Made by a program: the position numbers and the translations under genes. From the NCBI RefSeq assembly GCF_964204865.1, contig NC_135255.1, positions 12,243,135 through 12,307,134 of the forward strand: 64,000 bases of DNA, in the 5' to 3' direction. The DNA comes from Styela clava (lineage: Eukaryota; Chordata; Ascidiacea; Stolidobranchia; Styelidae). Below the pieces are notes generated by a model. It was not told the DNA's origin and did not search any database. It saw only the letters and a list, made by a program, of their open reading frames with translations. The stretch's first letter is position 1. Each line of letters starts with the position of its first letter. Below, one piece after another: positions 1-64,000 of the stretch.

Positions 1-2764
1 GAACGCTTAACAATAATTGTAATAGTATTTTGGAAGTTTTTTTTTTTATCTAAATGTAATAGATTTTTCAAACCTTCTAAAGTGAAATTGATTATTCACA
101 CAGAAAACAATTTACTGAAAGTAGTTTTGGAATATTAATTTTTTTTGTCCACATTTTGACCCAATTAAGAATACACATCAAGCTAGCAAAAGAATACTTG
201 AATAAAACACTTGAGTAATTAAATTAAACGCAAAGTACATAAAGAAGGTGGCATTTTCGAAGAAAATGGGAGTTGTAACATTTCTGCTCTTCACAAAATT
301 CTGAAGCACATTGTTCAATTTGTCATATTTCCATCAATACAATCAAAAAACACAATAAGCTCAGCAGTCAATATGACAAATTCGAAGACCAACTTCGAAC
401 AGAAAATTTCCATGTGTTTGTATATTAATATAATTATACAACGACTTAGTTACTAAAAATCAATATCAATAATAATTCAAGCAATCCTATGCCACGCAAT
501 GTAGTGCGAAATGTCTTGTCGAAAAAATCTGTCATTTGTTCTTTTACTGATCTATACATGAAATGATAAAAGTAACTTTTTTGCATTACTGGAATTAATT
601 AAACATTCGTAAAGATCCAGATAAACCCATGATCATGTGGCCTCGTTAGTTAGAGTTGGTACTATAAAATCATTTCAGACTGGCCTTAGTATGCTGGTGA
701 CACAAAAAAGATGCCAAACGCCAGGACAAATGTAATTATTGAAACATTGAGTTTATACTGTAGTATTTTTGTTAATTTTAGGTTCATATATTTAGATTAA
801 GTTATTTTTAGTGTATGTATTATTCTTTCCTTATTCAAAGCTTGTTCAAAAATGATTTTGATGGTTGTACATAGAATTTTACGATTTTTTATAATAAATA
901 CTGTAACTTGCAAATGTTGCAATAATAGTGGAATGCAAATATTAATATGTAATTGCATTTGAAATTGAAGAAAATAATAAAACTTAATCCAACTGTTTAG
1001 TTGCATCACAATATATGTCACAAACTAAAACTATCTTAAAAATATCTTTTAAGTATACATTATCAAAAACTGTTTGCGGCTCTTTTTACAATTTTCAAAA
1101 TGCAATGCGGCTCTCGAAAACCCATGAGTTTGACACCACTGATCTATTCTAGACGATTCAAGCATTGCTTTGGGAAATTATATCACTTCAATTAAATTGA
1201 AATAATCTCGCTATATTAAATACAAAATCGTTGCTATCATAAAGGTAAACCAATTCAGCCACTCGAAATATATTGGCCTTCACAAAGCAATGGAGGCAAA
1301 ATTGAGAGTTCATGAGCTATGAACATTTGTTCTTTTCTTTGTCTTGAACTTTCCATACTCCACAGCCCCTATTAATTTTTTTTAATTTTAATTACCATGT
1401 GATGGTCATACATATCTTTAACTTGTATTTTCTGTCATGATGTATTATCTCAATGTGCCAAACTATTAATTAGTGTGCATATTTTGCTTCCAGATGACAT
1501 AAATGTATTGTCATGTTTATTACCTCAGCTTGGAGTATTGACAAGAAAAAGGTGCCAGTAAATTAGGTAAAAAAATTTTCAACTCATTGTTATAATCAGA
1601 ATTCACAATCAATAGGAATTATAAACAGCCAACAATCAGTGAGAATTATATGCGAAATCCCTCAGAATAAATTTGTCTAAAATCGGAGGAAGGCAAAAAA
1701 TATAGGTAGTTTCCATCCACACAAGCATTTCAAGAAGACTTGCTCGAGCCAAACTAAATGAGCATCGTCAGGTGATCGGTAAGGCTGCAAGTTGAATTCA
1801 GCCCTGCAACCTCCTGCATAGAAGATTATATTAATTAGTGGGCTATGAGCTAAATTCCTAAATTTAAACAAACCTATCTACGATGCATTATGTACCAGCA
1901 ATGTTACCTACGATTAACTGAATATGTAATATGTCTAATAAATTTACCTACAAAAGCAAGTTCGATAGGTGCAAACTTTGTGTTATGGAATTGTATCGCA
2001 GAACAGTTTTGTATGACACCCTCTTTAAATGAAATTTCAATGATTAAGCGCAAACATTAAAATTACTTACTTTGAACTTTGTCATTATCTGCAAAATGTT
2101 CCACACAAATCTTTCCGCTATCGCGTTTGTAATCTTCTCTGATAAAAAAAAAAACGTCTATGATGTCCAGAATTGCTCTTTACAGCTTGCCTGTTATTCC
2201 AGCTTTCCAAGTAAGCAAAACTTCTTAGATATAGAGATTATTTTGTTTCGTTACAGGCGCAAAAAGGCAGGTACTACACGTAAAAAAGACGCCGAGTAGC
2301 AAAAGCGAGCGGAAAACGGACGCGAAAGGCGACGAGAAATATGTGCATTGGAGCGTATCATGAAATACAATGTTTTGCCTGTAGTCTTATGGAGTGACGT
2401 CAGAGTTGCCTATCATGTTGTTTAATGTCATTGGTCAGAGTGACCAAATAAAATTGATTGATTAAATCGACGGCTTTGGTTTTCTCTGATTATAATTTTA
2501 CAAACACTCACCAGGATTTCAAAGTTCATGTAGTTAATTGTTTGTTACCAAGAAAGAACAATGGTTCCAAATAGGTCGTAAATGTAGATTAGAAGTCGCT
2601 TATTGTTACGTTGTTTACAAATCTGTCGTACATTTTGCCTCTGTATGCACTAGGCAGTGAATCGTGCGTTTTCATTTCGATAATTTTCGCGTCACGTATT
2701 CGTCGTGTAAGAGCCACAGATATTTGTCCGTATTTGGCCTGTTCACTTATCTGTTATATATATA
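1..2764. other. AT-rich region, no confident gene
   Basis: I see no recognisable gene here. The sequence is AT-rich with short homopolymer runs. A basic tail, RKKAGTTRKKDAE then stop, is open at 2257-2299 after a plausible acceptor (TTTCGTTACAG). AATAAA follows near 2447, so a terminal exon of an unrecognised plus-strand gene is possible. I could not find supporting upstream exons, so I do not call a gene. Confidence 0.3.
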
Positions 2765-2912
2765 CAGGGGTGGGATTCAGCCGGTTCGCACCGGTTCTAT
2801 AGAACCGTCTCACGGAATTTTATGAGATCAGCGAACCGATTAGCATTACCGGTTACTCTCAATGACTTTTTGTAGAAGAACCGGCTGACAAAAAAATTGA
2901 ATCCCACCACTG
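2765..2912. mobile_element. hAT-type MITE, 148 bp
   Basis: The ends are inverted repeats: CAGGGGTGGGATTCA at the left, and at the right the complement of CAGTGGTGGGATTCA. The flanks TATATATA (2757-2764) and TATATACA (2913-2920) form an 8-bp target-site duplication with one mismatch. CAGGG-type ends and an 8-bp duplication are typical of non-autonomous hAT elements. The TA-rich flank makes the duplication weaker evidence than usual. There is no coding capacity. Confidence 0.75.
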
Positions 2913-2986
2913 TATATACAGTATATATATTGTAATTGTATTAGCCATCCGGAATGATGATCGGAAAACGCTTGGTAAGAATTTTG

Positions 2987-3096
2987 GGACCTCCTGAAGT
3001 ATGCGCACCAAGATGGCGCACAGACTGAAATCAGGTTGTGTACCAGGTTAGGGTTCAGGTTATGCGACATCTTGGTGCGCATACTTCAGGAGTACC
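2987..3096. mobile_element. 110-bp MITE, GGNACTCC-ended family
   Basis: This is an almost complete palindrome. The left end, GGACCTCCTGAAGTATGCGC, pairs with the right end, whose complement begins GGTACTCCTGAAGTATGCGC. It is flanked by a perfect 8-bp duplication GAATTTTG (2979-2986 and 3097-3104). A related copy lies at 57363-57570, and derived copies sit inside the arms of the 13-kb transposon. The superfamily is not assigned: the 8-bp duplication suits hAT or similar, but the ends are not CA...TG. Confidence 0.8.
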
Positions 3097-3178
3097 GAAT
3101 TTTGCCTTGTGTTGTTCATATTGTTGTTATAATATGCTTTGTGGCTTGAGTTAATCAATTGTGTTTTATTCATTTAAG

Positions 3179-3247
3179 AAAATCGCTGTTCTTTGCCAAG
3201 TGTGTAAAGAAGAAGCTGATTTATGCGTGTGTCCTATTTGTGGATAA
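3179..3247 (+). other. Possible terminal exon with a Cys-rich motif
   Basis: After a reasonable acceptor (TTTATTCATTTAAG) there are 22 open codons and a TAA. They encode a peptide with Cys pairs spaced like a small zinc-binding knuckle (LCQVCKEEADLCVCPICG then stop). No upstream exon or family was recognised. It may be the end of a gene or a fragment in a repeat. Confidence 0.2.
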
Positions 3248-6200
3248 AGATGCAGAGAGTAGCGCGTTCGATACGTTTTCATTGTGACTCGTCTATATAG
3301 ATTCCGGGTTATCAAAAGACGTGACACTTATATAATATTTATCAACTGTCTGAAGTAGGCTTTTTGTTATAAAATTCCATTCTATTGTTATAAAAGGCTA
3401 TTCTAGTTTAAACTGTGATATATATATATCATCATCATTTATTCTGACTAGCTATCTGTGTGCCTGAATTTAATGTTACGACCCGTTCTTTGTAGTTGGT
3501 ATGGAAAAGATCGAGTGTGCAGTGCAGGCGGGTTAAAACATTAGTCTTTGAGCATTATTCTTAGTGCACATTGTTTCAGCATGAAAAAGGAATATAACAA
3601 TTCATAAGAAATTGATGTTTGTTAATCCAGATGCGTTAGATGCATTGTGTGCTGAAGCTAGTAAGCTCGGTGTTTAGTTAGAAAACTCAGGGAGGCAGGG
3701 ATTTAATAACGCGACTTTTGAAGGTCGTTTTTCGTGTTTATAAGAATATCGGATATCGCCCATACATCGTATTACCGCGGGCGGTATTTTAATTGAAAAC
3801 ATCTCACATATATTTTGTTTTGTGTTTTATCGTAATGGTGCGTCGCGACAATAAGATACAGCCGATATGGAAGGATTTCAATCAGCGCTGTCTAGAAATA
3901 CCGTACCTATAACACGTCTAGGATGTTTCTGATTTTATTATTTCATAAAATATTACAAATAATATCGTTATTTCGGGAAAGTCTGGGCGGCCATGGCAAT
4001 AAATCTATGAAGAAATTGGGTAGTTAAACAAAATTAACAATAGTGGAATCGCAACATAATACCTGCGTAGAGAGATAATTGTGTCGGAATTTAGCTTAAC
4101 GATGTCAATGGACTAAATCACTAGATGACACTCGCGCTTGACGATAAACAGTCAGAATTTATGACTGTGCCAAAAGGTGCGTGTTCTGTTGATAAAGACT
4201 TCGATTCTACTCTATTATTTAAAACTGGGAGCCTAGTTGCTCTTATTTCTGTGCTTGTCAGTTAACACCACAATTCATAGGTATACACATACCGTAATGC
4301 GTATTAAGTCTCTTTTCTTAGATGCAAGAAAATCACAATTCAATTTATATCACACATGCCTTATGACTGCTTTACAATGATAACATTATCAAAGCTTAAT
4401 TTTTATGTCCCTGGATTTTATAGAAGTGAATAGTATCTATGTGGGGGATTTTAAAATGTATTTGGAATTTCAGTATCGAAGTATTATTTAGAATGTATTC
4501 GAAATAGTCGATGGACATTGCCATCCCTGCTCATAAGGTTTGGCAACCAGGGTGGTAAAATTAATGAATGTTTAGCCTTCTTATCCTATCAAATTGATAT
4601 ATTGAGTTACGAGCGCAAGATTTTGTTCCAATATAACGACATATTTTGTATTTTACACATGAGATAACCCACTAACATTCGATTGATATATTTCTTCATA
4701 ATTACTATGTAATATTAAAAACGTCAATATGAAAATTTGGCAGAAAAAATAGCCAACTTAGTTGTGCGTTTGGCTGATAAATATAACTAAGAACGGGTAA
4801 GAATCATAGTCCCGTTTCTACTCGCGGGGGTGGGGACGTGCATGGCTCATAGATCATGATTTCTTCAATAAAAAAAAATTAAACATCGGTATTCCAACTT
4901 ATTTTTTGAAACATTCTGGATCATTTCAAAAAGGTAAACATATCGGTTTTCATTTAGCCGATATCGATACCTAAAAATTGGCCGATATTGCCGATACCCG
5001 ATACCATTACATCAGTACATCTATAATACATATATATAAGCAGTAGAGTGCGTAGCTTAAATGCACTTTGTATAGCAAACAGAATTGCTTGTACCCAAGT
5101 TTCGAAAGTGTGAAAACGGAATCAAATGCAAGCATTCTAGCATGGAATGTAAGTTTCGCTGTAAGGCTAAAAGAAACTACAAAAAATTAATAAAATAAGG
5201 TATACAAAGAACTTATTTTCCATACTTTCCATTACTAAAAAAACAATCAGGTTTCCTTTGTATCAGGAAAGTTTGTTTTGTTTTCTCTCCTCAGATCCAC
5301 CTTTTAAAAGTCGAGATCAAATTATCATGCACTTTTTATAAACTCAAGCCAGAATCTTAAATGGAAAACCCCATTCCATATTCTGGTCCAAGCGCACTGC
5401 TGTTTGAAACGCAACCCCTGATTTTATAGATTTACAGTACATTTAATACATTTATTAACTTGCGAGTGTGAATTAATATGGATACAATTTGCGATGCGTT
5501 CGGAAAGGTTTATCAAAAACTTCATTACTTCTTTTTCCTCACCAGTAAGTTGATGCCGTCTAATTGATATTATTATTAAAACAATCTCGAATACTTGATA
5601 TTGCATTAACATAACCGCGTTTGTTAGCTTCAACTGTATTGTTGTAATAATATTGACTTTCGGCTTGGGTATTGGATATACGATATAGTTGGTGTTAAAT
5701 TTACTTACTCGCTTACTATCAGTGCTTTACAGCCATCAGTGCTTTACAGCCGTAACGTTCAGAAAAAAAAATTACTACTTTATATTCGTCACATGATCCA
5801 GGATCTAAGGAATTGAATAGCATATAAGTAAAATTGTATTGAGGCGTAAATGCCATGTCGGCTCCGAAACTGCTCAGTTGGAACAAATATGTTGAAAAAT
5901 GTAATCCGTTCAACATCGCTATTTGTTTTTGGCCCCATTTAATGGAGATAGGGGCAGTCCATATGGATCGTGACGAAAGAAAAATATTCGTTTTATTTCG
6001 ATTTTAATCTGTGAATTTCAACAACAAAGCAATGAGATGCTGTAAAAAAGTATGTGTGTACATGTACAATGTTTAGAGGGATATTTTCGGACACGAATTA
6101 GTAAAGGATTTTGATAAATAACATATGGTAAACGAAGCATGGAAACTCTTAGGTCTACACAAAAACTATATAGGTTACGACAGATTCAGTATAGTGTATA

Positions 6201-7021
6201 GTTGAGTCAGACACGTTCCGTAGGCTACTTTTTTACATTTTTGATTTTGATTTGATAGTAATTAGCTTAGGAACAAAACTGATGTAGTTATATAAATCGC
6301 GTCAGATAATTGTTGCAGTCCCTTGTAAGACCAAGCAAGTCGAATTTCAAAATATTTCGAATAACAAATTTTTCTAACCGATTCTACTTACAATTCCAAT
6401 TGTATCCAGAAAAATGGAGAAATTGATGCTGCTCACTTTTAACAATTTTGTTGCGAATGCATTTTTTTTACTGAATGTTAACTTCCGTATGTGAAATGGA
6501 CATACAACTAATCGCCATCGACTTTTCTGTTTGACTAGGAAGATGATTATAGTTTGGGCCAAGCATATTTGGGTTTTTTGTCTCATTTCAATACAAATAT
6601 GAAACAAATTCTGCAACATTAACCCATAGTTTCGGAAACAAGTCATATTTTGTGAAAATATTGAGTTTTTATCTCGTTTAAAATTGTAAAAAAGATCCCA
6701 GATAGCTAATTCACAAAACAGAAATTCACGCGAAAACAAAGAATACGTTCACCATCTTTTTTCATTTTTAAATTTACTTCTAATTTTTATCACAGAAATA
6801 GGTGAATTACTAAAAAGTTAGTTTTAGTGAAAAAATGTTGGTTCGTTTTTTTGCTCTACTTTAGCAAGGGAAATTCGCTTTTTGGAAATATTAATATTTT
6901 TTAATTCAATGTATAATATAAATAAAATAATGTCCTCGTCTTGATTTAATCTATGTTATAATTTTATCATTAAGTGAACACTCTGATAGAATATATCAAT
7001 CGAGAATTGAATTAATCAATA
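3248..7021. other. Intergenic region upstream of SLC1 gene 1
   Basis: No gene is recognised. There is a short (TA)n and ATC-rich patch near 3420. Around 4920-5030 and 3740-3800 are GATATCGG/CCGATA-rich stretches that look like degenerate dispersed repeats. A hAT-like right end (CCATCCCTG) occurs at 4521-4529 without a matching left end. The proximal promoter of the transporter should lie within the last few hundred bases, but no clear TATA box or initiator could be assigned. Confidence 0.4.
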
Positions 7022-10000
7022 ATGGAAATTCACCCATCAGATAGTCCAAAAAGAAGCAATTGCTACGAACCTGGATGTAATGAAACCTTGAAAACGTTCT
7101 CATCTTCAGATCAAGGCCTATTGAAAATCAGCGGGTCTGCAGAACCGGAAGGGGATAGCATTCAATCTTTTACAGGCTATCGAAAATGTAAACTAAAAAA
7201 AGAGAATTTGCTACTTATTCTCACTGTGACAGGCAAGTAATGAGGTCAAAATGACAAAAGCATGCAGGTTACTGGTAGTAGTTTGAGTAAATGGCTTTTT
7301 AGTTTTGTGGTGAAACTTCATGTTCCCTAGCCCTTAAATGAACTTAACAATATTTATTCAACCCAAATATGAAAATTAATAATAAATAGTATATATAATT
7401 GGTCAAATTTTTAGGTGTCTGTTTTGGAATTGTCGTTGGATTTTCTGTTAGAACCACAAACCCGTCTGATGACGCAATCATACTCATCTCATTCCCAGGA
7501 GAAGTATTCATGAGACTACTGAAAATGTTGATTGTGCCGGTTGTTATTACCAGTATTGTAACAGGTACTTTGTTATTTCATTTGAAATTTCTTGGAATAC
7601 CGATTAGAAAGTACCAACTGATTCGACCAACCTAATTCGTCATATTTGAAACATATTGTCTTGCCATTTTGGCTATAAAAAGCAATGAAATTCGTAATCG
7701 TCAGTTTATTATTTTTTTTTTTTTACAATGCAGGACTAGTCAGCATGGATCTGAAGAGAGGGGGGAGAATGGGACTTCATGCAATGGCATATTATCTCAC
7801 CACAACAGCAATAGCTTCTATACTCGGAATTATTCTGGTGACATCCATCCGCCCTGGGGTTACGACGAAGCATTCTTCTAGCGTTCAATCGCTACAATAT
7901 GAGGTTTCATCAATTGATGCTTACCTCGATGTAATGAGGTAAGATAATTTCATGACAAAATTTTAGTTGGCAAATATGCGTCTAACTTACTGTTTCTTTA
8001 GCCACACAACATTTTTTTTTTACATAAAAAATAGTTTTCATCCTCTTATTAACAGGAATATGTTTCCAGACAATATCATCACCGCATGCTTTGAAATGGT
8101 ACGAGTTGCTTTTTGTTTTCACAGTCCTGTAATATTGAACGCCTCTCTCACGCGTAATCTAAGATAAGTTAATAATACGATCGTCGTAGCGTGAAATTTT
8201 TCAAAATCTCAAATAAATTTTTTTCATGCACTTAAGCTTAAGCAGTATAGTGTTGTTAGCGAAACTAATGATAGGCTCACGATTTTCAATCGTCGAAACT
8301 AGCTTTGTCTTCAAGGCAAAAATAAATTGTTGTTATTTCGGAAAATAGACTAAAACCAAAGTAGTCAAGCATGGCGGTGATGCAACGTTGGCGAATCTTA
8401 CTGTCAATACGGAACTGAACGGAACCACCCAGTTCAATTCAACAAATGCTACTCACATTAATATTACCAGAACACAAGAGCGAAAACATGGGACCAACGT
8501 ATTAGGTGAGAGCAATTTTTCAATAAATAAATCATAATGAAAATGAATCATATTTGTTTAAAAATAAAATGTATGTATAAAAAAAGTAAATTTGAGTAAT
8601 ATATATATAGAGTTACACTGTATGATAACTTTATTATCGTATATTATTCTTTAGTATCGGATTCTATGATAATAACCACGCGAGATGCGTAAAGTGAATG
8701 TGCAAATGTGAAACCAGCGTCTACAATTACATCGACTGCATATTATTGCTGCTTAACGGCAATATGGTGCAATGCTGCTTAACGGCAGATTCGGCAATAA
8801 TTTTATTCATGTGAAACGTTACCGGTACTCCCCCAAACGACAGTCAATTTTTTAATCTGTCACTTATGCTTTCGATTTTATCTCTCCATTTCTTTGTGTT
8901 GTCACCTAGTTTTTTGTACGGGAACTACACATATGTAACATGCTAACTAATCTAATATTCTTGGCCTAGGTAAATTCCCAATACGACACCACAAATTTAC
9001 AGTTATTTTCAAACTAGGACAACTTTTCTTCGCTTTTGTGCTCGTACGCGCTGATTGTAAGACTATTTCATATATGATATCAAGTACATATCTTCAACGT
9101 TTACGCGCGCTGTTTTACATATATATTTGCTGCTATTTTACATGTAATACTAAGCTTTAGTCTCACGACAGTTAAAAAAGAATTTTTTCCAGTTCATGCT
9201 GTTTTCCAAAATAACGGCATATTTAAAAGAAATTGTACATTCGAGGTGGGTTTAAAAGGTATGCAGGCTATATCGCTAAAACAAACAAACTTTAAAACGG
9301 TAGTGACAAAAAGAGGAACACTGGCGAGTCACAGAAGCACTCCTTACACGAATACGAGGTATGCACCTCCATTAAGGTAAACTTGTATTGTTAAATACGT
9401 TATACTAGATTAAACACAAACAGAGTAAAATACACAACAAGAAAATAGTTAGGCATATAATAGGTATAGACCTATAGAATATAGATAATGGCCTATAATT
9501 TATGATGTATTTTAATTATATCTATATAATACGGTGTATGAAGTATATTGCCGCGTGAAACTTTATCTTGCTTTGCGTTAGCGTACTTATTTTTATTTAT
9601 TGTAGTTTTATTTGATCCAAAAATCTTGGCATGTTCAGAAAATTTGAATATTCGATTACTCATCTTTATAGACTTATTATTTTAACCTCAAATAGCCGTG
9701 ACGCGCGATAATAGACTACAGCTAAACACGATTACCTCAATCTTGTAACGTAACTTTCAGTTTGAACAACTCCGACTGTTGTACCCCAATTCGCCGTTCC
9801 TGTGAAGCGATCTCGTGCATGCATTTTATCATTTAATTTTTACTTAGCCTATATGACATTATGCGAATACGTATGTTGAGCTGTCATTCTTATATTAACT
9901 TGAATCTGCCTGGTTATTTTCATTCAGGTCTAATCGTGTTTTGCATCGCTTTCGGAATAACGCTATCAAGCCTTGGAGACGAGGGTCGTCCTGTTGCCAG

Positions 10001-12097
10001 ATTCATCACCGTTTTAAACGAAATTTTCATGAGAATGATGACTGTAGTAATATGGTAAGATACGAGAAAAAGAAAAAAGTTATATTTATAAATTTGTGTC
10101 AAAAATGTGTGAGTAACTTGTTATCACAGGACGTCGCCAATTGGAATTGCGAGTTTGATAGCCAACAAAATTTTGGAAATGGACAGCTTTGAAGAGGTCG
10201 GGAAGTCGCTTGGAATGTACCTAGTAAGTATTACAATTGGTAATGTATAAATTTGGTTCCATTACATTTGAACCCACGTACATTTGAACCCATGACAATT
10301 GCACCTGTATGCTATTGCACCTATGGATTTTTTTTTTGTTTCACGGATAGTTAAACCCATACTCACCCTAACCCATGGGTTTTAGCACCCGCATATAGAT
10401 TGAACCCGTGGATATACGCATGGGTTCAAATGTACGTGGGTTCAAATGTACGGTCACCTATAGATTTATCTATCTAACTATATTTCGCACATCAATACTA
10501 GCAAAATTCTCTTTTTGATAATATTTATAGAAACTCTTTTTTTGTGTTTGAAAGGTGACTGTTATAGTCGGTTTGATTATCCATGCATTTATTATCTTAC
10601 CGTTCATATACTGGTGCGTTACAAGAAGGAATGCATTTCGAATTGCATACGGAGTGATTCAGGCGATGCTGACAGCCTTTGGAACGTCTTCCAGGTATCA
10701 ATTTTCACACTAATGTGTAGTATATGACTTATCGACAGAAAAATATTTATCCTTAGCCCAATCGCGAAGAATTTCAGGCTTGAGTTGAGATCGAAGAAGT
10801 CAGAGAATAACAAAAATCAATTTGCGTTTATTGAAGATATTTTACTTTAGTTTAGATAATGTTTATGTACACAAAGTTCACTAAACTAAATTGCAATATG
10901 ATTGGCGGACTTCCAGCACTACGTTATTTATCTGTCTTATTTTTGTGCTTTATAGCGTTGCTACTCTTCCTGTTACAATGAAATGCATGGAAAACAACTT
11001 AAACATAGACCGTCGAGTGACGCAGTTTGTTTTACCCATCGGCGCGACAATAAACATGGATGGTGCTGCACTACATGAGGCAGTGGCCGCTATAACTGTC
11101 GCACAAATGTACGACATACCACTTTCGTTTGGACAAATTATTGTGGTCAGGTAATGCTTATTATTAACTTATTATTTTGGATAATATTCCAAGTTTGTTT
11201 CAAATATTTTTGTCACGTAATTTGCCACCAACATCTTTCATTAAATGCGAAATGAATAATCGTCTGCTATTCGTTCAACTTTTTTCCACTTGTTATTTGT
11301 TTGGAATAATTTATTTCTCATGCTCGGACTAAGCACTTTTTAGAGGCACGCCGTATTCCTGGAAAACTATTTAAAACATTGGGGTTGAAACAGGTAAGCA
11401 CCTAAATCGGCACTCTTCTACCTATGTTATTATGACAGTTTTTTTTTATGCAAAGCATTTCATCAAGTTTAAGTTTTAATCAGCATGTCTATAATTTCAG
11501 TATCACTGCAACATTAGCAAGTATTGGAGCTGCATCTGTACCAAGCGCTGGTTTAATTGCTTTACTGCTGGTGATGGAGGCAGTTGGTCTTCCCACTGAA
11601 GCTGTGGCAATATTTTGGTCCATTGATTGGTTTCTGTGAGTATATATATTATGCTAATTATTTGTAGAAATCTCGCATTGGTGTATTTGCTCTCGTAGAA
11701 TGTTGCAGTGTACGTGCGCAATAATGAGCCGATTCGACTCAAACAATGCTTAATTGAAAAAGTTCATATATATAAATAACAATCATTTGGTTTTGGTTGT
11801 TCGCATTGGTTGACTTATATCCATTTAATTTTATACAAATGAATAAAAACTTGATTGAGCTGTGCTATCAAAAGAATTATAGAATACTTTTTACGCCCTT
11901 AAATATTTTCTCAAATTTTCAGAGATAGATTGCGTACCCCTGTCAACGTGTTTGGGGATTGTGTTGGAGCAGCAATCGTATATTACAAGAATATAAAACA
12001 GTTGCACAAGTTGAACGGCATTAGAGATGCGCATAGCAACGGTCCAACAGAGTTGTCGCCATTGCAAAACGGCCGAGTGAACGAAGAGACCTTTTAA
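7022..12097 (+). CDS. SLC1-family excitatory amino acid transporter, gene 1 (11 exons)
   Basis: It encodes a predicted sodium-coupled glutamate/aspartate transporter of the plasma membrane, 543 residues. Exons: 7022-7232, 7415-7564, 7734-7938, 8056-8098, 8349-8505, 9928-10054, 10130-10223, 10555-10694, 10956-11150, 11501-11635 and 11923-12097; all joins keep frame. Exon 5 encodes a variable extracellular loop with five N-glycosylation sequons. Hallmarks are the HP1 loop AFGTSSSVATLP (about 371-381), TM7 [10 protein letters not shown] (409-418), HP2 [12 protein letters not shown] (447-458) and TM8 [12 protein letters not shown] (487-498). Arg490 aligns with the acidic-substrate Arg of EAAC1 (Arg447), so an EAAT is favoured over a neutral ASCT carrier. 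Glu417 is kept, but the Tyr normally before it is His416. Intron 1 starts with GC. A likely AATAAA lies near 12478. The first ATG is used; it gives a usual-length cytosolic N-terminus. The family call is firm; the substrate is inferred. Confidence 0.95.
10255..10458. mobile_element. 204-bp MITE in intron 7, MULE-like
   Basis: The terminal inverted repeats carry the motif GTACATTTGAACCCA, which is repeated within each arm. The right end reads inward as GGTGACCGTACATTTGAACC. Flanks TATAAATTT (10246-10254) and TATAGATTT (10459-10467) form a 9-bp duplication with one mismatch; that length points to the Mutator superfamily. The element is non-coding and lies 31 bases downstream of the exon 7 donor of SLC1 gene 1. 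Confidence 0.75.
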
Positions 12098-12738
12098 CCG
12101 CGCAATATGGACAGAATTCTGTGAAACTGCAAGTGTCAATGGATAAAACGATTACTCAATGAATTGAATGAAAAAACAATTTTTATATATATCAAAATCA
12201 TTCCACGTCACCAATTGTGTGGGATGAAGCCGACAAATATTAGTAAGGCGGCATATATATATATATATTATTGCAGACTTGGAGACTATTTTACTAAAGA
12301 AATCAGCTTGTAACCCGAAGGATTCAATGAAAAGAAGTGTACAGACCTTACATTAACATGGGACTTATTTTTTCACCAATTTCAACTATACGCTCAACTT
12401 AAAATAGATTTGTCACACGGTGCATATCTTGAATTTATTGAAATTGCTTAATTAAACTCATGTATCCAATTATTTTTAATAAATATTGCTACTACTTCAT
12501 CCGAGTATCGATGGCAACAGATTGTCGCAAGCCTGTATATCATCATTGTAGCCTGCAAAGTTCTTTATATAGGGACACAGCAATAGAACCGCGTTTAAGT
12601 GAATATTCTGTTCCAACATACGGTACTTAGATATATGTACGTATACAATCAATAACTAATACAAGTATATGTGCCATGTGGTTTCTCTTTGCCATCTCAG
12701 CTGTAATTCTTGACTTAAGTAGCCAAATGTCTGTAACA

Positions 12739-13574
12739 TCAAAAGTTCAAAAAAATACTAAATATAGAAACAGTCAATCGAAGCTGTATGGCTTCATCTT
12801 TTGCATCGGGGTCGTCAACAAGTTGCTTCAATTTTTCTCCAAATACATCAAGAGGAGCTTTACCCGGTTCAAACGTTGAGTGAAATCTCCGATTTAGAGG
12901 AATTCGAAACATAATATTTTTCATATCCTCCAGAGTGACAGCAAGTTCCGTATCAATGTCTTCACCACGGCGCTTATTGATCCCACAACTGATTCGTATA
13001 GGTCACTGTATCTCAGTGCCCATTGGGAAGCTGGATGGTCGATGTCAATGGCGACAGATAATATTTTTCTAATACGTTCATCGCAGATACGAAGGAAATG
13101 TCACAATCTTCTGCCTTTTTGTCCCAAAGTTGGGTATTATCTGCTCCGGATAGCGCAATAAGCCCACTACTTTTTAAAACTCTTTTGCATTCTTTCATGA
13201 ATATTTCAAAATCCATATAATGAACGACATCGTGACAGATGACTAGATCAACAGATTTATCTGGAGTTGGAATATTGTATTCATCAGCAACATGAAAAGT
13301 CATTTTCGTATCTCCATCTCCCCACAATTTTTTCGCTTTGTCTATTTGAAATTCACTGTTATCGTAACCGACCAGAGAACGAAAGTACCTTAAAAACGGT
13401 TTTGAAGATTCGCCTCTTCCGCAACCAGCATCCACCATTAAGTCAAATAAATCATTCTCGTTATCTTCATTGAGTTCTTTCAACTTTAATAATATACTCC
13501 GCTGCTGACTGAGGAAATTTTAATGCAAACTGGCTATAAATATCAGATGAATCTTCGGATTTATAATCGTCCAT
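12739..13574 (-). pseudogene. SAM-dependent methyltransferase pseudogene
   Basis: Read on the minus strand, an ATG at 13574 opens MDDYKSEDSSDIYSQFALKF. After one frame change near 13490 a long frame follows, with SAM-binding motif I (VDAGCGRGES), a post-I acidic residue (VGYDNSEFQI), and the strand 4-5 segment DLVICHDVVHYMDF with RVLKSSGLIALSG. This is a class I (Rossmann-fold) methyltransferase of the small-molecule type. The frame stops near 13013. Similarity resumes in a second frame (WALRYSDLYESVV) and then a third (DIDTELAVTLEDMKNIMF) to about 12739. No introns were seen, which suits a processed copy. Three frame breaks argue for a pseudogene, unless the assembly is poor here. Confidence 0.75.
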
Positions 13575-13588
13575 GATTCCGGTCTCGC

Positions 13589-13612
13589 TATATATATATA
13601 TATATATATATA
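13589..13612. repeat. (TA)n microsatellite
   Basis: An uninterrupted run of about 12 TA units lies just upstream of the start of the methyltransferase pseudogene. Confidence 0.95.
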
Positions 13613-13870
13613 ACTCTATTACGGTAGTTAAACGGACCTGCCATAATTGCAGTACTTAAGCGGACGTCGTTCCTGTGTCCGTATCATTGTTTTTAAATAC
13701 GTGCTTGGAGAGCGCGAGAGCCGTTGACAACTACGGAGAAAAAGAGTCAACACAATCCTCTCGATAAAAGATATAGAAATTTTGTCCGCTTAATTCGTCC
13801 ACTTAATTCAGACCACCAAATGTTTTAGCCTATTTCGGCACTAAGCCGGACCCCTCTTATATGTCGCTCT
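13613..13870. repeat. Dispersed repeat with TACGGTAGTTAA end
   Basis: The segment begins TACGGTAGTTAAACGGAC and contains several copies of CTTAA[GT]CGGAC/GTCCGCTTAA. The complement of about 31425-31525 also reads TACGGTAGTTAAGTAGAC and ends in GTCCGCTTAA. The shared ends beside TA runs suggest a Tc1/mariner-like MITE with TA target sites. I could not fix its boundaries. Confidence 0.4.
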
Positions 13871-14129
13871 GGATGTCTACATAAATGATGTTGCTTTTAT
13901 TTTAATACGCATTTTAAAGCGTATGACCTCGCTTCAATTTCCGATGGATTCGAACCATTTAGCAATATTTATCACAAAAAATAGCATTTCTTTTTCAATG
14001 TTCCGTCTTTCGTGCAAGGGAGATGCACTGTGTTTGGTGTTGGAAATATTCTTCTATATCAAAAAATACTCAAAATGCAACGTGAAGATAGACAAATCGA
14101 AACAAATTGATCCAAACGTGTTATATATT

Positions 14130-15900
14130 TGAAACTGAGAAATACACAGAGCATATCACAAATGTTCGCCTATTCCAACCCTATGGTGCAACATATAGAT
14201 TAAACAGATGCTATGTTGTGAGTGTCAAGATATCAATACCAAGTCAAAATTATGGCATTCCAATAATATTGATAAACATTACATAAAATATATCTCAAAT
14301 GTCCACCTATCCGGCCACCTAAGTGTGGCATAAAGGATTTGAAATAAAAATTCTGAAATCATATTGATAAACATTACACAAAATATATCTCAAATGTCAA
14401 CTTATCCGACCACCTAAAGGTGGCATACAACAATTGAAAAAAAAATTCTCAAATAATATTGAGAAACATCACACAAAATATATCTCAAATGTCCGCCTAT
14501 CCGGCCACCTATGTGTGGCATACAAGAATTGAAATAACAATTCTGAAATCATATTGATAAACATTACACAAAATATATCTCAAATGTCAACTTATCCGAC
14601 CACCTAAGGGTGGCATACAACGATTGAAAAAAAAATTCCTAAATCATATTGAGAAACATCACACAAAATATATCTCAAATGTCGTACAAGAATTGAAATA
14701 AATATTCTGAAATCATATTGAGAAATATTACACAAAGTATGTCTCAAATGTCCACCTATCCGGCCACCTAAGTGTGGCGTACTAGAATTGAAATGAAAAT
14801 TCTGAAATCATATTGAGGAACATTACAAAAAGTATATCTCAAATGTCCACATATCCGGCCACCTAAATGTGGCATTAAACATCAAAATGAAAATTCTTAA
14901 ATCGTATTGAGAAACATCATGCAAAATATATCTCAAATGTCCACCAATCCGGCCACCTGAGTGTGGCATTAAACATTAAAATGAAAATTCTGAAATCATA
15001 TTGAGAACATTACACGAAGTATATCTCGAATGTCCACTTATCCGGCCACCTAAGTGTGGCATACAAGAATTGAAATGAAACTTCTGAAATCATATTGAGA
15101 AACATTACACAAAGTATATCTCAAATGTCCACCTATCCGACCACCTAAGTGTGGCATAAAACAATCAAAATGAAGACTCTTGAAATCATATTGAGAAACA
15201 TTACACAAAGTATATCTCAAATGTCCATCTATCCGGCCACCTAAGTGTGGCATGAAACATTAAAATGAAAATTCCGAAATCGTAATGAGAAACATTACAC
15301 AAAGTATATCTCAAATGTCCACCTATCCGGCCACCCAAGTGTGGCATACAAGAATTAAAATGAAAATTCCGAAATTGTAATGAGAAACATTACACAAAGT
15401 ATATCTCAAATGTCCACCTATCCGGCCACCTAAGTGTGGCATACAAGAATTGAAATAAAAATTCTGAAATCATATTGAGAAACATTACACAAAGTATATC
15501 TCAAATGTCCACCTATCCGACCACCTAAGTGTGGCATAAAACAATCACAATGAAAACTCTGAAATCACATTGAGAAACATTACACAAAGTATATCTCAAA
15601 TGTCCACCTATTCGACCATCTAAGTGTGGCATAAAACAATCGCAATGGAAACTCGGAAATCATATTGAGAAACATTACACAAAGTATATCTCAAATGTCC
15701 ACCTATCCGACCACCTAAGTGGGGTATACAAAAATTGAAATGAAAATTCTGAAATAATATTGAGAAACATTACACAAAATATATATCTCAAATGTCTGCA
15801 TATCCGACCACCTAAGTGAGGCATACAACTATTGAAACAAAATTCTGGAATCGTATTGAGAAATCTTACACAAAATAGATCTCACACACTTAAGTGTGTG
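14130..15900. repeat. 95-bp tandem satellite array
   Basis: There are about 17 units with a 95-bp period, measured directly from the phrase CCGGCCACCT at 14311, its variant at 14406, then 14501 and 14596. A unit contains ATATCTCAAATGTCCACCTA, then CCGGCCACCTAAGTGTGGCA and an A-rich spacer. The core CCAC-CTAAGT-GTGG can form a short hairpin. One unit near 14680 has lost its core. Open frames across it are repeat artefacts. Confidence 0.95.
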
Positions 15901-16400
15901 AAATTTAACTGAAATACGAAAATTCGAATACTAATCATATTTCGATGTTGTGGAAAATTGCTCAAAATTTATCTCTAATGTTCACCTATCCAATAACTTG
16001 AGAGTGACAAATATTATAAAACGAAATTTTGAAACCGTATTGAAAAACAAAACAGAAAATTAATCGCAAATCGTCATCTACTCAGCTACGTAAGTGTGTC
16101 ATGTAAATGCAAAATGATATTTTGGAATGGCAATAATATTGAGAAGCATTCAAAAAAAATTTCAACCATTCGACCATTTCAGAAGGTATATAATTAAAAC
16201 ACGAAATTCTGAATAAAATATCGAGAAACATTATACACAACATATCTCAATTGTTCAATAAAGTGACGTTTTCAGTGGGGCCTATAAATGCGAAACGAAA
16301 TTTTGCCATGTCAACTAAAATGAGAAACATTACACCAAATATAACTCAAATGTCTACCTATCAGGGCGCCTAATTATAGCAGTGATTGATTATACAGTCA
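15901..16400. repeat. Degenerate edge of the 95-bp satellite
   Basis: Four or five increasingly diverged units remain recognisable by the GAGAAACATTACAC and CTCAAATGT phrases with roughly the same spacing. Decay towards one edge is the usual pattern for satellites kept uniform in the middle by unequal exchange. Confidence 0.75.
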
Positions 16401-17611
16401 ACTATACAAGCGATCAAAATGAAATTATTGAACCTCAATATCAATTTAGAATCTTTGCACAATTTATTTAAAATTTTTGCACCAACTCGGAAAACAAAAA
16501 CATGATTGTTATTTTGAATTTATAATTAAATAGTAAAAATGTATGCCAAGTATGTATACGAATGTGGATATGCTCACTAGGTTAAGTTGTTGAGGAGAGA
16601 CAAGATTATGCTCACTGCCGGTTCATCTTTATGAATTATACAGAGATGTCTTAAAGCTTTACAATAAACTTCTCGCAAGATATACCAATCCGTGCAATTA
16701 TTTTTATTTTCGTCGTTTCTTTTCTGGTTCGCGTTTGTTTAGAAGCTTTTTTTTTAATTGATATACAGCCTTTTTCTTTTCCATATATATGGTTTTCTTT
16801 GAAATCACTTAAATTGCTTATTGAAAGTGATTCTGAAGATGGTGCGGTATAGTCTGTTAACTTATCTGAAACTTTGGTCAAAAATACATGCATAAGTCAC
16901 AAAACATCATCACAGTGTTTTAGTCCAATTCAGAATTACGCTACTCTTGATTGATCGAACAAACGAAATGTTTGAAATGGATAATTGCATTATTACTCAA
17001 ATAAACCAGAGTTTCTAAACGTTGCACTACAATTATTCGTAGATAGCTGCGCTATTTGTGATGGGCTACAAATGATATTATGATTTGGTTTATTACCATT
17101 CATTGGTATCAATTTACGATACTGTATTTAATAAAAAACACTAGCATAGCAAACTCATTTAGTCACCTCCTGGAACAGCTTTCTCCGAATCACTACCCGC
17201 ATTTTCGTCTGCCAAGTTCTGAAACGTAGGCTATCTCGTTGGAGAGTCACCTACATGTGAACAAAAAATACAGCCCGGTGAATAACTAGATGAAGATGGT
17301 AAAATAACACAGGGACATGTGCCAAATCACAAAACAAAATTGCTAGCAATGCAATTCTTCAAAACTGTTTTCCGAAGATGAAATATTCTAATCTAATATG
17401 AAGCGGTGTATTAGATATTTTTATTTACACCAAGCTATACAAACGTCAACTACTCGATTCTCGTATATCCTTCTGTTTCGACAAAAAATTGAATTCATTG
17501 AATTTCCACAATCTTCGTTTGTATTTCCATCTGGATTTAGAAATCCTTCTGAATTACACATTCTTACAAACGCAAACCCAGTCGTAGCATTATTTTGATG
17601 GTCAGATCAGA
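16401..17611. other. Unassigned spacer left of the 13-kb transposon
   Basis: AT-rich DNA without a recognisable gene. Short open frames on both strands show no family features. It ends at the 8-bp target site ACTACGAC (17612-17619). Confidence 0.5.
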
Positions 17612-17619
17612 ACTACGAC

Positions 17620-17890
17620 ACCTAGGTAAAGCTAGCGGCCACTTCCAGCGGACAGTTACCAATTTTTCCAAATTTGAACCCGCCATGTTCCACGACAGTT
17701 GTCGCGAATTCACTTAATTGCGCCTACATGGATGCAAAAAATTAGGCGATTCTCCCTTTTAGAAACTGACGACAGACCTGAAACATAATAAAAAACAAAA
17801 ATGATTGAAACAACACATTTTTTCCTCGATAAAATGAATTATTGCTCAGAAACTCATTTATCGACAAAATCTAAAATTTAACTGAGTTGC
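17620..17890 (+). repeat. Left unique terminal inverted repeat
   Basis: This 270-base outer segment matches the complement of 30387-30657 with only scattered differences, for example CCACTTCCAGCGG against CCACTTACAGCGG. High similarity between the arms means either young age or gene conversion between them. Confidence 0.9.
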
Positions 17891-20114
17891 AGCGTAATTT
17901 ATGCAAGAAATAATTTTTTCTCATCCAATTCATTAATACAGTGAATTTGATGAAGATATATAAAACATATATTAAATTTTAAAACAATTCCACTATGCGG
18001 AAAGTTGGGAAATACCCCCCAATTAAAGGAAAATTTTTAAGAAATTGTCAATATAACTCAGTAAAAGCATAATTTATGCAGTAAATAATATTTTCTCATC
18101 CAATTCATTAATACAATGTATTTGGTGAACAGATATAAAATACATATTGAAACTTAAAAAAAATCCACCGTGCGGAAAGTAGGGAAATTCCCCTCAATTG
18201 AAGAAAAAAATATAAGAAATCTCCAATTTAACTCAGTTAAAGCGTAATTTAGGTAAGAAGGAGTTTTTTCTCATCCAATTCATTAATGCAGTGCGTTTGG
18301 TGGACAAATATAAAATAGATATCGAAATTTAAAAAAAATCCACCGTGCGGACAGTAGGGAAATTCCCCTCAATTCAATGAAAATATTTAAGAAATCGTCT
18401 ATCCAACTCAGTTAAAGCATAATTTATGCAAGAAAGAATATTTTCTCATCCAATTCAATAATACAATGTATTTGGTGAACAGATATAAAATACATATTGA
18501 AACTTAAAAAAAATCCACCGTGCGGAAAGTAGGGAAATTCCCCTCAATTGAAGAAAAAAATATAAGAAATCGTCAATTTGACTCAGTTAAAGCGTAATTT
18601 AGGTAAGAAGGAGTTTTTTCTCATCCAATTCATTAATGCAGTGTTTTTGTTGGACAAATATAAAATACATATTAAAATTTAAAAAAAATCCACCGTGCGG
18701 AAAGTAGGGAAATTCCCCCCAATTGAAGAAAAAAATATAAGAAATCGTCAATTTAACTCAATTAAAGCGTAATTTAGGTAAGAAGGAATTTTTTCTCATC
18801 CAATTCATTAATGCAGTGTGTTTGGTGGACAAATATAAAATACATATTAAAATTTAAAAAAAATCCACCGTGCGGAAAGTAGGGAATTCCTCCTCAATTG
18901 GAGAAAAAAATATAAGAAATCGTCAATTTAACTCAGTTAAAGCATAATTTATGCAAGAAAGAATATTTTCTCATCCAATTCATTGATACGGTGTATTTGG
19001 TGGACAGATATAAAATACATATTAAAATTTAAAAAAAATCCACCGTGCGGAAAGTAGGGAAATTCCCCCCAATTTAATGGAAATATTTAGGAAATCGTCT
19101 ATCCAACTCAGTTAAAAAATAATTTATGCAAGAAAGAATATTTTCTCATCCAATTCATTAATACAGTGTATTTGATGGACGAATATAAAATACATATTAA
19201 AATTTGAAAAAAATCCACCGTGCGGAAAGTAGGGAAATTCCCCCCAATTTGATGAAAATATTTGAGAAATCGTCTATCCAACTCAGTTAAAAAATAATTT
19301 ATGCAAGAAAGAATATTTTCTCATCCAATTCATTAATACGGTGTATTTGGTGGACAAATATAAAATACATATTGAAATTTAAAAAAAATCCACCGTGCGG
19401 AAAGTAGGGAAATTCCCCCCAATTTGATGAAAATATTTGAGAAATCGTCTATCCAACTCAGTTAAAGAATAATTTATGCAAGAAAGAATTTTTTCTCATC
19501 CAATTCATTGATACAGTGTATTTGGTGGACGAATATAAAATACATATTGAAATTTTAAAAAAATCCACCGTGCGGAAAGTAGGGAAATTCCCCTCAATTT
19601 AATGAAAATATTTAAGAAATTGTTTATCCAACTCAGTTAAAAAATAATTTATGCAAGAAAGAATATTTTCTCATCCAATTCATTAATACAGTGTATTTGG
19701 TGGACAAATATAAAATACATATTAAAATTTAAAAAAAATCCACCGTGCGGAAAGTAGGGAAATTCCCCCCAATTGAAGAAAAAAATATAAGAAATCGTCA
19801 ATTTAACTCAATTAAAGCGTAATTTAGGTAAGAAGGAAATTTTTCTCATCCGATTCATTAATGCAGTGTGTTTGGTGGACAAATATGAAATACATATTAA
19901 AATTTAAAAAAAATCCACTGTGCGGAAAGTAGGGAATTCCCCCTCAATTAAAAAATATATATAAGAAATCGTCAATTTGACTCAGTTAAAGCGTAATTTA
20001 GGTAAGAAGGAATTTTTTCTCATCCAATTCATTAATGCAGTGTTTTTGTTGGACAAATATAAAATACATATTAAAATTTAAAAAAAAATCCACCGTGCGC
20101 AAAGTAGGGAAATT

Positions 20115-20234
20115 AGGTACTCTCCAAATATGGACACAAAGATGACGCACAACCTGAATATAAAAGGTGTACCAGGATAGGTTCAGATTTAGAATCTAGA
20201 TTGTACGCTTTTGGGAGCGCAGGGAGTAACCCAT
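20115..20234 (+). repeat. MITE-derived insert in the array, copy 1
   Basis: It begins GGTACTCTCCAAATATGGAC and ends near GGGAGTAACC, resembling the ends and the AACCTGAA/GGTACAC core of the MITE at 2987-3096. A nearly identical segment recurs at about 21229, and inverted at about 27519-27638, so the insert was amplified with the array and is shared by both arms. Confidence 0.7.
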
Positions 20235-21228
20235 TTATGCAAAAAATAATTTTTTCTCATCCAATTTATTAATACAGTGTATTTGATGGATATATATAAA
20301 ATATATATTAAAATATAAAAAAAATCCACCGTGCGGAAAGTAGGGGAATTCCCCTCAATTGAAGAAAAAAATATAAGAAATCGTCGATTTGACTCAGTTA
20401 AAGCGTAATTTAGGTAAGAAGGAGTTTTTTCTCATCCAATTCATTAATGCAGTGTTTTTGGTGGACAAATATAAAATACATATTAAAATTTAAAAAAAAA
20501 TCCACCGTGCGCAAAGTAGGGAAATTCCCCCCAATTGAAGAAAAAAATATAAGAAATCGTCAATTTAACTCAGTTAAAGCATAATTTATGCAAGAAAGAA
20601 TATTTTCTCATCCAATTCATTGATACAATGTATTTGGTGGACAGATATAAAATACATATTAAAATTTAAAAAAAATCCACCGTGCGGAAAGTAGGGAAAT
20701 TCCCCCCAATTTAATGGAAATATTTAGGAAATCGTCTATCCAACTCAGTTAAAAAATAATTTATGCAAGAAAGAATTTTTTCTCATCCAATTTATTAATA
20801 CAGTGTATTTGATGGATATATATAAAATATATATTAGAGTTAAAAAAAAATCCACCGTGCGGAAAGTAGGGAAATTCCCCCCAATTTAATGGAAATATTT
20901 AGGAAATCGTCTATCCAACTCAGTTAAAAAATAATTTATGCAAGAAAGAATTTTTTCTCATCCAATTCATTAATGCAGTGTGTTTGGTGGACAAATATAA
21001 AACAACATATTAAAATTTAAAAAAAATCCACCGTGCGGAAAGTAGGGAATTCCCCATCAATTAAAAAATATATATAAGAAATCGTCAATTTGACTCAGTT
21101 AATGCGTAATTTAGGTAAGAAGGAATTTTTTCTCATCCAATTCATTAATGCAGTGTGTTTGGTGGACGAATATAAAATACATATTAAAATTTAAAAAAAT
21201 CCACCATGCGGAAAGTAGGGAAATTCGG

Positions 21229-21345
21229 TACTCTCGAAATATGGACACAAAGATGACGCACAACCTGAATATAAAAGGTGTACCAGGATAGGTTCAGATT
21301 TAGAATCTAGATTGTACGCTTTTGGGAGCGCAGGGAATAACCCAT
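21229..21345 (+). repeat. MITE-derived insert in the array, copy 2
   Basis: Nearly identical to the insert at about 20115 (GGTACTCTCGAAATATGGAC at the start). The same break point in the host monomer shows that it was duplicated together with the array rather than inserted anew. Confidence 0.7.
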
Positions 21346-22000
21346 TTATACAAAAAATAATTTTTTCTCATCCAATTCATTAATACAGTGTATTTGATGG
21401 ACGAATATAAAATACATATTAAAATTTGAAAAAAATCCACCGTGCGGAAAGTAGGGAAATTCCCCCCAATTTGATGAAAATATTTGAGAAATCGTCTATC
21501 CAACTCAGTTAAAAAATAATTTATGCAAGAAAGAATATTTTCTCATCCAATTCATTAATACGGTGTATTTGGTGGACAAATATAAAATACATATTGAAAT
21601 TTTAAAAAAATCCACCGTGCGGAAAGTAGGGAAATTCCCCCCAATTTGATGAAAATATTTGAGAAATCGTCTATTTAACTCAGTTAAAGCGTAATTTATC
21701 CAAGAAAGAGTATTTTCTCATCCAATTCATTAATACGGTGTATTTGGTGGACAGATATAAAATACATATTAAAATTTAAAAAAAATCCACCGTGCGGAAA
21801 GTAGGGAAATTCCCCCCAATTTGATGAAAATATTTGAGAAATCGTCTATTTAACTCAGTTAAAGCGTAATTTATCCAAGAAATAATATTTTCTCATCCAG
21901 TTCATTAATACAGTGTATTTGATGGTGATATATAAAACGAATATTAAATTTTAAAAATTTCCACCGTGCGGAAAGTTGGGAAATTCCCCTAACTTATGTT

Positions 22001-23434
22001 AAAATCAACGGAATCGTAAATTTATATAAATTAAAGCGAAATCTTGTCATATTTATTGATCATTGACGAACCGTTTAATGCTGTTGGTAAAAAATATCTC
22101 AGAATTTAGAAGACTGTGAAACTGTATTAAAGAGCTAAAGGAAGTATGGCACACTGTCCTAAGACGTTGGAAGAAACGACGATACGATCGATAGCAGCCG
22201 CTACGATCACTGTAAACGTATGAAGAAACTTTCAATTCCCAAATGAAGATACCACATGAATCAATCAACAAATCGTTTTTTATTCGCCAATCACAAAAAA
22301 TGGAAGCAATAAATATCACGAAAAACTTGTATACAGTAGAAACTCTACGTACGAAAGGCTCTGGATACGAAAAATCCAACAATTCTTTTCCGAAAACTTG
22401 CATAGTGATATTTGTTCATTTTAGATTAATTTAATGCAGGGATGTTCAATACAAACCTAATATTTGAATATTGCGACCTTCGAATATCGTATTTGGTGTT
22501 TTTGAGAATACCGAATATGACGCACATTTCCTAGCGCCGTCAAACTTTCGATTTAAAAAAAAAATATTCACAGCTATTCTATTTTTTATCGCAATTGAAA
22601 TCAGCCGTGCGCGTCGTGGCACTAAATTATGGCCAGCATGAAAGAAATTCAAAAAGCGCAATTACAATTATTACACAATATTCACAATTATTATCGTCTA
22701 TTCCAATAAATCTGAAAGCAAATTGTGTCGCAATTAATTGTTTTCACCCTCAATTTCGATAGTGACCGAACATAACGGGAATTTTTTTCATTTCTTGCAA
22801 TTAAGAGTTTATAAAATGACCTTTAAATGTTATTTAATATCTAACGCGGATTTTATCATTATCCCGACGTCGTTGATGACAATATCGTTCACTTTAAGTT
22901 GGCGATATCAATAAGCAAAATTAAAATAATAACACCAGACATGTAAGATTAGCGCCGACTCAAATCAAGTAAAAACCGACTTAAAAAATAAAACAAGTTT
23001 TCTGGTCTTAATTCTCCATCAGTGGCGGACGGTAATTTGGGAATCAATCATTTGATTATGACGATGGTAAACAAAGGTACATAAGCATACCGTTCTTAGT
23101 TTACTGTGTTCTTCCTTCTTTCTATGTTCTTTGTTTATTTATTATGCTGTAATCTAATTCTAACATGTAGTTGTTGGATTTTAAGCATTAATATAATTTA
23201 TACGAAAATGATGTCCGAGTTTTACGTGGACTTAAAACGGATTAGGGCATTTACAGGTAAAACGCCTTATGTAATACCTAGGGTCTTCGGAACGAATTAA
23301 TTTCGTGGGTAGCGCTTCTACTGTATATTCATGGCTCTGTACTCAATGGACAGGTTAACGGGAAATGGCCATTTGATCTACTTGTTAGTGTCAAGTGGCA
23401 ACCCTTTGAAACTTATTTTTACATCAAATGCGTT
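22001..23434. other. Left core of the 13-kb transposon, no recognised gene
   Basis: The sequence has short open frames on both strands without family features. At 22438 a hAT-like start (CAGGGATGTTCAATAC) introduces an ATTCGAAT-rich stretch, perhaps another small element. Nothing here resembles a transposase by eye. Confidence 0.4.
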
Positions 23435-26400
23435 TTAATGCCAACCGGCCTCGTATGCTGGACATTTCCAAAGTACGTCCAATATCTCCGCAATATCTCC
23501 GTTGTAGCATCCAGCATGAAACCAGCGTGGACACACATCACAGCCAATCTTTAAAAAAAGTCAAAATAACATGAAGATAAAATTATATATTGCATGTTTA
23601 TTGAACACCTATTAGGTTACTTACCCATTCTCCTTCTCCCGTCTCCCCACAAAAACTGTAGTACGTCTCCACGCAGTCTGTCAAAAATGTATTTTTTAAC
23701 TGCGTAATGTTTAGATAATTATCTAAATATCAAATATTCATTTCGTCATACCGGAATTCTGAATCACCCAACTGGCAATTTTCGCCCTTTCATCGATTGG
23801 TGAAACAACATGGATGCTTTTAGTTTCCAGCATCATCCAAGCGAACTGCAATCGAATATATGCCAAAGAACCAATAGACAAAATAAGTTGTTTCAAAATA
23901 ACGCAAAATAGTGTGAAGAAAATCATGAGAATGTTGTTTGGTATATGAAAATAAATTAATCAATTCTTATGGAACAATTTCTTGTGAATAAATTGACAAA
24001 GAACATATACTGATGTATGGATAATTAAATTTGTATGACTTCCTATATACCTTTATCACGTAAATTCCACAACTGGATCCATCCCTCTGAATGGGATGTT
24101 CAGTAACCGTTGGTGTCCAGTTTTCGCATTCTTTTCGTAAATTCATCCAGTTTCTGTGTGTTGTAACGTGTGTAAATTTAGTTTTACTAATATACTTTTC
24201 ATGTAACTTCATTTTTAAAAATCAATACTTTTCATTCAATTTCAATGTATTCACAATAGACCTTATTCATTAAAAACCCATCCTACGCGCAAAAAGAAAA
24301 GTGATGTAAAAATTTTTTTTTTAACATTAGCTCTTATGGGGAATGTGATCACCAGAGCAAAAATTTGCATTTTTTGTAATTTTCTAGATATCTTTCAATG
24401 TAGACGTGAGCAGTTTTGAGAATAGAATATTTTTTACATCTCTTTTGATATTTTTATCATGATAAACATGGTCAAGATTTTTGATAATCGTTCATTAAAA
24501 TTTTAATGAGCGCGGTGTTTCCGATGACGTCATTCTCACTAGACCACGAGATTCTGCCAACGCGCCGTGCTCTGTTTGAGTACGGTACCGGTACTGGAAG
24601 CGTTTAACATTGACAATCTATAACCCATGTCATTTCTATCACGTTTTTTTACTGGTTTTACGCATTTATACCTGTACAGCTAGCAATCATTTACTGAAGG
24701 CATGCTGACGTGTTATTTAAACTACTGGTACCGTACCAAGGCTGCAAGAGGTGAAAACTAAATTATTTAGTAAATACTGAAATAGGCCTACGAACAATAC
24801 AAAAATGTTGGCCATCCTGCCAATAGGCAGGATAAGTTGTACGGTACCGGTATACAAAATAGATGAATATCTCCAATCTATAATGCTACAATACCGGTCT
24901 CCTAACTAGGTTAAAAACATGACTGAATACGAGAGAGAGATTTATTTTGTCAACCAGAATACAAGTATTGTATCAATAAAAATTATATACAAAACACACA
25001 GTTATTCGGTATAGACTGGGGAGCGATACGACCATCACAGTCAGCCCCCCCCTGCTCCCCATGTTCGCTATCAAGATTAACAGTTAATTAAGATGTTTGA
25101 ACAATTTAACAAAAACTCCTTGGAGGAAGGGTTGACTAAGTTACGGAACATTTTTGGATTCGGTTAAAAATGTAGTCCATTATTAAACCACTGTTTTTTT
25201 TTTTGTAGATTTTCACTTAGTGGACACTTGGCAGATACGACAGTTAATTTATAAAAAAAAAATTGTAAATTAATAACAAATCATTAGAAGTCAGCTCGGG
25301 TATTCAAACATGTGATGATTGAAGTGAGAAAAAAATTTGAAGTCACGTTTAGGATATTACATTAAACAACAATGGAAGGTACATTGGAATCAGTCAAGCT
25401 TCAAATGCTAATGGCATTAATGAAAAGAATATGCGAAATGAAGACTGAAGTTTCCATCTGAGACATTGGAAGACGCTAAAACCTTATAGACTTGATAGTG
25501 TGGAAAGCCTTCTCACAATGCAGTAATAATGGGACATATATTTATAATATCATTATACAGGCTTTAAGTTGAACTATATGTTTAATTAAAATATCTATCT
25601 TTGCTAATAAATGCTGAAAATCATTTATTTCAATCTGCTGAGTGATTAGGGCCAGAAATTTGCTGTAGGGACCATCACTAGGGCTGGATTTACCAATAGG
25701 CTAGGCAGGCTGAAACCTAGAGCCTCGAAATTCGGTTTCGAAGTTTTTAATCTTTTGAAAACTTGACAAGTTTGAACCCTACGAAAAGTATATATATATA
25801 TGAAGCTTCTCAGAGTAGTAAATTCTGTACATAGTTACATGGAATTTATGAAATATATGACATCCAATAAAAACCAAAATAGGTCTTTCGTTGAACGCCA
25901 GTTGTGGTCCCAGTACCGGTATTCCAGTATCCTGTTATCACATGCAGTTAGAGCGCATATCCCACAGAGCACGACGCGTTGGCAGAATCTCATGGTCTAG
26001 TGAGAATGACGTCATCGAAAACACCGCGCTTATTATAATTTCAATGAACGATTATCAAAAATCTTGACCATGTTTATCATGATAAAAATATCGAAAAAGA
26101 TGTAAAAAATATTCTATCTTCAAAACTGCTCACGTATACGATGAAAGATACCTAGAAAATTACAAAAAATGCAAATTTCTGCTCTGGTGATCACATTCCC
26201 CATAAGAGCCAATGTTAAAAAAAAATTTTTTGCATCACTTTTCTTTTTGCGCGTAGGATGGGTTTTTAATGAATAAGGTCTATTGTCAATGTCACTCCAA
26301 TTGTAAATACAGTTTGTTACTGGTACAATGTGATTATGTAGTTCATATATTATTTGTAAGAACAGGACACGTTTTTACGAAAACAGCCGAATACTTTCAA

Positions 26401-27490
26401 CAAGAGAAATAGAATATTAAAAATAAAGGACTGAATAACTGTAAAGAAGATAATTTTAAAAAATCCACTCCAGGATTTGAAAGCGATCTGGCAACAGTGA
26501 AGTAAAGGTTTATTGAGTTTCTACTTTAGCTTGTAGTTGAAATGGCTAACGATAAGATGTATTTCAGGAATTGAACTCACTTATAATTTTTACATGCGTG
26601 AGCGGTCTCTTCAATTGAACTTCCATACGAATTCAGAAAGTAGAAATTATTTCTCGTTGTGTCAATGAATTACAAAGATATTTTGTTCGAATCAAAATGA
26701 AGAATCAAATACAAAAAAGCAATATGTAATTATGCCACAACAATTTTTTATTTATTGAATATTATTAAAATTTCAAAACAAAACTTCATCCTCACCAAAA
26801 GAACCCAGTGATTTCCATTTATCCTGCACGCAGAAACAATCACGCTATAGTTTCCTAAATTTAACTGTAAAACAAATGAGATGATATAAGTATGATATTA
26901 AAGTGTTGTAGGAAAGATGAATATGGACTTTTTAGATAAAAAAACAATGTCGATTTTTCCAACCCTAATTTTGTTTATACCAATGGTTTTCGATCATAGT
27001 TCCGCAAGTATATTCCAGCAGTTTTACATTCAAATCCGAGGTGTTCAGCGTCAAATTTTTTTTTCATATTTTTGTAACAAAAGTAATCATGAAATCAACT
27101 TATACATATATAAATATATTATATTATAAATCAATTACACCGGGGTTCTCGAGCCTCGGATATATTTATTGGTTGTTTCCTATCCGCCTGAAAAATTAAA
27201 AACATCAAAGATTGAAAGATTGACTTACATCAGTCATTAGATGGTGATGCATGCTGGTATGTTGGTGAAAAATACAACCAGCAATATAACTATCCATAAC
27301 GTAAACATCACGGCGATTCTTTGTCATCAGTTGAAAGGAGTAAATAATAGTCTGAAAGTATGTGCCGATCAAAAAATTTGAGAACAGTTACAAACGAATT
27401 ATAAAAATTATTTAATTGCTTGTGATTGAATAAATTATACTTTTATATCCCATTTGGAATCATGTAGAGGTAGAATTGTTATTGAGTTGT
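23435..27490 (-). pseudogene. Ulp1/C48-type cysteine protease with PHD finger, transposon-borne and decayed
   Basis: Minus-strand exons: 27441-27490, 27229-27351, 26796-26864, 26581-26669, one ending at 24051 (start unclear, at or below 24218), 23752-23845, 23625-23677 and 23435-23548. Phases agree wherever both sides are clear. Protease hallmarks are HDSKWDIK, NGNHWVLL (catalytic His), FYFLNSYGSS where the catalytic Asp is usual, and HPIQRDGSSCGIYVIK (Gln and Cys). The last two exons read as a PHD finger: SFCGETGEGEW, then IGCDVCPRWFHAGC and LWKCPAY, stop. Defects are Asn for the Asp, Tyr for the last zinc Cys, a probable lost acceptor at 26670 (AA for AG), and the nested element at 24254-26285. 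No start codon was found. C48 enzymes cleave SUMO-like proteins; such genes are known passengers of DNA transposons. The role here is unknown. Confidence 0.8.
24254..26285. mobile_element. 2,032-bp inverted-repeat element nested in the protease gene
   Basis: The ends are long inverted repeats of about 330 bases, CAATAGACCTTATTCATTAA inwards at the left and its complement at the right, including ATGACGTCAT and ATCATGATAAACATGGTCAAG in both arms. TCA flanks both sides (24251-24253 and 26286-26288), so a 3-bp target duplication is possible. The middle (about 24590-25950) contains repeated GGTACCGGTA motifs and no recognisable gene. It looks non-autonomous and Foldback-like. It lies between the Asp-position and Gln/Cys exons of the protease gene. 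Confidence 0.85.
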
Positions 27491-27518
27491 CTGTCGGGAA
27501 CAGTAGCAGTCAGACGGT

Positions 27519-27638
27519 CATTTATTCCCTGCGCTCCCAAAAGAGTACAATCTAGATTCTAAATCTGAATCTATCCTGGTACACCTTTTATATTCAGGTT
27601 GTGCGTCATCTCTGTGTCCATATTTCGAGAGTACCGAA
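27519..27638 (-). repeat. MITE-derived insert at the inner edge of the right arm
   Basis: This is the inverted counterpart of the inserts at 20115 and 21229, ending CGAGAGTACC next to the first right-arm monomer. It marks the inner boundary of the right array, whereas the left array continues past its copies. Confidence 0.7.
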
Positions 27639-30386
27639 TTTCCCTACTTTCCGCATGGTGGATTTTTTTTAAATTTTAATATGTATTTTATATTTGTCCA
27701 CCAAATACACCGTATTAATGAATTGGATGAGAAAATATTCTTTCTTGGATAAATTACGCTTTAACTGAGTTAAATAGACGATTTCTCAAATATTTTCTTC
27801 GAATTAGGGGGAATTTCCCTACTTTCCGCACGGTGGATTTTTTTAAAATTTTAATATGTATTTTATATTTTTCCACCAAATACACCGTATTAATGAATTA
27901 GATGAGAAAATATTCTTTCTTGGATAAATTACGCTTTAACTGAGTTAAATAGACGATTTCTCAAATATTTTCATCAAATTGGGGGGAATTTCCCTACTTT
28001 CCGCACGGTGGATTTTTTTTAAATTTTAATATGTATTTTATATTTGTCCACCAAAAACACTGCATTAATGAATTGGATGAGAAAAAACTCCTTCTTACCT
28101 AAATTACGCTTTAACTGAGTCAAATTGACGATTTCTTATATTTTTTTCTTCAATTGAGGGGAATTTCCCCTACTTTCCGCACGGTGTATTTTTTCAAATT
28201 TTAATATGTATTTTATATTTGTCCACCAAAAACACTGCATTAATGAATTGAATGAGAAAAAACTCCTTCTTACCTAAATTACGCTTTAACTGAGTCAAAT
28301 TGACGATTTCTTATATTTTTTTCTTCAATTAAGGGGAATTTCCCTACTTTCCGCACGGTGGATTTTTTTTAAATATTAATATGTATTTTATATTTGTCCA
28401 CCAAATACACTGTATTAATGAACTGGATGAGAAAATATTCTTTCCTGCATAAATTATTTTTTAACTAAGTTGGATAGACGATTTCTTAAATATTTTCATT
28501 AAATTGAGGGGAATTTCCCTACTTTCCGCACGGTGGATTTTTTTTAAATTTTAATATGTATTTTATATTTGTCCACCAAATACACCGTATTAATGAATTG
28601 GATGAGAAAATATTCTTTCTTGGATAAATTACGCTTTAACTGAGTTAAAGAGACGACTTCTCAAATATTTTCTTCAAATTGGGGGGAATTTCCCTACTTT
28701 CCGCACGGTGGATTTTTTTAAAATTTTGATATCTATTTTATATTTGTCCACCAAACACACTGCATTGATGAATTGGATGAGAAAAAATTCCTTCTTACCT
28801 AAATTACGCTTTAACTGAGTCAAATTGACAATTTCTTATATTTTTTTCTTCAATTGAGGGGAATTTCCCTACTTTCCGCACGATGGATTTTTTTTAAATT
28901 TTAATATGTATTTTATATTTTTCCACCAAATACACCGTATTAATGAATTGGATGAGAAAATATTTTTTCTTGGATAAATTACGCTTTAACTGAGTTAAAT
29001 AGACGATTTCTCAAATATTTTCATCAAATTGGGGGGAATTTCCCTACTTTCCGCACGGTGGATTTTTTTTAAATTTTAATATGTATTTTATATTTTTCCA
29101 CCAAATACACCGTATTAATGAATTGGATGAGAAAATATTCTTTCTTGGATAAATTACGCTTTAACTGAGTTAAATAGACGATTTCTCAAATATTTTCATC
29201 AAATTGGGGGGAATTTCCCTACTTTCCGCACGGTGGATTTTTTTTAAATTTTAATATGTATTTTATATTTGTCCACCAAAAACACTGCATTAATGAATTG
29301 GATGAGAAAAAACTCCTTCTTACCTAAATTACGCTTTAACTGAGTCAAATTGACGATTTCTTATATTTTTTTCTTCAATTGAGGGGAATTTCCCCTACTT
29401 TCCGCACGGTGGATTTTTTTTAAATTTCAATATGTATTTTATATTTGTCCACCAAATACACTGTATCAATGAATTGGATGAGAAAATATTCTTTCTTAAA
29501 TAAATTACGCTTTAACTGAGTTAAATAAACGATTTCTCAAATATTTTCATCAAATTGGGGGGAATTTCCCTACTTTCCGCACGGTGGATTTTTTTAAAAT
29601 TTTGATATGTATTTTATATTTGTCCACCAAATACATTGTATTAATGAATTGGATGAGAAAATATTCTTTCTTGCATAAATTATGCTTTAACTGAGTTGGA
29701 TAGACGATTTCTTGAATATTTTCATTAAATTGGGGGGAATTTCCCTACTTTCCGCACGGTGGATTTTTTTTAAATTTTAATATGTATTTTATATCTGTCC
29801 ATCAAATACATTGTATCAATGAATTGGATGAGAAAATATTCTTTCTTGCATAAATTATGCTTTAACTGAGTTGGATAGACGATTTCTTGAATATTTTCAT
29901 TAAATTGAGGGGAATTTCCCTACTTTCCGCACGGTGGATTTTTTTAAAATTTATATATTTATCTTATATTTGTCCACCAAACACATTGCATTAATGAATT
30001 GGATGAGAAAAAATACCTTCTTACCTAAATTACGCTTAAACTGAGTTAAATTGGAGATTTCCTATATTTTTTTCTTAAACTGGGGGGAATTTTTCTACTT
30101 TCCGCACGGTGGATTTTTTTTAAATTTTAATATGTATTTTATATTTGTCCACCAAATACACTGTATTAATGAATTGGATGAGAAAATATTATTTCCTGCA
30201 TAAATTACGCTTTAACTGAGTTATATTGACAATTTCCTAAAAATTTTCCTTTAATTCGGGGGTATTTCCCAACTTTCCGCATAGTGGAATTGTTTTAAAA
30301 TTTAATATATGTTTTATATATCTTCATCAAATTCACTGTATTAATGAATTGGATGAGAAAAAATGATTTCTTGCATAAATTACGCT
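27639..30386 (-). repeat. Right-arm array of 175-bp monomers (16 units)
   Basis: This is the same monomer as in the left arm in inverted orientation. CCCTACTTTCCGCACGGTGG recurs about every 175 bases, in 16 units. Both monomer types are present and intermixed. The last unit (near 30276) is diverged and shares variants with the first left unit (CCAACTTTCCGCATAGTGG), as expected for true arm symmetry. Confidence 0.95.
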
Positions 30387-30657
30387 TCAACTCAGTTAAA
30401 TTTTAGATTTTGTCGATAAATGAGCTTCTGAGCAATAATTCATTTTATCGAGGAAAAAATGTGTTGTTTCAGTCATTTTTGTTTTTTATTATGTTTCAGG
30501 TCTGTCGTCAGTTTCTAAAAGGGAGAATCGCCTAATTTTTTGCATCCATGTAGGCGCAATTAAGTGAATTCGCGACAAATGTCGTTGAACATGGCGGGTT
30601 CAAATTTGGAAAAATTGGTAACTGTCCGCTGTAAGTGGCCGCTAGCTTTACCTAGGT
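30387..30657 (-). repeat. Right unique terminal inverted repeat
   Basis: It is the complement of 17620-17890 with few differences. It ends GCTAGCTTTACCTAGGT at 30657, directly before the target duplication ACTACGAC (30658-30665). Confidence 0.9.
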
Positions 30658-30665
30658 ACTACGAC

Positions 30666-32762
30666 CAGTATAAGCATAACAGTATCAGTAGTCTATATTT
30701 TGATAATCTGGATTACGTGAAAAATCTCAACACCAAAAATATAGTAACCCTAATATTAAAAATCGTTATGACTAATCACCTTATCCGATGAGTGATGATT
30801 TCCAGCAGCATTCCTCGGTGACGTTGAAATCCTTGCTTATTATGACTCGACTTCAACTCACTGGGTAACTGATAACACCTGACACAAAAGACTTGGATCG
30901 CTACTCCAAACACAACTGTTCTATTTTATCTAAATTTCGGCAATCACGCACTCATGAAGATCCCAATCCCCTCACGGCGCCCAGGTTACTTGCGAACAAA
31001 ACGGCAAACGTGGTAAAGTTCTCGGCGAACCCGACAGTTTTACTATTGCGACACAAAGCCTCTTTAGTACGGAGTTGTGAATTGAGGTCCTTTTCAGTTT
31101 ATTGAGCTTATATTGCAAAAAACAGAACGGACGATCTTCATGTTCTGCCTGGTTATTGTATCAAAATTATCAAACCTACTCTCCAAAAATCGTAAAAACA
31201 TATACCGAAAAATTAAAAGATTTTTGCATAAATAAAATGTCCACTTTATGTACGAAAATTAAACCCGTTGATTATAAACCAGCAGAACTACTGTCCCATT
31301 AAAGTTGGCGAAAATGTGCAATTATTTAAAAAATATTGAAAGAACATATTAATTATGATACTGTTTTATCAGAGAAAAAGATATTTCAGCAAAATATCGC
31401 AAAACGTTTTAATTATGGAACGTGGAATAATTAAGCGGACAGGAAAATGTCTACCCAATTTTTCCGTCTACATAACTGTCGCTTTTTTAGCACGGTATGT
31501 CTACTTAACTACCGTATTAGATATATATATATATGATTTCATAATATATATAGTTTATAATTCAAGGTTGTCATCGGAACAGACATTTACCCTTCATAAG
31601 TCTATAAAACTGTGGCTAAAAGGAAATCTCAGAAGTGAAATCGGCTTTATTATATTATATAATACTTTTGTACATCTTGGTATCTATTGTGAATCTACAA
31701 TTTTAAAGGTTTCTGAAAAATATTCTCTGCTATCCTCAGAATATTGGTAACTGGTAAGTTCCTGTTAGGGGTTTTAGGTATGTCATGCGATAGAATCGGT
31801 ACAACTCATTCTAATAAATATCTCATCTTCGCGTGAAACCCTAAGCTTTCATTGGTGTAAACTCGATTATTTCGCTATACTACATACAAACTATACCTGT
31901 ATGTGCGTCACTGTTACGCCACTTATGAATTCAGTACCATGATACTTTGATATGGTTAACGCAAATAGAACTGAATTTCAGCTGCTGTTAAAATTTTGTT
32001 CATCTGTGCTCCTATTTGCAATTGATGCGCTACGCATGCTTCCTCAGTACAGTACTGTATACATTTCTGTGCAGCATCAGGCAACGACAGCGTTACCACC
32101 GCTGACATACTGCGGAAGTTATTGTAGGATCGATTATAGGTATAAACACGCGATACACGGCACTTCATTTTTAAACTTTGGCAGGGGAAAAACTTGGCAT
32201 TCGTTACGTAATAATATGCTTTATCGGGCTCGTCCAGACTCAAATACTGTGTATGTGTATATTGTATTTTGCGCATGTAAAGTACTGTATTCTTCCTGTT
32301 GTAAAACCCACAACAGGTTCGAGGCATTTCAATTTCGGGGGTATTTCAATAAAATTCACTCAACTTCAGATGCGATCGACTGCTCGAGAAGTGGCAATCG
32401 ACCGGTCGATCGCGATCGACGTGTTGGCCACCCCTGGTATAAATGGTTAATCTTCTTAGGTAATCAAGCAATTGTTGCAATGGATATATGTTTTATCTTT
32501 TCAACACACGAATGAAGCTGTATATTAACACAGGTTCATCTCATTAGTTGCCTCGTAGCTTTGGAACGAGCAGTCAATACTGAAAGAGCAAACATAGTTC
32601 CACAAAAAGCGCATTAGCTGTCCTATATCAATAAGTTGAATGACCCGTTCCGGTACTCCATCCCCTTTTTCTCGCTTTTGTCACTGTACATTTGTAAGTA
32701 TTTTCATTTATTTTCTCACACCGACATTGTTTGACACAAGAATCGACACCGGTGATATTGCT
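30666..32762. other. Unassigned spacer with repeat fragments
   Basis: No gene is recognised. The open frames of 131 and 187 codons (31355-31750 and 31952-32515, plus strand) show no domain or codon pattern that I trust. A repeat end like that at 13613 lies at about 31425-31525, and a hAT-like right end (TGGCCACCCCTG) ends at 32436 inside the longer frame. That frame is therefore probably not a real gene. Confidence 0.45.
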
Positions 32763-33108
32763 GGCGCGGCGGTGTGGCTCAACGGGCTAAGCGTTAGGAA
32801 TACGCTCGCCACCGCACCTCTTATTACTCTGCGTGGGTTCGCAGGTTCGAATCCCATGCAGGAATGATTATGTGCGAGAGGATTGCTGGACTCCTCGCCG
32901 TCGTTGGGTGGTTCACGTAACCGCTGGTCGGTTACGGCTTCCTCCACCACCAAGTCCATGCTTCCGAAAACAAACAACACAGTAAAACTAATCCCATACC
33001 CGACTTGGAATGGTAACCGGACGAGAGGCCGTGGTTCGCCATATGGATAAGCCGTCTTATCGGCTTTCCTCTCCCCCGGGATAAATATGTAAATCCTGTC
33101 CTGTCCTG
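32763..33108 (+). mobile_element. tRNA-derived SINE, full length
   Basis: A Pol III promoter is visible: A box TGGCTCAACGG (32775-32785) and B box GGTTCGAATCC (32844-32854), about right for a tRNA-type promoter with a long variable arm. A tRNA-unrelated body follows (ATTATGTGCGAGAGGATTGC and GTAACCGCTGGTCGGTTACG), with CCCCCGGGATAAATATGTAA and a short TCCTG-repeat tail. A 5'-truncated relative lies at 50336-50560. Open frames across it are accidental. Confidence 0.85.
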
Positions 33109-33644
33109 CAAAACATAAATGTTCGTTTATTTATTTATTATAAGCTTGTACTGAGCAGAACATATATTTAGTATAGTTCTCAATTGAACAAACATTCCTA
33201 AAGAACGATCTACGGTAGGTTGTTATATATTACTCCATAAGCCTTTGAATTTGATGATACTGGGAACTTAAAACTTGATATCCAAATTCCAGTAAGAAAA
33301 GTCAACAGTCAACACCGAGTTACTACTATTAAATTCGAACGCTTCATTTGTACAGACGTTCCGCATCGCCGAGCCGCAAGTTGCGTAGACGACACCGAGT
33401 TACCTGGTGCAGTGTAGGTGTAGTCATACTACAGTGTTATTGTAATTTCCATTTCGACAGTAGCGGTACAAGAATTAATTATGAACTTTACGTGACAAGA
33501 TAAGGCTGGTGTTATGGTTCGCGCACCACTTCTTTCCAAATTTGAAAGCCTGCATTGAAGTATGAGAAACTGGTTTTCTAAGTAAATGACTGTTTCGTGA
33601 TTCGTGACCAAGTCGATCAAATTTCAGAATATAGATAGTGTGGT
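33109..33644. other. Spacer upstream of the IRE1-like gene
   Basis: No gene is recognised. The promoter and 5' UTR of the single-exon gene must lie here, but no core promoter motif stands out. Confidence 0.4.
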
Positions 33645-34868
33645 ATGGACGGTATCGATCACGAGCCCTCATGGACCACTGTGGGAAGCAAGAGCATTAT
33701 TGAAATCGACACAAAAGGTGTTTTCGGATATGGAGTGTCAAGCAAAGTGTATAGTGGTAGATTTGACGAAAGACCAGTAGCTGTGAAAAGAATTAACCCT
33801 TCTTTATCAAAATTTGAATGCGAGGTAGAAACTTTGCGTCGACTCGATCACAGAAATATTGTTAGATATTTATATACAGATTCAGATAACGAATTTGTTT
33901 ATATTGTACTTGAACGATGCGATTGTTCCCTTCAAGATTGCCTCGATAAAAAAATGAATACGTGCGGTTTATTGGACGACGAGTTGGACGTTCTAAAGCA
34001 AATATCAGCTGGTCTATTATATTTACACAGTAAGTCCATTTTGCATAGGAATATACATCCATCTAACGTTTTACTCACAAGGAAAGACGGTATTGTCGTA
34101 GTCAGGCTTTCTGACTTTGGAGTCGTAAAAAATGTCGAAGAAGACTTCTCAATTTCAGCGTCGGTAATGGGAGAAGCAGGAAATTATTTCAGTCCTGAAG
34201 TTTTGAGGAAACAGAAAATTAGTAAAAAGTCTGATGTTTTTTCGCTCGGTCTCGTGTATTTCAGCGTACTGAGTGATGGCAAAAGCCCATACGGAGACGA
34301 CGGGGAAGACATTATTAAGAATGTACGAGCCGGCATCTCTCCTAATTTTGCTGCAGTGTCTTCTAAGTATAATGGTTATGCAGTACCTCTACTTATTTCT
34401 ATGCTAAACGATAAAAAGAGATTTCGCCCTTTGGTTACTGATGTACTTGCACATTATCTTTTCTGGGACCCTGACATGGTCTTCACGTTTTTTCAAGATG
34501 TCAGCGATTACTTAACGGATAACATGAACAGCCCGAGAGTCGAGATGGAACTGATTTCTCGCGAGATTATTGGAAGTCAACACTGGCAAACTAAATTATT
34601 GACTAATTTATTTAACGCTGAAATTCGCTTATTTCAAAAAGAATTTAATGCCTATCGCCTGAAAGATGACGTAATAGGTCTGTTACGCCAAATCCGTAAC
34701 TGGGGCCATCACTATCATAGCAAATCACGGCGATTAAAAAACATAATAGGGGAAACAAAAAATCAAATGTTAACTTATATGACATCACTTTTTCCATTGC
34801 TGTTACCGAAAACGTACGATGTCTTTCAAGTCGTAAAAACGAATCCAAGTTTTTCTGACTACTATTGA
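33645..34868 (+). CDS. Soluble IRE1/RNase L-like pseudokinase-KEN ribonuclease
   Basis: A single 407-codon exon. Residues about 22-275 form a protein kinase fold like that of IRE1: glycine loop FGYGVSSKVYSG, VAVKR with Lys48, DFG at 157-159, SPEVL and the DVFSLGLVYF helix. The catalytic loop reads HRNIHPSN (134-141), with Asn136 for the essential Asp and His138 for Lys, so phosphotransfer is unlikely although ATP may still bind. Residues about 273-400 form a KEN RNase domain, starting FWDPDMVFTFFQDVSD. The residues equivalent to human IRE1 Tyr892, Asn906 and His910 are present (Tyr337, Asn352, His356, in IRNWGHHYHS). There is no signal peptide, lumenal sensor, membrane segment or ankyrin repeats, so it should be cytosolic. 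AATAAA lies near 35350. It may be a stress or antiviral RNase, or an intronless IRE1-derived copy. Family firm, role inferred. Confidence 0.93.
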   Translation: MDGIDHEPSWTTVGSKSIIEIDTKGVFGYGVSSKVYSGRFDERPVAVKRINPSLSKFECEVETLRRLDHRNIVRYLYTDSDNEFVYIVLERCDCSLQDCLDKKMNTCGLLDDELDVLKQISAGLLYLHSKSILHRNIHPSNVLLTRKDGIVVVRLSDFGVVKNVEEDFSISASVMGEAGNYFSPEVLRKQKISKKSDVFSLGLVYFSVLSDGKSPYGDDGEDIIKNVRAGISPNFAAVSSKYNGYAVPLLISMLNDKKRFRPLVTDVLAHYLFWDPDMVFTFFQDVSDYLTDNMNSPRVEMELISREIIGSQHWQTKLLTNLFNAEIRLFQKEFNAYRLKDDVIGLLRQIRNWGHHYHSKSRRLKNIIGETKNQMLTYMTSLFPLLLPKTYDVFQVVKTNPSFSDYY

Positions 34869-36189
34869 CCTGAATGGACACAAAGCGATGGACTGAAAGA
34901 CTATGTTTAGCTGTTCGATCGCCGAAATTTTATTTACTGTATGATAGATTATGTCCCGGGATTTCGCTGTTGTATTGTCTGAAGTTTTCCGTTATTTGCA
35001 ATCGGATAGTGATAGTTTCGAAATCTATAATCCATCATCAAATGTTCTAAAGGCGCCTGGTTATTTTCGTGAAATATCGAGATTTTTAGCAAGTTTAACA
35101 AAAATAACCAATATATCTATTGTCTAAATTTGTGAAATAGATCCATCTCAAAGTTCCCCGACAACGAACTCGTTGAACGGACGGACAGTTTTCACCTGAT
35201 ATCTATGCACCACAGAACATTATATTTTAAAATTGTATCATATTCATCATTTTTTTCTTTTCTATTTACGCACAAAATTTTTCATATTTGCCTGTATGAT
35301 TGCTGAAAATATTTGCACGCATTTTATTAATATATATTTATTCTTGTTTAATAAATAAATACTTGTCTTGAGAACATTTTTAAATAATACTTCGGACGAC
35401 TTATATACTTACAAGTGTGGCTTTTATATCGGCAAAAAGTCTAACACAAATGCATGTACACGAAAAGGCGGCTGTAAACTCATCTCTTAACACTACAACA
35501 AGGTAGTCGCCGCTCATTCTCCTCTATGAGTAAGTACTTCCACACACTTCTACAGTTCAGAAATAAAAGAATATGGATTTTAAAATATGTTGTTTATTTA
35601 CAGTATAATACAAACCTGAAGTATCGTTAAAATTAAAAGGTCAATATTTATAATAAATATTTTAGATACAATCCAGTCAGTAAATACAAGTTGGTATGAA
35701 CAACTTCTATGTGTGCTGTTCAGTTTATAAGCTTTTCGATAAAACACATAATAAACGCAGTATAATATTTGAGCTAAAACACAGTTACACTTTGAGCTCT
35801 ATTATTTTGAAACCGAGGTCTTATCAGTACAAGTTATGTATCTTGTCATATTTTGAAAAAATGCTAAATTTGATTACAGAGGTATTCCATGTAGCGTCAT
35901 GGCATATTTCATATCCTGATTGTGTAAATTGAAACTACATGTATATCGTATGGCAATCGTCTGTTTGACAAACATTATTATGCAAAAGTTTTTAGTGCAA
36001 CAATACAGTCGAAGTATAACCTATCTTGAAAATGACTTTGCTATGCAGCTCGGAGTTGACGGAAAACCTTGATGAATTCAAATCAGATTATTTATATAAA
36101 AACTCGGCAAAATCGATTCGGCATTTGAAACAATACTGTATGTAATTTTGAAGTTGTAATAGGTCAATTGGAAATCTAAATTTTGCCGT
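34869..36189. other. 3' flanks of the IRE1-like gene and SLC1 gene 2
   Basis: A convergent intergenic region. AATAAA near 35350 suits the plus-strand IRE1-like gene. TTTATT motifs around 35590 could serve the minus-strand transporter. No other gene is recognised; short open frames here show no family features. Confidence 0.5.
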
Positions 36190-39100
36190 CTATACGTTCT
36201 TGTAACTTGGTAGAGGGGATTGTTCTTTCGAATTTCCGCATTCGTTTTGAAAATTGGCCCGGAGTTTTTCCTGGCTATCTACGAAACGAAGATGTTCTTT
36301 ATTTTTATGATAAACTATTCCAGCTCCAATGCAATCCCCAAATACGTTGATGGCGGTGCGGAGACGATCACTACAAAGTAATAAATGTATTTTACTAACA
36401 TTTAAAATATTTTGAAAAAACAGCTTTTTCGAGGATAAATGAACGCATTCTAGCTATGCCAAATCCAAAGATGCAGGAATGACTTGCCAGCATCCCCTTT
36501 CTGCCTATGTTAATGGCCCAATAAATCAAAACGCGCCATTAGATTCAAAATTGCATGCACACCCAGACGAGGGATATATAATGGACCCCGAGCATCAACT
36601 TCCTTGTTTACTTCGTGATATTGGCCAATCAGCATAATGCAAAAGTGACGTAACAATGCTCCCTTTTCGCATCCGCTCGGACACTTTTCTCACTGAGACA
36701 GATTTTCGAGCGTGGTCGTAAATATTACCTCGTTTTCGAACTCTATTCATTAGTTTTAAGTTGTGTTTCGGAAACTTAAATACAAATCAGATAATCCAAT
36801 GATCACTCTGTCTTCCTAGGAGTTTTAATTTAATTGCAGTAATAAAAAATGAGTGTAGAAATAACTGTGATAGACTAGGCTAAAATTCTTCACCGGTACT
36901 TTTCAAAAAAAGATTTTTGTATGCGATGAATCATAATGATGGTTTGAAACAGATACCACATTTTACAGGCGCCAACTCGCAAAAGCACTCCTAAAATAGC
37001 CCCGAAAATTTGGCAATAGTAAAGTATAGGAAGAATTTTGTGGGGGTCAAAGATCGGGAAATAGTCCATTACTTTCGAGGAAATAATGAGTTTAAGCGCG
37101 AGGTCAAATTGTTTGTTTTATTTAAATGAAGGCCATTTACAATTCCGGACCTGGTTCCGCCACCTATACAGTTCGAAGACACAAAGATTAATTTTAAAAC
37201 ACGCTGATATCGAACTATAATCGCGCGTTTTTTTTTCAGATAATGACTGTTCGATGAAAAATTATATATAGTATTAGTTCATTATAATGGGCAATGGCAT
37301 AATTGTTCGTATATATATATATATATAAATATATTGGTATTTATACTTACAGGAACCAATCAATTGACCATAAAATTGCAACAGCTTCTGTTGGAATACC
37401 GATTGCCGTTAATACAAGTAGCAGAGTAACCAGTCCAGCACTAGGTATTGCTGCTGCTCCAATACTGGCAACTGTTGCAGTAAGACTGAAAAAGATACTT
37501 TGACTGTGTATGTGTAGTACTGCGGTAATGTATCAATTTGGAATATCCGCCATCAAAGAATGAGAAGATGCAATGGAAAAAGGGACCTATCTAGTCAATT
37601 GTGATTTCCATAGTAAAAGTAGCTTAGTCAATTTGTGCATGAAATTATGGTAACATAGACTCTACAAAACCTTAGTTAAAAAGACGCCTTTACCTGATGG
37701 TAACAATTTGTCCAAATGTAAGAGTGAGGTTATACATTTGCGCAATTGTAATGGAGGCAACTCCCTCAAGAAGTGCAGTTCCGTCCATATTCATTGTTGC
37801 CCCAATTGGGAGGACGAACCTGGTGACTCGTTTGTCGATTCCTAGATTATTTTCTAGGCATCGCATTGTTACAGGGAGAGTTCCGGCACTGAAAGAACAA
37901 AATACTACCTATACATTTGAATTGAACACATAGGGATGATAGAATGGAAATATCGTGTTCAACCACAATCAGAAATGTGTTTTGAACTGCAAGTCCTTTC
38001 ACCATATTTAATTTCTACTTTAGATCCGTATGTAACAATTTTCACAAACATGGTGGAAGTAGATCAGCGTTTCGCAAACTTTTTTTGCCCCGGAACACCT
38101 ATACTTTTATCTTGCCTCGCTGAACACCAAAAAATTAGGCCGACGGTTAACGATATTGAGCGGTTAACGAAAACTCCAAGCTTTCCAAACCTGGCACGAG
38201 GCATGTTTGTCTGTGCAGGTAGCAAGGCCTGTCCGCCTATTTGTGGCCAGTTGGAAGACGGATTTACGACCCAGAGGCGCCGAAGTACGACCGAGATCAC
38301 CATGACGACCAATTTATTCGCAATTCCGATCCCTGTTCCGCCGAACGCTCCGAAGAAGCTCATGGAACTCAGTTTAAGAAACGCTGAAGTAGATAGTTTA
38401 GTCTGATGAAGTTAATCTAGCGCAAGCTTACAAATTTACCTGTTATTTTATGGAAATAGATAATATCATTCTTGTCAAAATATGCTTATTGATTCAAAAT
38501 ATGCTTATCGGTACCCGAGCAAAACTCAATGGACTGCCGTAAAACTCAGTTTGTTACACAGAATTTATGAGGAAGTCCTTTTATTAATGGAGTCAACACA
38601 ATTTTCCATATGTCGCTCTGATAACATTTTGTGCTTCATAAATTTTCCAGCAATGTGAAATATTTTGGGCGTGCTCAATACTTCTGCCGCGGCGTATGGC
38701 ATGAGTTAAATTGTTTAAGTTACGAAGGTGGGAAAGCAGATGGAGAAATTATTCCTGCCGATCGGTAAACTGCAGTACTACAACAGGAACAACTAGCTCT
38801 TTTAAAATGATATGTATGATTCAAAGCGGCTACAGGATTTAGTTTTCAGCAATTGGACAATTTTCAAATGGATATTGCGAAATGTACGAAAATCTATTTC
38901 GATCATAACCCTTCATATGGTTAATGTCGGACATTCGCTTCTTCTCATTAAAAAACATCTTTCAGACATTTTATTTGTTTTAAATCAATTTTTGTATGCC
39001 AAACTAAGCTTATAGTCGAAACTACGATTTACCTTCATACGAGGCCACTATTATTATATTTTGCCGCTGTTTCAACATACATTGAACTTGCGAACTAACT

Positions 39101-42100
39101 AAGTCTTGACGACGATATATAACATATTGAATTCCTATTGATATCAGAAGTATAGCTATAGTAATTGATTGGCATGGCTTTCCAGATATGCAGAAGAATG
39201 ACATCTCATATGGTATACCACTTTCCCATCATACAACACATCAACCAGTTGATTAATGTGAACATATCCCACCAATCCATATCCAAGTGCAATGTCGTAC
39301 AAAACTATAAACGCCCGCTTCCCGCCACCTCGGCGAACACGTGGAACATCGACGACCCTATATTTCGCAATTGCGCGGAGGGCGTATTGAGGTATGGCGA
39401 GGTACCTGTCGTGTTTTATGAACCTAGTCTAGTAAAAAAGAAATTATTGCCTGGGTCGTTATAAATCATCCCTCACTTTATGTTATAGGGGGAAACAACT
39501 AAAACGGTTATTTTGACGGCACGAAAGGTGGTTGATAATTGAATTAAAATTTAATAACAACAAAAAACGAATTTACCTTGAGCCAGTACCAAGGGCAGTT
39601 AGAAGTGCTTGTATAAGTCCGTATGCAAATTTATAAGGATTTTGCCTTGTCATGACAAAATATATCAGAGGCAAAATGAATAGACCATGAATAAGCAACC
39701 CAGTGATTACCGTAACCTGAAATAAAAATTCATAGAAATAGATAATATCATTCTTGTCAAAATATGCTTATTGATTCAAAATATGCTTATCGGTACCCGA
39801 GCAAAACTCAATGGACTGCCGTAAAACTCAGTTTGTTACACAGAATTTATGAGGAAGTCCTTTTATTAATGGAGTCAACACAATTTTCCATATGTCGCTC
39901 TGATAACATTTTGTGCTTCATAAATTTTCCAGCAATGTGAAATATTTTGGGCGTGCTCAATACTTCTGCCGCGGCGTATGGCATGAGTTAAATTGTTTAA
40001 GTTACGAAGGTGGGAAAGCAGATGGAGAAATTATTCCTGCCGATCGGTAAACTGCAGTACTACAACAGGAACAACTAGCTCTTTTAAAATGATATGTATG
40101 ATTCAAAGCGGCTACAGGATTTAGTTTTCAGCAATTGGACAATTTTCAAATGGATATTGCGAAATGTACGAAAATCTATTTCGATCATAACCCTTCATAT
40201 GGTTAATGTCGGACATTCGCTTCTTCTCATTAAAAAACATCTTTCAGACATTTTATTTGTTTTAAATCAATTTTTGTATGCCAAACTAAGCTTATAGTCG
40301 AAACTACGATTTACCTTCATACGAGGCCACTATTATTATATTTTGCCGCTGTTTCAACATACATTGAACTTGCGAACTAACTAAGTCTTGACGACGATAT
40401 ATAACATATTGAATTCCTATTGATATCAGAAGTATAGCTATAGTAATTGATTGGCATGGCTTTCCAGATATGCAGAAGAATGACATCTCATATGGTATAC
40501 CACTTTCCCATCATACAACACATCAACCAGTTGATTAATGTGAACATATCCCACCAATCCATATCCAAGTGCAATGTCGTACAAAACTATAAACGCCCGC
40601 TTCCCGCCACCTCGGCGAACACGTGGAACATCGACGACCCTATATTTCGCAATTGCGCGGAGGGCGTATTGAGGTATGGCGAGGTACCTGTCGTGTTTTA
40701 TGAACCTAGTCTAGTAAAAAAGAAATTATTGCCTGGGTCGTTATAAATCATCCCTCACTTTATGTTATAGGGGGAAACAACTAAAACGGTTATTTTGACG
40801 GCACGAAAGGTGGTTGATAATTGAATTAAAATTTAATAACAACAAAAAACGAATTTACCTTGAGCCAGTACCAAGGGCAGTTAGAAGTGCTTGTATAAGT
40901 CCGTATGCAAATTTATAAGGATTTTGCCTTGTCATGACAAAATATATCAGAGGCAAAATGAATAGACCATGAATAAGCAACCCAGTGATTACCGTAACCT
41001 GAAATAAAAATTCAACCCTGATAAGAGGCCCTGACCCTGAATAATAATCAAGTTAGAAACAGAAAAAGTTGGTAAATTAACTACTATGCCTTGGTAATTA
41101 CTATCTGATCATGTACCAATAAAATTCAAGAAATCGGGTTTACTACAATATACCGGATCCAGAAAACGACTTTAATTAAAGTTCAAACATTGAAACATCA
41201 GCACGATAATTATTGACGACGTTTAGTGAATGATAAAATTCCTCGAAATACCGCAACACATGGTTCAAAACGCACATGTCAACATTTGCTCATTGTTTTG
41301 ATATGTTTTATACCCAATGTAAAACGTCTCTGCAATTTTATCTCAACTCATATATGAGCCCCAAGCGGTTGGATATCAAATCCTGATATCGTCTCATCGC
41401 AGATAAATCGAAATCATCAATATAATATTATGAGTACGTGAAAACCACAGTAAAGATTACATTTTTTTAACAATTCCCAGTGACAAATTCCACACATACC
41501 ATGTACAATCCAAGAGACTGTCCGATTTCCTCGAGGTTATCGAGTTGTACAATATTGCCAGCAATTAAACTGCAAATGCCTACAGGCGAATACCTGGATT
41601 GAACAAAAATTTAAAACCTTTATAGTGAAATACTTCAGTTTTAAATCTGAAGGTCAAAGTATTCAGTATTCAAGTCATGTCATGCGCCATAATGATATAA
41701 AAAGATCAACTTTCAATGTATATACATTTCAGAAACTATATTATTCTGATCATTTCAATGCTATCATCATTCATAAAATCATATTTGATTGCTGAAAATT
41801 GCCAGGTAATTAGGTGACAAATAATTGATGCCTATGAATTTCAAATAGGTAATACTAATATACCATATTTAAGGAAGCGAGCTTTTTATACTATAATTCA
41901 GTTTCATTAAAATCACGCTTTAATTGGATAAATATTTCAGGCACATGAAATAATGCTACTGTTGAAATTTTTCTTAAAATGAGAAAGAGAGAACTCACCA
42001 TATGACAATCATTATCATTTTCATTAATATTTCATTCAAGATATTGAATATATTTGCAAGAGGCTTTCCTTTCTCTCCAAGACTTGACAACGTGATGCCA

Positions 42101-45100
42101 AAAGCCACGAAAAATGCGATCACACCTAAATGTAAACATAATCTTGTAATTGACAATTCAAATGTAAAAACCAACATTCTTTTTAGGAAGACAAATCTGA
42201 GATAGAAGTCCCCCAAACGCGAGACACCGATACATAGCGATGCAATTATTGGTATGGAATTTGCAGAATTTTGTAGGAATATTAATCAACTGTTATTTTT
42301 GAAAATTTATTTTTATTTTAATGTACATTTTGTTGTTAAATAATAAAAGACACAAGACACTATGTTATACTTCGTTATAACACAGTTTGTGTTGCAACGG
42401 ATGTGTATCATAACTCGTTATTAAAAAAGCTGGTCTCGATACTACTCAGAGTGCTTAGCATCCGTGTATCTCAACAGCATCACAACGCTTCAACAGGAAA
42501 TGTGGTAATCATGCATCGATGAAGAACCACAACAAAACAAAGTTTACGTTGGACGCTGTACTGAGCAACGCCGATTACAGTGCGAAAGAGGCGCAGTCCT
42601 CGCTTTCGTGAAAACGATGCCATGCCATATTTACTATAGCTGAATTGATATCGATTACATGAAACAGTGAATAACATGCGATGGCGTGGTTGCAACCAAA
42701 AGAATTCTGAAGCCTGTGTAATATCACAGTTGGTTGTTGTATCCACCTACTGAATTCCCGCCTTTTTTTAGATAACAGGGTAGACGTGAAGTCTCCCGCG
42801 TGGTAGCGACACACTTCATTGTATGCTTTATATCGTTATCTAATACGAGTTGGCCGGCCGGAACAATGCTTTGAGCGGGAAATTGACGTCATGGCATTGT
42901 ACGAGTAAAATAACGCCGAACGAATACCTATGTTCTTACGCAAGGTGTACCTTAACAATGCGGCGTTGAGGGCGGTTACTATATAACAAAACTAGTCAGT
43001 CGTATATGGGAACAAAAAAAATTTGACATTTTTGCATTAGTGGGGGAAGCTTTGTACAAAAGATCCAAATTTTATTATTATTCATACGGTATGACTCATA
43101 CCTAAAACATTTGGATTATGAATTCGCTCAAGTCTCTTGGAAATCTTTAAATTGGTGGAATTTTGAACCAGACTCTCGTTTGCCGCTATGGTAATATTTG
43201 AGGTGTTGTTGAAAACATCGTCAAAAGTAGTGTTCAGACTCACTGGCACTGTTTCCTCTGTAACTTTAGTTTGAACCTAAAAAAAGGATAAAAATAGTAA
43301 CGCAAAGAAATGGCAAATGAAAAATTTTTAATAATAAAATTAACACTAGTACATACAAATGCAACTTTATCTGATCCTAGTATAAATACGTAACACTAAC
43401 ATATATGTAACATTTAGTTTTATGAAAATAAGTTAAACAGGTTGTTTAAAATAATAATGATTGGCAGGATAAAGCTATTTTTATAAGGTGAAATACAATC
43501 TGAATTTTGAGTAACGAGATTAGAAGCGCCCTATTATGACTAGTTATGGTTTGCTTGTTGACATATTTGTCGGCCTCGGAATGTCAAAGCCTATTGTAAC
43601 AAAATATCTGATAGAATATATGATCAAAAAGAATTTCAATTATGACTAAAAAGGTACATTGCCGTTATAAATAAATCTATATTAATAAAATTCTAGATTA
43701 TTTTCAAATGCATTGATTGTATATAGCTCTTATAGATAATTTCTATAATCCATTGACGACACAATATCTAAGGGCTTGTATCCCGGCCAATAACATCATG
43801 TACCGCAAATCGTATAATCTGATAATAGGTAACAATAGCGGTTTACATGAATTTCATTATTACATGTCAATTTTAATTGTGTGTTTCAAATTATGCAAAC
43901 ATGTAATTAACTCCATCGTTATCAGACGATGCATTATTACAAAATTTTTCGAATTGCTGTTATGAAATGTTTTATGGTACCACAGCAGCGTGCATTCTAT
44001 TCATTTCGCACGCTGTGATGATAATAAAAAATTGAAATTCAATTGTGGATTGAATCGATGTTATTTGAATACTATAAAAATGAATTTATTCATTTCCGTT
44101 AGATATTGTATATTAATTTTACGTGGGTATAGGAAAAAATTGAATGGCAATATACTATTAATAACTGCTTTAATTTACCTTGACATCTTATAATAGTTTT
44201 GTCAGGTGAAACTGTTGTTTTACAAATGCATACTACAATCAATATAAAATAAATTGTGATAGCTGACGAAAATGAGTCATACTTGTAAGAATCAAGTCCG
44301 GAAACATCTTTCCGGAAACTATATTTTGGTTTGGAGCAGCAAAAAAAGCAAATTAGCCACCGAAAATGCGGTCGACTGCAAATTGGCCGTAATTTCATTG
44401 AAGTAAATTAAACGAATGTGAACTATAACAATTCATTCATTTTAAAGCATAATGCGCATTTTGTACTTTTTTTTCGAAGGTTAGAACCGTCTGGCCTGTC
44501 AACCATAACCACAGAAAATTCTTTAAATAATTTTGAAGACGAAATTGACTGATTTATGGTTGACTCAACATTCAAGTAAATGATTGCATTTTCGACAGAA
44601 AATTCTTTAAATAATTTTGAGACGAAATTGGCTGATGTATGGTTGACTCAACGTTCAAGTAAATGATTGCATTTTCGGATGACTAATTTACACAATTGCT
44701 AAGCATAGAAGGTAGCAGAGACCTAGGCCAGTATGAAACAATCTGCTGGCCAAATTACCGATTGATTACGCGGGCCGGACCGGGCCGGGCCGGTTGCTGA
44801 CTCTACCCAATCCAAGTTTGTCTGGATGACAAACTTGTGTTTTGTTTTCCTCGTTTGTACGTAGGCAATATCTGCAGGCAAAATAGCAACAAAACAATGC
44901 AGCATGTACAGTACTGAAAAACAAGGATTTTTCTGTCTAACAAAAACTAAAGTTACTGACTCCTATTACTGATCATTACTCCTAATTAATTTAATTGTAA
45001 CTAATTATAAATACCAAAATAAAAAAGTACAACGATAACTTAATTACTAAATAATCACTAAACCTCAATATGCTATCTATATCTAATTGTTCCGAAAGAA

Positions 45101-48100
45101 TTTTAAAGCGTTTCTTGAATTGAGTTTTAAGCAGAACATAAGGAACGTGGTTGAACATTTTGTGCAGCAAATAATTTAGATAAATCAAAACCTCATCAAA
45201 TAGAAGTCGAAACAAATCTCAATTGCAAATTTCCAAAATTTGTAAGTTGCGGTTTTGAATAATATTAATTTTTAGACAGACAGTACAAGTGTATACATAA
45301 CAGGTTACATACAGTATCAGAAATATGAGGTATCACGGTTTGATAATTAATCATTGAAATTTTTTTTTTTGTCATTTCTCGAAATTTGAAAAAGGAATAA
45401 AACTCTAAATAAAATTATTATTGGTTCTTCAATAGAGAAAAATAATTAGATACCATAGTTTCGTGTGAATAAAATTTTAATCATAAATATTTTAAATTAA
45501 TTGAGCTCCAAAAATATCTATCCCTCAACATTGTTCAATTCTGTGAATTATGCTCACAAAGTTTTTTTGTAAATTAAACATACTCTTAGATAATTTAACA
45601 TCTCCGTTATTAGCCAGTAATATGTTTTTCTTGGATATAAATCAAAAACCCAACAAATCTTAATAAATGCGGAAAAGCCAATTTTCCTTCGGTGTGTTTT
45701 TGAGGTTGATATGCAATACTATATGTAAGCGCTGTTTTATCAATGATCAATTTTCAAACAATATAAATACCTCATATTGATACTCCTTTTTGAACATATA
45801 AAATGAAATACAAAAAATAACAAACCTCACTGATATGTTATATACAAAATAAAAAAAAAATAAAAAATTCTAATTAAATAAATAATATACATACCAGTTC
45901 AAAGCATGCAGCAATGATATTGTCCGGGAAAAGGTTCCTGTGAAACGGAAAATAAGAGTTATTCTTTGAAATAAATTTTTATTTTTCAAAGTTTGAAATT
46001 TATATTTCTTTTTCAAGTTACGATTTCACTCAAAAAATGGTAAATTTCGAGGCACAAGTAGCGATTATAATAATCATGATTCTGATAAATACATTTTTCG
46101 AATTTCGAAATTCTTAAAAAAAAATTTGAACAATCAAAATGTTGTTGTTTTGCTAGCTAATTATTTGAGTCGATTTTATATTATAGAAACTTTCTCAACC
46201 TATACTCAAATTCCTTTGCAATTTTTAATCAGTTATATTATTCATCTCAGAATGTCAAAATATCCGTGCAAAAAATTTAATGCTCGCTCTCTCGAATGTT
46301 ATTATGAGCTATTTTCATAAAATCTAACCCATAACTATCACTGACTTACCTCAGAAGGTCCAAATAAGTGTCCAGCGTTGAAACTTTTTTATTTTCACCA
46401 AGCTCGAAAGAATCTCTTTGACTTTTATTTCCAGGGTGAATAGCAGTAACCAGAATAATGCCCAAAATAACGGCAATAGTGGTGGTTGCGAGATAGTAAA
46501 TAATTGCATGAGCTCCCATTCTGCCACTTTTTTTCATATCCAGATTTGCGAGTCCTAAAATGAAAACGAAATTATCATATATATGCCGCCACTTATTATG
46601 ATACACAAATGCCTCAAAGTTATATCGAAATGTCGCCTAGAGGGATGAATAACCTTAGACCCAACCAGGGTAATAATCTGCGTTGAGTAGAAGTACTAAA
46701 CCCCGAGTCTCGAAATCGAGTCAATCACTGTGTTAAGTGGATGTTAGTCGACGATGAGTCAAAGTTATTCCAATTAGATGACTCTGGTAAGTTTGAGTGA
46801 CTAGTAATAATGGTGTTATTTTGTCAAATGATGTTGATTCGTTGGTGGCACGAATAACGAACAAATTCACGAGTGTTTGTGAAATTCCACACTTTTAGCA
46901 GTTTTCAATAATCGTCAATGAAGTTTTATACTCCCACCATTAATCACTTAGTGTTATGTGTTATTTATTTTACGAAACAAGTTTTCCAATATACCTAAGG
47001 CGCTAAATCTATTGATTACTGTCGAATTATCGTGAATATGAAATACAATTGGTTTAGGTTCACTGTGCGTTTCATATTACCACTGTTCTCATATTTTAGA
47101 CAGAAGACCTGTGAATATTTTATCGAACATTTTATTTTATATTTATACCCAAACATGCCAATAAAGAATAATTCGCCGGACGTATATGGTGATATAAAAA
47201 ATTTATGGTGTTTCGGTTTATATATATCTTGGCATTTAAAAAGGATTTTATAGGAACCATTGACGTAAAACCCGGTACTTAAAAATGTTTTTCAAATATC
47301 GTGTTTATGGTAAAAAAACAAGACCGATAAATTCAGATAAAGTTTTGGGTAGCGTTTATGCGATAGCTAGCTTTATATAGTTAGTACATTAACGATGGTT
47401 CTATAACATATGTCTCTCAGAGAGCTATCACTGATACATTTTTCAAATTTTCTGGTCCAGCTTTCTCACTTCGAAGTTTGTTGATTTTGAGAAAAATGCA
47501 CGATAATTGTCTGCCGATTGATTGATAATTATATATGGGCATATACTAACAGCAACGATACTTCGTGCCGCAGCTACACATACATTTTTGTAGAGTGTTT
47601 CCAAAACACCCGTCAATAAACAGACCACTTCATAAGTCGCTTCAGAGTTAATAATGACTATGAACTCCTACGAACTTGGTGAAAAAGCCACGTGCTAAGC
47701 TAAAACATACCAGTTACAACGCTTGTTATAATAATAGGAATGATCAGCATTTTCAACATTCTCATCAATAATTCTCCTGGAAATTTGATGAGGGTGATCG
47801 TTGTTTTTGAAGTTTCTGTAGTATATTTAACGGAAAATCCGATCACAATACCGATGAGAACTCCTGAAAAAAAAATTGTGTTGATTGTAAAAAATGTCAT
47901 TGCAAATTCCCCAAAGATTCAAAAAGCTAATGTCATGACATCGTTTCTTTTAGATACAAACACATGGGAGTTGATACAAGAGTTACATTTGATGAGTATG
48001 TCATAAAAATAGATATATATTATACTCTGATAAATTATCATCCCAACCATTTCAAAATACGCAAATTACATTAATGACGTAATCCCGTGGGGCTGAGTGC

Positions 48101-49184
48101 GCAGACAGTTTCCTAATGTTACAATGAATAACGTTATTATCATACTTCAAATATTATTAGACACAGCTATTACTAATAAACGGCTAAAACGCAATAGCGA
48201 ATGCCGGGTGTGTTCTTTGTATATAAATACGAATTTGTTCAACACGAAGCGATTCTTTCTCAACGCGAATAAAGTTGCTTTAAACCCCAGTAACTTTTCT
48301 TGTTGGGGACAGTAAGATAACAAGAAAAGCCAACACTTGATCGAATCCCCGAGATCTCCATCACTTGATCGATTTTCGGGATATTTCTAAACATTTACTT
48401 GATTTCCAAATCAATAAAATATTAATTTCGTATTTTAATTCAGAAATTGCACGTAAGTTTGTTTATATTGCTATATTTGAAAAATTATTTATCTTTAATA
48501 TAAGTCGTGCCAGTCTTATCCAAGCAAAATTAATCTTTATATGTTGTAAACAATAATCAAGTTGTGTATTTCTAAAATATAAGTCAGCAATTACGAACTT
48601 AGCTAATCCATAAACTATTTTGCGTGTGTGTTTACTCTAATTAGAAGATTACATCATGGTAACACACCTTTTAAAAAATCAAGCGATTACATTGGTCCTA
48701 TACGCTTTTATAAACCTATTTATATTCATAACGACTGACAGTTTTAAGCGATGGAAAGTATATTTTTACATATATAGTATCAACCTCATTGTATAAAAAA
48801 TCAAGTAAAAGATTACTAGCGCCATTGCAACTGGCCCCGAACAATGGCCGCAAAAAAGTTTTAGCTCGACAGAAACAAGCTATCAACTAAGCCACTCAGG
48901 CCTGATATTATGGAGTATACGCGCGTTCAACAAATACGATATTTACCTGCAATCGTCAGAGTCATCAGCAGTTTCTCGCCTCTCGGTCTAACTTTTTGCC
49001 AGCGACTTCTGCGCCGTTTCACAGTACCATCCTCTCTGTCAATTTCTCCAAGCGCCTTCAAAGGCTGTTTTTCTGGAGTCATTTCCGCAGCTTTTTGAGT
49101 CAGACCCATATTTGATGCATAACCCAAATCCTCGCTACCTTGATCTTCTTCCTCCACTGTGAGTTTTCCGTTGTTGAGTGCCAT
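36190..49184 (-). CDS. SLC1-family excitatory amino acid transporter, gene 2 (11 exons, one doubled)
   Basis: A predicted plasma-membrane Na+-coupled acidic amino acid transporter, 561 residues. Exons in order: 48947-49184, 47711-47863, 46350-46554, 45895-45937, 43102-43276, 41999-42125, 41500-41593, exon 8 as 40859-40998 or its identical copy 39577-39716, 37694-37888, 37351-37485 and 36190-36370. Seven exons have exactly the lengths of gene 1 and all phases agree, so the two are paralogues. Exon 5 has about six N-glycosylation sequons. HP1 reads ALGTGSSAGTLP, with Gly where EAATs have Ser; TM7 is [10 protein letters not shown] (425-434), HP2 [12 protein letters not shown] and TM8 [12 protein letters not shown] (503-514). 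Arg506 supports acidic substrates. Only one exon 8 copy can be used, because 140 extra bases would shift the frame. The ATG at 49184 is the only good start before TM1. Family firm, transport properties inferred. Confidence 0.94.
38065..38386. mobile_element. 322-bp hAT-type MITE in intron 8 of SLC1 gene 2
   Basis: The ends are CAGCGTTTCGCAAACT and the complement of CAGCGTTTCTTAAACT, flanked by a perfect 8-bp duplication AAGTAGAT (38057-38064 and 38387-38394). The GC content is higher than in the surroundings. Open frames cross it on both strands (minus 38064-38363; plus 37936-38406), but neither resembles a known protein and both are probably fortuitous. Confidence 0.88.
38453..39732. repeat. 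1,280-bp tandem duplication, copy A
   Basis: Identical, as far as I compared it, to 39735-41014 at an offset of 1,282 bases; two bases (TA) lie between the copies. It contains one complete copy of exon 8 of SLC1 gene 2 (39577-39716) with its acceptor and donor, plus intron sequence on the 3' side. Confidence 0.95.
39577..39716 (-). other. Exon 8, duplicate copy (downstream in the transcript)
   Basis: Encodes [20 protein letters not shown] onward to ALGTGS, the scaffold helix and the start of HP1. It has intact splice sites (TTTCAG and GTAAAT). The sequence is the same as the copy at 40859-40998, so mutually exclusive splicing would give the same protein. Confidence 0.85.
39735..41014. repeat. 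1,280-bp tandem duplication, copy B
   Basis: Second unit of the perfect tandem duplication. It contains exon 8 of SLC1 gene 2 at 40859-40998, the copy reached first by the transcript. Perfect identity means a very recent event, gene conversion, or an assembly artefact such as two haplotypes placed in series. Confidence 0.95.
44511..44677. repeat. 84-bp tandem duplication in intron 4 of SLC1 gene 2
   Basis: ACAGAAAATTCTTTAAATAA begins at 44511 and again at 44595, and the copies continue in parallel to ATGATTGCATTTTCG with a few substitutions and one single-base indel. It is a simple two-copy duplication. Confidence 0.85.
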
Positions 49185-52100
49185 TACGATTATTTTTTAA
49201 TGTGTTTAAATAGAGTTAAATACTTTTGCTATTTAAATGTAACTTAATTAGTGTTTTATTGATATTAAATATTTCATTCAAAAAGCTATCATCCTCAGTT
49301 GTACGTTTAATCAAGTTTACTGAGTCTATGGAATTAAGATAGGCAATCTTGATATTTGTGAATAAAAATTATTTTCCATTTAGGCATAAAATTATAGTTA
49401 TCCAATTCGTACAACTAGGTCCAGTCGTCAGACCGTCCAGGTATCGCACCAAAACTCAAGCAGTTAAGGTGCATAAGAGCGGAAGGACATAGACCGCGCG
49501 GCTGCCGCTGCGGAATAAGAGCTTTACTAACTCAAACTCTTCTTCAAAGAGAACATTTTCGAACCCCTGGGGCAACTGACCTGAAACAACAACTACCAGA
49601 CAACAACGGACGCAGTTATGCGTCAAATCTTGGATTCATGAAAAATTCACGACGAGAAAAGACGTCACGCCACACCCACAGCAAGTAAAATCAGTTTTCA
49701 TGCCCTTCAAACGCCATTAAACACAGTGATCATGAGGACTAATTCACATAAGTACGAGAAAATCGATGCGACGATTAGGCGTCAAAGTACATTACAATAA
49801 TATCGACGAGCTAAAGTAAGAAATGGCGCCATCTTCTACGAAGGGATAAGTGGAATTGCAATCTTGGACCTCATGAAAGAGAAAAATTCGCTGGCAATAA
49901 CAATACGGCTTGGCGCTTGTGTTTCTCCACTCCAAGTACATAAATGCCCTGCTTATAACTCGAAACGGTGACCTCACAACACAGGAATCTATACGCGCGT
50001 AAGAAAAAAAGATCGATAGAACGACGCGATATACTGCGCGAACTAATAACAGGAAATCATGCCCACAACACACCTACATGTATGCTCTCTGCCAGACCGC
50101 GCTCAAATTGAATGATTCTCTCTCACAACGTGGCCATTTGAATCATTACTGAATAGAACTAAGCTGCGATAGACTTGTTGACCAATTTCCGCTATTCATA
50201 GCACACACGACAATTTTATTTTTGTATTTCTCACGAGCATCAAAGCTCTATAAGGTGGAAATTTTCATGCTTGTTGGGATTGGAATGTCAGTTCGTTTGA
50301 CAGATTTGGCAACGAGGTTCCTTTCAATGTACGTAATATGTGCGAGGGTATTGCTAGACTCCTCGCTGTAGGGTGGTTCACGGTAACCGCTGGTCGGTTA
50401 CGACTTCTTCCACTACCAAGTCCATGCATCTCAAACATATAACTGGCTAACTAATCCCATATCCAACATAGACCGGTAGAGAGGTCATGGTTTGCCACAT
50501 GATTTAGCCGTCTAATGGCCCTTTTTCCCCCGGGATAAATATATATGTCCCATCCCCATACACGGATCAATCTATTGCAAATTTTCAATTCCTCAAGATG
50601 AAAGAGAAAACTACTACCTTATATTTTATCAGCAAGCAAACACTATTTTGCATGGAGGTAGTTGATGCTTGAACTACTAAATACAAGCACAACAGTAATA
50701 TATTTTCATTCAAAGGAATTGTAAAAAAAATCTTGCATGATAATATTATATCTCTGTTCATACACTTCATCTCTATGTCACGAATAAGCCTGCAAATACA
50801 ATATGCAATACACTGAGAAATAAAAAGATATTAATCATTTAACGCCCCTTAATAATATTCGATATTGTATCAGGACAAAGTCGCTAAGCATGGAAACCAT
50901 GTAATGATTTTACCAAAAATGTTGCGGTTGAACTGTGGCGTATCAGTCTCGAAATTCATTGGATGATATGTGAAGTACTGAATTGCACTTGGCAGCTAAC
51001 AAAGACATATTTATACTCGGTTATTCCTGTAATAAACTCAGTTTTAAACATAGGAAAAACAATTGAAGTATAGTAAAACGTTTGTGAAAATACACAAATA
51101 GGCTAATTCTTGATTTCAATAGAATGTAGGTTGAAGCGAATGACACCGAATCACTTGATCATGGACGCCGGATTACTCAACGTAAAAAATTTCTGCCCAT
51201 CTTCAACGCTATCAAATAGAACGAAGTTTTATTGTTTGTTTATATTTAGTCTTGTATATTTCGCCTGAACAGCTGATATCGATGACTAATTTCTATTTTT
51301 CCAGAAAGTATGGGTATTGAAGATATATAAGAGCATAGCAAGAGTAGCAAGCAAAACGTTATTTGGCGACGTTATGAATTATAGAAAAACTCCATTGAAA
51401 ACGCGACTAGACAATCGTCTTCAATAATTCAGGGCTAACCTTGACACGTGGGACCTTCAAAATTTTATGTCCTTTTTCACAAGTCCTCGAACATAACGTA
51501 TAGCAGTAGTACGCGCAATCGGATCGAGGCCGTTGCGTGCTGTAGTTTAAAATATTTTCGTAGCACAACTATTTACTAGACGTCAAATTTGCCTCCTTTT
51601 CTCCAAAAACAAAGTTCTAGCTCTATTCAAAGAACTACTGAATGTTCGTACATGGGATAACTTGAATTAAAGAAGAGATTAACCGCAGCCTTTTTAACCG
51701 AATATATACGAGTAGATGATTGCTCATCTTCTAGGACGACGGTTGTCACAAAAGGCTTTTCTAACAGTACTATTTTTAATCTATGGATATGCTCGAGGAA
51801 CCATTCCAGATTCTTTTCAATAGTGTTGAACATATCGTCAGCGTAAGTTCATCTGTGATTTTCGGGTTGATCACATCGTTTTGCCTACACCGGGCGATGT
51901 GCTCTATGTATCGTCAACATGAATCTACTTGCTGGGAATAAACAATGCGCCAAGTAGTGCAATTGTCAATTGAATAGAACACAAAAATAATAAACATAAT
52001 TTTTATTTAATCATCATTAGTAAAGAATGCAAAGGCAGGAATATGTATTGGAGAATAAATCAGGACATGGAGGACATATAAACAAATACCAAACAAGGTA

Positions 52101-53308
52101 AAAAGTAGGTATTGTTTGCATTTGTAAAGATACTAATTAGGATTAAAGATAATACTCGTCAAATAGGATCGAAATAAAAAAAACTGAAACTTGGGGATCG
52201 ATACACCGCTTCCTCCGCAAAATAATAAATCATTTTCTAATTATATCTTAATATGTTGTGAAACTTATTTCAAAGGGCAGGTAAAGAAATAAAAATACTT
52301 GGAGAACCAAACGATCTACTATTAAATTCTAAATATATATATATATATATTCCAATATAAAATATATATGTTGAATTGGGCCATATTATACCAAGAACTT
52401 ACAATATTCAATATGTCATAAAGTTGGAAAAGCGGGGCAGGATTTTTTTTTACAAGCTTCGGAAAACAAATGAAGGCGTATTTGGTCAACCGTGAGGGAA
52501 GTATGCTGAAATATTTCTGATTCATGAATTTATAAAAATCAAATTTATAATAATTTTGGACTGATTTGATTTGGAAAAAATTGGACACCATTAAGTACCA
52601 AACGGCTGTGACAATAAATCACTTGTATTTTACTGAATGCTAAATCAACTGATGCATAAAACTGAAAAAAAGAATGAGCATCTTATAAATTTGAAACATC
52701 TTCTAATAAGTTTCAAAAAAAATTTTTGTCAAGAAAAATTTGAAGTGGTCAAGATGTTATTGGTGGATTTGGAATTTTATTCACTTTATGAAATCCGATT
52801 CATCATCAATAGTAGGTACTTTCTTAGCAAACTCTCAAAAAGCCAATGGCGGTATACAGAGGTGTCCAAAACGATTAGATTATTCGAAAATAAAAAATGT
52901 TGAATTTAGTAATAATTTAGAATGTTTTATTTGAAAATTGCAGATTGCGAGCCGTCAGACAAGCAGATCAAAACATATGATATCTCAACTGATAACAAAC
53001 AACACAGAGTAAACAATCACCTTCATATTTATGTCGTTTTAGATATGATCAACATGATGATAAAGTGATTTATGTAAATTTTCCACATGAACTTGCCCCG
53101 AATTTCGAATGTATTCGGAAGAGTGGAATATTCGGTTTTGTCCATCCCTGGATACAATATAGAAATGGCCATTTATGATAAAATTCGTGATTTATCGAAC
53201 CAAATTACTTTCCGATGAAAAATAAAATCCACGATAACCCTTTTCAAATACACAAAAATGATAACACCACCGAATGTTATTGAAAAACTCATCTGAGATT
53301 GTTTAAAG
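49185..53308. other. Intergenic region upstream of SLC1 gene 2
   Basis: Probably includes the promoter of the minus-strand transporter. The stretch from about 49400 to 50150 is somewhat richer in GC and CpG than its surroundings. A truncated SINE lies at 50336-50560. A hAT-like end (GTCCATCCCTG) lies near 53145-53156. No protein-coding gene is recognised in either strand. Confidence 0.4.
50336..50560 (+). mobile_element. 5'-truncated SINE copy
   Basis: It shares ATGTGCGAGG, CTCCTCGCTG, GGTAACCGCTGGTCGGTTACG-like sequence, ACCAAGTCCATGC and CCCCCGGGATAAATATAT with the SINE at 32763-33108. The tRNA-related head with its A and B boxes is missing, as expected for incomplete target-primed reverse transcription. 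Confidence 0.8.
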
Positions 53309-53751
53309 CAGGGTGGTCCAAACCCAGGCCCGCCGGCCACACGTGGCCCGCCGCTGCATTATCTGTGGCCCGCGTCACATTCGGAGAGTAATCAATAAAT
53401 CATATTTCGTGTTGTTTCGTAATAAAATTAATCAGAAAAATCTTTTGACATATTCTTACATCACTAATGTGATGTCACTGAATTGACTGTGTTATGGCTA
53501 GCAGAGGCAAATGGCGAAGTTGAATGATGTGCTTGGCAGTCTAAATTATTATCTGGCTTTCTATCTTTTTGGTCGGGAATATATGCTAACAATATAGGAA
53601 TTATAGAAAACTAAAAATCTAATGCGGATTCTATTAGCCTGAGATGGCTATGTCTGGTAAATGGTAACCTATTCTTGGCACTGTTGTGGCCCCTCAAACA
53701 ATGAAAAAATAAATTTGTGGCCCGCGGAGCCAACAACCTTGGACCACCCTG
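53309..53751. mobile_element. hAT-type MITE, 443 bp (CAGGGTGG family, copy 1)
   Basis: The inverted ends are CAGGGTGGTCCAA and its complement TTGGACCACCCTG. Flanks GTTTAAAG (53301-53308) and GTCTAAAG (53752-53759) are an 8-bp duplication with one mismatch. The interior has GGCCCGC-rich ends and shares CACATTCGGAGAGTAATCAA with the copy at 59012-59471. It is non-coding. Confidence 0.88.
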
Positions 53752-53759
53752 GTCTAAAG

Positions 53760-55864
53760 CATACTTAAAATATAGCACCGAACAAAAACAAAAAGCTAAA
53801 ACTTATTGAGTGGAATGAAAATAAAAAACTACTCATGATAGGCAAGATTTAAAAGTATTACAGGAGGTATGAAAATACATTTACTAAAAGTTATGTGCTA
53901 TTATTTTATTAGCACCTGAAAATGCAAAAATACACTTTTAAAATAATAAAGATATTATTCAGATAAAATAAAATTTATCACTTGAAAACAGGCATACACC
54001 ATATATTGTGCAAAAAGTTCTTGCTAAATCCCATTTCAAGATAGGAGATGGCGTTAAGATTATTGTCCAATTCTATATTCTCTCCAACAAAAATCATCTA
54101 TCGGGAGACTTAAGCTTCTTGAATATATCTTCATGAAAATATATTAGCCAGCATATAATGAGTAAAAATATAAAAAAACACTATTTTATAGGTATTTTCA
54201 AACTTAAATATTGAGAGCACTCACTGTAATGTCTAATATTTCAATTTTTCATTTTAAAAGCTAATACTAAGATTTCATGTTATTTGGTAAATTTTGAAAA
54301 CTCAGATATAAACAAAATGTATGTTGAAATAAATAGAGAAAAATTTTGAATTTCTCTTGTTGAACTGTTTTTATTTTTATTTTTTCAGTATCCTTGCATT
54401 CATTGCATACAGATTTACTGGCAATAGGCATAGTTAAACATTACTGGATTCAACTACATTGAAACATAGTATACTGCATTCTAAGGGATAAAACTGCAAG
54501 CATGTCATAATAGCAAAATAAATTATTCCTCTGATATTATTATTTCAAATACACAACATAAAATTGAATATTAGCAACAGCACCGAACTCAACACCAATT
54601 TCCAGTTGAATATAAATAATTCCAAATGTATTCGGATCTTTTTAATCATATTTTTCTGTTTGACATTTTGAGTGACAGCGAAAGAGAGAAAGCATATATT
54701 TCAATCAACTAACATATTTAGAAACAAAGATTTCTAATAAATTGTTCAAGCCAAACCAGAGCCAAATATAGAATATTTTTAGGAATTTAGAATCGCTTTT
54801 TTATTTGCAAAAATCATCACCTGGTCAAATAAAGATTCAAGTCAAGTTTCGTTAACCCTATGATTGTAACAAATCAAATATAACTAAAGGGTGACTTGAC
54901 CCCAAAAACCAAACCCATATACTGTTAAATTACTCCTACAAAAATTGAGTACATTTTTCAATTATGTCTACACTTCTGTTCGTGTATGATTATACCCAAA
55001 AGTTTCAGAAATTTAGGACATTTTGCACAAAATTCACGTTCTTTCTGAAATAAGTTTTAAATAACCACCTTAGCAATAGAGATAGACTTGCAATCTGTTG
55101 CGCAAAAATGTCAATCACTCACTTGGTTTCATTTTCGTGGAAGTAAAAAAGAAATTTATGGATTTCTTCTTCTTGGGTCACTTTGTAACAACACCAGTGT
55201 ACAGGGAAATAGATGAAACTATGGCAGTATGGATACAAGTGCAAAGCGCCGATCTAATTAAAATAGTGAGAGAACAGTATACAGACAGGCAGGAATAAAC
55301 TGCATTAGGTAAACACTTTAATCGTAGCTCTAAGTTTAACTTGCGAGCTAAAATCACTGGAACACAAAAGCGATTCGGAAATACCCTATTCGTAAAATGC
55401 ATTGTTCACAGGAAAATAATCAGATAATTACATATTGAAATCCATCCGGTTTGCTCAAAAATATACAAAAATCATCATATTGGACATAGGCATTGGACAA
55501 GCAAATAAGTGGCCCAAACCTGGTGGACCTGACATAGCTTGGCAATCTTGCATATATTACATAATTTGATAGCTTATGAAAACTGGGAAAATTTTGTGTA
55601 TGTTGTGAGAAAAGCTCAAAAAAGCACCAAGTCAACACTTTTCAGTTCAGTACAGACAATTAAATATAAACACTCTGACCAAAAACTTTTTTAATTGAGT
55701 GCTACGCTGACAGAATAATATCAATAGAAAACAAGCATATATTATTCTGTCTGCAAAACAATACCCACAATGAATAAACTAGTAATTTGCCATCCATTGG
55801 ATAGAACTCTTCCCTCAGACACTGGCGTTTACGTTGAAAACTTAATAATAATATTCAAAAATTT
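53760..55864. other. 3' flank of the PPP1R12-like gene
   Basis: AT-rich sequence without a recognised gene; it should hold the 3' UTR of the minus-strand PPP1R12-like gene. The small open frames at 55098-55298 and its opposite strand show no family features. Confidence 0.45.
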
Positions 55865-58800
55865 TCAGTTTGATTTTTCTCTTATGGTTTTTAAAACCAT
55901 CAACATGGAACGATTCTCGTCTTCCAGCATTTTATTTTCAACATGTAAACGTCCATTTTCTTCCTCAAGTTTTTGAAGTTCCTGAAGTAAATTTAATCAA
56001 GTTTAAACATTGGAAGATTCATTACTTTTCTATAATGCCGCGCTGAACGACTGTGAAATCGGGAGTTCACCATGCTTTTATTGATATCAGGGTCATAATT
56101 ATGAACTCCGAGCATTGGGATTAAGGCTTAAAAGGTGAAGTTATCGGTTGTCGAATTTCCTACATCTAACAATGTAAAAGCTTCATGTTGATATTTTCAA
56201 CAGACAACAGATTGTCAAAGTTGAAATTTTTGTAAACCAGGAGGATGGAGTCATTAATGAAATGGCTCAGAACTTGGAATCTGGTTTAAATCCCCCTCCG
56301 AAACCCTGTTGTGCAGTGCACAACTCCTTATTATAAGGTGTAGCACAGAGTGACAAGATGAATTTGGATAAAAGAACTGTATGTTTTGAAATAATAGCAG
56401 TACATGAACAGTATTAGTTATAAATCATTATTATTCAAACTGGGGTTCCTGACCTCCCAGTGGGTTGTGGATGGGGGGTTGCGGTAAATCTTTTCTGACA
56501 CTAACTCATGTTGGAACAAAATATTGATCAAATTTTGAAATCAGTACTGTGACCCACCATCACCGAAATTGAGCCAAGATTCGGTATTTTTTTTGAAGGA
56601 GAAAAAAGAATCACATCAATCTCATTAAAAGTATTGTTACTATAGTTGGATATTTTCTATATTATTAAATTCTATTTTATTTTTGTGTCTCGGTAGCGAA
56701 AACATTTGGCCGTACCAAGTGGGTCACGATGGGAAAAAAGCACTGCATTAATTAATACCTATTCATACCAGCAGCAATATACAAGTCGAAACTGTCCGTG
56801 AAAAGGTTGACAGCAAGAGAGAAATAATGGAATTATACACCAATGCATGACAGAATATTTATAATCTCACAATAACACTCAAAGTTCAGCCAATTTGACC
56901 AAGAACATGACCTTCAAATACAAATATGTGAAAATCATAGGAATGCGAATTTAAGATTTAAATCAACTTACAATATCCATATTCCCAACTTCCTTAGTTA
57001 ATTTAGCAATAGTACTTTCTGCAGTCGACAGTTTTTCACGAAGTTCATCTATTTCACGTTTCCCCTGTGAATTGAAGCCAAACATTTAATTGAAGTACTT
57101 TGTGGGTTTATTTGTAATTGAGAGCAATATTATTAGATACAATCATAGGTAGCCTACATACAGAGGAATTTACTAATTAAAACGAATTTTTAATTAGCAT
57201 GATAAATCATACAAAAAAACTTGGTGAAACTAATAGTAATTACACAATGAATCATTTGTAAGATAGACAAGGCTAATGTCAAAGAAGATTTCTTTTTAAA
57301 TAAAGCAAGTTCACGCACACTCACTGAGGAATGGAGGAGACGTATCTCAGAGCAAAGTCATGGGCGCTCCAAAAGTGTGTGTACCAATATGGAAGTATCT
57401 AATTATGTTCGCCTACTATACATCAAGTTGTGTAAAGTGACTGAAACCTATGGGCAGGGGGTATATTTACTTGGCTAACACAGAGAGCCCCCGAACTCGT
57501 ATTATAACTAAAATAAGGAAAATCCAAATAAAATTATGCCCTAACCTGGTACACACACTACAGGAGTACCAAGTTATGGGCGGCCACGAGGCACTGAAAA
57601 CATTTAGCATCAGGGTGGTTCATTACAACTTTACAAGACAATAAAATTTCGATCACGAAACAGCAGTCCAGTCATTATGATCACGAAAATCAAGATTTTT
57701 TTTCGCCAGCGGCTACATTGACAGCAAACAAATGAGAGCTCTCAGTCAACCACATATAACATAAACTTAAAAAGCTTCAATCAAAAATTACTTCAATAAA
57801 ACTTGAGACTATCAGAAACTAAATACTCATGAACAACAAGAGACAAACTATGTATTAATCCCAAATTCAAAACATATCTTTGATAAAATAAAATCCTACA
57901 TTAACTTCAAGTTGTGATTTTTCAGTAGAAGACCGTTTTCCTCTTCTTCTGGAAGAATTTAACATAGGCATAGTTGTTGAATTAGGTGAAATATTATTAT
58001 TGCTTTCCTCTTCTTTATCAGGAGATAAGAAAACGTTATCACTGTATTGATGAGAATGTGAAGGCGTAACATACGTTGCAGATGTTGTGCTAGATTTTAA
58101 TGAACCCTTAAAAGTAGTCGATGATGATGCTTGACTCGCACTTGTGTCATAATTTCGTGGTCTGTAATTTTAAAAATTAATACATTGTTGAAATCATATA
58201 TTTTTATAAATAACCTGACTGGTATAAGGAAAAAATCATGTCTGTGAAATGATCTAAATTCAGTACGGTAATACAGTATAGTGTGTGATGTGAAGTAACA
58301 AATAGCAATGCCCAAATACATGGACACGACAGCCAAATGATTAATATAGCCACAGCAGTTGTCTGTAAAATCCTATATGAATCTTACACGAAGTTGTGCC
58401 CGTGAATTATAAAAACCATCAAAATTTCACATAAAATATCAGGCCTGTAGTATTCAAAACAAAAAGTGATAGTAGCAACCTTTTCCATCTTTTAATTACC
58501 GGAAATTTAAAATTGATTAAGGTGAAAGTGCCTTATAAGTGTGCATGGTAGGAACCCACTTGATATTCAGGTATGGTAATCGCTATTTGTTAGCAGATTG
58601 CTTGAAGTTTTAAACTCTATACGTATTATGATATAGTACTGTTTACCCTGCTTAAAGTTCCCTTCATTAATATTCTTACTTTTCAAATCATGCTTTTGGG
58701 CATAAGACTGTTAGTGTTGCTTAGCCGTACAGTAATAAAGGCACCATGCAAAACGACAAAAGATTCAACTCAGCGACAGGGGGAAAAAAACATTATAAAT

Positions 58801-61800
58801 ATTTACCCATGTGAGCGCATTTTGAAACATAAACTGTCAAAATAGGATTTTATGCTTGACGGGAAAAATTTGAGTGTTGACGAGGGACATAGCATGGAAG
58901 GCCGAGTTGTGGCCCACAAGTCGACTGTTGCACACTCCTGCATAAGGCCATTGAACCCGAGCAACATACCAATACCAACCTTGCGGTTAGTTCCTACAAC
59001 ATTACCTATATCAGGGTGGCCCAGGCCCGCCGCTCCAATATCTGTGGTCGCGTCACATTCGGAGAGTAATCAAAAAATCGCATTTCGTGTTGTTTCGTCA
59101 TAAAATTAATCAGAAAAATCTTTTGACATATTGTCATCACTAATGTCACCGAGTTAAAAAGTGTTATGGATAGCTGGGGAAACTAGCGTTGTTGAATGAG
59201 TTGAATGATGTGCTTGGCAGTCTGAATTGTTATCTGGCTTTCTAACTTTTTGGTCGGGAATATATGCAAAGAATATAGGCATCGTAGAAAACTAAGAATC
59301 GAATGCGGATTCTATTAGCCTAGAATGGCTATGCTTGATAACTATGTGTTTGCCCAATAAAGGTGTTTGTTTTGTATTGCACTGTTTACCTATTCTTGGC
59401 ACTATTGTGGCCCGCAAACAATGCAAAAATAATTTTGTGGCCCGTGGAGCCGACAACCTTGGACCACCCTGATCTATACCTTTCTGTTCGTTCAACATAA
59501 GAACGATCAAGTTGAGTACTTCCACCACTTGTTGATGAATTTGGTGACAGTTCGTTTGACAACGTATTTCTCTGTGTTTCTGACTTCCTTGTTACTTCAT
59601 CATCCTGTCGTTAAAAAATATTGTAGTTTAATTCTCAATCTAGCAAAATTAGACACCTTGGTGTGACTGGATGTATGACTGTATGAGTTCAGGATCTAAC
59701 AATACAAAATAACACTTTGTTCATTGTAAAATTGGTTTAAAATGATCATAACTATTTTATTGTCAACAGGGACGGCCAAAACAGAACAATTTACTATTCC
59801 CAACACATTCTAAAAGAATATTTTCAAATATGGAATATTGAATAATGTATTTTAAAATTGGCCATATTCTTTGAACAAAGGATTGTAAACTCATAGTGAC
59901 GGAAGGATTATTAGGCAGGATTATTTATATGTTTGATTTTGTACTTTTGTACTGTGCCAGAAATTTAATGCGGTTTTGTTTGATTATAAGTCACAAAAGG
60001 CTCAAAATGATAAATTTTCGAAAAAAACTAATCATATAGCCAAGAATTTACTATCCACCACGAGTCATGACTACAGTAATTTTAATATTCGATTCGATTG
60101 AATATTTCAATAGATATTACACAGCTCCTTCACCGTTAAATTGACAACACAAAATGATAAGTTCACAACAATTGGATTTTCTGCAGGAACAACTACTTAT
60201 CATATGCTTTGGAGCAGGTGGATCTGTACGCAGCATATAATACGAGGATGCCGTAGCAGAAAGGAGGACAGCTATTCTAATCAGTTAGAAGGCAGTATAT
60301 ATATAACATATTCTATATATTATATATATATATGAATATTTATTTGGGCCGTTGGACAACTTAACATTTAGTAGTGGAATCGTACTTTACAATCTGAAGA
60401 CAATAAAGGAATCTCTCAAAACAAAGAACAAGAAATTAGATTTGAAAGTTGTTGAAATATATAGAATATTGAAAAAATAGAATATTCACTGCTAACACTC
60501 CATCTTACAAAGGAAAGTGTGACTGCAGTGAAGTAATCATAACATTACTTCACTGCAATGTCATCAACAAAAATCAATACAGCTGTTTATAACAAAGTAA
60601 AGATCATGAATATTGAAAAACAATACCCGTAAATCTGAGTATTAAAAATCAATTACCCATCTATCTATATAATCAATTGAATATGATTCAATATGTTCAT
60701 AACACTGAATAAAACGTGGGAATTAAACAAAGATTAAGATATTCTTTATTTTATTCTATCAGTAGTGTTCCAATCTTTGAATGAATAATCACAAGATGAA
60801 TTACAGCTACTCATTCAAGACAGAGCTTGGGATCTGGTTTGACATCACAATGGCTTCGGAGCCCCATACCGTATTTTACGCCAATACTGTCAAGAAATTG
60901 CTTAGATTGGAATCTTATTGGTACTGGTTTTGGGTGTAGGAAATAAAACATAAAGCACTCCCTGATCCATACATTAGGCGCACCTGCTTATAAGGTTTTT
61001 TTTGAGAAAACAAGAATTCAAAGTGCACCTTATGTTCCATAAAATATGTATATATTCAAACTGTAGCTCCAGCTCTGGCTCTTTAGTTTTACCATACAGC
61101 TAGCTGGGCTTCAGATCTGGCTATATGGCCATAAGGGTTTTTTGGTATTGCCACTACTATGAACCATTCGCCCAAATACAGGACTCAAAACTATGATATA
61201 ATAGTTTCAAATTTCGAAATTAAACTCTAAAATGAATAAATTTTATTTGAAATATTTACATTAATATTATTATCGGATTTGATAAATTATAAACAGGAAA
61301 GAATAACCTATATCGCGGTCGCTTGGCTTATTGACTTCCTTGTCCTGCCAATTACTATATGGCTGGGTGCTGCAGATGTAATTCATTGGTTCAAAACAGT
61401 ACTATGAACCCCTCTGTTAAGTACAAGTAGTCTCTACTAAAAACAATTCCTATCATGAAAACTGCTTTTCTGTGATACGTTTTAGAACAAACAGTAGTGA
61501 ATCGTAACTTGAATGAGTTTGCAACTTCAAGTGAATAAACAAGTTTGTTCGTATTAATAAGATCTTACGCTACTTATAGCTTGGCTTATGCCAGTACGCC
61601 AGGTTTGCATTCTCTCGCTAACTAGACCAAAACGACAAGTGTCGGAAGTTCAAATTTGCAATTTTGTTTTCAACGTATGCATGCAAAGCTCAAAAAACCC
61701 TAAAATATTTATGTGAAAATCACTGGGGTCCATTAACCCCAGTTGAGAAGCATGTATGTAGAACATAATAGAAGTTATGAAGTAAGAAGTCAGCCGATCC

Positions 61801-62096
61801 GCGCTGACATCATAAGCACTTCTACTAATACTTGAAGAAATAAGCAGGTTCTTAGTTAACAATTTAATCCAAACTCCTATTTCATAAAAATTATGAACTT
61901 AATAAAACCTTTTCATCTTTTTTTGTATTTTCTTCTGGAGTTTCCTTTTTAACTTCTTCATCATCGTCATCTTTTAAACGAACGACTCCTGTACTCCGAC
62001 GTTTTTGTCTCAACATTCGTTTTTCTCTTTGTTGTTTACCTCGCCTTGCACTCGAGCTTGGTTTGCTTGCTCGAGACTGTGACGGACTCGGAACAT
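55865..62096 (-). CDS. PPP1R12/MYPT-like myosin phosphatase targeting subunit, C-terminal part
   Basis: Five in-phase exons: 61909-62096, 59480-59604, 57906-58161, 56972-57064 and 55865-55981, about 258 residues. The first contains QKRRSTGVV in a basic context followed by DDDDEE, matching the inhibitory Rho-kinase site of MYPT1 (RRSTGV around Thr853; the Thr696 site reads RRSTQGV). A Ser/Thr-rich linker follows, then two exons forming a coiled coil or leucine zipper: DELREKLSTAESTIAKLTKE, then ELQKLEEENGRLHVENKMLE and DENRSMLMVLKTIREKSN, stop. MYPT1 ends similarly (KDENGALIRVISKLSK). In vertebrates this subunit targets PP1 to myosin. The N-terminal RVxF and ankyrin part is not in the window and should lie to the right. 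A MITE abuts the donor at 59479. Confidence 0.82.
57363..57570. mobile_element. 208-bp MITE, GGNACTCC-ended family
   Basis: The left end is GGCGCTCCAAAAGTGTGTGT, the right end CACACTACAGGAGTACC. Flanks AAGTCATG (57355-57362) and AAGTTATG (57571-57578) are an 8-bp duplication with one mismatch. The internal phrase CCTAACCTGGTACAC is shared with the MITE at 2987-3096. It lies in the intron between the linker exon and the first coiled-coil exon of the PPP1R12-like gene. Confidence 0.75.
59012..59471. mobile_element. hAT-type MITE, 460 bp (CAGGGTGG family, copy 2)
   Basis: The ends are CAGGGTGGCCCAGG and CTTGGACCACCCTG. Flanks ACCTATAT (59004-59011) and ATCTATAC (59472-59479) agree at 6 of 8 bases. 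In the sense of the host gene the right flank reads GTATAGAT, the first eight bases of the intron. The interior matches the copy at 53309-53751. Confidence 0.85.
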
Positions 62097-64000
62097 CTAG
62101 ATGTTATAAACAGAAAATAGAGATCTCACACAGATTAACACCTGACGATTTTTAAAAAAACTTTGAGGCAAGAGCAATATACTAATTGAATAAAATATTT
62201 TTGATTATCTGAATTCTCAAGATAAACCTTTTCCAAATAAAATTGAAGTATGTTTAGACTACTATAATCTTACAAAACCAAAAAACAAAGACACATACAA
62301 TTAACATAATTCAATGCAATATATTGTTCGTATGGTAACCCTAGTTTTTATAAAGGAATAAAATAGGTAGTAAAATTATACAACTATCATTATACAAGTT
62401 TTAAAATTGATTTCAATTCATCAATCCCATTACGCATACACATTCCTTATCTATCAGGTAACCTGCCTAACAATGCCTCAAGTATCACACAAATGTATTT
62501 AACATTTGGCTGGCGAACAAATAAGCAACAAAAGAATACCCATATAACTGGAGAAAAACTAACACTATTCTTCATATTAGGCTAAAGGCCCAAGAGATAT
62601 CCAAAACAATTTAAAAAAAAAATACATTCAAAAATAATGCCATAATCCAGAGAACTGACTGCTGTTATTCAAGCGAATATTACATTTTTTTCACTAAAAT
62701 AATGATTCATGCTAAAAAAAAATTCAAAAAAATTGATCATGACTTGTTGCCAAATAGATATAATATGCAAATTCAAAAATAATTGCACGAGGAAATTCTA
62801 GAATATCAAACCATTTGGACGTGAACATCGCTAATAGATACTGACGCTGCATACATGTTGTTTCTAGACAACATTACACCTAGTGCAAATGTGCAATACC
62901 TAGAAGCAGTATAGGAATAACTACTTTAGTATTACCTAACTTAATCTACAGCAGTAAATAGAGCTCTAAATAATCATACAAAAAGATCACAATGTTCGTT
63001 GTGTATTACCTCTCTCAGACATTATAATGCAACAATATTCATTTCATCTTACATGAGCAACAACCATGACCGTTTTATAATTATACTGACAGCTGCATAT
63101 TCGGAGGGAATAAGCCGTTGAGAAATGTTGATTTACCAAGCATGGAAATGGTGATACAAAGATTACCTTTTATTAGGACCATACTTGGTAGATCTAGCTA
63201 ATCCAGCGAGTATTTCCAGATAGGTAAGCCCTCTACACTGGTGGTGAAGTAAAGGTATTTTCTCGATACTGGAGCTGAAAGGTGCAAGCGAATAACAAAA
63301 TGCTTTGCGTCATGGAGGAGGTAATGCATTACTGTGGTGCGACATACTCAACCCAATTTAGCTCAATATCTCTCATTTGCTATCTGAGGTATGCTTGAGG
63401 TTCCATCATTCAAAGTCATTGAGGGCAGAAAAAACTTTTTTATCAAAGATTTAGGAGGGTATAAATATCAATGACTACCAGATGGTATTCTGAAATAGAA
63501 TTCTGTTTTTAATAGGAATTCATGTTTTTTTTTTTCTAAAAAGTACCGGTAAAATGAAAAACAGAATAATATATTGGTGTGACGGGCAATGAGATTTCTA
63601 AATGTAAATATCAGTGGATACTTGTACTGAGCCTTATTCAGAGTGCAGGCATGAAATTGTCAGATGAAAAGGATTGAATTTACTGGATCCGAATGCTTTT
63701 TAAAATATCAATTAAGTGCAAAAATTAGAGATTAACAAGAGAGATAATTAGAAAATAATAAAAAAGTTTAGGTATAGGAAAGTTGATAATTTGTTTTGCT
63801 CTGAATGCCGCCTCTGATGAGACAGTGAGATTTCAATGTCACTGTGACTGAAGTATATTTAACAATATAGATTTAAAAGTCATTTCAACACTTTTGATTA
63901 CTGTTTGATAATAAGCCAGATGAATTTTCACCAGTTAGATCTTTATTGCAATAGAATTACTCCAAAGAGAAAAATATACGATAGCTATAAAGGAGTGTGT
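62097..64000. other. Upstream intron of the PPP1R12-like gene
   Basis: No further exon of the gene could be identified with confidence before the right edge. The sequence is AT-rich, with scattered homopolymer runs. Confidence 0.5.

What the first reader, a model, noticed from the sequence alone, without database searches (positions are those of the whole stretch)
17612..30665. A complete 13-kb transposon with satellite-filled inverted arms
The sequence shows matching ends ACCTAGGTAAAGC, a perfect 8-bp duplication ACTACGAC, unique inverted outer ends of about 270 bases, and inverted arrays of one 175-bp monomer (23 and 16 units). The core holds a C48 protease-PHD gene and no transposase that I can recognise. 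Foldback and Galileo elements have long repetitive arms, and Zisupton/KDZ, hAT and P elements make 8-bp duplications. I know no named family with this combination of ends, arms and cargo. It may be an undescribed family whose arms generate satellite DNA.
Basis: partly seen in the sequence, partly recalled or inferred. Interest (0 to 1): 0.92.

Follow-up and report, generated by a model that had tools for sequence, protein, structure and literature searches.

The report
Foldback Mutator-type transposon with satellite arms
This is a genuine, recently active jumping gene with no working engine of its own; its inverted arms are built of repeated 175-base units, and it looks like a new family of an already known kind (Mutator/Rehavkus-type foldback transposons), so it is a solid but not revolutionary find.

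Summary
Window 17620-30657 is a complete 13,038-bp transposon flanked by ACTACGAC: 255-bp unique inverted ends, inverted arrays of one 175-bp monomer, and a 5.6-kb core of which 2,024 bp is a later nested insertion. The genome holds at least 26 convergent pairs of these ends. In 13 pairs read end to end (window included) target duplications are perfect, 9 bp in 9 and 8 bp in 4; a second-subfamily copy has 9 bp. The window's joined flanks match other genome places without interruption (39 of 42 listed matches cross the junction).

8-9 bp TSDs, a terminal palindrome, long TIRs and tandem-repeat arms point to the Mutator (MULE) superfamily, closest in anatomy to Rehavkus-1_TC and Tetris, rather than KDZ, hAT or P. 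The C48/PHD cargo looks like a decayed passenger. No copy read holds a MULE domain, and no MULE match lies within 13 kb of a family end. A PHD-finger MULE family and FLYWCH MULEs elsewhere in the genome are candidate drivers. Free satellite was not seen: 143 of 150 listed monomers lie inside paired elements, 7 at two loci with one recognised end.

The parts
17612..17619 (.). left target-site duplication ACTACGAC
   Evidence: joined flanks with one copy give 39 junction-crossing matches (the letters at those places were not read)
17620..17874 (+). left outer unique TIR (255 bp), beginning with the 8-bp palindrome ACCTAGGT
   Evidence: 25 of 26 ends of the 13 copies read start ACCTAGGTAAAGC
17875..21990 (+). 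left arm: array of 175-bp monomers with two 117-118-bp spacer units (20115-20232, 21227-21343)
21991..27635 (.). core; 22067-24257 and 26282-27639 are shared with other copies, in either orientation
23440..23680 (-). two decayed exons resembling a PHD finger (TYYSFCGETG..., CDVCPRWFHAGC...), approximate limits
   Evidence: read by eye; codon counts; 15-aa match of 23498-23542 to the PHD exon of L029, E 7e-4
23967..24221 (-). open frame with the C48 (Ulp1)-like motif HPIQRDGSSCGIYVIK; passenger exon
   Evidence: (PF02902, E 0.066, below cut-off)
24258..26281 (.). nested 2,024-bp insertion with 327-bp inverted repeats at its ends (24249-24575 / 25964-26290, 94.2%); not matched in the other 12 copies, not part of the family
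   Evidence: uninterrupted site read in C9b
27522..27639 (.). 118-bp spacer unit at the inner edge of the right arm
27636..30402 (-). right arm: 15.8 unit lengths of the same 175-bp monomer, inverted
30403..30657 (-). right outer unique TIR (255 bp)
30658..30665 (.). right target-site duplication ACTACGAC

Best explanation
It is a non-autonomous cut-and-paste DNA transposon of the Mutator (MULE) superfamily, of the foldback kind, most like Rehavkus. A MULE transposase made elsewhere in the genome (inferred; best candidates the PHD-finger MULE family of L029 or the FLYWCH MULEs) binds the terminal repeats, excises the element and inserts it at a 9-bp, less often 8-bp, staggered cut. Shown: ends, 8/9-bp duplications, uninterrupted sites, copy number, low divergence. 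The arms grow and shrink by slippage or unequal exchange between 175-bp units (inferred from the 6.8-36 unit range per arm). The C48/PHD core is a hitch-hiking decayed gene piece (inferred from its substitutions).
For: TSDs: 9 bp in 9 of 13 and 8 bp in 4 of 13 complete copies, plus 9 bp in L052. The same 8/9 mixture is reported for Muta1, with a terminal palindromic motif and subterminal tandem repeats (PMC5225508, passages), and 8-11 bp for MULEs in general (PMC6446971, passages). The terminal octamer ACCTAGGT is a perfect palindrome. Insertion: 39 of 42 listed matches cross the junction of the window's joined flanks, and 18 of 28 do so at 88% identity or more for copy C9b, two more at 72 and 79%. 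Family size: 26 distinct convergent pairs of ends 2,978-18,003 bp apart, 14 of them read in full. Youth: outer TIRs of one element differ by 1.2-2.7% (median 2.0%), about as much as TIRs of different elements (median 2.35%). Anatomy matches Rehavkus-1_TC (9.5 kb, 164-bp units in inverted termini; PMC10218199, passages). MULE transposases are abundant here: 82 PF10551 matches, among them L029 with a PHD-like exon upstream of the MULE domain (E 7.5e-12).
Against: No copy read holds a transposase: held MULE exons (L029, L030, L034) match none of the 13 elements, L052, L051 or the fetched part of the large C2 copy at E 1 or better, apart from a 15-17-aa PHD motif. No MULE match lies within 13 kb of 69 family ends or exact terminal 13-mers; the nearest, 13.4 kb, is beside a bare 13-mer. 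So superfamily membership rests on TSD length and anatomy. The L029 family shows no terminal repeat of this kind; its 3' flank runs into another common repeat. The 8/9 TSD mixture fits Muta/Phantom MULEs at least as well as Rehavkus (9 bp in PMC6446971).
Confidence: 0.78

Rival explanations
1. A non-autonomous foldback element of the P superfamily (Galileo-like) or of hAT or KDZ/Zisupton, whose transposases make 8-bp duplications; the C48 gene would then be accessory cargo of such an element.
For: The window copy and 3 other copies have 8-bp TSDs; Galileo has arms with internal tandem repeats (PMC4079207, passages). That these superfamilies make 7-8 bp TSDs is recalled.
Against: 9 of 13 complete copies, plus L052, have 9 bp. 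PF18758 (KDZ) gave no match, though its control also rang nowhere, so that is weak. P and hAT families were not searched.
Confidence: 0.1
2. An undescribed superfamily with its own, unrecognised transposase, of which only non-autonomous copies survive in this assembly.
For: No MULE gene is linked to the ends found, and no open frame in the 13 cores exceeds 120 aa.
Against: TSD lengths, terminal palindrome and repeat-bearing long TIRs are all ordinary for MULEs (PMC5225508, PMC6446971, PMC4079207, passages).
Confidence: 0.1
3. The C48-PHD gene is a working accessory gene of an autonomous element, and the copies seen are slightly damaged autonomous elements.
For: The C48 exon is kept in 19 places (window included) at 95-100% identity, plus one 90% partial copy. 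Two of the five exon pieces vary less than the rest of the core (0.0040 and 0.0030 against 0.0084 per site).
Against: In 10 cores the exon codons carry 27 non-synonymous, 6 synonymous and 3 stop differences from the consensus, and third positions vary least (13, 15, 8); no core read holds a transposase.
Confidence: 0.05
4. Assembly artefact or chance inverted satellite arrays rather than a transposon.
For: Long arrays are hard to assemble, so individual array lengths may be off (general knowledge).
Against: 26 pairs of ends at different sites, distinct perfect TSDs in 13 of 13 copies read and uninterrupted sites.
Confidence: 0.01

Closest known systems
Rehavkus, in particular Rehavkus-1_TC of Tribolium (Repbase 2006; seen only through passages of PMC10218199 and PMC6446971)
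   Same: Long element (9.5 kb) with short tandem arrays of a 164-bp unit in its inverted termini; 9-bp TSD; TIR 26-400 bp; a PHD finger is present (there in the transposase, here in the cargo)
   Different: No transposase in any copy read here; arms far longer (up to ~36 units against mostly 5 and 8); 8- and 9-bp TSDs mixed; a C48 piece in the core; the Rehavkus sequence itself could not be compared
Tetris of Drosophila virilis (PMC4079207, abstract and passages)
   Same: Non-autonomous foldback element, outer unique TIR domain followed by ~220-bp tandem repeats, TSD 8-9 bp in complete copies and 8-10 bp overall, no transposase copy found, assigned to Mutator on TSD size
   Different: Tetris repeats also form free satellite arrays, not seen here; only three complete copies; middle without coding capacity
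Tm1 Mutator/Foldback elements of root-knot nematodes (PMC3169594, passages)
   Same: Composite TIRs with variable numbers of tandem repeats, mostly 9-bp TSDs (8-10 bp), non-autonomous groups carrying non-transposase sequence
   Different: ~14-bp repeat unit, asymmetric 7-bp ends; a transposase-encoding group exists
Muta/Phantom MULEs (PMC5225508, PMC6446971, passages)
   Same: 8-9 bp TSDs, long TIRs, terminal palindrome, subterminal tandem repeats, non-autonomous derivatives with gene fragments; a FLYWCH MULE is present in this genome (L034)
   Different: Subterminal repeats are 9-15 bp in Muta; no linked transposase here
Galileo (P superfamily)
   Same: Foldback arms with internal tandem repeats (PMC4079207, passages)
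   Different: P-type transposase and shorter TSD (recalled); here mostly 9 bp

Membership tests
Mutator (MULE) superfamily | 8-11 bp TSD, commonly 9 | tested here: met
   9 bp in 9 of 13, 8 bp in 4 of 13; L052 9 bp; criterion from PMC6446971
Mutator (MULE) superfamily | long TIRs (often hundreds of bp) | tested here: met
   255-bp unique TIR plus arrays in 13 of 13 copies read
Mutator (MULE) superfamily | mobilised by a MULE DDE transposase sharing the TIRs | tested here: not met
   No MULE domain in the 13 copies, L052, L051 or the fetched part of the large C2 copy; none within 13 kb of 69 ends. Non-autonomous members lack it, so the claim is 'works like a MULE'; membership is unproven
Rehavkus | 9-bp TSD | tested here: met
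   majority of copies; but 4 of 13 have 8 bp
Rehavkus | tandem repeats (mini-satellite or ~164-bp satellite units) at the inverted termini | tested here: met
   against PMC10218199 and PMC6446971
Rehavkus | one ORF: transposase with PHD finger | tested here: not met
   absent from the copies read; a PHD-MULE family exists elsewhere in the genome but not next to these ends
Rehavkus | sequence similarity to Rehavkus TIR or transposase | not testable with these tools
   no Rehavkus sequence at hand
Foldback-type elements (structural class) | long inverted arms made of tandem repeats, variable in number | tested here: met
   6.8-36 unit lengths per arm in 13 copies
KDZ/Zisupton | KDZ transposase | tested here: inconclusive
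   PF18758: no match in the genome, but control silent too
P / Galileo and hAT | 7-8 bp TSD (recalled) | tested here: not met
   9 of 13 copies have 9 bp
P / Galileo and hAT | P or hAT transposase | not tested
   families not searched

The most novel reading that the evidence does not exclude
The 175-bp monomers are not inert filler but arrayed copies of a degenerate terminal motif (ACTCAGTTAAAGC against the terminus ACCTAGGTAAAGC, 10 of 13) that titrate or recruit transposase, so that selection for mobility itself expands satellite-like arms; this would be a PHD-MULE (Rehavkus) lineage in which transposon competition builds tandem DNA with a spacer-punctuated higher order.
Probability: 0.18. 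Interest if true: 0.6.

Novelty: new member of a known kind. Interest (0 to 1): 0.4.

Why it matters
Foldback transposons with tandem-repeat arms are a proposed source of satellite DNA (PMC4079207). This family gives at least 26 paired copies in one assembly, with arms of very different length and uninterrupted sites to compare, so arm growth and loss can be followed copy by copy. It also suggests a further Rehavkus-like system, a group of which PMC6446971 says very few elements have been identified, described in Repbase only.

Tried and rejected
KDZ origin: PF18758 search empty, control silent; the TSDs speak against it more than that search does. Autonomous copy by relaxed ends: the 21-mer with up to 3 mismatches and the 13-mer with up to 1 (284 places against 396 for the control, list cut short) gave no pair enclosing a MULE match; the closest case, C8:24234304 beside a bare 13-mer at C8:24247751, was judged chance. 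The large C2 copy (790831-808833) was opened in the hope of a transposase; its fetched part carries a nested LINE. C6:8510216 (L051), the 90% C48 match, lies in an old decayed copy with arms at about 80-88%. The L029 3' flank was searched for arms: another common repeat. Monomer-terminus similarity (10 of 13): 38 of 2000 dinucleotide shuffles reach it, so only suggestive. No junction-crossing match for 14 joined flanks in the loci held. Species identity was not determined.
Full report
What is there. The element runs from 17620 to 30657 (13,038 bp) between two copies of ACTACGAC (17612-17619, 30658-30665). Its outer 255 bp are unique inverted repeats that begin with ACCTAGGTAAAGC; the first eight bases are a perfect palindrome. 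Inside each end lies an array of one 175-bp monomer, inverted between the arms: about 22 monomers plus two 117-118-bp spacer units on the left (17875-21990) and 15.8 unit lengths on the right (27636-30402). The spacer recurs in other copies, so the arms have a higher-order structure.

The family. The window lies in a 376.6-Mb assembly. A search with the left end scored 40 of 74 candidates and listed 40 matches at 97-100% identity. The 21-bp terminus with up to 3 mismatches has 65 matches, against 1 for the reversed pattern; the bare 13-mer with 1 mismatch is not enriched (284 against 396). Of the 65, 52 form 26 distinct convergent pairs 2,978-18,003 bp apart and 13 are single ends; the pairing script also held four exact 13-mers and printed 27 rows because two left ends share one right end. 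I read 13 pairs end to end, the window and 12 fetched; all 13 have perfect duplications, 9 bp in 9 and 8 bp in 4. A second subfamily has termini ...GGAC; the 6.1-kb C2 copy among the 13 belongs to it by its ends, and a further small copy (L052) has a 9-bp duplication, arms 86-88% identical to the window and C2 copies, and an inverted duplication of a core piece. Of the 26 pairs, 14 were thus read in full.

Uninterrupted sites. The window's flanks joined with one ACTACGAC match other places in the genome: 42 matches are listed (40 scored of 67 candidates), 39 cross the junction and 35 cover all 500 bases, the best at 99% identity. Of the other three, one is the filled site's right half and two are partial right-hand pieces; the filled site's left half is not in the list. 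For copy C9b, inserted in what reads by eye like a LINE reverse transcriptase, 18 of 28 matches cross the junction at 88% identity or more, the best at 100%, two more cross at 72 and 79%, and the filled site appears as two half matches. The element therefore inserted at the stated boundary with duplication of 8 or 9 bp. These are other copies of the host repeat, not the same site in another individual, and their letters at the target were not read.

Core and cargo. Window segments 22067-24257 and 26282-27639 recur in other copies at 94-99% identity (the repeated spacer piece at 87-97%). Of the 12 others, 9 have both segments, some with internal gaps; C1 has the first and part of the second, C17b only about 300 bp, and C2 (16173399) only spacer matches. 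The 2,024 bp between them are matched in none of the 12, and C9b shows the uninterrupted site. The minus strand holds short exons resembling a C48 protease (PF02902, E 0.066, below the cut-off) and a PHD finger (read by eye; a 15-17-aa match to the PHD exon of L029 in 11 of the 13 elements and in the large C2 copy, E 7e-4 to 0.016). In 10 cores (the window, C17b and C2 left out of 13) five exon pieces carry 27 non-synonymous, 6 synonymous and 3 stop differences from the consensus, with 136 gapped codons set aside; by codon position the changes are 13, 15 and 8. Per-site variation is 0.0030-0.0167 in the exon pieces, two of them below and three above the 0.0084 of the rest. I read the C48-PHD piece as a decayed passenger; the two quieter exons are the counter-evidence.

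Age and arms. The two outer TIRs of one element differ by 1.2-2.7% (median 2.0%), about as much as TIRs of different elements (median 2.35%), as expected of a recent burst without homogenisation between the two ends. Arms range from 6.8 to 36 unit lengths among 13 copies. Of 150 monomer matches listed (821 counted, in 40 scored of 91 candidate places), 143 lie inside the 26 pairs and 7 at two loci with one recognised end (C16:20.61 Mb, C10:19.26 Mb).

Which engine. No open frame in the 13 cores exceeds 120 aa, and held MULE exons of L029, L030 and L034 match nothing but the PHD motif in the 13 elements, L052, L051 and the fetched part of the large C2 copy, while the same queries find their own loci, and the L029 and L034 queries also related loci. 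The genome has 82 matches to the MULE domain PF10551. L029 has a PHD-like exon (PF00628, E 0.0002, 21.7 bits against a cut-off of 24) upstream of MULE exons (E 7.5e-12), with DDE-like motifs (DGTFD, DFEAA, NHLEGWH; recognised from memory). Three near-identical copies (97-100%) and many decayed relatives are among 106 matches. A PHD finger in a MULE-type transposase is the mark that PMC6446971 (section 8 and passages) gives for Rehavkus. A MULE with a FLYWCH domain was confirmed at one locus (L034), and L031, L032 and L036 look alike by eye. Among 109 MULE places and 69 ends the nearest distance is 13.4 kb, beside a bare 13-mer, so the driver is inferred, not shown.

Known kinds. Rehavkus-1_TC is a 9.5-kb transposon whose inverted termini carry arrays, mostly of five and eight, of a 164-bp unit (PMC10218199, passages); Table 1 of PMC6446971 lists Rehavkus with 9-bp TSD, TIR 26-400 bp, PHD finger and minisatellite, and Phantom with 8-10 bp TSDs and, in aphids, a minisatellite. 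Tetris (PMC4079207, abstract and passages) has ~220-bp units in its TIRs, TSDs of 8-10 bp and no known transposase, and was placed in Mutator on TSD size. Tm1 (PMC3169594, passages) is another Mutator/Foldback family with mostly 9-bp TSDs. Muta1 (PMC5225508, passages) shows the same 8/9-bp mixture, a terminal palindrome and subterminal tandem repeats. I therefore place the element as a new non-autonomous family of a known kind: by TSD and anatomy a Mutator-type foldback element, most like Rehavkus, with membership unproven. The literature searches behind this were made; none listed a paper on this particular family.

A speculative point. The monomer contains ACTCAGTTAAAGC, 10 of 13 identical to the terminus and in the same orientation; 38 of 2000 dinucleotide shuffles do as well. 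Extra transposase-binding sites in arm repeats are reported for Galileo (as told in PMC4079207), so the arms may be selected for, but the evidence here is weak.

Noticed in passing
24258-26281: Nested 2,024-bp insertion with 327-bp inverted repeats (94.2% identical) and ends AGACC...GGTCT; the uninterrupted site is seen in copy C9b.
   Followed up: partly
14262-15884: Array of 17.4 copies of an unrelated 95-bp tandem unit 1.7 kb left of the element.
   Followed up: no
38447-41014: Head-to-tail duplication of 1,286 bp at 99.84% identity; recent duplication or assembly effect.
   Followed up: no
33639-34868: Open frame of 409 aa with a protein kinase domain followed by Ribonuc_2-5A (IRE1/RNase L-like architecture, name recalled).
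   Followed up: partly
window flanks 17370-17619 and 30666-30915: The element sits inside another dispersed repeat with dozens of copies.
   Followed up: partly
L030 632-681 and 706-753: A small inverted pair near a ZSWIM-type MULE locus matches about 50 bp at the spacer of the arms (80-88%, best E 3.5e-5 against the 13 elements).
   Followed up: no
L035 35-1421 / 1917-3303: A MULE transposase gene of the L029 family arranged as a foldback with 1,387-bp arms at 99.64% identity.
   Followed up: no
L037-L038 (G000:C2:793400-807400): A copy of the family carries a nested LINE with two near-identical reverse-transcriptase frames in tandem (971 and 1,013 aa).
   Followed up: partly
G000 C5:18272457/18279260, C8:15522210/15530123, C17:12057373/12065113: Pairs of strong C48 protease matches in divergent orientation 6-8 kb apart, as if held in the arms of another large inverted element.
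   Followed up: no
G000:C6:23737482 and C6:23742847: A C48 match in a 1,013-aa open frame lies 5 kb from a MULE match; possible C48-bearing MULE.
   Followed up: no
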